DNA of 64,000 nt, taken from the NCBI GenBank assembly GCA_025738555.1, contig JAOVFP010000012.1, forward strand, positions 3,162,001 through 3,226,000, read 5' to 3'. Below, piece after piece: positions 1-64,000 of the stretch. The DNA comes from Cyathus striatus (Eukaryota > Basidiomycota > Agaricomycetes > Agaricales > Nidulariaceae). How positions within the stretch are numbered: the stretch's first letter is position 1; each line of letters starts with the position of its first letter. The notes below the pieces were generated by a model, which worked only from the letters and a program-made list of their open reading frames with translations, searched no databases and was not told the DNA's origin. Made by a program: the position numbers and the translations under genes.

Positions 1-131
1 TTTAGAACCAATCCATCATTATTTTCTAAATATGAACATGAATCTGTTCAAGGAGCCAATTTTGATACACATTCTAATTGTTAAGAAAATCTGTTTGTAC
101 CATATTTACCCCGCCCCGATTCAGTCCTGTC

Positions 132-303
132 TGAGGTGATAGTCTCATACCCATTCCGCTTTAGGAAAGAACATCGTGAGAATTTGAAAATTCTGCTCCT
201 GCGTCGCTACGAGCCCTTCCCTACAATGTCTGGGGCATTTGGGGGCGTGATCCATACCTCTAGGTCACAGCACTGTCACAATTGCACGTGTGGTCACGTC
301 AAG
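132..303 (+). repeat. Left inverted repeat of the helicase/DUF6589 element
   Basis: This stretch begins TGAGGTGATAGTCTCATACC and runs to about GGTCACGTCAAG. Its reverse complement recurs at 28591-28757 at roughly three-quarters identity or better by eye, and similarity stops abruptly on both sides. The left copy keeps several CpG sites that are TpG or CpA in the right copy. It lies about 145 bp upstream of the helicase ATG and may hold its promoter. Confidence 0.75.
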
Positions 304-1394
304 TGCGGCACGCGTTGTTGATTGTTCAATGAAGTCGTTGATTGTGGGTTTCAACTTTCTAGTCTCATACGCTTACCATGCACATCTCCTATTTTCACTC
401 TTTTATTTCATCCTTTCCCTTTCTACTCCTTTGATTCTGAACTTGAAGATGACATCTGAGGCGACACCCCTTCACACTCACAGTCAACAACTTCTTCAAG
501 AAACTCAAAATGGAACAGAAAATCATGACTCTGAGCACTGGTGGCAAGACATGATTCAGAAGTTTGTCTCAAAGTTTGGAAAGGAGCTGTATGATTGGCA
601 GCTGGATGTAGCCGAGGCGCTGATCTTCAAGATTGACTGTCTTTGTATAGCAGGCACAGGGGCAGGCAAAACTATGCCCTTCATGATGCCGTTGATGCTG
701 AATCCATCAAACAAGGCATTAATTATATCTCCCCTCAAGATCTTGCAAGAGGAACAGGTGCATGATTTACTTCTTATTGTCACACACACTGTATTAACAT
801 GATATTCTCAGGCCATTAGGTTCCAGAGGATGGGTATCACCACAACAGCAGTTAATCAGGAAACATGGAATCCTCAACTTAAGCAGATAAGCCATGTTCA
901 CGAACACATATAAGAGAACCCCAGCTGAAATTCCCCTCCAGGATATTGAAAATGGCAGATTCCAGGCACTCTTTGCCTCACCTGAGATGTGCTTGCGCAA
1001 TGAAGAGTTCCGAAACCTCTTGAGTAGGCCAATATTCATGGATAACCTGAAGATGGTTGTGATAGATGAAACACACTGCATATCTCAGTGGGGGGGTGAT
1101 TTTTGAATGGACAACAGTCTCTTATCAAAGCTACAATCTTTTTTCCCGCCATCTGTCCCATTTCTTGCGACATCTGCCACATTACCCCCGGCTGCACTTC
1201 GTGATGTATGCAATCAACTCCAGCTTTATCCTCAAAGTACATATATAGTCAATCTTGGTAATGATAGACCAAACATTACAATGTCTGTCAAGACAATTGA
1301 TTCCAGCCAAGATTTTGATTCTGTCCTATCCCTCCTCACACATGATAGTTCCCCACCAAAGCATGCAGATGATTTAGTCAAGACTTGTCTATTT

Positions 1395-1629
1395 TGTAGA
1401 ATTATATTAGCTATTCAAATGTCACAATGATATGCCACCTCCACATATGCTTTTAGATAGTTTACTATACCTTTTATATATTCTACAGACAATGTGCTCC
1501 GCTTTCTATGTATTTAAGTAGTATACTATGTACTGTATTATCTTATCCATTTGCCTCTTGCTTCCTCCCCTTGTGTGCTCTGAGGTCAAATGTAATGCCG
1601 TCGTCGTCGATGCGTCGTTTATTTCAACA
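1395..1629. repeat. 5' long terminal repeat
   Basis: A 235-bp TG...CA repeat, matched by 3716-3950 with two single-base differences. It holds a TATTTAAG box that could serve as a TATA-like element. Confidence 0.93.
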
Positions 1630-3715
1630 CAAATGGATCCTACCCTACTGTGTGGGGCTGTAGCCAATACACCAGCTCATGGCCTCGGTTCTAGGCCTGT
1701 CGCTTGCTTGATTTCATCCTCTCACCATTGCTTGCGCTCTCATCATTTTATCGTGCCACCGTCGCCATCTTTCGAGCCGAAACCCCATTGTCGTGCCGCT
1801 GTCATAGTCACCTGACACCGCGCCCGCCGTTATCATCGCTCTTGCCATTTTGCCGCCATTTTGCCGCCATCGTCGTTGTCGTCGTGTCACTGCCGTTTTT
1901 TATCCGCTGAAACAGGTACTTGTATTCTAGATGTAAATTCTGCTATGTTTCCACAGCAAGATCACTTCTAACTTGTACAAAAACTCCGAAAATGCGAGTG
2001 ACGGGTAAGGTAGTGCTCCTCTTTATGTTAAGGTATCTTTAAGTTCGCTTTTCAATCCCAAATGAACCGAAACAATAATGATTTATTGTAAGAAAAAGAA
2101 GTAATACTCCTTGTACTACTCCGAAATTGCAAGACTTTAATTAACACCTTTGTGCTAACTTAAATCCTTCAAACTGGTTGAAAGCAACCCTTTGCTTTCC
2201 TTGATTTCGCTTTACTCAAAATCCCAAATACTAGACCCTCACTGGAATCTCAGTCCTTTGTACTTTGTAGTAAACACACAATTCCGATAAAATCACTTTA
2301 AATTCCTTTGAAACACCTAGACCAAAACCACTACCCTATACCTATGTACTGGGCAAGAAAGGCGCTAAGCTGCTTCCTTTGCCACCCTCTAATGTACCTA
2401 GTTATATACAGAATTGAAAAACATATTACAAAGCAAGTTCTCAGATCATAAATACTAAATATGTACAGTGAAAACATATGGAAACACTACTCTTATCTAT
2501 TAGTCAGATCTTCATTACTATTGGTAATATTATTACCCAGGTCCAGGCTGTGAAGCACTGCGCATTAATCATTCATAACCAATCTCCTATGTTTCAGGAC
2601 CTTAGATGTCCTTATCAATGCTATTTCTGGTAGATAAGCATCATTTACATATCTGATTGGTTTATCAGCCTTATATCGGCCGGAATCCCGTCCGTTGCAT
2701 TGCTAATCATGGTCGATTAACATGTGTTTCCTTCTAGCTTCGGAACGAGCCCAAGGTCACCCATTTTCATGGAGATTTGACCTCTGTATGCCCTCAGAAT
2801 ATATGCTGATCATTCCATTACTGCAATTTACCATTGATACAGTATATTACACTTGTTCTTTAGAATAGATTTCATTCATTAGAGGTATGTATTACTCATA
2901 GACCAATATTTACATTCTGTAGAGTTTTGTACTCCGAGTAATGCATAGATTTCCTTATTAATATTCCATTATATCATGTCTGACTAATTGTTTAATATCA
3001 TTCCTGTTGCCAAATAAACAATTATATCGGTCTTAGAACATAACAAACACCTGTACAAGTCATGTGACTGATGCTAAAGCGGTCCATTTTAATGATTATA
3101 TTCTCATTCCTTTATTTCCAGGTGAGTGGTAGGTTGGACATTGGAGCACTTATACTGTATAAGTATATTTGTGGGTGGTTTATGACTATGAATATTAAGT
3201 CAATTTGTTGAGTGCTTGCTATTAAATAGCAGTCCATGGATCTTTATTTATTATATGGGCTTCCTCAATGTGTTCAGCTTTAATGCTGAAAATGATAAAA
3301 ATGCACAATTTTACGCCTAAATGCGCGAGCGGCGTCACACCGCCGTCATTATTGCCCGGGGAGGCCGAAGTCCCTACTTGCCGTGTTTCATGTCCACCGC
3401 TCACCAATCCGTTGATCGCACGAAGTCGATTTCCATTTTGGGAATGCGTGCCACTCGCCTACTTCGATTCATCACTCGAAACTCGCCTCGTGATGCCGCC
3501 TGAAGATTCTACAACCGGAGCTGTTGCATGGGTCAATGAATGCATAATGGATGCTATTGCTGGGTGAAGGGATTTTGGGTTGTGATAAGTTTATGTCGCA
3601 TTTTTCGTTGCTTTGGGGGATTTACTTATGCAGTATGTTATGCTTCCGGGGGTGTATTACTTTCATTTTTCCTTTTCATTGTCGCCCCTTGATCATTGTT
3701 CCATTTGTGGGGGTG

Positions 3716-3950
3716 TGTAGAATTATATTAGCTATTCAAATGTCACAATGATATGCCACCTCCACATATGCTTTTAGATAGTTTACTATACCTTTTATGT
3801 ATTCTACAGACAATGTGCTCCGCTTTCTATGTATTTAAGTAGTATACTATGTACTGTATTATCTTATCCATTTGCCTCTTGCTTCCTCCCCTTGCGTGCT
3901 CTGAGGTCAAATGTAATGCCGTCGTCGTCGATGCGTCGTTTATTTCAACA
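3716..3950. repeat. 3' long terminal repeat
   Basis: The 235-bp partner of 1395-1629, immediately followed by the second copy of TATTT (3951-3955) and then by the resumed helicase coding sequence. Confidence 0.93.
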
Positions 3951-4885
3951 TATTTGTCAACAAAATCACTCTGGCACTTGAGCTGCATTGTTATATCGAA
4001 AGCCATATCCCTGCCCCCCTCAGCCCTTTAGTCGACCTTTTACATTCACTATGCTCGGTGTCAGCAAAATGGCAAGTGATGAAACAATTTTACCAGAGGT
4101 GATATAAAGGTTCTAGTTGCCACAGAAGCTGCTGGTATGGTAAGCACTATTTTACTCAGATGCAATCTTAACTAACGATACTTTTAGGGTGCTGATATTC
4201 CTGATATCGAGCAAGTTATTCAGTTTTGTGTCCCCTTGTCACTGTCGGTTTGGGTTCAACGTGCTGGGTGTGCTGGGCAGTCATTAGGTATCAATGCATG
4301 TGCAATTCTCCTTGCTGAATTTTCGATGTTTAAGCAACATAAAGTGAGCACAAAGAGGACAAACAGCATGGAAGGTAATGATGATCTTGTTGAAGGGAGG
4401 GAATGGGTGAAGAAGGTGGAAATGCATTTACGGCGCTGGATAGAAGCTAAGGGGTATTGGCAAGATGTACTTGATGCATATTTTGATAATCCACCTGGCC
4501 GGAAATGTGCACCCATATAATTTTGTGTTTATTTTTGTCTTCTGACTATTTAATATAGCTGCAATGCATGTTTGCTGTGATAATTGTGAAGGGACTGCTG
4601 AAGTCCTTGATGATAGTTGACTGGTTACTCCAGTGTCTCAGATGTCTTCAACATCATCAAGCACTCAGTCAACACCTTCTCACCATGCTAATAGCAATGG
4701 AAAGCACTGTATGAGCCAACATTTGGCACTCTCTGTTACTCAGGCAGCTTATCAACATGGTGACCACCTCAAAGCTGCTTGTGATGGGTCCACCTCATTT
4801 TACCTGTATGCTCCAACTCTCATTCTCATTCTTGAGTATCCATGTGATCTTCATTGTCAGACTCCAACCAATCCTCTGTTATTAC

Positions 4886-7247
4886 TCATTTGAATGCCTG
4901 CCCATACTTCCATTTACTCAATGTCTTTCCAACCTGTAGCTTTGTTACCCTCTTCAACAAGTAATCCACAGTTGTTTCTGATGCACCTGCTTTCTGGCCC
5001 CTTGTATATACATGATATTGCAATACATGGTAATTTGATTGCAATTTCTGAACATCGAGCTCAGCACTGGGTGTTGTGTGCTTAAAGCCTCACATGATTG
5101 CTCCAAACTCCTTCTCAATAAATGTTGTGACTGATTGAATAATGTGTATAGCAGGGTGTAACCATTTCATGTAGTCCCACTTGATGTTAGGCCCTTGTGA
5201 GTGATAGGTCACCTTAATATCTCGAATATTGTGCTCTTGTGCCATATCAACCAGACAAAACCCTTCAGGCTTTCCTGTCATATTGACCAGCCAGCAGTGA
5301 TGTTTTATAAAGCTCCTAGATGATATAAACAGTGAGCATGTATTTGGTATCCTATGCTACTAACACCTACACAATTTCTTCTGGCCATTCTTGGTAGAGA
5401 CCTTCCATTAATTCCAATACCTCAATTGCATATTTGCTATTTCCACCACCAATAAACCGATATAGCGGATGTGGCAGCATACTTTCCATCAAACCTACAT
5501 CTCCATTCTTTATTGCTTGACCAAGAACAAGATATTGTAGTATGTCTTGGTTCTGCATTATGACTTGCCGAAATTCTTCATCCATCATATCTTTATCAAG
5601 ACAGTCAAGACCATCTATGGCCTCACTTGAAGCATGCTTTTCAACAAGCTCAGCTGCCAATGTCTTCAGCTCATCTCCAGTTTTCTCTTGCAGTTGTGCA
5701 ATATTTTGAACTTTTGAAATCTGAATCCAGTCTTCTCAAATATGGGCCACTGCTATATGGTGAAGTGCTTCGTCAAGGTTATGATGAAATAGACCTTGAG
5801 TCATAACCTTGTTTAGACCCTTTCTATTCAAGAGATCAAATGCTTGCTGTAGACCCTGGCCCTTTCCAGTTCCAAGGTATTGTTTGTGCAGTGAATTGGC
5901 ATATGCCATCTGAAGGTGGAACCATCCAAACATCAATACAGAATAGTCCATATGGTCATAGGAATTGTCATCCTTGCCATGGAAGATGAACAAATGATGA
6001 AGTCTGTCCATTGTGAGTTGGTCACCGATCCATGTTACAATATTGTTCAATGTGAATTGCTGTTTATCAGCAGCTGTTGTCCATCCCAGTTGTTGGAGCC
6101 ATTCGTCAATAAGATGACTGTTATCTTGGTAGCTGGCTTCTGTGATATTAAGAGTACCCAAAATCCACTGCAGGGTGACATGGTCTTCACCTGTTGGCAT
6201 TTGGTCAATGCCTAATGGTTCTTGAAGGGCTGAATTCAGGAGTGTCAAGCAAAATCTGCAGAACGATATACTTCATTTGTTCCTGAATGCAAGAATAACT
6301 TGCATTTCAGAGTTGAAGAATATCAAGTTCTGTAAGTGGTGATTTCATTCCTGTGGCTTGCCTTTCCTTCAACTGTTTGTTGATTCCCTTGCTCATATTT
6401 GGAGCATCCCATTTAATATATACAGTAGCTGCTGTCCCATTTCCAAACTCGCCCTGATTATCAATGTGTTGTGAGAACACTCAGAAAGGAATATTTATGT
6501 TGTCATATGAAATCAACCATGGGTGAGTTTCAATTTTCTGCATGACCTCATTCATGCAATGTTGTGACATCCTTCCCACAGAATCACAGGTCCACCTATG
6601 GCTCATTGTCAAGCCCAAAGCATGTAGTGTATCAAAGCCTTTTGATGATATACCATGAAACTTGAGGTAGATTGCAAAGAGTTTTTGAAGATGATTGTGG
6701 TTATGTGATTGAGTATACAAAATCATTGAAATTATGGTGAGTGCAATCTATATTTCATTTTTTAGCCTCTCCCTTAATCAGTACTTAATTAGAAATGAAC
6801 TGGCTCCCACTTCTTCTCTGTGTTATTTGAAATACAAAGCATTTCTTTCATTAAATTCCACATAGTTGGTGAGCTAACTTTGACAAGTTCAATAAGATCA
6901 TCTAGATTGAGCTTGGTTAGCTCAGCTGGTGAGATATCATCTCCAGTCCCCATATGAAGCTTAGGACCAAGCTTCTTAAGTTCCTGATTGACATTTTTAG
7001 TTGTGATTTTGAGAGACATGTCATTAAATATCGTGGAAGCACCAGCTGGTCTGGTCATTGAGTGAGAAGAGTGTGGTGGTTTCTGCCATCACTCAAGGAT
7101 AGATGATAGCTTCTTGCTGTGTAGTAGTGAAGTGCACTCAAATTGAATATTACTGTCTCTTGTACAGTCCTCCTTCCCCTAACTGATATCATTGAGAAAG
7201 ATAGGTAGGTCAATGCCTACTGCTTTCATCATTATTATCACCTTGAG
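4886..7247 (-). pseudogene. DUF6589-like protein, body and C-terminus (gene split by the KDZ element)
   Basis: The minus-strand reading matches the Agaricomycete DUF6589 family as I remember it: GIDLPIFLNDIS near 7230-7180, LHALGLTMSHRW near 6620, HPWLISYDNINIPF near 6490-6530, DNQGEFGNGTAATVYIKWDA near 6400, WIGDQLTMDRL near 6020, FGWFHLQMAYANSLHKQYLG near 5900, LTGKP-like and AQEHNIRDIKVTY near 5230, and a tail to the stop at 4886. Several stops replace conserved residues: TAG at 7179-7181 (Trp expected), TGA at 7089-7091, 6481-6483 and 5090-5092 (Arg expected). The molecular function of DUF6589 is not known to me. It converges with the helicase, and its N-terminal side was displaced to about 28.1-28.4 kb by the KDZ insertion. 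Confidence 0.85.
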
Positions 7248-7290
7248 CAGTACTTATCCCTCCCCCACCCTTTCACCTAAACTTCACGTG
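7240..7290. repeat. Left end of the 20.9-kb KDZ element with 8-bp target duplication
   Basis: The 8-mer ACCTTGAG (7240-7247) is followed by the terminus CAGTACTTATCCCTCCCCC. The right end (to 28111), read inward, is GAGGTCTTTACTCTCCCCC and is followed by the second ACCTTGAG (28112-28119). Thirteen of the first 19 terminal bases match, and the similarity continues through the next 25 bases. Confidence 0.75.
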
Positions 7291-7530
7291 AATTTCACGT
7301 GAAGGGGTGAAATTCACATGAAATTCACATTGAAGTAACATTTTCACATGAAATTCACGTGAATACATGTGAAGTCCACATGAATTTCACCTTTGTCTAG
7401 GATGTTCCAAAATCACAAAAATTTGGTGAAATCCAAGTGAAATTTAAATATGAAATTCACATGAAATTCACGTGAAATACACATGGAATTCACATGAAAT
7501 TCACATAAAATTCACATGAAATATATGTCA
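7271..7530. repeat. Subterminal palindromic word cluster (left)
   Basis: About 250 bp made mostly of TTCACGTGAA and near variants (TTCACATGAA, TTCATGTGAA). Each word is a 10-bp palindrome or nearly so. The same vocabulary fills 27815-28090 next to the other end, as expected of transposase-binding subterminal repeats. Confidence 0.8.
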
Positions 7531-7740
7531 TTTCCTACAAAAAAAAAAGTATTTGTGGAGGTAAGTTTATACAACATGCATTACTTGCACAAATATGTTA
7601 ACAGAATAAGATGGGCACAGATCACTTGTGCAAATGTGTTAATAGTACACAACATGCTTCACTGGTCCAAGTGAGTTATCAACAAAATGTATTATAATGG
7701 TGTGCAAGAACAAAACATTGTATATTAATATTAAAGTAAT
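7531..7740. other. Short AT-rich spacer, no gene seen
   Basis: An A-run is followed by short degenerate repeats resembling CACTTGTGCAAATGTGTTAA. I see no coding signal. Confidence 0.5.
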
Positions 7741-8480
7741 TAAGTCTCCCATCCCCTCACTGTACACCCTGCCCTTACTATGCATCCCCCCCCTCGCTAT
7801 GTGTCCCTGTCGTTATCCATCCCCCGCTCACTATGCGTCCCCCCCCCTCTCGCTATGCGTCCCCACTCGCTATGTGCCCCCCCCCTCACTATGTGTTCCG
7901 CTCCCCTCACTATGCCTTTCCCCCCCTCACTACACATCCCCCACCTCTCGCTATGCGTTCTGCTCCCCTTGCTATGCATCCCCCCCTTCACTATGTGTTC
8001 CCCCCTTCGTTATGCGTTCCCCCCCCCTCGCTATGCATTCCCTCCCCCCTCGCTATGCGCTATGCTCGCAACACAGGGGGGGACAGAGACGGTGGCATGG
8101 CGTTGTCGTTGTCGTTGCGACGCAGAGGGAAGGAAACTGGGTGGCATTGTGTCATCGTCGTCGTCATCGTCGCGACACAGAGGGAAGGACGGGGACGCTG
8201 GGTGGCATCGGGGCGGTGGCGTGGCGTTGTTGTTGTTGTTGTGATGCTGGGTGGCATCGTGTCGTCGTCATCATCGCGACGCAGAGGGGGGGATGGAAAC
8301 GGTGGCATGCATTGTCTCGCTATGCTCTATACACACACCCCCTCGCTATGCACTATGCGCTATCCAACCCCCCTCACTATGCTCTATACACCCCCCCCCC
8401 CTCGCTATGCGCTATGCACTATCCAACCCCCCTCACTATGTGCTACGCGCTATCCATCCCCCCCTCGTGCGCTGTCCTCA
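7741..8480. repeat. C-rich tandem array with CCCTCGCTATGCGT-type units
   Basis: Runs of C alternate with CTCGCTATGCG or CTCACTATG words at variable spacing, in two blocks (7741-8065 and about 8320-8470). Long open frames cross it in several phases because the unit lacks stops. Their proline, serine and tyrosine-rich translations are repeat artefacts. The C-runs could form i-motif or G-quadruplex structures. Confidence 0.8.
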
Positions 8481-9000
8481 TCCTTGTAGTGTGTGTTGGC
8501 GTTGGAGCGGGCGTTGTGGTCGGCTGGGTGGCATGACGTCGCTGTGTCGAGACGCAGAGGGGAGGATGAGGGCGCTGGGTGAGATGAGATGCGTGGGGGT
8601 GTCGCGACGCAGAGGGAGGACAGGGGCGCTGGGAGAGTTGAGACAGGGGACGTTGTCCTCACCGGCTGGGTGCCATGGCGTCGTTGTTGTCACAACGCAG
8701 ACGTGAGGACGGGGGTGCTGTGAGACGTGGGCGCTGGGTGACGTCGCAGGGACGAGACGCGCGGGGACGTAGCTGTCCTCACCGGCTGCGTGGTATGGTG
8801 TCATCGTGTCGCAACGCAGAGGAGAGGACGGGGGTACTGTGAGGCGTGGGCGCTGGGTGACGTCGCGGGGACAGAAGCTGTCCTCACCGGCTGCATGGCA
8901 TGGCATCGTCGTGTCGTAGTGCAGAGGGGAGGACGGAAGCGCTAGGTAACATTGCGGGGATGAGACGCGTAGGAATAGGGCGCCTTCCTCACCGGCCGGA
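8081..9000. repeat. GC-rich degenerate tandem repeat
   Basis: Recurring words include GGCATGGCGTCGTCGT, GACGCAGAGGGGAGGACGGG, GCGCTGGGTGACGTCG and GTCCTCACCGGCTG. The repeat is clearest between about 8540 and 9000, with units of roughly 100-130 bp. The word GCATGGCnTCGTCGTGTC recurs in the same orientation near 27177 on the opposite arm. CpG is abundant, unlike the neighbouring minisatellite. Confidence 0.75.
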
Positions 9001-9002
9001 GG

Positions 9003-10545
9003 GGTGCCAGCCATTTTGATCATATAACAGCAGTGTTATATGATTGTCCCAATCGAATAAGCCATGCCATTTTATGATTGGGATCATAAACAATCATTGA
9101 TTTGTTCTAATTGAATATTACTATTGTATGGTTGTATTAGATGATCATAGGCAATCATTGATCTGTTCTAATTGAATTTTACTATTGTATGGTTGTATTA
9201 GGTGATCATAGGCAATCACTTATTTGTTCTAATTGAATATTACCATTATATGGTTAAATTAGGTGATCATAGACAATCACTTATTTTTTCTAATTGAATA
9301 TTACTATTGTATAGTTGTATTAGATGATCATTGACAATCATTGATTTGTTCTAATTGAATTTTACTATTGTATGGTTGTATAAGGTGATCATAGACAATC
9401 ATTGGTTGGTTCTAATTGAATTTTACTATTGTATGGTTGTATTATGTGATCATTAGATGATCATAGACAATCATTTATCTGTTCTAATTGAATATTAATA
9501 TTCTATGGTTGCATTAGGTGATCATAAACAATCATTTATTTGTTCTAATTGAATATCACTATTGTATGATTGTAATAGGTGATCATTGACAATCATTGAT
9601 TTGTTCTAATTGAATATCACTATTGTATGGTTGTATTAGGTGATCATAGACAATCATTGATTTGTTCTAATTGAATTTTACTATTGTATGGTTGTAAAAG
9701 GTGATCATAGACAATCATTGGTTTGTTCTGATTGAATTTTACTATTGTATGGTTGTATTATGTGATCATCAGGTGATCATAGACAATCATTTATCTATTC
9801 TAGTTGAATATTAATATTCTATGGTTGCATTAGGTGATCATAAACAATCATTTATTTGTTCTAATTGAATATCACTATTGTATGGTTGTATTAGGTGATC
9901 ATAGACAATCATTGATTTGTTCTAATTGAATATCACTATTGTATGGTTGTATTAGGTGATCATAGACAATCATTGATTTGTTCTAATTGAATTTTACTAT
10001 TGTATGGTTGTAAAAGGTGATCATAGACAATCATTGGTTTGTTCTGATTGAATTTTACTATTGTATGGTTGTATTATGTAATCATCAGGTGATCATAGAC
10101 AATCATTTATCTATTCTAATTGAATATTAATATTCTATGGTTGCATTAGGTGATCATAAACAATCATTTATTTGTTCTAGTTGAATATTACTATTATATG
10201 ATTGTATTAGGTGATCATAGACAATCACTTATTTGTTCTAATTGAATATTACAATTATATGATTGTAATAGATGATCATTGACAATCATTGATTTGTTCT
10301 AATTGAATATTACTCTTGTATGGTTGTATTAGGTGATCATTGACAATCATTGGTTGGTTCTAATTAAATATTACTATTGTATGGTTTTACAAGGTGATCA
10401 TAGACAATCATTGATTTGTTTTAATTGAATATTACTCTTGTATGGTTGTATTAGGTCATCATTAGGTCATCATAGACAATCACTGATTTGCTCTAATTGA
10501 TTATTACTGTTATATGAATGTATTATGTTATTATAAACAATCGTT
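9003..10545 (+). repeat. Left subterminal minisatellite (about 60-bp units)
   Basis: About two dozen units near 60 bp, each with GATCATAGACAATCATTGA, TTGTTCTAATTGAAT and TTGTATGGTTGTATTAGGT words. Blocks near 9560-9800 and 9890-10120 are nearly identical, showing a higher-order duplication of several units. It is preceded by a non-repeated segment (9008-9085) whose reverse complement lies at 27070-27160. No CpG is seen in the units. Confidence 0.92.
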
Positions 10546-10747
10546 GATATTATATAAAAGAATACATCTATTTCATGCATTATGAAGGTATATTACATTT
10601 ATACCAGTTTTACAGATAATTATTAACACTCACATATTAATTCTGAATCTTTCAGAAAATGTTAATTAAAATTAACTATTTATTAATGTACCTATAAACA
10701 TATAAGCTACATTGGATATTAACTGTCATGACCTGCTAATACCAATA

Positions 10748-13700
10748 CTAATTCAGATCATTACCAGTATTTTCACTTACATAATCCTGCCAATATTCCT
10801 CTTCATTATTTCCAATCCCAACTTCACTATCATCATTACTATCATCATCATCACTAGCATCACTACCATCAACATTATCACTATCTTCACTACTATCACT
10901 ATTGTCACTATCATCATTATCTTCATCAGTTGATATTCCAGATATTAACATGTTATTGTTTTCAGCCCAAATTGGTGTATAACTGTCATTTTTAACCACA
11001 GGCAACCACTGTTTGGCAAAGCGCTGTGCAAATCTTTTACAAATGGATGCTTGTTTGAGTGCATAGGCCTTTACTCCCTGCTTAATATCTGATTCTACAT
11101 TTATTTTGTAGTCTCTTATATCAGATATACTTGTCCACCATTTTTCTTTCCATTCAAAGTATGCAATAACCCGTCGCATTTCCTCTCTTAGAATAAGTAC
11201 TTCCTCTTTCCATCTATCTCTTCGTGCACGAGCTTTTGCCCATTCCAGCTTAAGACTATTATTTCCTTCATTCTTCCCTGATGAATTATTGGATACCAGC
11301 CAAATCCATGACATTTCAAATCTCCCACTACTTGATCTATCATCAGGATCTTGTCCTGGTCCTTGTATATCCTCATCTTTTAGTTCAAATAAATTTGACT
11401 GCCAATTTCCATTTGGGTCAAGTGAAACTACTGCTGCATATGCTCTTCGATAGCTATCTGCATGAAGCTGTGTTTTGTTTTTAAAACTTGTCTGCAATTT
11501 TCTCATATGAGTATTTGGTTCATTTCCTGTGCCAGATATATTTAACTGTTTGAATGTCTTTACTGTGAAGATTATGCGAAGATGATGCCGGATGTTAGCT
11601 AGTGCATCACTTGCTTGTGCCAGTCGAAGTTTCAATTCTAATTGTGCTGCTTTCTTAATTGTTGAAGTTGTATGTAACTGTACTGGAAGTCCTGAAGGAA
11701 GGTTTAAAGGAACTGACTCAACTTCAACTGCCATCTTATCTGAATTTGCTTCCAAGTTAGAAGTTATTAAACTTTTAACTTCAGGCATATATGTTAACTG
11801 AACTTCTTGCCATTTCAAAATTTTGCTGGCAAGAGCAATTTGTTTATTTTGAAGATCTGCAAGGTCTTTTGATATTGGATTTTCTTTGAGATTTGAAACT
11901 TCAATCTTGAGTAGATGTCTACATAACAATATGAGATATGTACATATGTTACATATCAAGACTTACTGTTGTTCTTCAAGTTCAAATCCTTGAATCAAAA
12001 ATTTAGTTAAAGTAATTTTATGTTTTGAAGCAATTTCTATTCCAGCATTTGCTACTTCTTCACGAGTTAATTCCAGTCTAACATCTTGCAATGTTGTAGC
12101 TAATTACTTGTTAGATTGAATTTAAATACATATAATTTACTCACTGCACTCTGGATCATCATATGGGTTTGGCTTTGTATGATCCATCTCCCATGCTACT
12201 ACTTCTGCTTCCCATTCTGCAGTAATAGAAGTATCAAATGTAGCATTAAACTTTTGAAATATTTCTTCCTGTTTACTGCTCATTGTAATAGCTTCCTTAT
12301 ATCGCTTAATAAAATGTTTGTCTATTATAATTTACTTAGTAGTGTGTTGCAATGGAAAAGTGAATGGACTAACCAAATCCAACAATCTTCTGGAAGTTCC
12401 ATCCAACCCATTGATCATTTAGTACTTCATGACGGGAGGCAGGTCCCATTTCACGTGTACTTGGGCGAAGATGATTGCTAGTAGACCATGTAGTTTCTAC
12501 TTCCTCTCCACATGTTCGACCTGCTCCTGGTAAATATGCCAAAGCAAAGTTACTTCTACAGGAACTACCATGGCCATTAATATGCCAAGAAGGAACTGCA
12601 ATATCAATATGCATATTAGAAGAAACTCTCATAGACTCAGGATGTGTTTCAATTCGCTTCTTCAGATTTTTAGACCATTGACATCCAATATCATAGGTAA
12701 TCACAATCCAAGTGAGTGAAATGCCAATAAGTGTTGAGAGTATAATGTAATCAATATTGCAATACCTATTATACCAATTATTATATAATAATATTAAACA
12801 AGTGTTTACTTGCCTTTCTCCTTTTTGTAAATCACCTGCACCATTACGGCAAATTAGAGTATGCCTAGAACATATGACAAGAGCTGTTCCAGTCACAGAA
12901 TGTCCTGGAGCTGATCGTATGCCAGCTTGCAGAATTGCATCATGTTGTGAATCACAAGTATTAATCTACTATATTATTAATAAATTGTAATGATATATTA
13001 TTCATCATACCTCAGGATTTTCAATCTGCTTTTTAAGATGTGTTTGATAATTTTGTTCTTCAACATAAGGACCCCAACCAGGCATGAGCTCCATATCCTT
13101 GATACCACGCTCTTTGCAGCTCAATTTGAAATTGGCATCAACAGCCAGATACATTATATACAGAAATCTTAAATCTTCTGATTTTTCCCAGTCTTCCGGA
13201 AGATTTTTATCTGGATGAGGGCATGCTGGACATTCAACTGTCAAGTCACCTTTCTTTGTACCTGCTATTCCTTCTGTGTGCTGACCTCTACCACCACGTT
13301 TACACATAAACAAGATTCTCCAAATTCGCATAACAAATAGAAATTCATTGTAATGCTTCTATAATATGAAAACTGTTAGTTTTAATATATTATTACAATT
13401 AATGCCCACCTTTTCATCTTCAAATCTGCACTTGTCAGTTTTTCTGCAAAGAGTATAATACCAGTCATAAAGAGTTGTCTTTGCTTGCAGTGTAAGCTCA
13501 TGAAATGTATCAAGGCATTCAAATGTGAATACAGTTTGAGGTCGAACAAAGCTAGCTGGAAACCAGCCAGCACGCAAAAGTTGGATATATCGGGGATAGG
13601 TTCTGTTTTGCAATCACAATATGAAGCTAAAACATGATGGACTCCAGTAACATCAACAACTGTCAAGTCAACAGTGGTATCATCTGGACTGGAACAATGT

Positions 13701-14553
13701 GCTCCCCCATGTCCAAGCTGAACACAAAGTCCAAGGTTCATAAGGTGATCTTTTTGAAAATAAGATCCATTCCATTTCTAAGCAATCATAAATTGTAATT
13801 GAGCTGCATTATCAAATTAATTTCTTACCTCTAATCGATGAAGTGGCAAATGTTCATGTCCCTTTATAATGCATTCTCTACATCTCAAAAGACAACCATT
13901 AAAACAATCTTTACATTTATAATGTCCATCTTCTTTTTTGCACTCTGAGCATTTATTCTCACTAGTATAGTCACCCTTGCCATCATGGCGAAGGAGCTCA
14001 TCCAGAAACTCATCTTGATATTTTACCCAGTCATTCAGTTTTGCCTATATAAATATTATATACACAGTCCATAAATATTAAAAAAAATTCTTACTGATAC
14101 TTTTTGATCACGCTTTCGTGACTTTAAAGGTTCAGGAGGTTGTTCAATTGGAATAGATTCATTAGCACTATATTTTGGTATTTCATTTGGTATTTCACTT
14201 GGTAGAGATGGTTGCTCTTCATCCTGTATAATTATGTCTTCATTTATAGTATGATCAACTTTGCGATGTCTCTGAGGCTCCTTCTGGAATTTTGTCTTGC
14301 CATTACTCTTCACAACTGACAGTGACGTGATATGTGAAGTACCACTATTTGAACTAGAGCCTTGATTCTGTTTTACTGACACATCAGAACTATCTGCAGC
14401 TCTATTATACACAGCTGATTGAGACTGAACAGCTGGACGGAATTGGGCAGGACGGAATTTGGCAGTTGTGCTTGATGATCTTGTAGCTGATAAGCGTCGT
14501 GAGCGCTTTTGGTTATTTTTAGATGTAGGAGAGCCTTGTCTCTTTGGAGCCAT
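10748..14553 (-). pseudogene. KDZ-superfamily transposase, nearly intact (one apparent frameshift)
   Basis: A DDE-type transposase of the Kyakuja-Dileera-Zisupton superfamily. Nine exons read cleanly: 14553-14095, 14044-13829, 13777-13410, 13358-13011, 12965-12814, 12765-12374, 12321-12145, 12099-11967, 11918-10748. Introns are 45-52 bp; all are GT-AG except a GC-AG at 12766-12813. Domains in order: a basic Ser-rich N-terminus, a CxC2-like cysteine cluster (KCSECKKEDGHYKCKDC, near 13920-13970), QLLRAGWFPASF, then candidate catalytic acids in AVDANF, TYDIGCQW and GEEVE with PSWHINGH between, and an acidic Asp/Ser tail. The frame breaks near 13600 between CKTE and PRYIQLLRAGW. One missing base explains it, and adding one base makes the total divisible by three (about 1138 residues). 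It may be an active source copy if the break is an assembly error. Confidence 0.88.
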
Positions 14554-14704
14554 TGTGGAGAATTGGCAGTAGTAGAATGTTGCACTACTGAAAACCTAAA
14601 GCAACTTTAATACTCATCCTGATATATAATGCATTCTGTGATGTGCATAGTCACAAGCAGTCATAGATAATGGATTGAAGTACTTGATCTGAAATGCGGC
14701 AGAT

Positions 14705-15330
14705 TTTCGATCATCACACAGCTTGATATTAATAAATCAATGTAGTATCATGTATTCCACCTGTCAGGCAGCCGAATTTTCTCATTAGTTCTTTCTTGGC
14801 ACCTCTCCCTTGGCACAACCCCCTGCTAGCACCCGCTACAACTCACAATAAACTCCATCCCCAATTCTCTATCCACAGTCTGACTCGCAAGCATCTCACC
14901 TGAAAATGTGTTCTTCGATTCAGCATCACGACATGCATTGTATTATCCATATGGCTATACACCCGTATCTATAATAATAGCTCTTCGATCACACAACTTA
15001 ATATTACTCACTTGCCTCCACTACAACTTGCAAGTGTCTCGCCCGAAAACGTGTTCTTCGATTTGACATTGAAACGTGCATTGTGTCATCGATACAGCCA
15101 TACACTCATATCTATAATAATAGCTCTTCGATCACACAATTTGATATTAATAAAGCGATGTTATAGCGTGTATTCCACCTGTCACATCAGCTGAATTCTC
15201 CCATTGGTTCGTTCTTGACACCTCCCCCAAATCTTTCTTCGATCACACGACTTGATATTAATAAAGCGATGTTATAGCGTGCATTCCACCTGTCACATCA
15301 GCTGAATTCTCCCATTGATTCGTTCTTGAC
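14705..15330 (+). repeat. Tandem repeat of about 110-280 bp units
   Basis: The word TTCGATCACACAnCTTGATA recurs near 14706, 14983, 15125 and 15236. It is followed in most copies by TTCCACCTGTCA, CAGCTGAATTCTCCCATT and TCTTGACACCTCCCCC. The last two copies are nearly identical. The array lies just upstream of the KDZ gene and may contain its promoter. Confidence 0.7.
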
Positions 15331-15619
15331 ACCTCCCCCAAATCTCCCCCCTTACCACAACCCATTGCTTGCCCCCGCTACAACTCACAATCAACTCCAT
15401 CCCCAACCCTCTGTCTACTGTCTCTGTTGCTCAACTCAACATCGCAACGTGTATCATACATTTGAATTTAGCACACTGGGTAAGTCTATCAGCTCCATAA
15501 ACTTCCCATTTCGACTTCATTCAACTATGTTTCTCAAAGAGCACTATTTTTCATACACAGGATAACCTCTGGTAAAAATATTCTGCCTATCACCGTTCTT
15601 AATATTTGTTCTACTGCAG

Positions 15620-15880
15620 GAAGCACCTGAGCTCTGGTATGACATTGGCATTCTCTATGACTGCTAAGGTATGCTCGGCCATGTGGAGGGAGCCTTATTT
15701 CTGTCCTTAGAACGAACAATGGTGCGTTTCATTTTCTACCTCTTAAACTTTGATAAAGCCAATAAATTTCTATCCCGTTTCAGCATAGTCTACAAGCATC
15801 AGCGCACATATGAAGATTCGATGCATCTCGTGCAATCCTGTGATTCCACTTGCTAATGTCAACATCTGGTTGTAAGTGAC
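15620..15880 (+). pseudogene. Fragment of an Ssn6/Cyc8-like TPR corepressor
   Basis: After a plausible acceptor at 15619 the reading gives APELWYDIGILYDC, a stop, then GMLGHVEGALFLSL. This aligns with the TPR repeats of fungal Ssn6/Cyc8, where relatives have LWxGIGILYDRYGSLDHAEEAF. After a decayed intron the stretch FDKANKFL and then SIVYKHQRTYEDSMHL and ANVNIWL match the following repeats. Ssn6 acts with Tup1 as a general transcriptional corepressor. Only about 70 residues remain, with stops and lost splice sites, so it is non-coding. It lies between the KDZ transposase and the next cargo gene and was probably captured from a host gene. Another TPR family is possible. Confidence 0.6.
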
Positions 15881-17700
15881 CACTCGACGTCTATTACTCT
15901 GCGATGAAAAGCTGAGCTAAGGCTCAATGGTTGGTGGTTCGCTCAGGGTGCTTTTTTAGGTGTGGATTGCATACCCTCATAGTAAGTCATACGCCAGTGA
16001 TGTATTGTGCATATATTAGTGCTAACAACACTGTAGATATAGGATACATGTTTGTCCCCATGTACGCAGGCTACGGCGCACTTCCTAGAGCTCGGGACAC
16101 TACAAAGGGCTCGAAGCTTTAGTGGTGCAAACTACACACTCTATGTCTTAGTGAGTATTACACTAATTGTATCCGCTAGCTTTCTATTGCATATCTCACT
16201 CAAATTTCTACTTGTACACCATGCAAGTCTAATTTATATTCTTTTACTGTGACTACTGTAGAGCAGGTGTTTCATCAAAAATCGACAATCTTCGAAGTAC
16301 AACGACCAAGTCACGTGACCGTCGCGTATGTCAATCGACGCATCAAACTACGGTTTACACGTTATACGTCTTTTTCTTCTCTCTCTTCACCGCTTCTCTT
16401 CATCCCCTTGATGCTGACCCCCGCTAAACGCTCCAGTTACGCACATAGAACACTCAATCGTCAAATCGGTGCTAAAGCAGTACAAGAAACCCCGACAACT
16501 CACCAGCTTGGCACTCGCCTATAACCGAGTCTCCCCATCCCCAAATTCCCTCTGAAAATTTTATTCTCAACTCGAACCACCGCTCTATCTCTCTCAAAAC
16601 TTACGTCTATCCTACGGTCCGACTTCCCTTAACTTATGTAGTAAAACTATCCCTCAATAAGTAGCTTACCCAACCTCTTTTCCTATATAAGCCTGTATCT
16701 ACCTGCTTTACACCCCAGTAAATATATCCCTCACTCAAGAACAGATCATATTCTTCGTCTATCTCATATTTCATCTCTATTCATTCATATCTCGCTTTCT
16801 ACCGTCTTAGAACCAGCTTTACATGACGTTGCCACCTCTAACGCTCTCAGGACTTATCCAGAACTCATTCCAGAGTTCCGCTGTCAACATTACGTTCCCA
16901 ACCGCTTCATTTTCTCGCTAACAGTTTGTTTGAGCACCTTAGGACGCCACAGGTTGAACGGTATTCAACCGACTCACTTTACATTTCTTTGTTTAGGTAA
17001 TAAGCTCGCCTTTTCCCTTACACTACATATGTCGAGGCTCTTCGGGTTTTGGTTTGGGTAGGACTTTTGTTCTTGGTGTTCCCTTACACTTGACGAAACC
17101 TGCTGGTAGCACATCTAACGTTGTCTGAGTGGATCCTTACGACCAATCAGCAATCAACATGAGAACATGAGAGATGTGACTATTCCGGAGTCGGCTCTTC
17201 TGATTATTGAATTGGACTTCAGGAATGCTGAATTGAAGTGTAGTGTTCTTAGAATTTAATTTAGGACTGATGGTTGCATCTGAGCCCGAAGTAATGGAGT
17301 CGATGATTGTATAAATTTAATGTGAATGATGAGCTGTATCTACTACTGACATCAAGTGGGAAACTATGAAGTATTTCAGTCTAGTAAATTGGATGCGATA
17401 ACATAGTGTGAAGATGTAATGAAATAAGTACACGCTTGTACAGACTTTGTCGGCCTTCAGGTACGGAGTAATGAAGAAACTGACAGATTCAGTGCGTATA
17501 TGAGTGGATAACATCCAGTCCGGTGTCAGTTGTGTATATAACTTAATAACGAAAACATAGTGACCAAGAGAAGTGTATATATTATTAGTTTTGTGAAAGT
17601 TTGTATCCATTTCTATCTGTATGTTAGTATGTTTGTTGTCGCCAATACTTACTTATTATCCTTGTTCCTTTTAGACCACTAGTGCACCAGTTTACGATTT
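15881..17700. other. CpG-normal spacer inside the KDZ element, no gene recognised
   Basis: Several splice-like junctions and short open frames occur (for example 15931-16122 and 16249-16524), but none gives a product I recognise. Pyrimidine-rich stretches near 16370-16800 look like promoter or leader DNA. It may hold further decayed parts of the TPR gene. Confidence 0.4.
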
Positions 17701-17728
17701 CAATGGTGATATGGATATATCACCATTG
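17701..17728. repeat. Perfect 12-bp hairpin
   Basis: CAATGGTGATAT at 17701-17712 is followed after four bases by its exact reverse complement at 17717-17728. It lies just before a candidate small inverted-repeat element. Confidence 0.8.
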
Positions 17729-17776
17729 CAACTGAACACAACACAACACACCAATACTAGTCATATTCAACTTAGG

Positions 17777-18494
17777 ACTGTACTGTACATGTATATGGTA
17801 ACCATATATATGGACCCGTAACCGTCCCGTTGAAGGTTCTTGGGAGGGTTGATATGGTATGGCAACGGTTATGGCTCTGTCAGTATAGAGACCATAAAAA
17901 TACGGCTGTATAACCGTCCTTTACAGTTATATGGTATATCTCTCAAATATTTCCTCAAAACAAATTAATGTCAAGCAAATTTCAATTCAAATTTTATAAA
18001 TGTATGTTAAAGAATAAGCGCTAGCTAAGCTTAGTACAATAAAAAGGATCTGTGGATGGACAGGTAGTGCAAAATAGAGAGGAAACAATTATGATTCATG
18101 TCCTATCACTCACATCTTTTTTTCTCAGTTAGCTGTCATCTAGTAATTTCGTTAGGGTATCTAGAAATATGATGGTTTTGTGTCCGAACTCTGCTGCCCT
18201 GTGGCTGAGATACATGAACTCTTGCTTATTACTCGCTGTTGAACTTACTAGCCATTTTATATCTATATTATCGCTGTGCTTTGCACACTTTTCATTTTTG
18301 ATATTATTGTACCTTACGACTAGAATCATTCACTTTGACCACGATTGCGAAAAAAGCCGCCCATATACCATATAAAACGGGCTGCAACCGTAAAACGAGT
18401 CTGTACTGTTTTTTCAAGCGGAAAAATTCCATCTATATGGTATGGTTTATGGGCAAACCATAACCGTCAAATAGCTATACATTATACAGTATCA
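17777..18494. mobile_element. Possible small inverted-repeat element (MITE-like)
   Basis: The left side reads ACTGTACTGTACATGTATA then ATGGACCCGTAACCGTCC. The right side, reversed, reads ACTGATACTGTATAATGTAT then TTGACGGTTATGG. Words such as ATATGGTATGG and ACCGT recur in both halves. I found no clear target duplication, so the borders are uncertain. Confidence 0.35.
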
Positions 18495-18539
18495 GTTTAT
18501 CTATTCACTGTCTGTTCTCACTGTTCTCAACGCTGAATA

Positions 18540-19700
18540 ATACATTACACCATCATTATGTCCACTTTCAGTCTCATTCATGTCAAAGTACAAATTAGAT
18601 AGAATGATTGGAATGTGAATGTGCTCTCGGCTATATGAAAAGTCATCTTGTCAAATACTAGAATATATACTGTCTTTATATTCTATTATCTATTAATGTA
18701 TGAAATAACACTCATTTTATTTTTTATCATGCTCTTATTTTTAGCCTCACGGAGTACTTCTAAAGTGAACTCTTACTAATTCCTTCTCTTAATACGGCAT
18801 GGCTTGACTTGGGCTTGACTAAACATTTGGGAGCTAATGCCAAGCAGTACGTGACTCGCCTGTGCATCGTCGTGTATCGCTAATGGTCTCAACACGTCTC
18901 TGCTACAGTTCCTCTTTGATGTCCTCACTGTCTCTGCTATATTACTTCTTATCTAGTAGGCTTCTACCCATCGTTCTCAAGAATGACACGATATTTTGGT
19001 ATTGTCGAGGCGCGCTATGACTATCGGATGGCTTGACAGCTAGAACTTCTATATGGGTTTACACCTACTCAGGACCCCTTTCCTGCTTTGTATCTCTACT
19101 TGTCGCCATAGAATGAGATATATCGGATCGCCGATTACTCTAGCTAAGTCCTCGGTACCATCTACTTTACTAACTATTCTGCTCTAGGATTGTTGTAGTT
19201 AATATCCACTAATCAGGAGTAATGCTCGGCACGCATTCTCGAGTAGTAATTTCTCGCCACCACCAGCAGCTCGTGAGTTAAACACTAGGATTTTCCTCAT
19301 GTACCCACCCCCTATTTTTCCTCTGACAATATTGACAAGTCTTGTAAACGTTACTGCAGCGTTGATACATATTTAACAGTACTGCAAATTAGGAGTACCC
19401 AAGTGTTAGTGCTCAACAACGAATGTAAATACAGTGCATTCGATTCAAAATCATTGACAGACGAAATAGAATGCAGGGACCCTTTCCCCGAAGCATGTGA
19501 AGATCCTTCCCCCTCCTTTCCCCTTCTCCAAGCTCATGACTCATGATCCTGGATGTATACAATGGTCTGGCACGCAAACAGGAACCGAGAGAAAAACTTA
19601 CCTTTTCCCTGGCTTTGTAGTAAGTAGGGCTCAACCTTTACGGTGACTTCTGCCTTGCTAGCAGTTCTTTCTTCACTGTTACATTCACCTTTCACACTGT
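18540..19700. other. Intergenic spacer, no gene recognised
   Basis: CpG-normal sequence without a long open frame. The end of this stretch (about 19400-19700) leads into the cargo gene, and a possible acceptor (TTGTGCAG) just before 19712 hints at an upstream exon. Confidence 0.4.
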
Positions 19701-19727
19701 CAAGTTGTGCAGGCCGAGACATTTGGG

Positions 19728-22171
19728 ATGACTAGGGACTCGTGGGCTACTGCTGATCAAGGTGACTGGCTCATTGCCAAAATACCAGGGTATATCGAAG
19801 CAAGGGAGAGTGGGAAGTCGAATGCGTGGTTTAGACGCTTATACAGCGATTGGGACAATGAGTGGGGACGACCGACTGATATGAGTTGGAAGGACAGGCG
19901 TACAGTAAGTGACATCAAATAATTATATGCATATTAACTTACAATACCCCACTATCATAGCAACTGAGTACTTGGTTTCGAAACCATATCTGTGATTCTA
20001 CAGCAACGACTCGAGGTATCCTGGATGTCAAACTAAAGAAGACACAGAAGAAGATACCTCAAGAATGGGAGGTATACCATGAGCTATACCATGATTATAT
20101 TGAGGACTCTGTAGATGCCGAGTGGGAAGAATATCTTTCATCAGTTCCACAGGGTGTAAAGCCAGAAAAATCACGATCTAATGTTGAACATGAAGTGGCC
20201 CAGAAACTTTACGATATTGAAGATGAAGATACTAAGAACGAAGTCAAAGCTCACCTGCAAGAGATACAGAATAGCAGCTGCAACGACACCTTGAAGTTTA
20301 AAGACAAAGCATCTTGCAACAAAGCATATGAGAAGTGAGTATATTGCTCTTGAGTATATTCAATGGACTTACACATAATTTAGAGCAATAGATCGACTTC
20401 CTGCCTCGATTAATTCGAAAATTGAGCAATTCATCAAGTTAACCGGGTGGAACTTCACTGTTTTTGCAGGCGGTCCACGTCCTCGTCGTGGTGGAAAGAT
20501 TGACACGCTAATGTAAGTCAGCTTTGTACTTGGCTTGCCTGATTTACGTGAATAATGGCATCTTACATTAGCCTTCACTATGGTACAGACCCAGATGGGA
20601 ATAACTGGAAGGAGTCTATAGGACACGAAAAGTTCGAGCAGGAAGTTGAGAACTTGTTTGACAACTTCCTGTATAAGTGTTTCAGTAAGCACATAGCTAC
20701 TACATTTCGATGTTTGAAAAGCTAATGTACATACCAAAGCTAAAGGACACTGTGATTCACGAAGTCTCGCTACAAGCTCAGAATCTACATCTGGCTCTGG
20801 ACGCAAGGATGCTGCTGAAGGAGGTGGCCTGAGTGGGGGGGGTGAAGGAAATGGTAGCGGTGAGAGTGAACAGGAGCAATGTCCTGAGAACCGACCAAAA
20901 CTGAACCTTCCCCATATCGAATATGTTACTACATCCAATGGCCAACGCATGTCTAAATATGATGCTACAAGGGACGACAACATCGCTGCGAACCAGAAGC
21001 ATCTTGCGGAGTTAGGATTAGGACCTCCACCCATCACTAAATGAAAGAAGCAGAGCTCGTCTTCCAAGATGAAGAAATCGCGCAGAGAGAAAAATGGCTC
21101 CGATACAACAGGAGGATCTGGGCGATCAATAGGACAGAGGTAAAGTGCTTCATGTGATTCATTTCATGAGCAACTGATTTCATGTCATAATACAATCTTC
21201 AGGACTTCTGTGGGGTTGTCAAACATTGATGACAGCATCACTGATACGTCAAAAAGCTCAGACTCAGACAACATCCTAGCGGTAAATGGGGTGGTTCCCG
21301 GGTGGGTTTGACAGTTGATTTATTTTTGCATATCTAACTCCTTTTAATATGAAGAAATTCTCCAGGCGCTGATTGTGATGCACACACTAGTGATGCTCTT
21401 GAACAAAGAGAGCAGAACAGCACCATCGAAAAGGACACCCACCAGACTGAAATGTACGTGCACAAATTATGTTACTTTCATTGGTGATCCTCAATAGTGG
21501 CAGTATGAGTGAAATTACAGTTAATGAAGTGGTAAATATAGGACTGCTTCCAGATTATGCACAGGCATACGTAGGATACCTAAATAATGTATCATCGGAC
21601 CTGCGCTGGAAAATCCTCGTTGCTGAGTGGAAGAAGTTCAAACTGAAGAAACCTGTCATATTAGTAAGTAATGACTTCGTTGCAAAGTTATGAAGCTTAA
21701 TGCATACAATACTAGCCTTTTTCTACTGTCAAACGCCCTGCAGAAGTAGCCTGGTGGATCCAACGTCACCGAAGCGCATTAGCTGTACCGGATATAATGG
21801 CACCGAAATTCGGGTCTGCTTGGACCGATTGGTGGGCCTCAATTCAACCTCAATGGCGTGTTTCAGACAATGGATTGCTTACAAAGTCCATGCCATCGGA
21901 GGATTTTGAATGGGCTTCCTTATTCCGTGGAGGGCCATTGGGGCTATGCTGTGTTGTTATATCGTTATCATGGTGGGTTTATGCAATTCAACAGGCACCA
22001 GATGACTCAGCAGAGAAGCTTTGGGATGCTGTAGAAGACGTCACCTGGGTTTTCCAGCAAGTCGGAACCCTACCGGTTATTACGGGTGCCAAACGATCTA
22101 TGGGGAATGGTTCAGGTCCCGTAAAACCAAAGAAGCGGTGCGTAAATATATTATATCATTTGTGCTATTAA
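19728..22171 (+). pseudogene. Conserved hypothetical protein, spliced cargo gene of the KDZ element
   Basis: A coherent multi-exon reading: 19728-19904, 19961-20334, 20384-20512, 20572-20684, a fifth exon from about 20742, and later exons to about 22171. It gives WATADQGDWLIAKIPGYIEA, KAIDRLPASINSKIEQF, LTGWNFTVFAGGPRPRRGG, LHYGTDPDGNNW, a Gly/Ser-rich linker, and a C-terminal block with PAEVAWWIQRHR, WTDWWASIQPQWR and FRGGPLGL. I know this arrangement only as a common unnamed family in Agaricomycetes; no catalytic motif is evident and I assign no function. Introns 1-3 are 56, 49 and 59 bp with good GT-AG borders. A TGA at 21042-21044 interrupts a Lys/Arg-rich stretch; Arg is plausible there. 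The rest reads well, so it is either a recent pseudogene or a shorter protein ending there. Confidence 0.65.
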
Positions 22172-22203
22172 ATAGAACCTCATATAAATATGAACAGCGC
22201 TAG

Positions 22204-24900
22204 AAAGTAAATAGAAGAATGGAAGAATATCCGTAACATTGTGTCCAGACAACACCCTACTAACCAATTTAAATCGCTTTAAGTTCTATATGATCATTTT
22301 CAGTTATGATTCAAATTTAGATACATTTACATTCCTTTAATATCTACATTTTAATAATGGACCATTTTCTGCTTTCACTATCACTAACGCTCCTTTATAT
22401 TTCTTTACTTACATCAACCAACATTTTAATCTGTTCTTGAACATTGGCTTTGATTAAATAAATTTGATATTATTGAAGTTATGCACAAGCGACAAGTGCA
22501 GGTGAGACCGATCGACAGGAAGCAGGCAAAGCACTGTTTGACATAGTGTAATCATGTTGTCAGATTGTGCTTCCATGCATCGCTCCCATACATTCTAATG
22601 CCTTCGATCCCCCCTCTTCACTCGCCCCCCACCCACTTCCGCTTTCCCCTACTGCCAATGCTCCACTCATCCCACATTATCACCCATGCTCTCTGTGTAT
22701 GCTCTCCCCCATATGCAACGTTCAATATATTTATAAGCTAGTTCCTTCCTGCTATCTCGCTCATTACTATCTCGCTACCACACTTCGATTGCTGCTGGAT
22801 GCGAGTCCACGGATGCGTGGCGAGCGTCGCACCTGGACTGATAGAAAGTACTACAAAACCCTAGAGCAGAGTAGTTAGTATGGTAACAGAGTAGCGAGGA
22901 CTTAGCTTAGTTGAATTAGTTATTATCATTGACACTTCCTGTCGACTTAGTAGCTTGATAGACTTAGTATGCGCGCGCCGGGTTAAAGTCAGTAAAGGGA
23001 AGGTAGAATTCTTCTCGAGTCCTAACTCGAGGTATATACACTAACGGCAATCGAAAGGGAATAACGCACGCGTGCTCTCACGTCGCCAGAGCCCAGGAAT
23101 TTGGTAAGGTAATGTAATCATATGGAATAGAAGACTAGAAACGGAAGATAACAACCGAAAGAGAAATGATAAGGTAATGAGCATATAGTGATGAAGGAGA
23201 GACCGTGCTTGAACCATGAAAGATGAATAGGACAGCTTCCCATTCCCAGTACTCCTCGAACCGATGCACGACGACGGCGACACTCTCTTGATGTTACCAC
23301 AGAACACATGACATTGGAGGTGACGATAGGCTACTCTCCCCAAAGTAGCGGAGCAGTGGACTAGGCTGCGGCTCGACAATGCGTGGTGGTGGCGGGGTGC
23401 TCTGTCGTCGGACACCGGTAGGTCGGAATATCGGAAAGAGAAAGAAGGAAGAAGGAATGTGTATCGTAGTGGAAAATGAGGGTGCTCATAATGAATTTGC
23501 AAAAAGGAAAGAACGATCGAGAGAAAATTGAAATAAAACGAACGGAAGATAATTATCCCCAACGCCTCGACCCAACTCCCTGTCCTTCCACCAATCGGAG
23601 CATAGCACGATGACGGTAAAATTCCAGTCACCGTGCCTCTGCATGCGAAGCCTCGGTCTTGAGGGCGAAACGAGAAGCTTGAGGATGAAAAGGGGTCTTG
23701 AGAGGGTGTGTAACCCTAAGCCCTAGCGTCTTGAGCCATCCGAAGGGCACAAAATGCCCAGAGAACCCGAACGTCGTCCAGAAAGGCCTTATTGGCACAC
23801 ACCGGGAGCACGAGGAGAAGTAAAAGCAGAGAGGTACTATGGAAAGCAGTAAGCGGAACACGTTATAGCGCAGGCAAGACGCGACAGCGTATACGCGCAT
23901 CACGTGTTGTTTGGCATCGGCTTCCCAATATTTGGCAAAGCTGCGCCACGTCTCTAAGTCCACACTGGAGAACGAAAACACAGAAATTTGAGTGCACTGT
24001 TTGCACAGCACGTTGTAGAACCAAGGTAAGAAAATATAAATGAGAAAATAGAAGGTTAGAGTAAGTAGAAATAGGTAATTAAAGATAAATGTGTAAATGA
24101 AACGAAGTGAATCAAATTATAAGTATAGTACTGGGTTGTACCAGTGTACCAACTACTCCCTCCACAGTACTCGACACTATTCCTGTCATCGCTGCGACTA
24201 CACTATCTTCATTAACTCCAAATTAAATAAAAGTAAAGACACTCCAAAGTAGGGTCCGGTTTTCTTAACATTTATTTAATGCTATAATATATTAGACTTG
24301 ACCTGCTTAGAGTAAATTTTTGCGGAAATAGCTGAGACAATTCATGCAGTAATAATAGCTGACAAGAGAGACTGGGCTACTGAACTGTCATATCTATATT
24401 ATACACCTTGAATAGTGAAATGAAAGATAAAATATGTCTAACAGAGCAAGCTGTGGTGAAAAAGATAGTAAATAAACAACACATTTCATACAGATGATGT
24501 GCAAGACTATTATGAATAACAACAGTATTGCATGTATAAGAATGTTGACAGAACAAGACGGTGTGCAGTTCAGCTTTTGATTGGTTTCTTGAGCTCATGA
24601 TTTAAGTATTCCTGTACTGGTTTTTCACTGCTATAGTTTTGAGCACTGAGTAGAAGTGCACTGAAATAGAGAGTGTTGAGAGATATTTGACCAGGTGAGG
24701 ATAGCAGAGATGCATTGTTTTGTAAATGAGCATGAGAAATATCTGCATAAAACATAATTACATGCAAAAACAAGGAGCATAAAAAGTGCTATACAGTCTG
24801 TCTACATATATAAATATCATCTTTATAATGTTTAAACATCTAGCATGTAGGTTTAACATATAATAACATGGAATATTTTGATTTTCAGCATATGGTAATT
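22204..24900. other. Intergenic region inside the KDZ element, no gene recognised
   Basis: A pyrimidine-rich, TATA-containing stretch (22560-22880) resembles a promoter or LTR-like segment. The ORFs at 23041-23631 (-) and 23628-24011 (-) have no features I recognise. From about 24040 the base composition turns AT-rich toward the right minisatellite. Confidence 0.4.
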
Positions 24901-24929
24901 ATGGCCACAAGTACAATAGTAATATTCAA

Positions 24930-27160
24930 TTAGAAACAATCAATGATTGTCTATGATCACCTAATACAACCATACAATAGTGATATTCATTTAGAACAAA
25001 TAAATGATTGTCTATGATCACCTAATACAACAATACCATAGTGATATTCTATTGGAGGGGATAAATAATTGTCTATGATCACCTAATACACCTATACAAT
25101 AGTGATATTCAATTAGAAAAATAAATGATTGTCTATGATTACCTAATACAACTATACAAGTGATATTTGACTGGAAAAAATAAATGATTGTCTATGATCA
25201 CTTAATACAACCACACAACAGTAATATACAATTAGAACAAGTAAATGATTGTCTATGATCACCTAATACAACTATACAATATTGATATTTGACTAGAAAA
25301 ATAAATGATTGTCTATGATCACCTAATACAACCACATAACAGTAATATACAATTAGAACAAATAAATGATTGTCTATGATCACCTAATACAACAATACAG
25401 TAGTGATATTCTATTAGATTAATAAATGATTGTCTATGATCACCTAATACAACCATACAATAGTGATATTCTATTAGAAAAAATAAATGATTGTCTATGA
25501 TCACCTAATACAACCATACAATAGTGATATTCTATTAGAATAAATAAATGATTGTCTATGATCACCTAATACAACTATACAACAGTAATATACAATTAGA
25601 ACAAATAAATGATTGTCTATGATCACCTAATACAACAATACAGTAGTAATATTCTATTAGAAAAATAAATGATTGTCTATGATCATCTAATACAACTATA
25701 CAACAGTAATATACAATTAGAACAAATAAATGATTGTCTATGATCACCTAATACAACAATACAGTAGTGATATTCTATTAGAATAAATAAATGATTGTCT
25801 ATGATCACCTAATACAACCATACAATAGTGATATTCTATTAGAATAAATAAATGATTGTCTATGATCACCTAATACAACTATATAATAGTGATATTCTAT
25901 TAGAATAAATAAATAATTGTCTATGATCACCTAATACAACCATACAATAGTGATATTCTATTAGAACAAATAAATGATTGTCTATGATCACCTAATACAA
26001 CTATACAACAGTAATATACAATTAGAACAAATAAATGATTGTCTATGATCACCTAATACAACAATACAGTAGTGATATTCAATTAGAAACAATCAATGAT
26101 TGTCTATGATCACCTAATACAACCATACAATAGTGATATTCATTTAGAACAAGTAAATGATTGTCTATGATCACCTAATACAACTATACAATATTGATAT
26201 TTGACTAGAAAAATAAATGATTGTCTATGATCACCTAATACAACCATACAATAGTGATATTCTATTAGAAAAAATAAATGATTGTCTATGATCACCTAAT
26301 ACAACAATACAATAGTGATATTCTATTAGAAAAAATAAATGATTGTCTATGATCACCTAATACAACAATACAGTAGTGATATTCTATTAGATTAATAAAT
26401 GATTGTCTATGATCACCTAATACAACCATACAATAGTGATATTCTATTAGAACAAATAAATGATTGTCTATGATCACCTAATACAACTATACAACAGTAA
26501 TATACAATTAGAACAAATAAATGATTGTCTATGATCACCTAATACAACAATACAGTAGTGATATTCAATTAGAAACAATCAATGATTGTCTATGATCACC
26601 TAATACAACCATACAATAGTGATATTCATTTAGAACAAGTAAATGATTGTCTATGATCACCTAATACAACTATACAATATTGATATTTGACTAGAAAAAT
26701 AAATGATTGTCTATGATCACCTAATACAACCATACAATAGTGATATTCTATTAGAAAAAATAAATGATTGTCTATGATCACCTAATACAACTATACAATA
26801 TTGATATTTGACTAGAATAAATAAATGATTGTCTATGATCACCTAATACAACTATACAACAGTAATATACAATTATAACAAATAAATGATTGTCTATGAT
26901 CACCTAATACAACAATACAGTAGTGATATTCTATTAGAAAAATAAATGATTGTCTATGATCATCTAATACAACTATACAACAGTAATATACAATTAGAAC
27001 AAATAAATGATTGTCCATGATCACCTAATACAACCATACAATAATAATATTCATTTAGAGCTTCAATGATTGTTTATGATCCCAATCATAAAGTGGCATG
27101 GCTTATTCGATTGGGGCAATCATATAACACTGCTGTTATATGATCAGAATGGCTGGCACT
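24930..27160 (-). repeat. Right subterminal minisatellite, inverted relative to the left one
   Basis: About 35 units near 60 bp containing AATGATTGTCTATGATCACC, TAATACAACnATACAATAG and TGATATTCTATTAGAA, the reverse complement of the 9003-10545 units. Larger blocks recur (for example around 26040-26290 and 26520-26770). It ends at 27070-27160 with the inverted copy of the left non-repeated segment, including the word CATATAACACTGCTGTTATA. Confidence 0.93.
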
Positions 27161-27169
27161 TATGCCGGC

Positions 27170-27600
27170 CAGGTAGCATGGCTTCGTCGTGTCATAGGCA
27201 GAGGGGAGGATGGGGGTGCTGGATGAAATGGTGGCTGTCGTTAGCTTGTCCTCGTCGTCCTCGTTCTCGTTTACCCACCTGATATAACCTTCGTTGTCTT
27301 CATCACCCCTCTCCCTCTCCCTTCACCGTATATTGTCCTCCCACACGCCCCCCTGCCCTACCTCATCTGTTGCTCCTTGTTCGCCTTGTGTGCCTTCGAC
27401 ATTGCCAGTGGTTGGGAAGCGGGGGCGAGAAAGAAGAGGGAAGGGGAGACAGAAGGGGAGGAAGGGAGGCGAAGGGAGATGGAAGGGAGAGCCCAGGAGA
27501 GCAGAGGATGAGTGGTGGTGGATGAGCGGAGGAAGGGTGATGGTGGACGGGCGGACGTGGCAACGTCGGAGGGTGCCGTTAACCAAAACGGTCTGACACT
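27170..27600. repeat. GC-rich and purine-rich tract near the right arm
   Basis: It begins with GCATGGCTTCGTCGTGTC and GGCAGAGGGGAGGATGGG, the words of the 8.1-9.0 kb tract in the same orientation, then becomes a G/A-rich run at about 27415-27560 capable of G-quadruplex folding. Overlapping open frames here look like low-complexity artefacts. Confidence 0.6.
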
Positions 27601-27654
27601 GCCACGTACGGCTGCATGCTTGACATATACACTGAGATATCATTCAGAAATAAC

Positions 27655-27753
27655 GCCTTTGTGGTGTAGTGGTATTAACTGCTTTAACGTGTGAATTATT
27701 TGTTTACATAATAGTATGTGAGTGCGGGTTCGATTCTTCATGGTGCCAAAATG
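27655..27753 (+). other. tRNA-like sequence with RNA polymerase III boxes (tRNA relic or SINE head)
   Basis: TGGTGTAGTGG (27662-27672) fits an A box and GGTTCGATTC (27727-27736) fits a B box, spaced a little further apart than in an intronless tRNA. The acceptor and T stems do not pair well and there is no clean 3' partner for GCCTTTG, so a functional tRNA is unlikely. Confidence 0.35.
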
Positions 27754-27814
27754 TTTTTTTAATATAAGTAAGTATGTACAGTTGCATTTACTAATATGAA
27801 AACATGGAATCATG

Positions 27815-28090
27815 TTTACCTGAATTCCATGTGAATGCCAGGTGAGTTTCACCTGGCATTCACATGGAATTCAGGTATTCACGTGTAATTCACATGAATT
27901 TCATGTGGGGTTTTTCACGTGAATTTCACCTATTCACGTTGTTCCACATGAAATTCATGTGAAGTAATTTGCAGGGGACTCCCTCAAAATCAGAGAAAAT
28001 CGAGGCCCAAAACTTCAGGTGAATTTCACATGAAATTCATGTAAAATTCACGTGAATAGGTGAAGTTCACGTGAAATTCAGGTGAAAAGG
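27815..28090. repeat. Subterminal palindromic word cluster (right)
   Basis: Multiple TTCACGTGAA and TTCACATGAA-type palindromes, including the long inverted pair around 27825-27880 (GAATTCCATGTGAATGCCAG and its reverse complement). It mirrors the cluster at 7271-7530. Confidence 0.8.
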
Positions 28091-28119
28091 GTGGGGGAGA
28101 GTAAAGACCTCACCTTGAG
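28068..28119. repeat. Right end of the 20.9-kb KDZ element with 8-bp target duplication
   Basis: Read inward from 28111 the terminus is GAGGTCTTTACTCTCCCCC, followed by ACCC, a T-run and TTCACGTGAA words. Outside it, 28112-28119 repeats ACCTTGAG from the left border. Confidence 0.75.
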
Positions 28120-28390
28120 GCACCAGTCATATATATCATGGGAGCTCAATCCATGATATTTTGCTTGGGTTATTCATTGGTAAAAGTTGGGGACTTGTGA
28201 AGTTATTTCTTCTGAGTCAGATGATAGATCTGTTGACTCAGAACTCATGTCAGAAATAGAGTCTACATCACTTTCTAAATCAGAGGCTGATCCAGATAAC
28301 ACAATAGAGCCTTCTTCATCAGATAATTCTTCATGTCCGTCATATGGGCTCTCAATAAACTCAGCATCAGAAGTTGCCATGAGCACAATT
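28120..28390 (-). pseudogene. Displaced N-terminal side of the DUF6589 gene
   Basis: On the minus strand an ATG at 28386 opens a Ser/Asp/Glu-rich stretch of 70 residues, then non-coding or spliced sequence runs to the KDZ border. Reading through the border with one duplication copy removed gives DWCLKVIIMMKAVGIDLP, which continues into the DUF6589 body at 7239 without a frame break. That the acidic ORF is the true N-terminus is inference. Confidence 0.5.
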
Positions 28391-28590
28391 TTCAGGAAGT
28401 ATTAGACTTTGTCATATGCTCTCTTGCCCCTACTTAATATGAGCTCTAACACTCAATCGTTTCTTCTTAGGTCACCTTACTGTACAACACAATTATATAA
28501 TTACAAGTTACAACTGCTAATCTGTTGTACAAAGTATTATATATCTACCAAACAAAGAGTTGACACCAAGTTGACATGTTGAATATTGGC

Positions 28591-28757
28591 CTTGATGTGA
28601 CTGCACATGCAATTGTGACAGTGATGTGACCTAGAGGTATGGATTGCAGCCCCAAATGCCCCAGACATTGTAGGAAGGCTCATGCAAGCCACAGACATAA
28701 AATTTTCAAATTCTCACAAAATTACTTCCTAAAATAGATGGGTATGAGACTACCTCA
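28591..28757 (-). repeat. Right inverted repeat of the helicase/DUF6589 element
   Basis: The reverse complement begins TGAGGTAGTCTCATACCCAT and matches 132-303 through CAATGTCTGGGGCATTTGGG and CATACCTCTAGGTCACA. It is AT-richer than its partner, with CpG sites replaced. It lies upstream of the displaced DUF6589 N-terminal side. Confidence 0.75.
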
Positions 28758-31700
28758 AGGTAAAATTAATGCACATTGATTTCTATACACTGGATTAGTA
28801 ATACATGATATAAAATCCTCACTGCAGCTTCAAAAAATATTTCAGAAATGGCTTAATATTGAAAAGTACTATTCTTGTAGCTACAGTGTTGGTCTGCTCC
28901 TTAAGACACATGATTAAGATTGGCATGTATAGCTTCACCTAAAGTATTTCTGTAAAATATAAGTATATATTCATAATACAAGGTATATTGTGAGCAATTT
29001 CACCAAGTTTTGTGGTGGTTTTGTAAGTAGCCATGTAAATGTGATAGAGATTAAAGGAGGAAATAGGTTTTCAGGCAAAACCACTCCTTGAGACAGTTCA
29101 GTCACAGGTGTGACATGGATCAACAAAATATGGTGGAAGGTCTGTCACACAGACACACATTCTTGTGCAGATTTTGTTGTTGGATTTTTTATGCCCAATG
29201 TGCTCCTCCATGAAGATGAAGTTCACTACATATGTTCCTCCTTTGGGTACCATTATGCCAGTATTCATTTGAACATGAAACCTCAATGTGGTAACAAACT
29301 AATTGGCTGCAACAATTGTCTCAAGTTAGTCATAGCCTCTGATTCTGCATCATTCATTCAATATCTCAACATCCCTTCTGCAGAAATATATCAGATTTAA
29401 TTTCAGAGGAGTGTAAAATATGGCAATGATTGAAGTACTGAGGCAGGCAGGAGGACAAAGTGTCTCAAGGAGTGGACCAACACTGTAATTAAGTACTATT
29501 AGCAGTCTAAAGGTATAAATCATGAAATTATCAATCATTATCAACTTTATTTACTGAGTTTATTAAGAGTTTATTTCACTCAAATTATAATCAATTACAG
29601 CCAGGCTGGACATGTCTGAACATGTTGAAAATGATCAGGTGACAGCAAGAACTTTGTTTCTGTTTGGTCTCAGACCTCAGGCCTTAAGCCCAGTGAAAAG
29701 GTCATCTACTAGTATCTAATGACACATAGTGAGATATAAGCTCTATACACCATCTATTGTCATCTAAGAACATATAGTCAAGAACTAAAATGAAGTCTTG
29801 GCTGTTGCATGCACTCAAATTCTTGGCTCATAGCCAAACTTTCGTTAAGTATAACTTACATAAATATCTATGCACATTGAGTAAAATCTAGGCCCATCAA
29901 TAATGCAAAGACTTTGGTAATTTTGGTTAGTATCCCCAACATAAGTTCATCATTTCTCTAATATAACTGCGGCACTTCTCACAGAGCAACTTTCTTTCTT
30001 TCTCTCCCACCAACATTACATGTGACTTCCCATATTTGCATTAAGTCATCCCTTTCCCTTTCAGATCCATTGTGTCTCAAACACAGCATCTGAATTGTTT
30101 GAGGCCAGAAAGAAGAAACACTTGTAAGTCACATTCCTTTCCATAAATCACATGTTCTACACTGACTCAGATGTTTTGTCAGTGTCATGGTCACTATATC
30201 ACTGTCAGAAGGAATTGAAATGAGTGGATGCAGGAATGTTGCTTTTGGCAGGAGTTAGGGCATGTTTGAGTTTGGCTGCAGCTGGTATGTGGTACATTGG
30301 CTCTAGGTATGTGCTTCATCACTGATGGTAGCCACATAGTAGATAGTATTACCAACATCTTGTGCATTCATGTAGTATGGTAGTAGTACTATAGTAGTAG
30401 TAGTAGTGATTTAGTCCATAGGTAAATTAGATATGTATCTCTAGTTGCATACATAATACATTTTTATTGGTTTAAATATTCCTCTTTAAAGCATATTCAA
30501 TAAGTATTGGCCTCAATAATGCAACTATATATACATAGACGAGATTACAGTACACCTATGTCACTAGATGTTGCTAGATACTGCATATAGGGAAATCTGC
30601 CATTTTTATAAGTATTATACTAGCCTAGATGAGCTTTGAGCCCCAGTAAAAAATTGGCCTAGGGATATCAAACTGTATTGTGTGAGATATAGTTTCCAGG
30701 CTTTTATCAAGGGACATCTAGGGGACTTTGCCAAGACACAAAATGAAGTCTTGGCAGAATTACACATGCAAACAGTGGGACATCTCTCAGTCATTTTCTC
30801 AACAGCATCTGGGCATTTTGAGCAATATCTGGTGTAAACTGGATTGTGAGAGTGCTATCATAAACTTTCACTTATAACATTCATTTCCCATTTCCATCAG
30901 TTGCACTTACATATATAATTGTAATGCTTACGTGTAGCATATGACAGGCCCTTTCTTTTTGTTCCCACCAACTTCCCACCAACTTCTCACACCTCACACA
31001 ATTTAACTGACACTATTTCACTCCTCTCTCACCTTATCCTCACCTATCTGCAAGCAACACCACATGTCTTGAAGTGGTCTTTCATAGGTATGTGGCATAG
31101 TATCTTTTCATCTTGACATGTAATCAACTCATTTAGTAAATGAACTCAGAACCAGCAAGGACTTTATCCAACTTCCCCATATTCCTGCCTTCAACTTTGA
31201 CTCCCAGCAATACTTTTGTCCATAATCAATTCATCATCAGTGCTCTACCTCTGATGGTTGATCCACAAGATGGTTGTTAGATTTAGGTTGTGTTGGTTGG
31301 TGAAGCAGGGTGTGCACATGTGCAAGGTATGGTTTGAGTTAATTTTCAGAAATCCATTTCTAACACTACTTTCTGTCCATTCAGTTGCATGAAGTTGAGG
31401 CTTGCACATAGTAAGTCAGTTGACATAGTGGGGCTTGGCTAGTATAGTAGTAATGTAGCATTAGATGTGTTGGATACCAACACATGTACCCCAGTAGATA
31501 AATTTCTAATATATGTGCTTTTGATTTTATTCCTATACCTGTACAAATCCTTCAGAAATGCTTCAACAGATACAGCTAGAATAAGATGAAAGCAGCACTA
31601 GATATTGCTATATTTACCAGGAAGTTAGCAGCTTAGCAAATCCAACTTATTCTTGGCATTTGTCCAGCATCAACATACTTAGATCTTACATGAAAAAAAA

Positions 31701-34180
31701 TTGTTATATTCCAGATTTTATTGTGATATCGAGTGAGATCTAGTCCTCAATACCACTGGATAGCACTTGACATCACTAGACTGACTTTTGACTGGGCCTC
31801 AAGCCTCAAGGTACCTCACCATCAAGGGCAACTCACCTCACAGCAACACTAGTCTAGAGGTTGGCCAGAAAGTCAGAACCCAAGCAGTGTTGGTAGCATT
31901 TGATTCACACACACCATGTGATGCTCAATCTTATCATCAGCCAGCAAATTGGTTGAGTCAAGCACTCAAGCACCTCCTTAAGCTGCATCTGTGATTAGAT
32001 TTGACCATGAAGGCAAAATGAAAATATCTCATCAATAACACCATACTTATGTACTTTGACAAGCACCAAAACTGAAACTTGGGACCATTGAAATTCTCAT
32101 CCATGCCTTCCACATGCACCCATCACACAATTTAATGATTAATCCTACTGTTCCAATCTACTGGGCTATCAATAATTACAGAAATAGAACAACACACACT
32201 GGTGAATCAATACCTGCCAATAATAAGTTGATCCAGCTAGGCCTTCAATGAATCATTGACATTGGTGAGACCTGATGTACCAGGCAATTCTATTGAACTA
32301 AGGATAGACTTGGAGAATCAAGGTAGGTAGTCATTCAATGAGTTTGCCAGCTGGTGTTCATATCCACATAAATGATTAAACACTGAAATAACACCTTGCT
32401 CCCTTAATGTGAGGTGTGGATCACCTTGCTTGGAAAGCAAGGTACTCTCGCACCCGAAAATGTGAAGCCTTTTTCAGTCTTCACATGATCAGTAACATGA
32501 ATGTGACAATTGCATAGCTTTGCAATGCTTAATTTGCAGTTTTCGGATTTGCAATATGACAAGATCACTCGCATTCCACAACTCTGTCACTTACAATCCC
32601 AAAAAAAATCTGAGGAAGGTACAAATTGACCCCGTACCTCATCTTCAAATTTAAACTGTCCCTGTAATTATTTTAATCGTACTACAATTGTATCAGTACT
32701 TTTTTTACCTTCCCAATAACTATCGTGGTGTTACATTTATTGCAACATCCAAGCAAGGTTCATGCCAACACAGTCAGCAATTCCCAGTTTACCAGTGTCA
32801 TCAAAAAAGGTTCAGATACATGTGTGAACTAAGTACTGTGAAATGAAGAAAACATTGGTTCTTCAATCTGCTTGATCATAAGTCTTGTGGTAAAATGATT
32901 TCATGTCTCCAAGACCCTGGCCTGATGGCACATCCGAAGGAGGACAGGGCTGCAATTGTATTGAGCAATCTGCTAGTGCATTGACATGAGGAAGTTTCTG
33001 GACAAAAGGAGAGGTCATTTTCAGGGTAGGAGTTATTTCCACATAGTACAGTGGACTATTGATTACTGTATCTTGTCGATTTCATTCCCCAACCAGACTC
33101 CATTGCAAATATTGATTGACATGACTCTCAACAAATCACAACACATCTATCTATTTGTTAGTAGATAATGCCAGTAAGTTTCCAGTAGAGTAGACTGTAA
33201 AGCTTCAATTCTTCAAAAATAGCAAACATGCTTGTACCACAAATGTACAACCATTGCAAATATGAGTAATTATTAGGTGGAATGTATGTGATAGCATGCA
33301 TGGAAGCAATTCAAAATGTCCATTGCTGCAAGTCCCAATAACTCAGACCCACAATAATCTATTCATTTAAACTTGTTGATACACACCAAATGACCATGCA
33401 AAAGGGTAAGGTTGTGAATGTGTTGTTGGATACTGTAACATTCTGACTGAATGTTCATGTTTTTTTGGCATGACAATAAACTTTGGTTCATTGTTCAGTT
33501 CAGACCAATACTTTGTGCATGACATTGACTAAATTTGTTCAAGGTGGGTATGATGTAAGGTGTAAGGGCTCATTGAAATTTTGAAACACTGAAAACAATG
33601 GACTGTAAACTGCATGTTTCTCAAACAATGATACAGTTCCTTCCATTTGAAACACTGCAGCTGACCCTAGCTTCAATTATCCCCCCAGATGTCACACATG
33701 CAACACTTTAGATGAGAAATATCTTCTGCTAATGCAAAAACACTATGTATTCTACCAATACTTGGGGAGAATATTAGAGATCTCATTTACATGTATACCA
33801 TCCTGAAAAGCATGAGAAAATTTTGAAATTTAAGCCAATATTTGTTTCACTGAACCTTTGTTCAAACCCATCCATGATGCATGACAAATGCAAAATTTGT
33901 TCAGTTCAGAAAGGTGCCATGACACATGGCTGAACATTTGGTTGAAATGATACAGTATATATAAGACAAAGTGTATCTTATTATAGATGAACAGCTGATT
34001 ATACCAACAATTTGGCTTGGAACACATTTACTCGCATGTGTCAACTGCATTGTTTTGCATATATACACTGGGTGCACAGTAACATAATAAGTGAGAAAAT
34101 ATTCAAATATTATGATAAAAAGAAGTGCACCCTTGATTACATATTTTTTCATCAAGAATTAAATAAATATGAATGAAACA
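28758..34180. other. AT-rich, CpG-depleted region without recognisable genes
   Basis: More than 5 kb with only occasional CpG dinucleotides and frequent TpG/CpA, no long open frame and no motif I can name. Two loosely similar blocks, near 29690-30110 and 30660-31080, share words such as AAAATGAAGTCTTGGC and CAGCATCTG. The pattern suggests an old, methylation-mutated transposable element. Confidence 0.5.
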
Positions 34181-35040
34181 TACCACAATAAAAGCTCATA
34201 AATTACCTAAACATTATTTTAAATAGTATTGTGTGACAAATGTCACACTACTTTTAAAATAACAATGGCAAAAAATATGTTATATAGTATGAAATATAAA
34301 TTCCATAATAGACTACAATAGTATTAAGAGATTATGGTGAAAATTATGCAATGCATTATACTGAAATTATGATAAGAAGAATGATACATAAACATTCAAA
34401 TAGTATTGTAGGTAGAAGTGTGTTACAAATTGTCACCATACTTTTAAAATAATAGAGCAGTAAGTATAGTGAAGAGTACAGAGTTGTAATTTCATATTAC
34501 ATCAACAAAATATGTAATGATTACAAAGAAAAGTATGGAATAGGTATGCAAAAGGTATGTTGAAAAAAATTATAAAATTTATCAACATACTTTGTTACAA
34601 ATTATACAAATAATATAATTAAAATATTACACTATAATGATTCATGTATAATTCAAATAGTATTGAGTGACAAACTGTCACTATACTAAGTAAAATATGT
34701 TTACACATAATATGATGAAATATATAAATATAGACATTTCATAATGTATAAAATGATTATTTTGTAATTATGAAAATATATACATAAAGATTATGGAGAA
34801 AAGTATACAATAGGTATGCAAAAGGTACGTTAAAAAGAATTATAAAATTTAACATACTTTGTTATAGATTATACAAATAATATAATTGAAATATGACACC
34901 ATAATGATTGATGAATAATTCAAGTAATATTGAGTGACAAGCTGTCACTATACTATTTGAAAATTGTTTACATGTAATATGATGAAATGTATAAATATAG
35001 ACATTTCATAACATAGAACATGAATAATGAAAAGATTATC
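34180..35040. repeat. AT-rich tandem repeat with a recurrent TGTCA palindrome
   Basis: GTGACAAnCTGTCAC-type palindromes recur near 34230, 34425, 34670 and 34930 in AT-rich DNA. The block starting TAGGTATGCAAAAGGTA is duplicated with a 270-bp period (34541 and 34811). Confidence 0.75.
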
Positions 35041-35249
35041 TTTAAATTATAAAAATATGTACATAAACAATACTTCCATTATAATACCTTTATAATATCT
35101 TATGAAAAAAAAAAAATTGTTGTCAAATAATTATTTACATAACAAGTTCCAATAATATGAGAATTATAATATATCAGAATAGTATCTAATAAATATGAAA
35201 TATGGGGGAATAAATCAAAATAATACATATCTAAAAAAACAATTATTAA

Positions 35250-36860
35250 TATTTATATGGCCAATGGCAAATTGAGAAGTGCAGCTGTTTGCCACCAAGC
35301 AATTGCTGCATTTGGCTCAATTTACCACATTTGCTACCTTTGCCAAATTATAAATTGAGCCATTTACCACTCACATTTGGCTCAATTTGCCAGATTTATC
35401 ACCTTTGCCAAATCCATAAACTGAGCCAAATGTGGCATATGGCTTCAGTGGATATAGTGGCTAATTGGCAAATGGTAAATGGCTCAATTTATAAATTTGG
35501 CAAAGGTGGCAAATGTGGCATATGGCTTCAGTGGATATGGCGGCCAATTGGCAAACTGAGCCAAATATGAGTGGTAAATGGCTCAATTTATAAATTTGGC
35601 AAAGGTGGCAAAGGTGGCAAATTGAGCCAAATGTGGCATATGGCTTCAGTGGATATGGTGGCCAATTGGCAAACTGAACCAAATATGAGTGGAAAATGGC
35701 TCAATATATAACTTTGGCAAAGGTGGCAAATCTAACAAATTGAGCCAAATGCAGCATATGGCTTCAGTGGATATGGTGGCCAATCAGCAAACTGGCTCAA
35801 TTTGCCAGATTTGTCACCTTTGCCAAATTTATAAATTGAGCCATTTACTACTCATGTTTGGCTCAGTTTGTTGATTGGCCACTATATTCACTGAAGCCAT
35901 ATGCTGCATTTGGCTCAATTTGCCAGATTTGGCTCAATTGGCCAATTGGCCAATATATCCACTGAAGCCACATGCTACATTTGGCTCAATTTGTTAGATT
36001 TGCCACCTTTGCCAAAGTTATATATTGAGCCATTTGCCACTCATATTTGGCTCAGTTTGCCAATTGGCCACCATATCCACTGAAGCCATATGCCACATTT
36101 GCCACCTTTGCCAAATTTATAAATTGAGCCATTTACCACTCATGTTTGACTCAGTTTGCCAATTGGCCACCATATCCACTGAAGCCATATGCCACATTTG
36201 GCTCAATTTGCCAGATTTGCCACCTTTGCCAAATTTATAAATTGAGCCATTTACCACTCATATTTGGCTCAGTTTGCCAATTGGCCACCATATCCACTGA
36301 AGCCATATGCCACATTTGCCAATTAGCCACTATATCCACTGAAGCCATATGCTGCATTTGGCTCAATTTGCCAATTGGCCAATATATCCACTGAAGCCAC
36401 ATGCCACATTTAGCTTTGCTAGATTTGCCACCTTTGCCAAAGTGATATATTGAGCCATTTGCCACTCATGCTCAGTTTGCCAATTGACTACTATTCACTG
36501 CATTTGGCTCAATTTGCCACATTTGCTAGATTGGCCACTATATTCAGTGGAGCCATTTGTTAAATTTACCACTCATGTTTGGATCAATTTGGTGCATTTG
36601 GCTCAATTTGCTACTTTTGCCACCTTTGCCAAATTCATAAATAGAGCTATTTGAAGTGGCAGGCAAATGAGCCAAATGCAACAGAGCTAATAGTAGCCAA
36701 ATAGCTCAATTTATAAATTTTGGCAAAGGTGGCAAAGATGGCAAATAGAGCCAAATAAAGCCACATTAGGCCATTATTGAGCTCCATCACATTTAGCCCA
36801 GTTTGGTGATTTGGATCAATTTGCCACTTTCTCACTTTACAAATATGACAGCAAATTTAG
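35250..36860. repeat. Array of TTTGCCA / TTGGCTCAA words, partly palindromic
   Basis: Units of roughly 100-130 bp combine CACCTTTGCCAAATTTATAA, ATTGAGCCATTTACCACTC, TTGGCTCAGTTTGCCAATTG and CACTGAAGCCATATGCC, in both orientations, with an orientation switch near 35790. Related words recur at 42360-42420 and 43490-44110. All open frames here are repeat translations. Confidence 0.88.
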
Positions 36861-38149
36861 CCAATTTAGTCACATACTTACAGTACATCCCTACCACGTC
36901 TTCCAATGTCTTTTAGGTTCTTGCAAATCATACTTATAAGAACAAATTTATTATTATACTATTGATATACAACTATATATAACTACACTAATATAAAAAA
37001 ATAGGTACAACTCAGGGGAACAACAGCAGTGGTGGAGTCAGCTATGATGGCAGTGAGATGTGGAAGTGGTAGTGGTGGAGGTGGTAGTTGTTGTGGGCAG
37101 CCGTTCTTTCCCCTCACTGTTCTCTCCAGCAAGATAGCAATGGGCGGAGCAAGACACTTACCAGACGTCAATAAACTCATTGAGGCCTTGGCAACATCTC
37201 ATTGACAACCTGTGAGGACTTGAGGGATGAGGGGGATGTCAAGGTGGGGGATGTCCTCACATATCCTTTTCAGACTTCCCCACCTCAACAAGACGTCAGC
37301 AAGGCCTCAATGTATTTGTTGATATGCCAGGTAAGTGTCACACTCCACTCACCACAATGTTCCCAACTACCTCATGTTATGGGGTAAGATGGGGGTCCTG
37401 GCATTCTATATGAAGATCTGTAGCATATCAGTTAGCCAAAAGAAGGTAAGGAAAGGAATAAAACGAGCCTGAAACACATCCCAAACTTCCCATCTACGGT
37501 GTTGATTGAACATCACCCAGACTCACCTTAAGGTAGCATAACAGGATCCAGCGTAGGGCGAGGAGAAGGTATCCTAGGCCAACAGAACCGAGACCTAAGC
37601 CTAGAAATGTGGGGAAAGGGGGGCTGGAGGAGATGGGTGCAAGGAAGAGATGAAGAAGCAGGAGAGAGGGTTGTCACGGCATTGTCTTCCTCATCCAAGT
37701 CGTCGCCTTTTCTTCAGCATACTGTCATCTTTATCAGCACACCCAGATTCTCAAAAAGAGTAAAGAATCGATGAACGAAACATCTGTATTCCATCCCCTC
37801 GCTCCCTGAACAAGCACCCTACAAATATCGGATTTGCATGAGGCAAAGACCATACACCGAAGACCCTGAATATGGGGACATGCTCAAACTAGCCATAGGA
37901 ATACTTGAGCTCTGACATGGACATGATCAACTGTTGCGTTTCAAGTTGCTTGAGAAAGTCATACATAGTTTAAGTGGGCTTGCAAGCGTTCCCTTTGGAG
38001 GCAGTGCAGGGAGAGAAGGGGTGCGTGTAAGGTTACACATTACTGTGGAGATGTGGTGGATGAATGAAGGTGGAAGGGAACAAGGAAACGAACGGAGAAG
38101 GAAAGAACTGATAGAAAGAGATCTAGACTAAATAATACAGCAGGAAGAA
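36861..38149. other. Spacer, no gene recognised
   Basis: Base composition changes from AT-rich to CpG-normal at about 37.0 kb. Short open frames (for example 37934-38131) give nothing recognisable. Confidence 0.4.
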
Positions 38150-39043
38150 ACGAACAATACACGACAATGACAGCAGCTCTCCTCGACATGCTTATAACAC
38201 CACCCTTGTTCTAGATGTTGCGGGTGTCGTTGAAGAAAGCCTTTTATGTGTCACAGAAGTCCTCAGTAACGGAGTTGAATGTGGTCATTCCAGCGATGTT
38301 GGTCTTGGAGTTCTAGATAACCTGATAACCTTGCCATCCTGAGTGTACGAGCGGCAAATCTTCTGAAGGTTTCCGGTGGTGCTGCTGTTGGTAAGTGAGA
38401 AATAGTGTGACGATGGCTAGGCTGTTTCCATAGGAGGTCTGTGCAAGGGTGGGGGGTGAATGCAGCCCCATCGTTGTTGACTGCCCAGGCGTTCATCTCG
38501 TTACAGCAGGTACTGAAACTTCCAGTTCCAGCGTTAAGCTGGGTGGGGGAGCCATTCTGTCATTAGGGCATGAAAGCCAGCATGGCTATAGAAATGTATA
38601 TATTTAGAAAACAAACCACTCTGATAATGAAAGCAACCAGTACCATACTTGGCACCTCTTCGTCATACCACCATCAGCATCCATGTCAGAGAAGTAGAGG
38701 GCTCTGTTGAGACGGCAAGGAAGGAAAGTCAACATTGAAGGTGAACTCATTTGGGAGCTTGAAAACTTTGTACTCGGTGGGCGAGTTAAGAGGGTAGACG
38801 TGGGAGACAATGTTCTTGTTCACACTAGTAGTGACGAACTTGAGCATTACCGCTGGTGTGTGAAGCCAGCACCAGTAGGAGTCGAGGATGACAGCATCTG
38901 CAAACTGGGTTGTATACCCTGAGCCAGTACGTTTTTGCCTGGGAAATGCGGAGTGGTTTTCCGCTGTCTGTGTACCTCATTGCTGGGCACTGACGACCAC
39001 AAGGAACCTAGGCGAGGGAGGTAAGAGTGAGTTTAGGGAACAT
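38150..39043 (-). pseudogene. GH7 cellobiohydrolase (Cel7-type) relic
   Basis: On the minus strand an ATG at 39043 starts MFPKLTLTSLA; after a one-base shift FLVVVSAQQ completes a typical secretion signal. GTQTAENHSAF, TGSGYTTQ and LDSYWCWLHT then match the mature GH7 N-terminus. Later blocks are [56 protein letters not shown] and [20 protein letters not shown]7 enzymes release cellobiose from cellulose ends using the acids of an EMDIWEA motif. Here that motif reads EMNAWAV, so the nucleophile Glu remains but the Asp and the acid/base Glu are gone. A stop follows AQQ, at least two segments of about 45-50 residues are missing, more stops occur near 38205-38235, and the C-terminal half is absent. 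Confidence 0.85.
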
Positions 39044-39159
39044 ATCGAGGCCGATTAGACTAGTTGTAGAATAGAAGACCATTGTCCTGCTAGAATGGTC
39101 ATCAGAAAGAAAATAATGTGAAAATTTATTGTTTACCACTACTATGCACGATTCACCAT

Positions 39160-39420
39160 TTCTACACATAGATTACGGCCGAAAATATATGAGAACACCC
39201 TGCATCCAGGAACGCTACTTCTACTCCTGCGTAACTGCGACCATATGTAATGGCCCTGGGACGTAAGGTCATTGAGCATTCACAAACAGAAAAATAAGTG
39301 CAGAGCTGACTCAATAATGGCGACAGGTATGAAAACATGAACAGATGCCAAGTACAAATGCACAGCGAGAGAGATTTGAGCACTAGCTCCTTCAGGTACG
39401 TTGCAAGCGAAGAACAATGG
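39160..39420 (-). pseudogene. Relic of an unidentified spliced gene (copy 1)
   Basis: The minus strand gives VPEGASAQISLAVHLYLASV, HVFIPVAIIE, a 40-odd-bp intron-like gap whose acceptor is damaged, then RAITYGRSYAGVEVAFLD. The same peptides and exon border recur at 46420-46720. The family is unknown to me. It lies directly upstream of the GH7 relic. Confidence 0.5.
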
Positions 39421-39477
39421 CATTGCTTAAAGATGTTGTGACTGGTAAGGCATCATTGTAGGCTCCTCTCATATGGG

Positions 39478-39830
39478 GAATCGAGGGCCCTACTCACGCG
39501 TGGCGAGCAGAGCACCGGCCTGACAGGTTCAGTAGTCGCCGAGTGCTACAAGAAAAGAAAAGAAAATGTGCGGACTCTGATTGGCATTGCAACTGCTGGC
39601 ATGAATGGCGGAGCAGCCATCGGTGCCACGTCAATTACTTCCTGTTGCTCATCTGTGTGGGAGGGAGCGTGGGAGTGACTTCATGGTCTATATCATTATC
39701 AGATCATGAAAAAAGTGAGAAAGGGAGGAACAATGAACCTCAAATAAGCCCCAATATTCCCCATCTGACTCCTCGACAAACTGGATGAAACAAGGCTAAC
39801 AAGCATCTCCGTCCCCTATCCCCACTCCTC
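39478..39830 (+). repeat. 350-bp direct repeat, copy 1
   Basis: The segment from GGGAATCGAGG to CCCCTATCCCCAC recurs at 55278-55628 at roughly 90% identity or better. Both copies have an open frame reading TLIGIA(T/A)AGMNGGAAIG, a hydrophobic Gly-rich stretch that could be part of a membrane protein. Confidence 0.85.
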
Positions 39831-39879
39831 TCCAGGTCATTCACTACCTCCCTTTCCCTAGGTCTGCAATACAAAAACT

Positions 39880-40720
39880 CGATTGGCCCAGGCCGTGAAC
39901 TTGAGCTCCCACTCTTGTTCCATGTTTGCCCATCCTCCGCCGCTGGTACCCGCTGTTTAACAGTGGACACCACATCGACACTAAGTCCATACTCTCTTAA
40001 ATTCATCACCAAGTTTCGCCTGTCATCACAATCCTACAAGAAGAGAATATTGGCGACGATTGTGAAAGAGTATCATACAAAAAACTGACTTGGATGCACA
40101 GAAGGAATACAACGCCAGTGCTGTAAATGAAGCAGTGGCGGCTCGTGTACTGCTGAATAATGTTTGCCAGAGCCATCTGCGCAAGCTGTAGAAAGAGAAA
40201 CAAAAACAAAACAAAAAACACAAAAAGAGTTAGATATATGTAGTAACACTATATACTACTACCATGTAATGACATTGTTTTGTTTAATGTTCAGCTAACA
40301 AGACCTAGGAAGAAATGGCTCTAGATCCAAGTCAGCGGTAGTTAAAAGAAGGCTCAATAGAGACTCACTTCAACACCATCACACGTAGATTCGAATTGTG
40401 CTGAAATGGCCATACTGGCTATCAAGAAGGGACACTTTCATGGCAATGTGGCCATGTCAGTAGCAAACAGACCTTACACATGAAATGGGTTACTACAAAG
40501 AGAAAAAGAGAAAAAGAGAAAAAGAAAGAACATACTTGATGACAGTGATTGGCATGCAGATCTCGATGGCTGCCAGGTACTGGCGCACCACACGTGAAGT
40601 GCGACTACAAACACACTGGGTGGCAAAGCAGGAGAACATGATTGCAGTCATTGGAGGAGATAAGCGAAGTAGAAGCATTGGAGGTCACAGTTACAGAGAA
40701 AGTTAGCACGTTGCGCCCGA
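39880..40720 (-). other. Possible exons of an unrecognised gene
   Basis: The minus strand holds exon-like pieces with good splice signals: a stretch ending ICMPITVIK before GTATGT, a piece LAQMALANIIQQY...LLCIQ between CTACAG and GTCAGT, then after TTGTAG the piece DCDDRRNLVMNLREYGLSVD. I do not recognise the protein, and frame agreement beyond these pieces is uncertain. Confidence 0.35.
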
Positions 40721-41454
40721 GAGCCCGATGAACTTTGTATGTGCGCGTCATTGTTGTTCAAGCCTTTCTCCAACAAACATTGTGCTTCTTTCGACACAGG
40801 ACCTTCACCAGGCAGTTGCAGACTCTTTGCAAGAGCAATCTCAGTCCTCCAACCATTTGGAAAGCAGATGTTCCACTAGATCGCCGTTGTTGGCACTACA
40901 TGAAAAGTAGATGTGGCATCTACATTAACAGGTCAGCAGGTATTCACGCAAGCAACCACTAATACATACCCCTTCATCAGATTTTCTTCAGCGGGTGAAA
41001 TAAATTTCGAATACAAGAAATCGACTGCCACCGTGTCACACAGTAAGCAAAACTGGGTTGCATCCATCAGGACATCGCAGGGTGGGCAGGTAAGGCACCA
41101 TACGCAATACAGATGACCTCGACTCTAGCGTATTTCATGAAAGATGAACACACCAGGAAATGAGCATAAGGCGACGATGAAACGAGTGTCAGACACCCTA
41201 TTGCTACCTACCAGTCATGACATCGTTCACATGAGCGGCTAATGTCCCAGTGCAATCGTTTCTAATCCCGAAACACGAGCTACTGAAAAAGGTGTTATGA
41301 AGGCTCAGTAGGTGTTATAGCCGACGCCGTGCTCCCACTACGGGTGTCGGAGGCCATCCAACATCTGCTACCTAAACCAATCTCCCCAGTTGTTATCATT
41401 GTAGGCTCTTCTCATGTGTGTAGTTTATACCAACATACATGTAGTGGCACACTG
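40721..41454. other. Spacer, no gene recognised
   Basis: Short overlapping open frames on both strands without recognisable motifs. The minus strand around 40790-40880 could continue the gene above. Confidence 0.3.
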
Positions 41455-42130
41455 TCCATTTCCAGCTCTATGCCAGTGCGAGCCCTGGAGGTTGTGTGTC
41501 GATAAGGAGCCCACATAATCGCAATGAACACTCTTGCACGCATGCTTCAATGTGGCACAGGAGGTTTGCTGTACAACTAGACTAGATCATTATACAAGAC
41601 AGTGGCAAAGTTATGCTGGATGAGCGGAATGCGGTGGGAGCTTCCGGGTAAGCTTGTATGATATCCAAGACGTTGGGAAGCCTGTACATCTGAGCATGCG
41701 AGAACCTGCTGGGAGACGAGCTTTGGGCTATGCATGTATGATGCCTATGCTGCTGGGAAGCCCATGCATTGAGACACAAAAGTCTGCTAGCAAACAAGTG
41801 GCTAATGGAAAGAGAGGGCTTAGATGCACTCAGCCCTGCGATGTTGAAGACCACATACCTTAAGATGCCAACTTTCGATTACAGATGCATGTGGGCAGGC
41901 CTGAGGTTGTTTTGTTCCTGGAGATGGTCAAAAGATGTTCATGGGGCATTCTTGAGAATTCTATACATGTGAACACAAGAATCTATCACAAGTCGAGCTT
42001 TGAGGTATGCGTACACACTGCCTATGATGCTCGGAAGCCTATGCACCTAGACGATATCCATGATGCTGGGAAGCTCGTACAAGCCGGAGTCGTATGTATA
42101 GACAATGAATACCATATCAATGACATGCAG
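41455..42130 (+). repeat. Dispersed modular repeat, copy 1
   Basis: It contains GCTTGTATGATATCCAAGAC, ACCTTAAGATGCCAACTTTC, GATGTTCATGGGGCATTCTT and CTAGACGATATCCATGATGC, all repeated in order at 47790-48705. Parts also occur at 55625-55843 and 62112-62370. No coding product is evident. Confidence 0.8.
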
Positions 42131-42139
42131 AACTTGAAA

Positions 42140-43489
42140 GCTTGACGGCTTAACCAGATTGAAAGCATTGGTAAAACCAGACACTATGAATCTGAATGAA
42201 TTAATGAGATGCATAGATGTTATTGTTGAGTATATCGATGGACATTTTGTATTTGTGCTAGATGCTGTAGGCAAACAAAGAATACAACTCCACTTGATAC
42301 GACCCCCACTTGAGGTCCCTCGTGAGTTTGGCTGTAACATTTTGTTTATTGTTTGTTGTCACACTTTTGTTTACATTTGCCACATTCCAATTGCAGCATT
42401 TGGCTCAATTTGCCACTAAAGTACCTAGTTTAGCGCAACGTAGTATAAATTAAAATATATGTAATTTCACTCACACCACGTACACTCACTAAGAAGGTGC
42501 TCGGTGGGTAAGACTCGGATGCAAAATGCTTCCAGGCAAAGTAAAATAAAAGGGGAGGTGTCAGAGACCGACGTTCACGAAGGGAAACAGCTTAGCGAAC
42601 GCTTTGATGTGCATTTTGATGCGCATTCCTTAATCTCAGACTTAGCACAGGCTTATGACTTCTCACTTCACGTTGCACTTAGAATCTCAAAGCTCACACA
42701 AATACTAAAGCATGACGCTAGATGGTATTTCTCGGGGCACAGGAGACTGCCCTTCTACTACACAAATCTACCTATTAAATATCTTACAGAACACAGCTAA
42801 GAGAAACTATATAGTTAATACCAAAGCAGTAATTACACATCAGCTAAGCTGTAAAGTAGACTTTTAGACTGGAGACAGGCGTCTGGGATGGACCAGAGTA
42901 AATCACGAATATACCAAACATACGAGCGCCAAGAATGCGTCCATATGGAAAGATAGCGAAGTACAATAAGCCATATCTGCAGGTGAGACGCTCCATATGA
43001 AGGCATGATGCCGCACGCTTTGACGCGTGGAAATGGGAAACACTGAATAAGCTGGCCGGGAATGCCGGGTCTCAGGCCTATCCAGGCGCCTATGGCGTGC
43101 TGATGCACAGCACTGGTACAGTGTGGTTAGATAGTGGCATTTGCCGTGAGTCTAGTTCTCATGTCTTTTCCTATGCCGCAATAACATGGCTTCGATAATC
43201 TATTATTAGAATAGACGCGCGCTTAGCTCGATCTCTGGCCTTACTGGTAACTATTTCCCACCGATGTCGAGAATAAACTCTGACGTTGGTGTTTCTATTC
43301 TTAGACGCTTTCCTACTTAGGCTAGTTATGTCCCTTATTAGCGCGAATCGTTCCCACGCTAGCTAACGGTCCGGGACCTCTACCTTAGCTACTAAATACA
43401 ACCCATGTATATTATACCGTTTGTAAGTAGTGCGTAGAATATAGAAATAATGTTTTTATAATAGGTAGAAGTACGCTAGGCGTATTACC
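42140..43489. other. Spacer with short TTGGCTCAA-word patch, no gene recognised
   Basis: A small patch at 42360-42420 uses the words of the 35-37 kb array. The ORF at 42504-42800 has no recognisable motif. CpG content from about 42.8 to 43.5 kb is normal. Confidence 0.4.
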
Positions 43490-44110
43490 ACTTTCGACAC
43501 CTTTGCCAAATTCATAAATGCCACCTTTTACCTACATTTGCCACATTACATTTGCAGCATTTGACTCATTTTACCACATTTGGCTCAATACATATGCCGC
43601 TTTTACCACCTTTGCCAAATTCATAAACAGCCATTTGGAACCATTTACCTCAATTGTTACTATTAGCCGCATTTGGTTCAATGTTCTCAATTCATAACTT
43701 AAATTCCACTTTCACTTACATTTGCCACATTTGGCTCAGTTTGGCTCAGGTTGCCAGTTTCGACACATTTGCCAAATTCATAAATGCCACCTTTTACCTA
43801 CATTTGCCACATTTGGCTCAATAAGTATGCCACTTTTACCACCTTTGCCAAAATCATAAACAGCCGTTTGGAACCATTTACCTCAATTGTTAGCCTTATT
43901 TGGTTCAATTTTCTCAATTTATAACTTAAATGCCACTTCTTACATTTGCCACATTTGGCTCAATTTGGCTCAATTTGCCAGTTTCGCCACCTTTGCCAAA
44001 TTGAGGCAAATGCAAAATGTGGTAAACTGAGCCAAATATGGCAGACCGAGTGAGATAAAAAGCAACAAATGGAGCCAAATATGTTTGTGAAAGTGGCAAA
44101 ACAAGTAGAC
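43490..44110. repeat. TTTGCCA / TTGGCTCAA array, second locus
   Basis: Words such as CACCTTTGCCAAATTCATAA, ACATTTGCCACATTTGGCTC and AGCCGTTTGGAACC recur. The block near 43500-43720 is duplicated near 43760-43950. The vocabulary matches 35250-36860, and orientation reverses near 44000. Confidence 0.82.
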
Positions 44111-44190
44111 AGACTATCATTTTCAAGGCCCTTGCAGATGCACAGGCTATCCAGCGTGTACCGTGCATCTTTCCTAGCACTTAGCCTCCG

Positions 44191-44390
44191 GTGCACAGGC
44201 TATCAACACTCTTCACCGAGGTTCAGGAGAACTTTTCTGCAAACTGAAATTGATGAAATGAGAAATTCAGCGAGAATAAGACAGCCTCCTGTACGCGGGC
44301 TATTGACACTCTTCACCAAAGGTTCAAGAGAACTTTACAGCAGACTGACATTGATAAAATGAGAAATGTTGGCGATGGTAAGAGCCAAAA
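44191..44390 (+). repeat. 100-bp tandem duplication
   Basis: GGCTATCAACACTCTTCACC (from 44199) recurs as GGCTATTGACACTCTTCACC exactly 100 bp later, each followed by GGTTCA(G/A)GAGAACTTT and ATTGATAAAATGAGAAAT-like sequence. Confidence 0.75.
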
Positions 44391-44461
44391 TTGGATATCA
44401 TTTTTAACACCCGTGCAGGTGCATGGGCTACCGACTAGTAAAAACTACTAAAGTGGAAAGG

Positions 44462-44545
44462 TCCGCCAGTTAATCATACTGGTAGCGGGAATCGAACCCA
44501 TTAAACAAACAACTTTGTTACAAGGCTGCCAATGTGACTTGTGTT
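44462..44545 (-). other. B-box-containing tRNA-like relic
   Basis: The minus strand contains GGGTTCGATTCCCGC, a good B box and T-arm core, preceded by TTGTTTGTTTAAT, which loosely resembles the candidate at 27655. No acceptable A box or acceptor stem was found. Confidence 0.25.
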
Positions 44546-44629
44546 AATAAGATACACCTACATCATTAATCAAATTAGAAAATCAAGCCACATGCATACA
44601 CACAAACTTGACTCGTTATCAATAATACA

Positions 44630-44900
44630 CTACAGAGTCAAAAAAAAATCCTCTAAGGTGGATAACATGTTCGTTCATATAGAAATATCATGTAAGATTG
44701 CATTGAGAGGCTTTGCTATAATGGGAAACTCTTCAATCCACCTGTGCCCACACCCAGCCGTTCCCAAGAAACCATGGACACCTGTAAGATTTCGAGGTGT
44801 TGGCCACCAGCTGCTAGGTCCATCTTCAAGCAATCTGATATGCGACACTGTCATTGGCATCCATCATGTCCCTGCACAACTACAACGGTCACACTGGGCA
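44630..44900 (-). pseudogene. Ty3-type retrotransposon reverse-transcriptase tail
   Basis: The minus strand reads WPTPRNLTGVHGFLGTAGCG then HRWIEEFPIIAKPLNAI, the connection between reverse transcriptase and RNase H of Ty3/gypsy-type pol proteins in fungi. Upstream RLLEDGPSS fits the preceding segment. A stop follows shortly (ILHDISI, then stop) and no protease, core RT or integrase is visible, so it is a small relic of an autonomous LTR element. Confidence 0.75.
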
Positions 44901-44989
44901 GGATTGAAGCATCGTGCACAGTCAAGCACGAGAACCAGAGGAATGTACAGTGTCATACTTCAATCCAAAAGAGACTCGTGTATGTAGCG

Positions 44990-46400
44990 TGAATGCATGC
45001 TCAACCAGCATAACTGAGATCAATACCAGAGAATAACAGCCGCCTCGTTCGTATTGTGGGTAGTTGGAACGCACCCCAACGCATCCCATCCCAAGCTGAC
45101 GACTACGATCCCACTCATAGACAACCCCACACATGACTACTCGATGCAGCTGAAGTTGAAGCGTGCCCCTTCCCCCTCGCCACACCCCCCCAAACCAAAC
45201 TTCCACGGGGTGAACCCGCCTTCCTTTATTCCTTTCCGCACAGGGGACATCAATGTCGGCACCACCTCATGCTGTTTCCCCGATGAGGGAGGAGCTCTCC
45301 CACAGAGATGGGCAGCAGCAGGATGGAACAACACATGGTGTCAGTATTTGCTTAGATATGCGAGGAGTTGGAGACTTATATGAACATCTTCATGCCTATA
45401 TGGGCCGGCAGCGTCTGCGTGATGTGATGTCGGATGTGCTGAATGGTGAGCGGTATGGGGAGCAGATCGGGGCAGGCTGTGGGGACAGTGGGGCGGATGG
45501 TAGCATTCTGGTACCGCTGGGAGTTGGGAAGGGTTGACCTGAGGATCCCAGACAGGACGTGCGATGGTGGTACTGCTGCAGTCTCGGGCGGATGATGATG
45601 CTTCCAGTAGGTGTGCCGCTGCCTAGGGGTGTCGCGGCGGTGGTGGAGAGATCAGTATCGCTGTTGTTTTGTGAGAGGTGGGAATGGGAGGGGAACAGAT
45701 CTTGTAGTGTGAGATTGTGTGAAAGGGAGAGGTTGGCAGTTGGTATAAATTAAGTCCATAGATTTGTCCTAGTAATCAGAATGAAAATAAGCACCTCTTG
45801 GATATACCTGCTCCCCTCCTAAAGCCCTTCTCTCATCAGCTTCCCTCTGTGTTCTAACAATCTCTGTAGCCGGTGTCCCTGTAGTCCAACCCACAAACAA
45901 AGAAAAGTCCTCCCATCAAGGCCACCAGCCCAACGTACCCCGCTGCCCGCACGAGTCCCATCCCAATCTTCATCCCCAGCTCCTACTCCAACCGAACCTG
46001 CCCTCGCATCCCGCAGCCGCTTCCAGCTGCAACATGCCAAACACATGCTACACGAGCAGAAGAGTTCACACCTCCATGTGGAAACATAGACGAAATAACT
46101 CGGGCAAAGGAGGCAAGGGAGGTGGGGGAGGAAGAAGGCAGGGAAGAGAGCGCACCAGAACAGAGCACAACAAACCTTGGTATTGATTCCCCCAACGATA
46201 TTGATGAAACAGACCATAACAACCCTAAAAATATCGCTCTCGAGACAAAGAAACGGTAATCCTTGGAGCAAAACCTTTAACAATAACATATGCCCCACTA
46301 TCACGATAGCTCGAATGACTATACATATTTCCATACTTTCGAGTGTAGCTACAATACGTAAGATTCTTCACAATGGCCATCAGAAAAAATAACTCGAAAG
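44990..46400. other. GC-rich region with unassigned open frames
   Basis: Open frames at 45054-45383 (+), 45253-45537 (+) and 45819-46334 (-, 171 codons) overlap and give no motif I recognise. The frame at 45253-45537 (DMRGVGDLYEHLHAYMGRQR, then GERYGEQIG) looks most protein-like. I assign no function. Confidence 0.35.
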
Positions 46401-46419
46401 ATCCAGTCGCTTACCGCTA

Positions 46420-46720
46420 CTACTTATGATCCACCACTTTTGTCTACGCGTAGAGAACAGTCGAAAACAGATGCAAGTAGCTCACATCAAGAAAAGCTAC
46501 ATTTGTTCTTGCAAAGTTGCCACCATAAGTAACGGTCCTGAGACGTCTTTCAGTGTTTAAAATCAGGAATACAAGCGCAGAACTCACTCGACGACAACGT
46601 TTGGCACATAAACATGAACAGACACTAAGTATTGAAGTACGGCGAGTGAGATTCGGGCTCGTGCTCCAACAGGAACATTACAAGCAAAGTGTAGGAGCAT
46701 GGCTAGAAAATGCTGCAGTA
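46420..46720 (-). pseudogene. Relic of an unidentified spliced gene (copy 2)
   Basis: The minus strand gives LLHFACNVPVGARARISLAV, YLVSVHVYVPNVVVE, a short intron with GTGAGT donor and GAAAG acceptor, then RLRTVTYGGNFARTNVAFLD. It is a paralogue of 39160-39420 in the same orientation and is better preserved. The full gene and its function are unknown to me. Confidence 0.5.
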
Positions 46721-46859
46721 GGTGAGGCTGGATTGAGAGTCGTTGAAGCTGTTGAGAAGGGATTGACAACAGTCATTTAGAGTTGGGGAGCAACTTTGTT
46801 TGCATGTGTTGTCGTTTACCACCCTGCCTTCATGCAAATAGCAAGCTTCTTTGCAACAT

Positions 46860-47500
46860 GCAACACCTTCGCCTGCCCATCTCCCTCATGACTACTCCGT
46901 CAAGCTACCCCTCCAATGACCTCCTCAAGCACGATGATACTCGACTCTCCCCAGCCAACTCACTAGCGTCTCAATCAACAGCAGTTGAAGTGAAACGGAA
47001 GGACAAAATGGGGAGGAGAGGACAAAGGCTTTTAAAGCTGATTGGGAGGCTATATTGTTTGAAGGCGAGGGTAGGGGAGGCTTGTGGAGTTGAAGGGGAC
47101 GAAGGGGAGGGACCAGACTTAAGTAGGCTATGGAGAACCTCCAGGTAGTTCTTCATCCTTTTTTAATCTTGTACAAGTAACACAGTCCAACGGCCTCTTC
47201 AACCGCGCATGCTTGACCTTTGACCTTTCCCAGCCCACCCGCCAGCGCCCCAATCAACGGCAGTTAAAGTGTGGACTACCCCCCCCCCCTCCCCCAAACG
47301 CCAATGTGACGGCTCATGTCTCCTCATTCGGGGCTCTTCATCCATGTGAGCACAAGTGCGATACGTATGCCATGCTTGCACCTCCTTCAACACGGGTGCC
47401 ATCCTTCCAACGACCCTCCACAGCCATGCATACTCGACCTTCCCTAGCTAACTCACTAGCTCCTCAACCAATGGCGGTTGAAGTGAGACTTCCTCCTACA
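46860..47500 (+). repeat. Three diverged copies of a promoter-like or coding-like segment
   Basis: The words CTCGACnnTCCC(C/T)AGC(C/T)AA, CTCACTAGC(G/T)(T/C)CTCAA and CAnCnGCnGTTGAAGTG recur near 46935-46995, 47215-47275 and 47430-47490. Spacing is irregular (about 280 and 210 bp). Confidence 0.6.
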
Positions 47501-47789
47501 CCCCTCCTAAAATGGCAATGTGACATTCATCCACGTGAGCAGGGGTGGAATCCATAGTAATCAAAGTGAGGAGGAAACATTTGCCTGTTGTATATCGCAT
47601 TGGAACCTGACGCCCGGTGGTTGAGTTCCAAATCCATCTTCAAGTCCCAGTCAAGAGCTGATTCAGAGTGCCGCCTTTCCCGTCTGCATTGCCTTTGAAA
47701 CTCCCAGTCACATCCATGAGGGAGGCTTTGCAGGCATACACTGTTGCTTGTTTTGTATCCTTACTCATGCAGATTCCAGAAGTTCCATA

Positions 47790-48705
47790 AGCTGAGTGTT
47801 GGGCATCCAGGTGTAGAGCTCTGGAGGTTGCATGTTGATAAGATAATTGTAAAGAACACACTTCGCCTATGCTTCGATATGGCAGAGGAGGTTCGCTGTA
47901 CAACTAGAGTAGATCGTTATATAAGACAGTTGCACAGTTACGCTGAACAAGCGGAATGTGGTGGGAGCTTCTGGGTAAGCTTGTATGCTATCCAAGACAC
48001 TAGGAAGCCCATACACCTGAGCGCGCGAGAACCTGCCGGGAGACGAGCTTCAGGGTATGTGTGCACGATGCCTATGCCCCCGGGAAGCCCATCTAGACAC
48101 AAAGGTCTGTTGGCAGACAAGCCGCTGATGGGAAGAGAGGGGTTAGGCGCAATCGGTCTGCGATGCTGAAGACCCCATACCTTAAGATGCCAGCTTTCGA
48201 TTTCACATGCATGGGTGCAAGCCTGGGGTTGTTTTGTCCCTGGAGATGGCCTACACTGCCTCGATGTTGGGAGGTAATGCCAAACACAATGAAGGGGGTT
48301 GATAGTAGGTGTGGACAGTCGAGTGTGGTTCGAGTTGTATCCAGAGCATTGGTAAACCAGATGAAGTGCTGAAGGAAAGAGAGGGGTTAGGTGCGCTCCA
48401 CCTGCAATGTTGAAGACCAAATACCTTAAGATGCCAACTTTCGATTTCAGATGCATGCGGGCTGGCCTGAGGTTGTTTTGTTCCTGGAGATAGTCTACAC
48501 TGTTCATGAGAATGGTCAAAAGATGTTCATGGGGCATTCTTGAGAATTCCATACACCTGGATGCAAGAATCTGTCACGAGTCGAGCTTTGAGGTATGCAT
48601 ACATGCTGCCTATGACGCTGGGAAGCCTATGCGCCTAGACGATATCCATGATGCTGGGAAGCTCATACAAGCCAGAGCTGTATGTATAGACAATAGATAC
48701 CACTA
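47790..48705 (+). repeat. Dispersed modular repeat, copy 2
   Basis: The partner of 41455-42130, with an internal duplication of the module around CCTTAAGATGCCA(G/A)CTTTCGAT (48178 and 48423) and an extra module with GGACAGTCGAGTGTGGTT also seen near 62310. Its right edge overlaps the truncated end of the F-box-like gene. Confidence 0.8.
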
Positions 48706-49640
48706 TATGTCCACATACTGTGATGCACCCGATTGCGACTCCCTGTATTATACATCAGGGTAATCTCATAGCACTTAGCTCCATCACTGCTGATGTGCTT
48801 TATGAGATGCATCTCGTCATGTTCATTACCGGAAGGCTTAACTAACGCTCGCTCAGTTCTCCATGACAAGCTCTTGAGATGCTTTAACTTGTGCATGGAC
48901 GATGAAAAGATGGGGAAATCATGCCCTTCGGAGGATGCCTACAGCATGAGTCAGCGAAACCACAACATATAAATGAGCAAACCTACTACCATTGATTCTT
49001 GAATATTAAGATAACGAATATTTGGCAATATGTCTATTAATTTCTCCAACAAGTTGCTGTCAGCATTTGGCAAAATGAGCCTCACATCATATGCTGAAAG
49101 GAGCTGAGGAACTCCAACTAGGGACCTTGACATTTTATTGAAATGAAGGGAGATAGTGCCGGTGCTATTGGGGTCCCCCATTGAAAGCATGCATGGCACT
49201 CCCTTCAGCTCTCTCAGACGGAGATTTTTAATGGAGTGGAGTCGGCATCTTGATGAGGCACATCCACCAAGGACCACAGATTGCAAGTCTATGTGCTTCT
49301 GTAAGAAAGTTGCACAGCTATTATGAGGGATTCCATGCCCCTCAAATTCACGAAGGCTAGGTAGCCATATTCCCTGAAACAAATACTTGCATTCCAGCTC
49401 AGACCATCCCGATACATGGACTGAAAGGATGGTCAATAGTGGAAGATGGAACAGAAGTCGACGGAAACATTGAATTAATGAAGTGCCAAACTTCGTATTT
49501 GGAAGGCAGTTCATGCAAGCCTCAACATTGCATATGGAGTCGGTGTTCACATACGCATGCTGGGTAATAGCAAGAGCATAATGAAGTGTTTCTGTAGTCA
49601 CAGTGAGTAAGCCTGTGTTCTAAATTAGGACATAACCATC
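48663..49640 (-). pseudogene. F-box/leucine-rich-repeat-like protein, truncated
   Basis: The minus strand exon 49601-48990 opens into leucine-rich repeat-like sequence (LFHLPLLTILSVHVSGW, WLPSLREFEGHGIP, LQSVVLGGC, LRLRELKGVP). A 51-bp GT-AG intron (48939-48989) joins it in frame to SLSWRTERALVKP and CYEITLMYNTGSR. This is the C-terminal layout of the large mushroom F-box protein family, which recruits targets to SCF ubiquitin ligases. The N-terminal F-box would lie upstream of 49640, where splicing is unclear. After CYEITLMYNTGSR the frame runs into the dispersed repeat and stops at 48663, so the natural C-terminus is replaced. Confidence 0.65.
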
Positions 49641-49699
49641 AGCATTTATAAGTATTTCTTTCCATCAGATCTGTGCATCGTACCTTGTTATAGCATATG

Positions 49700-51300
49700 T
49701 TGTGTGACAAAGTCTACGAGACGGGGATACTGAATTTAATACAGATTGCACTCATGAGAAAATACATTTAACATACTTTGGCAGATTGGGCAGAACATGT
49801 TAGAATCATGGTAAGTAGGTGGAGGTACTGAAGAAACAAAGCCAGTGATAAATCCTTTCATGAAATCATAGTGGGCGAGTGGCAAGAGGAAGTTATCACA
49901 TGCACCCCTAGCCAGTAAGCATCATGATCATGATTCGTGGCCACATGGTCAATTCGTCACAGCTATAATTCCTAAGCTAATCTTCTTCCTTTTATCTCTG
50001 TTGGATCAATTTGTATTATTTTTTAATTGCTATGGATTATTTCCCTTTATCAACTCAATTACATCTAAGTACATGAGAAAGAATTTTATTACCTACCTGG
50101 GAGGCAACCTTAAACCAGTAGAGAGTCAGTAATAAGTATGTTGTATGCATCGATGCGAGGTGAAGTTTATATATTCCTCGCACTGGACCATTTATTTCAT
50201 ACGAACACTATGGCTAGAGCCAGCAATGGTACATGCCAATCTCTCACCATCACGAGACGACGTAGAGGTAAAGGGAGAGGTAGTGCTGGTGTGTGTGTCG
50301 CCAGGCATGGTGATTGGCAGTAGTAGTGCTGTTGTGTGAATGAGAGTAGGATCATTATTATCATCATGTACAAAGTCAAACCCATTAACTCCTAGGCCAA
50401 CACTGTAGAAAAGACATGTACCTTGGAACAAACACCAGGCACCACAGCCCCTCCCTCAAGCGAGCAAATAGAACAACTAGAGTAGATAAGTATGACCACC
50501 TGCGTCCTTAGCACCATACAGTAGCTTTAAATCCTTTTTTTAAAAATAAAAAAAACAGTAGGCCAGAGCGCTCCACCGAAGGCACGTGTGGTCGTTGGTT
50601 CAGAAGGATGATGCAGGAAAATGATGGGTAGAAGTCTTCAGAAGGTGGAGGGTAAGATCCATGAGAAAGTGCCAGCTACAGAGCTTCTATCAACACCAAG
50701 CGTTAGTTGATTCCAGTACCGGGATCTGAGGTTGGAAGAACCATTCCCATGGAGGATTAAGGCAGAGAAGTATTGTATCTGTTAGAGTGCATCTGCATGA
50801 TATGGAAGAGCTATTCAACTTGGGCATGGGGAAGAGTAGGACATTCTTATATGCGTCTCTGAAAAAAAAGTAGCAATTACATTACATAAAACTAGACCAA
50901 CAGACTCAAATCTAGCTTCCTTATCCTTCATTAGTGTCTGGTATTGTTTCTGACTAATGTACACTGTTGCGGAGTAATGAATGTATATGTGATGAATACC
51001 CCTCAAAACTTATGCTGGCTGGTACGGAACTGGTTTGTCTGTATCTGTCCAAGCAGTATTCAGATTTCCTTCTGAAGGGATAAGTTGTCCTTTGGCGTAT
51101 GTGAGCAAAAAATGAGTACTATATGATTCTATGAACCATTCTCATCCTCTCCACCTTTTCCCTTAGCTGGTTAACATGATACTGTCCTAGCTCTTTCATA
51201 TTTTCTTTGTTTTGAAGGTGAGATAGGTACCCTGTGGACTCTGCCACGCTCGGGAGGCCTTGATTCTATAATTCGAACATTTCAAATTGGACATAGCCGA
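49700..51300. other. Spacer, no gene recognised
   Basis: Short frames only. An A/T run near 50535-50555 and scattered splice-like words are present without a coherent reading. Upstream exons of the F-box-like gene could lie here. Confidence 0.4.
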
Positions 51301-51768
51301 CTACACAAAAGCAGAACGTACATCAGGAATTGGCATGCCGATCAAAATGTAGTCATCTTCTATATCAGTTGAAGTTACTGACATATTCAAGTTCGAGCCA
51401 AGCACGGCAGACATAAGTATGGTAGTAAGAATTGAGCAGGTTAAACGTTGAAATCCTGTCACTTTATTTATAACCAAGGGGAACGATGCCACTGGCAACA
51501 CAATAGAAGCGAAACACCCTTTATTAGTGTTTAGAGATGCCAAAGGACATAATGCCACTGGCAATGCAATAGCAGTGAAACATCCTTTATTAGTACTTAA
51601 TGGGGGGCTGGACAATAAACATTGATTGGTTAATTGATCGCTCTGAGTAATCCTAGTACTTACTGGTGTTACCTTTGCATTCAAAAGGGTTTTTACGATA
51701 GTGCTAACAATGTGTTTGGATTTTCTGATGTGCCTTTGTAAATCATTTTTGTAGCACTGGTCATTCAA
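51301..51768 (-). CDS. Unrecognised 155-codon open frame with an internal repeat
   Basis: The frame carries a duplicated block, TNKGCF(T/A)(A/S)I(A/V)LPVA, and a hydrophobic segment near LTCSILTTILMSAVLG that could span a membrane. I recognise no family. Two close DNA copies (51480-51530 and 51540-51600) create the repeat. It is as likely to be an exon of a larger gene or a chance frame as a real gene. Confidence 0.3.
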   Translation of the reverse strand: MNDQCYKNDLQRHIRKSKHIVSTIVKTLLNAKVTPVSTRITQSDQLTNQCLLSSPPLSTNKGCFTAIALPVALCPLASLNTNKGCFASIVLPVASFPLVINKVTGFQRLTCSILTTILMSAVLGSNLNMSVTSTDIEDDYILIGMPIPDVRSAFV

Positions 51769-52347
51769 GTAATCAATTGCATTTGTTTTCTGTGTAGCAT
51801 TATAAAGCCAGCTCTGACATGCCTTTGTGAATTGTCCTTCCCCACCACTTCCTCATCATTATTTTGCGTTTTCTATCCTTGTTGAAGTGACATACTCGCT
51901 GATCCCAAATGGACAAAACAGCGAATACAAGTGAGGCAGCTTGCATTCTATCTCATATCACTGGTTAACTAAAACTATTTTGTCGCTGTAGGAAAAAATA
52001 TATCACCACAAATTAAATCACTTGCACTGCAAGTGAAGAACCTGCACGACATTTTGCCAAATTTAAGTAAGATACTCGCCTTCCATAGATCTGATATAAA
52101 CGTTTAACCGATTTAAAGCTACTGACAAGAAATTGAAATTAATTGTAACGCAAATGACGAACTTCCACGACGAAGTTATGGGAACATTATTGCAAACCGA
52201 TGACAACTGTGAGTCAACTTTAAGTACAGGAGTGTTTTTTCATCCACATACTAACCAGTTATTCCAGATGCGCAGTTAATCTATGTGGTGAAAGAAATAC
52301 AAAAAGACTTCAGGAAATACAATGAAAAGTTTGATAACCAAAACTAC

Positions 52348-53478
52348 CAGTAATTTACACTCCCCAAGAGGTCTGTACGGATCCATACGGAATTCGCACG
52401 GAATCCGAAAATTCCGTACGGATCCGTGCGGATCCGTACAGACCCGTACAGACCTGTATAGATACCATACAGAATTTATATAGTAGCTATTATTATTATT
52501 AGAGGTGATTATTCTATATGAATTCCATACATATTCTGCATGGATTCTGAGTGGATTTATGCATTGCTGCCTTGTCACACATGTCAAGTGTAACCCTAGG
52601 TGAAAAGTGTCACACTATACAAAATCCATGATACACTCAATATATAGTATCATTCTCAATGCATAGTATCACACTTAATGCATAGTGTTATGCTTAATGT
52701 ATAGTGTGACACTCAACACTTAGTGTCATGCTTAATGCAGAGTGTCACACTCATCACTTAGTGTTATGCTTAATGCATAGTGTCACACTCAATACTTAGT
52801 GTCATGCTTAATGTATAGTGTTATGTTTAATGTATAGTGTCACACTTAATGCATAGTGTCATGTTTAATGTATAGTGTGACACTAACGCTTAGTGTCACG
52901 CTTATAGTGTCACATTTAACGTATAATGTCACACTCAACACTTAGTATCACACTCAACACCTAGTGTCACGCTTATAGTGTCACATTGTCACACTCAATG
53001 CTTAATGTCACACTCAATGCCTAATGTCACACTCAACACTTAGTGTCACACTCAACACCTAGTGTCACGCTTATAGTGTCACATTTAACATATAGTGTCA
53101 CACTCAACACTTAGAATCACACTCAACATTTAGTGTCACACTCAACACCTAGTATCACGCTCAACACCTAGTGTCATGCTTAATGCAAAGTGTCACATGC
53201 AAGGAAATAAGTATAATAAAATTCTGTACAGATTCTGTACAGAATCTGTACAGAATTTTCAGGTCTGTAATGCGGAATTCCGAGGAATTCTGCGTAATCC
53301 GTACGGAATTTTCGGAATCTGTGCGGAATCTGTACAGACCCAAAAAAACCCCTGCCAAAATGAAAAAAATCTGTACAGATTCTGCACGGATTCCGAAAAT
53401 TCCGTACGGATTCTGCACGGATTCCGTACGGATTCCGCGCGGATCCGTACAGAACATATGGCTAAGTGTAAAGAGCTC
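52348..53478. mobile_element. Non-autonomous element A (1131 bp), TSD AAAACTAC, KDZ-like ends
   Basis: The 8-bp duplication AAAACTAC lies at 52340-52347 and 53479-53486. The left end is CAGTAATTTACACTCCCC; the right end read inward is GAGCTCTTTACACTTAGCC. Inside each end lies a cluster of palindromic words (GTACGGATCCGTAC, GGAATTCCG, AATTCCGTACGGA), and the middle is a TAGTGTCACACTCAACAC minisatellite. There is no coding capacity. Ends and layout resemble the 20.9-kb KDZ element. Confidence 0.9.
52590..53205. repeat. TAGTGTCACACT minisatellite inside element A
   Basis: Dozens of TAGTGTCACACTCAACACT-type units of about 20 bp and variants with GCTTAATG(C/T)A. The reverse complement fills 56845-57600 in element B. 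Confidence 0.92.
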
Positions 53479-54699
53479 AAAACTACACAATCCAATTGTG
53501 CGAAGAGAAAATCACTGAGTTTGGGAACCTAGTTGAAAAGCTGAATGACCAGCTGAGATACCAGTTTCAAAATATTACCACTATAGACTCTTCTTTCAAT
53601 GATGAAACTGTTCGCAGACTTAAAGAGAAAGTCAATCATCTAGAAGAAAATTATAAGAGCATCGAATTTCATATTGACAAACGACTAGAAGCAAAGGTGA
53701 CCACAAAAGTGGATGAAAAACTGGACAAGAAACTGGACAAGAAACTGGAAGAGAAGCTGGAAGAGAAGCTGAACAAAGATGTAGATGAAAAGTTGGACAG
53801 AAAGGTGAGTGACAAAATGGAAGAGGTGGTGGACAGAAAGCTAGTGGATATTGTCATCCCAAGGGTTGATGAACAAGTATAGGGGTACATGGAGTCCCAA
53901 CAAGATATCACTGAGACTTCCAACAACTCTCTATTGGGAGAGATACTTCGTCAAAATGCTACAGTGCATGAAAGCTTCACAAAAGACCCTCAGCTGTGGA
54001 ACTTGGATCTCGACAGCATGAGTGAAAAAAGCAATGCTGATGACAATCTCGAGCATAGCGATCAGCATTGGGAGTTGATCAAGGAGCTCGACGATTCTAC
54101 GCTGGGTGGCTCAGAAACTTGCGAATCTTTTCCCACTCATATACATATGAAGGAGCGAACATCTGCGGAACCTATCGACCAGGATTGGTGCTATAAATCT
54201 GAAGCAGCAGTGTGCACAGGCGATGAGAGAAGTGTCAGTCTACTCTGCATGGCACAGCCTGAAAAATCATTGGAAGAAGCTGTATTTGGAAAGCACATGG
54301 AAAAAACCCCTGCGGAAGAACTCGATTGGTGGCTTAAAAAAGTCTTGAGAATATGATTCGAGATGGGATCGACGACCTTTCAATAGAACTAAAATCAATG
54401 GATTCTCAAGTATTCGATGAGCAGCCTCCAGAAGCACCTCAGTCCTCATTCCCAGTTTGCGAGTTACCCAACGACCAACATGGAGATCCACCTGCAGTGA
54501 AACTCAGCAGAGCACATGGGGGGATGCTCCATGAAGGGGCTGGAATACTGCTTCTCACAAAACAGACCGTGAATGTCGCAGAGTTCCTGCATGACCTGCC
54601 CATAGTTAATCAGAGGCTTCTTCTAGTGCTAACCACAATACCACACGTCCTACTCCAATATAGTCATAGGGCACTTCCAACTGTGCACTGAGCTTATTG

Positions 54700-55277
54700 C
54701 TACTTATTATCCACCATATGGACCTCAAAGGATAGTGCTGCATGGGTGAGGCATGTGGCAGGAAATGGTTTTGTGAAAGTAAGGGCAATTTGGATAGGTC
54801 ACCACCCCCCGCGGCTTCGAATTTTGCTACAAATTATGGCATTTGCCATAATGATATTTATGGCTCTTATGTATGCATATGAATCACCACAAAAGATAAT
54901 GCCCCCAAAAGTCATGCGACATCATCATCGTGGCCCTGTAGGAGCAGCAGGTGTTGTCTGGATTTGATATCCTGGCCGGGGCCAATGGGAATAATAGTAG
55001 AGAATCCATCACTGTTAGAGAAGTATATGCCTGTGATAATGTACATTCCACCACACCCAGAATTCATATATGTAGACCATGAGATAAGTTGGGCTGCAAG
55101 TGAGTAAGCTAAAATGGTATAATGTTCGATTTCCAAAAAGTAGGTTTTTGAAAGCTTTGTATTCCAGGGACTGCAGTGGGTATGAGTAGTGGTACGCTTG
55201 GGGATTTAGATCGAATGGTGACGACTGTTCATGGTGACGACAACATTTCTTAGTGGTACAGAAGAAACTATTTGACT
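54700..55277. other. Spacer, no gene recognised
   Basis: Mixed composition with short frames on both strands; no motif recognised. Confidence 0.4.
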
Positions 55278-55628
55278 TGGGAATCGAGGACCCCACTCAC
55301 GCGTGGCAAGCGGGGCACCAGCCTGACGGGTTCAGTAGTCGTCGAGCGCTACAAGAAAAGAAAAGAAAATCCGCGGACTCTGATTGGCATTGCAGCTGCT
55401 GGCATGAATGGCGGAGCAGCCATCGGTGCCACGTCAATTACTTCCTGTCACTCATCTGTGCGGGAGGGAGCACAGGAGCGACTTCATGGTCTATATCATT
55501 ATCCAGATCATGAAAAAAGTGAGAAAGGGAGGAACAACGAACCTCAAATAAGCCCCGATATTCCCCATCTGACTCCTCGACAAACTGGACGAAACAAGGC
55601 TAACAAGCATCTCCGTCCCCTATCCCCA
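55278..55628 (+). repeat. 350-bp direct repeat, copy 2
   Basis: The partner of 39478-39830 in the same orientation. It runs directly into a piece of the dispersed modular repeat (55625-55843), whereas copy 1 does not, so the two repeats are separate units joined here. Confidence 0.85.
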
Positions 55629-55843
55629 CCCTGCTGGCAAGCGAGCTGCTGGTGGAAAGAGAGGGCTTAGGCACACTCATCCCTGCGATGTTGAAGACCA
55701 CATACCTTGAGATACCAGCTTTCGACTTCAGATGCGTGGGGCACGCCCAAGTTGTGCCTGGCAAGCGTTCGTATGCAATGCTGTCCCACAGTAAACATTA
55801 ATAAATAAAAATCCAACACGTAGAGAAAATCGACCTACATGAA
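55625..55843 (+). repeat. Dispersed modular repeat, copy 3 (left part, split by hAT)
   Basis: It shares GCAAGCGAGCTGCTGGTGG, GAAAGAGAGGGCTTAG and ATGTTGAAGACCACATACCT with 41800-41870. The rest of this repeat continues after the hAT element at 62112. Confidence 0.7.
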
Positions 55844-56581
55844 GTAGTGTTGCCATGGCTCGGCTAAAAGCCGCTAGCCATAAGAGCCGAGCTGAAAATA
55901 AGCCGAACCGAGCAGTACCTTGCGGCTACATTAGCGCTGCAGAATGGTTAGCTTAACTAAGTGGCTTGCCATCACTTGTAGCCAGCTTAGCTGACAGCTA
56001 AATCACGTGTGATATCTATGCGCCGCTATCTCCCCTTGGCACTCACGATCGTGTTCCTGCACGCACCAATAACATGCTTCCTCAATGCTTTCTTTCATTG
56101 TATTGCAGAATCTCTCCACAGTACCATACATGCTACTCATTTCGTAACTAGTATGTCACCAATTTTGTCATATGTTAATATAAAGCTTGCCCATCGTCAT
56201 CCATGACCAGTTTTACTATGAGTATGAGCTCAGGTGTGATAAATATGATGACTTACACCCTTCTTCACAAGTTCAACAGTCCCCTTTCACATTTCTGCAT
56301 GCATCCACGATATTAAGGTATGGTTTTAATGTTTTACTGTGCAGCTGCGATGATTTTGTGTTAAAAGCAGAACAATGAGCAACTACAAGTAGCAGTGACT
56401 TCAGAACCACTACTATTGGGCGACAGTATCTGACACGGCCTCTGCAATGCCACCTCGTAAAGCTCCTAAAGCTCGCACCAAGAAGGCTGCAAGTAAGTCT
56501 TATTATTTGATTTTTCTAACCACTTTGACAAGTACACACAGAAAATACATCAAACCCAAGTTCAACTGAGTGCCCACCTTC

Positions 56582-57844
56582 AAGCTCTTTACACTTAGCC
56601 ATGTGTTCTGTATGGATCCACATGGAATCCGTACGGAATTTTCGGAGTCCGTGTGGAATCTGCACAGATTTTTTTCATTTTGGCAGAGGTTTTTTTGGGT
56701 CTGTACAGATTCCGCACAGATTCCGAAAATTCCGTACGGATTACGCGGAATTCCTCGGAATTCCGCATTACAGACCTGAAAATTCTGTACAGATTCTGTA
56801 CAGAATCTGTACAGAATTTTATTATACTTGTTTCCTTGCATGTGACACTCTGCATTAAGCATGACACTAGGTGTTGAGTGTAATACTAGGTGTTGAGTGT
56901 GACACTATACATTAAATGTGACACTATAAACGTGACACTAGGTGTTGAGTGTGACACTATACATTAAATGTGACACTATAAGTGTGACACTAGGTGTTGA
57001 GTGTGATACTATACATTAAATGTGACACTATAAACGTGACACTAGGTGTTGAGTGTGATACTATACATTAAATGTGACACTATAAGTATGACACTAGGTG
57101 TTGAGTGTGATACTATACATTAAATGTGACACTATAAACATGACACTAGGTGTTGAGTGTGATACTATACATTAAATGTGACACTATAAGCGTGACACTA
57201 GGTGTTGAGTGTGACACTATATGTTAAATGTGACACTATAAGCGTGACACTAGGTGTTGAGTGTGATACTAGGTGTTGAGTGTGACACTATATGTTAAAT
57301 GTGACACTATAAGCGTGACACTAGGTGTTGAGTGTGACACTATATGTTAAATGTGACACTATAAGCGTGATACTAGGTGTTGAGTGTGACTAAGCGTGAC
57401 ACTAAGTGTTGAGTGCGACTAAGCGTGACACTAGGCGTTGAGTGTGACACTCTGCATTAAGTGTGACACTAAGTGTTGAGTGTGATACTATACATTAAGC
57501 ATAACACTATACATTAAGCATAACACTATGCATTAAGTGTGATACTATGCATTGAGAATGATACTATATATTGAGTGTATCATGGATTTTGTATAGTGTG
57601 ACACTTTTCACCTAGAGTTACACTTGAAATGTGTGACAAGGCAGCAATGCATAAATCCACACAGAATCCATGCAGAATATGTATGGAATCCATATAGAAT
57701 AATCACCTCTAATAATAATAATAGCTACTATATAAATTCTGTATGGTATCTATACAGGTCTGTACGGGTCTGTATGGATCCGCATGGAATCCGCACAGAT
57801 CCATACAAATCCGTACAGACCTCTTGGGGGAGTGTAAATTACTG
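56582..57844. mobile_element. Non-autonomous element B (1263 bp), TSD CCACCTTC, KDZ-like ends
   Basis: The 8-bp duplication CCACCTTC lies at 56574-56581 and 57845-57852. The element is in the opposite orientation to element A: its left end is AAGCTCTTTACACTTAGCC and its right end read inward is CAGTAATTTACACTCCCCC. It shares with A the palindromic GTACGGA words and the GTGTCACACT minisatellite, plus conserved flanks such as GGCAGCAATGCATAAATCCA. It lies in an exon of the hAT gene; excision with one repeat restores the frame (ECPPSSSNPP). Confidence 0.92.
56845..57600. repeat. GTGTGACACTA minisatellite inside element B
   Basis: Units near GACACTAGGTGTTGAGTGTG and GACACTATACATTAAATGTG alternate in higher-order blocks of roughly 60 bp. 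It is the reverse complement of the element A array. Confidence 0.92.
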
Positions 57845-60436
57845 CCACCTTCAAGTTCCAACCCACCAACAGTCACGCAATTGTGGACAGAGGCCCCCCA
57901 CCAACCACAATTAGTTGCTGATTCAGGTATGAAAAATTATCTACTATTACTATAATGTTATTTATTTCTGCTTAGATGCCAATCCTTTTATTGCACAAGA
58001 ACATTGCAATTCTAACTCAAATTTTGTTAGTAATTCGGAAAATCGACCCGTTTAGCGACCTGTCCAACCCACAATTCGTCACTCCTTGTCCACAGAGACC
58101 TTTCCAGCTGTTTCTGGTGCAAGTACAGCCTCTAGTGACTGCCCAGAACGACTCCCTAAATGCATGAGTCCACGAAATAATGTTTATACACAATCTCGAA
58201 GGGCTCGGCCTACTGGAAATAGGCGATATGAAGCGGATGATGTTTGGACTTGGTTCGAAGAGCAAATCATTGGTGGGGAGAGCCAAAGAGTTTGTAATTT
58301 TTGCGAGTTCATTAACATTTTTACATTTTTCTCCCTGTTTTTATATTTTAACTTATTGTTATAGAAAGGCATGCCAAAAAAACCCGAAGTTCAAGTTCAG
58401 TAACTATGCAATGTCGACTGCATCTGGTGTTCTTCGCTCTCACCTGATCAAAAAGCACCGTAACGAATGGATCGAGGCTTGTGAAGAAGATGATATTGAG
58501 ATTACAGCAACTGACGGTGTGAGAGCACTCAGTGCATATAATCAGGAAATGGGCCAAAGAGCACAGCATGGAATAAAAAAATTACCACTTGACATGCAGC
58601 AGTGCCCAGAATTTTCGAATGAAGCTTTTCTCGATGCAATCACAGAATGGATTGTCTCTGATGATCAGGTGCGATTCAAATATCTGCTTGAATTTAAATA
58701 CTAACACCGTGAATTGTTTAGTCAATGAATGCCATCGAAAATGTCAAGCTTCGTTCAATATTTTTAATGCTTCGTGAAGATTTATACGACTCTGATATTC
58801 CTCATCGCTCAGCAATACGTAACCATATTTTACAAATATGGGAAGAACATTTGGAGTGTTTACAAAAGGACATTAATGTTAGTTTATATCGTTATTTTTC
58901 ACTATCATAGCTCATTAACCATACTGACTCACCGAGTTTTAGAATTCCATTGGAAAATACTCAGTAATGACTGACATTTGGTCTGATCCAAACCTCACTC
59001 CATTTATGGGTGCAACAATACACTGGATGCACTCAGTAACGACACAGACTGTAGAAGGCCCTCAAAAGCTACTTACACTCCAATCTGATTTAATTGGATT
59101 CTATCGCCTTCCTGATCGTCACACAGGTGCACACCTTGCTGAGATATTTATAGTAATTCTTGACCAGCTAGGAATTACATCGAAGGTAATCTATGGTCTA
59201 TAATTTTCTAGTAGTATTATATATTCAAGCTAAACAAACTAGATTGGATGGGTGATGATGGACAATGCCTCGAATAATCAGTCCTTTATTAGAGAGCTGC
59301 AAAAAGAACTCTGTCATCGAAAAATACCATTCTCAGATGTTACACGGCACATCCGGTATGTATATAATTAACATTTTGGAAACTAAATTTATCTCTAAAG
59401 CAATGTTAGCTGTTTCCCCCATGTCATCAATCTAGCAGTGCAAGCGGTACTTAGTGCCATTACTGATATGGCTTATGCCCCACATGATGCCGAAGACTTT
59501 GAACCAGTTGAGGACCTTGAGCCAGCTGCATCATTTTCTGAAGCCATTACTCATGACCCAATTGCGGCATTGCGTAGTCTCATTCGGACTGTAAGTAGGG
59601 CTATTTTTATTTATAGTTCATTCAAATTTAGTTTAAATATAGATTCGTTCATCGTATCACTGCAAACAACAACTCTTAGGTGTTCTTGAGCATCTAAAAA
59701 TAGATAAGCTACCATTAGTTCGCGATGTTGAGACTCGCTGGTCTTCAACTCAATTAATGATCCACCGCACTCTTCAGCTGAAAGTGGTATGTTATTAAAG
59801 ATCAACTTTCCAAATATGTCAATAATAAGTATTGAATTTAGGGCCTTCAGCGATTCATCAACGTTACAGATTTAGAGGAAGTTCGCAAGTATAAACTAAA
59901 TGATGCTGAGTGGGATGCACTTGAAAAATTCTCAGAAATTTTAAGTGTAAGTGATTACATTTATTACTACAGAAATTATTATAATAACTATAAACGAACT
60001 AGGTACCACATGCTTTCCAACAGTTGCTATCCGCAGAGAAGAGACCAACACTTTGTGATGCAATTCCATCATTTGAGGTGATGATACAGCAGTGGGAATA
60101 TCTTCAGAAAGATAAGCTGGCTTTGGCACCAATTATACAGAAGGGGCTAGATAAGTTAGATTCTTATCAACAGCGGACAAAGCTAGTCCCAGCATATATC
60201 CTTGCAATAAGTAAGTAGTGTTTTTATTTCAATTATGATAGCTTAATAATTGTCCCTACAGTGATAAATCCAATTATGAAGCTTAAGTGGTTCTGGCAGA
60301 ATATGCCTGAGCACGCAGAAACAGCAAAGAAAATTTTTTTACAAGAGGTGAGTTGTGATTTCACCTCACATAGTTACAAATTTCCAAAGGCTAGTATTCT
60401 ACTAGTTGAGGCCGTACTATGTGTCATCCATCGCTA

Positions 60437-61202
60437 TGTTATGTACCGATTCTCTTCCTGCTTAGAAGTGGTTGCGAAGACACCCGGAGGGTGTGGGAGA
60501 ACTATAACGGAAACCCGAAGTGAGTATGGGTGCGGAAACGTAGAGCGGGAGTGCGGAAAGAACCGTGGCTTCAGCTTGTGTGCTGCGCCACCTGGATATC
60601 CCCAGGGAATGGTTCGTATTTCACAACAGACGATATCCAATGTAAGGAAACATTCCAGAGTACAAGAGAGGGCTTCGCCACTACACTAGGTAGCGGGAGA
60701 GAAACCCGAAGGAAAACCCGGAGCAGGTTTCGGAACTTAGAGTAGGAAGAAAGTGTACAGAGTTGATACGAATACTAAAGACTACCTATTACATCTGGAA
60801 GACTACTTATACTAAGTAGGAACCTGTAGATACGAATGTAGAAGTATTATACAAAGGACAAGTCAAAGGAGTAAGTAGGAAATGAAGTCTTGGCAAAGCG
60901 GAGTAGGGGCGCAAATGACGCGCTCAGAATGAAGAATAAGGAACTAATCTACAAAGGCCATAATGAAACGTATAAGTAGGAATGGAAGAGAGGAGTAATA
61001 GAATGATGACGCAGTGAGGCCGTCATAAGAGAAAGTACGTATCCGGGATACCCGATAGAAAACCCGACGGGTTCCGGGTACGTTCCCGGGCGGGAACGTC
61101 GGGAAGTATAAACCCGAAGCGGGTACGTTCCGGGAACGGACCGGGTATGTTAGAAGGTCATGTGGGAACGTCGGCACGATGTATCTGGACATGGATATAA
61201 CA
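60437..61202. mobile_element. Solo LTR (766 bp), TSD CGCTA
   Basis: The sequence starts TGTTATGTACC and ends GGATATAACA (TG...CA with TGTTAT/ATAACA inverted ends), flanked by CGCTA at 60432-60436 and 61203-61207. It is CpG-rich and contains AACCCGAAG and GGGAACG words, unlike the hAT gene around it. There is no internal pol region, so it is a solo LTR left by recombination or a lone insertion. Confidence 0.88.
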
Positions 61203-62111
61203 CGCTAGCACTCCTCGACCAACACGAAAACAAACATCGACTTCATGGGCGGAGGAAATTCTTGGGTTGCGCCAAGTGCGGGAATCAAATTCAGGCTCAG
61301 GATTTCACTCGCTTGAAGATGAAGTTGAAGCATATTTATCAGATTCACGCTGTGGAATATGTAGCGTGACTTATTGGCAGGTGCATTATACATTTCATCA
61401 TATTTTGCTTTTTAAATTAACATATGCAATGTCTTAGGAAAGTCAACTGTTGTATCCGACTGCTTTTGCACTTGCTATGGATATATTGCCTATCCAGGGG
61501 TCTTCGGTCTCATGTGAACGTGTGTTTTCATCTGCAAAAGAAACAATAACACCTCGACACAATCACTTACACCCAAAATTAATGGAGGCATTACAGGTTT
61601 TAAAGTATGCAATTAGAAATGGTAACTATGAGCTTAACTTTACCGAGGGAACCTCAATAGAAGACGAAATGCAAGCTCTTGAGGCAGATGCATTTGATGC
61701 TAGTTTAAATCCTGAAGATAAGGTAACACATTGGATGTCTGTTGCAGTTGAGCAAACTTGACTTTGTGCTTGTACAATTTGTACCATGCCGCCAATTCAC
61801 TCTTAACTATTGTGATTTCAAGTAATATAATTATGTTTACATCGTCTATAGGTACTTAGGTGTATGTAGACTATTTTACTATATGATTTTGTTCTTACGT
61901 TGTCAGTTATACTTCAGAATTCTCATTTTTGAGTGAAGGCAAGCGACAACATATGTAGACGACTCTGATTACTCGGTTTATTGCCGCAAGCCATTGGCTA
62001 AGCCATAAGCCGAGCTGAAGCCGTTGAAGCCTAGCCATAAATACCTGGTTAGGCTTAAAGCCACCATGAATTTTAGCTAGGAGCCACAGGAGCCGAGCCA
62101 TGGCAACACTA

Positions 62112-62370
62112 ACATGAAGACCCAGTATTCCATGTCCAAGCTAATTTGCAGGTATAAGCAATGGGTACCAGATCAACAAGATACACTATTTGAAGCCTGA
62201 CATGTGTGCGTGACGGCTTAACCCAAGCTTAACCAGATTCAAGGCATTGGTAAAACCAGACACTATGAATGGGGGTTGATATAGATAGATAGTGTGTGTG
62301 GACAGTCGGGTGTGATTTGGGTTGTATCCAAAGCATTGGTAAAACCAGACGCTATGAGTGTGATGGTACT
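62112..62370 (+). repeat. Dispersed modular repeat, copy 3 (right part)
   Basis: It continues the repeat cut by the hAT insertion. The words GGCTTAACC, AGCATTGGTAAAACCAGAC (twice) and GGACAGTCGGGTGTG match 42140-42190 and 48300-48360. Confidence 0.7.
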
Positions 62371-64000
62371 GAAAGTTAGAAGTTGAACCCCAGTGAAAAT
62401 TCAGTCCAGCAGGATCAAGCGAAGGACAGGCTGTAGCGAGCCGCAGTGAGCAGAAACAGCTGACATTAGCTGGATTGTTCACGCTCACTCTGGCTCAATT
62501 TTTTTTCAAATGCTCGATTGCATCAAGCTCATTCAAGCCAGGTAAAGCTCACATTAGCTCAATTAGATATATATAGATTATCTATTTCATTGGATACTGT
62601 ACAGGGTTTTCAAATCAAGCACAATTGAGCATATCAAAGCATATTGGATCTGTAATGAGCATCATCAAGCTATGTCGGGCCTACTACCTACCTACCCCCT
62701 GCTTCACTATACCCGCCCCCGCCTCTGCCCCTTCCCCTGCTCCGGCTCACATTCCCCCCATTCACCTAGCCTGGAGCCATAAAGTCCACTACCCCACTTA
62801 CTTCTTGTCCCTTCACATCACCTACATCCCAAGAAACGTAGTAGTACTGTACGAACACATAGTTAGATTGTATAGAAGAAAAGAAGTTACAGAACCTACA
62901 GATATCCACAAATCATGTGTGGAGAGAATAAGTGGATAATGGGGGTCACGGTCTAAATCATAATCAGCAGTGGTATGAGTAAAATAAAGCTGTAGGGCAT
63001 ACAATGTTGTGGAACAAACACGAGATGTGAAACGAAATGAAAGGGATAGGTCACATACGAATGCCAAATGAAGCGATTTTTAAATACCAACAGTAGGAGG
63101 CATGACTCTGGGAGACGAGAAGATAGGGATGGGGAATGATGAGAATGAAAATGAAGAGAATGAGAAAACACACTCGCTAAACCCAGAAATCTCCCTTCTC
63201 GGAATGGGATAATCCATCATTTGATCAAGTAGAGATTTGACTCATGTGAGCACGATTGTACATGAGGCTTGAGGGTGCCGATTGTCTCTGTAAGTGCATA
63301 GTCCTGTGAAGGTGTAAAGCAAAATCAGTTTGTTTGATGACCTCACAGTCCCAAGCAAAGGTACCTAACCATTCCTAGGCCTCCTCTCGAAACCTGAACC
63401 TGAATCAGCCTAAAGATCATGCATACATCATTCTAAACTGTTGAAAGAGGGCAGAAATCTCACTTAGTATCACAACCCAGAATCACGAGCTAGTGCCAGA
63501 CACCTCCAATTGTTACAGACTGCTAGCAGAAGTTACGAGGGAGGGGAACGTAGATATAAGGGGAGATGGAGGAGGGAGGAGGAGGGAGGGGGGAGGGGGG
63601 ATGAGGAGGAGGGAGGGGAATGAGGAGAGAGGAGGAGGGAAGGGAATGAGGAGAGAGGAGGAGGGAGGGGAATGAGAAGAAGGATGCAGGTCATGGAGAT
63701 CGTAGAAGAGAAATGTGCGCACGGACCCGCGCAGATGTACCAAGCGGAAGTTGTTTGGCAAGATAAATAAATGACTTGGTTCCACTTCATTGAGTTTGGT
63801 TTGACTTAATAGATATTAGAAGTTACACATACTCAGCATTTCCTAGTACTTAGCTATAGTAGCGTAGAGTGTTCAAATGTTCATTAACTCTGCTTGAGAT
63901 CCAAAGATAACATAAGTTGAAAACGAAAGACTTATTTGGTACAATCAATTAATCACGGCTCGACAACCACTTGATCAGCTTGATGTGGCTTGCCCAGGCT
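62371..64000. other. Spacer, no gene recognised
   Basis: Mixed composition without a coherent reading. An inverted short repeat of GCTCA/TGAGC words lies near 62460-62570. The window ends without a recognisable gene. Confidence 0.4.
63539..63690. repeat. Purine-rich tract with GGAGGGA units
   Basis: About 150 bp of G and A with G-runs (GGGAGGGGGGAGGGG) and repeated GAATGAGGAGAGAGGAGGAG units. It could form G-quadruplex or triplex DNA. Confidence 0.85.

Follow-up and report, generated by a model that had tools for sequence, protein, structure and literature searches.

The closest described systems are KDZ transposons and elements encoding CxC5/CxC6 proteins. According to the available parts of two papers, Zisupton and the Cryptococcus element KDZ1 generate 8-bp target site duplications (TSDs), and KDZ2 and KDZ3 generate TSDs of 4-8 bp; KDZ1-3 carry the cysteine cluster CxC1, have terminal inverted repeats (TIRs) of 139-241 bp and are 9-11 kb long (PMC12730594, PMC12810828). 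Two Laccaria families of the Kyakuja lineage have 5'-CA..TG-3' ends and a TET/JBP gene, with TIRs absent, in the accessible text of Kojima 2025 (PMC12730594). In Pleurotus ostreatus, a 6,792-bp insert in poMSH4 encodes a 739-aa CxC5/CxC6 open reading frame (ORF) and made an oyster mushroom strain sporeless. The accessible sections of that paper link the insert to a Copia retrotransposon, do not recognise a DNA transposon in it and make no mention of its ends and TSD; KDZ was absent near CxC5/CxC6 there, and CxC2 lay beside every intact KDZ (PMC7641404). Pfam describes CxC5/CxC6 as "associated with KDZ transposases". Active hAT elements are described in Marasmius (PMC9674265, available part) and subtelomeric RecQ helicases in Agaricus, for which the available part gives no link to DUF6589 (PMC7473861).

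The window analysed here, a stretch of 64,000 nucleotides from Cyathus striatus, contains an insertion of 20,864 bp (7248-28111) that interrupts a DUF6589 reading frame and is flanked by an exact 8-bp duplication, ACCTTGAG. We read the DNA between the two copies as two nested DNA transposons and not as one element (probability about 0.96). An 18,166-bp KDZ (CxC2) element is inserted in a non-autonomous element of 2,691 bp that belongs to a different family, and this outer element itself sits in a third mobile element, a DUF6589 + RecQ-like unit. The features are, with the strand given where one applies:
140-7239: enclosing element, left part, with a TIR at 140-303
from 251, plus strand: RecQ-like pieces (PF00270)
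about 5090-7239, minus strand: DUF6589 in the left part (PF20231)
7240-7247, plus strand: outer 8-bp target duplication ACCTTGAG, left copy; single copy at the empty sites C1 and C4
7248-8998: outer non-autonomous element, left part, whose last 7 bp are the left inner TSD
7283-7522: left TTCACRTGAA palindrome cluster of the outer element
8992-8998, plus strand: inner 7-bp target duplication CCGGCCG, left copy; single CCGGCCG in the empty copies C7a and C10
8999-27164: inner KDZ element, 18,166 bp, with shared ends; second long copy at C7:3656083-3675290
8999-9082, plus strand: inner left TIR of ~80 bp, with a palindrome inside
9082-10462, minus strand: 61-bp minisatellite array of the inner left arm
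10748-14595, minus strand: KDZ transposase gene, several exons (CxC2 ~13385-13777, KDZ 12369-13358)
19728-22171, plus strand: conserved partner gene, transcribed divergently from the KDZ transposase gene
24912-27059, plus strand: 61-bp minisatellite array of the inner right arm, inverted relative to the left
27082-27164, minus strand: inner right TIR
27165-27171, plus strand: inner 7-bp target duplication CCGGCCA, right copy, one mismatch
27172-28111: outer non-autonomous element, right part; right-end loci align up to its last base, and empty copies align across
27818-28090: right TTCACRTGAA palindrome cluster of the outer element
28112-28119, plus strand: outer 8-bp target duplication ACCTTGAG, right copy; single copy at C1 and C4
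28120-28752: enclosing element, right part, with the start of the DUF6589 frame (minus strand) and a TIR at 28591-28752

The outer boundaries proposed in the earlier note, with ACCTTGAG on both sides of 7248-28111, were borne out. Both 6500-7247 and the DNA from 28112 onwards find matches in the paralogues C1 and C4, where the two matches overlap by exactly 8 bp, a single ACCTTGAG, as predicted for empty sites. At its empty site C1 is open from MATSDTEF... via ...CLKV... to SMTRPAGA, so that the coding sequence is indeed interrupted exactly at the insertion; C4 also keeps this frame, with a single stop further downstream, and both DUF6589 sides in the window contain stops. The outer ends are related (left CAGTACTTATCCCTCCCCCACCC; right end in reverse complement GAGGTCTTTACTCTCCCCCACCC). 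Left-end loci of the family all start at the base of 7248 with CAGTACTTATCC (30/30), and 29/30 right-end loci align up to 28111, 27 of them with GAGGTCTTTAC in reverse complement. CAG...CTC ends are found at 29/30 right-end loci; the remaining one reads ...CAC. Exact 8-bp duplications, none of them longer than 8 bp, flank 13/21 left/right pairs (12/20 minus the window copy), and 15/21 have at most two mismatches. Control cross-pairings of the ends gave 0/420 exact duplications and 6/420 with at most two mismatches. TTCACRTGAA-like palindromes (at most one mismatch) number 11 in 7248-7560, 11 in 27780-28111 and 28 in the whole window, and the clusters are candidate transposase binding sites. 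ARAGORN called no gene in 7000-29000, where a tRNA-like box A/B stretch had been spotted by eye (27655-27760). Rfam gave only matches below the gathering score, mostly microRNA models on palindromes, which we took as chance.

Outer copies were also found without the KDZ unit. Four of seven short copies pass directly from element position ~1752 to ~19918: C7a (2,746 bp, 96.8% identity), C10 (2,790 bp, 94.8%), C7b (2,257 bp, 94.2%) and C17 (2,772 bp, 78.8%). C7a and C10 read ...CCTCACCGGCCGGGTAGCATGG... across the inner site, with one CCGGCCG; C7b and C17 have no exact CCGGCCG at the inner insertion site. In the other three short copies (C4, C11 and C12), divergence or deletion around the site is too great for a crossing to be seen.

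The inner element has ends of its own. The second long KDZ copy, on C7, was compared in sampled stretches; its match stops at 8999 and 27164, it has its own TSD (ATATTGA, 7/7), and no outer-arm match was found within 2.2 and 1.6 kb beyond its ends. Among the other places listed, 39/39 start in 8996-9004 (22 exactly at 8999) and 39/39 stop in 27159-27169 (21 exactly at 27164). Further inner pairs, counted without C11 (59 kb apart) and C13:1562279-1574846, show an exact 7-bp TSD in 15/19 cases, one or two mismatches in two more and 5-6 mismatches in 2/19; the window's own inner TSD is 6/7. The two badly mismatched inner pairs, together with 6/21 outer pairs with 4-7 mismatches, indicate that some pairings or copies are rearranged. 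The 61-bp cores are confined to the inner arms (20 reverse in 8999-10600, 35 forward in 24900-27164), with none in the middle of the inner element and none in the rest of the window. These inverted arrays resemble sets of subterminal binding sites, for either the KDZ or the partner protein. A second nest was found on C9, where an outer copy (2084906-2091956, flanked by the TSD GCACCTTC) encloses an inner one (2086691-2091259, flanked by the TSD CACTCCT).

The earlier note had taken the whole 20.9 kb, delimited by CAG...CTC ends, as one KDZ transposon with cargo. Its observations were all seen again: the exact 8-bp TSD, the related ends, the symmetrical arms with mirrored palindromes and mirrored minisatellites, and one KDZ domain inside; 8-bp TSDs are moreover also made by Zisupton and Cryptococcus KDZ1, as the available parts of two papers state (PMC12730594, PMC12810828). 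There are, however, two sets of ends at the locus, the palindromes belonging to the outer element and the minisatellites to the inner one. KDZ-family copies end at the inner bases 8999 and 27164 with 7-bp TSDs, the outer 2.7 kb exists without KDZ, two longer members of the outer family encode CxC5/CxC6, and among 40 listed matches per junction query the window alone spans the outer-inner junction. That the similarity of other genomic copies ends elsewhere is the very outcome set beforehand as counting against a single element. Given the inner ends of the C7 copy, the KDZ-free outer copies and the 7-bp TSDs in 15/19 pairs, we reject the single transposon and leave it next to no probability. Since KDZ copies end at their own inner bases and outer copies exist without KDZ, the locus is a nested pair.

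Nesting could also have come before the insertion, so that a single event mediated by the outer ends brought the whole 20.9 kb, with KDZ, into the DUF6589 gene. The ends of the outer element are intact, and an outer TSD of 8/8 against an inner TSD of 6/7 is what would be expected in that order; one TSD mismatch, however, is weak evidence of order, and a second copy of the junction was absent among the best 40 of 183 and the best 40 of 133 candidates. A 27-kb outer copy on C3 has KDZ and partner gene matches inside, but the 5.8 kb sampled from it had no DNA in common with the inner element here, and it was therefore not counted as a copy of the nest. We consider such a one-step arrival unlikely. 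Under the two-step nesting that we prefer, transposition at the locus would have begun with the 2.7-kb CAG...CTC element entering the DUF6589 gene of the older mobile unit by an 8-bp staggered cut, an insertion shown by the two empty sites. The 18.2-kb KDZ element would then have entered the outer element by a 7-bp staggered cut, an insertion shown by the empty outer copies.

The inner element combines a transposase domain and a cysteine cluster with ends and a TSD common to several copies, as in KDZ elements. One KDZ domain lies inside the insertion (PF18758, E 8.4e-48), together with CxC2 (PF18803, 4e-20, plus 9.7e-13 in a second frame). The reading frame is shifted in the CxC2 exon of the window; the C7 copy has both exon halves in one frame. 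The extra gene reported earlier is present, yet it does not behave as casual cargo: it is a partner of KDZ, conserved and in divergent orientation. Casual capture of host DNA would fit a protein with no Pfam family whose sole outside homologue found was Cyathus striatus P0001 (51% identical). Against this, the gene has 72 genome matches, and 47/66 partner loci are divergent and at most 20 kb from a KDZ exon, compared with a maximum of 4 in 1000 random placements (72 KDZ entries hand-picked from among those listed of 159 matches; 66 of the 72 partner matches, six fragments of already counted loci being dropped; sizes of six contigs guessed, two of them 8-9% off). With this linkage across the genome, casual cargo was rejected as very improbable. 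The partner gene has an in-frame TGA (21042-21044) in the window; the C7 copy is free of a stop at this point. Movement of the KDZ element would use the CxC2-KDZ DDE transposase and probably the divergently transcribed partner protein; both frames being broken in the window copy, it should move only in trans. Tet_JBP gave 0 matches in 20 ORFs scanned of 68 listed, and a genome search with PF12851 found none but was equally silent in its control genomes, so that this negative says nothing either way.

Longer members of the outer family suggest a candidate for its transposase. The two ~7-kb relatives examined (L071 and L072) encode CxC5 (2.1e-18 and 7.3e-23) and CxC6 (1.2e-8 and 1.2e-6), do not match the inner element at the DNA level (E 1e-5), and contain no hAT domain in eight ORFs; the CxC5/CxC6 gene has stops in both copies. 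CxC5 matches, among the 150 listed of 471 candidates, lie inside at least 8/14 outer copies of 6 kb or more. Three aspartates are conserved in the protein (D427 45/45, D594 45/45, D621 44/45). A structure model of poor quality (pLDDT 66.7) gave neither a transposase nor any match of note in the PDB, so that a catalytic nature is suggested by these aspartates and by the place of the gene inside elements. The CxC5/CxC6 zinc-cluster protein would be the transposase, with the TTCACRTGAA clusters and the common terminal 23 bp as its recognition sites. Nesting of this kind could have helped create the apparent CxC5/CxC6-KDZ association.

The enclosing unit is bounded by the TIR at 140-303 (TAGTCTC...), which pairs with 28591-28752. 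Its RecQ-like pieces match PF00270 at 4.7e-8 and, below the cut-off, at 1.3e-4. For the piece at 891-1103, 32/35 PDB matches are named WRN, RecQ, Q1, Q5 or Bloom helicase and the other three only "ATP-dependent DNA helicase"; the piece at 4188-4517 had no PDB match. DUF6589 (PF20231) matches at 3.6e-37 and 1.4e-27. Of four copies of the element, two have an exact 9-bp TSD (CCCGCGATC, GCATCAACC) and one a 7/9 TSD, and the window copy has none. In its predicted fold DUF6589 resembles two DDE transposases, those of Hermes and the P element; the fold is RNase H-like with conserved D, D and E. The gene, from a family that numbers hundreds in fungi and has been given no function by name, looks in this prediction like a cut-and-paste enzyme. 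We lean slightly towards a broader reading in which the locus holds three independent cut-and-paste kinds: the DUF6589 + RecQ-helicase element would be a new DDE lineage with 9-bp TSDs, and hence DUF6589 its transposase, and CxC5/CxC6 would not be KDZ accessories but mark an 8-bp-TSD transposon family of their own. For two of the three kinds no description, and for DUF6589 no paper naming it, was found in the literature searched, which lay mostly outside subscription journals.

The boundaries of a giant transposon are thus corrected: a naive TSD call would have assigned an 18.2-kb KDZ element both a false TSD and a false family. CxC5/CxC6 elements gain a concrete anatomy of ends, TSD and non-autonomous derivatives, and the proposal that DUF6589 is a transposase becomes testable for a family with at least 298 matches in one search.

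Elements of the hAT and P types make 8-bp TSDs, and hAT elements have CAG...CTG ends. The outer family is like hAT in its 8-bp TSD (13/21 pairs exact) and differs in its CAG...CTC ends; the DUF6589 unit is unlike both hAT and P in its 9-bp TSD, its TAGTCTC...GAGACTA ends and its RecQ-like helicase. The inner element shares with the Kyakuja lineage, as far as the available part of its description goes, a KDZ transposase, a 7-bp TSD, a right terminus ...TG and an agaric host (Kojima 2025, PMC12730594). From the Laccaria families presented there it differs in its 5'-GA..TG-3' ends and its TIRs of ~80 bp; the 20 ORFs scanned of 68 gave no TET/JBP match. With Zisupton and KDZ1-3, again as given in the accessible parts, it has the KDZ transposase in common, and with KDZ1-3 also TIRs and a cysteine cluster; it is unlike them in its 7-bp TSD and unlike KDZ1-3 in having CxC2, not CxC1, and 18.2 kb, not 9-11 kb (PMC12730594, PMC12810828). 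The 8-bp TSD of Zisupton is found here at the outer element and not at the inner one. The 7-kb copies of the outer family resemble the poMSH4 insert, as described in the available part of its report, in size and in the CxC5/CxC6 protein, and the outer family adds to this defined ends and 8-bp TSDs (PMC7641404).

The earlier note had described one 20.9-kb KDZ transposon inserted into a DUF6589 gene. The insertion is real and its outer limits, 7248 and 28111, hold. It is not a single KDZ element, because copies of the KDZ unit end at 8999 and 27164, both within the proposed 20.9-kb element; the KDZ gene after which the insertion was named is part of a second, nested transposon.

Features of the nest (window coordinates)
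140-7239 and 28120-28752: enclosing DUF6589 and RecQ-like element, with TIRs; 9-bp TSDs in two of four copies
7248-28111: outer element, 2,691 bp without its insert
8999-27164: inner KDZ element, 18,166 bp, TIRs of ~80 bp
Within the inner element, minus strand: KDZ transposase gene, CxC2 and KDZ domains
19728-22171: partner gene, divergent from the transposase gene
Both arms of the inner element: 61-bp arrays, inverted between the arms, with 20 and 35 cores; the copy on contig C7 has 33 and 39

The features originally reported were all recovered: ACCTTGAG flanking both sides, related ends, mirrored palindrome clusters and minisatellites, and one KDZ gene. The window (G000:C12:3162001-3226000) belongs to a 107-Mb genome in 24 contigs, and since three of its genes match Cyathus striatus proteins best, the host is probably a bird's-nest fungus or a closely related agaric. 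Searches with each flank identified two paralogues in which the left- and right-flank matches have exactly 8 bp in common (C1:5457969-5457976 and C4:2790472-2790479), and therefore the predicted empty site was borne out. In the C1 paralogue the DUF6589 frame is open over a single ACCTTGAG, from the protein start MATSDTEF... through SMTRPAGA; the C4 frame is the same with one stop further on. These frames make the proposed interruption of DUF6589 firm. The window's own DUF6589 copy carries additional stops on either side of the insertion. The protein (best match Cyathus striatus, 70%) is a predicted DDE transposase with an RNase H fold, resembling Hermes and the P element.

The limits of the inner element were defined by the C7 copy, whose KDZ gene and neighbour are 95.6-95.7% identical to the window in the two long stretches compared. 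The outer arms had no match in the 2.2 and 1.6 kb flanking this copy, which has ATATTGA on both sides. Among the best 40 of 183 and best 40 of 133 candidates scored for the two inner ends, the left end was found at 39 other places, all starting between 8996 and 9004 (at 8999 itself in 22), and the right end at 39, all stopping between 27159 and 27169 (at 27164 itself in 21); in some cases it is the other end of a copy that was matched, through the TIR. All 19 pairs with fetched flanks start with GAGGGGTGCCAGCC, and 18 finish with CACTTATG and one with CACTTATA. Their 7-bp flanks are identical in 15 cases, with 1-2 mismatches in two and 5-6 in two; the window has CCGGCCG and CCGGCCA. Few long copies were seen: 18 of the 19 pairs are 2.1-5.5-kb derivatives keeping both ends, and one is 9.6 kb.

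The outer ends were searched likewise (best 40 of 247 and best 40 of 348 candidates scored), yielding 30 loci per end, counting the window. Every one of the 30 left ends begins with CAGTACTTATCC at the position matching 7248, and 29 of 30 right ends align as far as 28111. Of 21 pairs, 13 have identical 8-bp flanks, two show 1-2 differences and six show 4-7; cross-pairings gave 0/420 identical and 6/420 with at most two differences. None of the 13 exact duplications extends past 8 bp. Thus, 7248 and 28111 are genuine termini of a family whose TSDs are 8 bp and whose members are 2.3 to 27 kb long.

Four of seven short outer copies align unbroken over the site of the 18.2-kb insert (96.8, 94.8, 94.2 and 78.8% identity to the window's outer element), and two of these, C7a and C10, have a single CCGGCCG there; in the remaining three, divergence or deletion at the site prevents a judgement on crossing. 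Among the matches listed, the outer-inner junction is spanned by the window alone, so there is no sign of the nest moving as one piece. A second nest lies on C9, where a 4.6-kb inner derivative with CACTCCT on both sides sits within an outer copy (C9:2084906-2091956) with GCACCTTC on both sides. On C3 (G000:C3:2021572-2048714), a 27-kb member of the outer family, whose 8-bp TSD is exact, contains a CxC5 match and KDZ and partner matches of another subfamily; it is probably a further nest.

Elsewhere in the window, more palindromic and 19-52-bp minisatellite arrays at 52375-57578, flanking ~53.9-56.8 kb, may form the arms of a further element. Complex tandem arrays with units of 267, 118, 99 and 217 bp occupy 34527-36619.

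The partner gene has 72 genome matches. Of 66 partner loci (fragments of counted loci dropped), 47 have a KDZ exon in divergent orientation no more than 20 kb away, the exons being taken from 72 hand-picked rows of 159 KDZ matches; random placement, using guessed lengths for six contigs, gave at most 4 in 1000 runs. The protein matched no Pfam family, and its best match, from Cyathus striatus (51% identity), is the one outside homologue among 1,464 candidates that reached E 0.001 or better. In the window copy neither gene is intact: the transposase has a frame change within the CxC2 exon and the partner an in-frame TGA at 21042-21044. At these two points, the C7 copy has both CxC2-exon halves in one frame and no stop.

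Two ~7-kb outer-family copies with exact TSDs (L071 and L072), neither of which matches the inner element at the DNA level, code for a protein that carries CxC5 (2.1e-18, 7.3e-23) and CxC6 (1.2e-8, 1.2e-6) domains; stops interrupt the gene in both. Its best match is from Cyathus striatus (96% over 61% of the query). Among the matches listed, CxC5 occurs inside at least 8 of 14 paired outer copies of at least 6 kb and in 0/7 shorter ones; the window's 2.7-kb outer copy is of the short, non-autonomous kind. The CxC5/CxC6 protein, for which the fold model is poor, is the putative transposase of the outer family. Lasting interest lies in the anatomy of this family, in the partner gene conserved beside KDZ and in the element with DUF6589 and RecQ.

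Compared by description (PMC12730594), the inner element shares its 7-bp TSD with Kyakuja, but ends and TIRs disagree. In Pleurotus ostreatus, MSH4 is broken by an insert of 6,792 bp that carries a 739-aa CxC5/CxC6 ORF, and the authors tied this insert to a Copia element; they report that intact KDZ genes are adjoined by CxC2, never by CxC5/CxC6 (PMC7641404). Because ends and TSDs are found in the outer family here, our results suggest that such CxC5/CxC6 inserts are themselves transposons.
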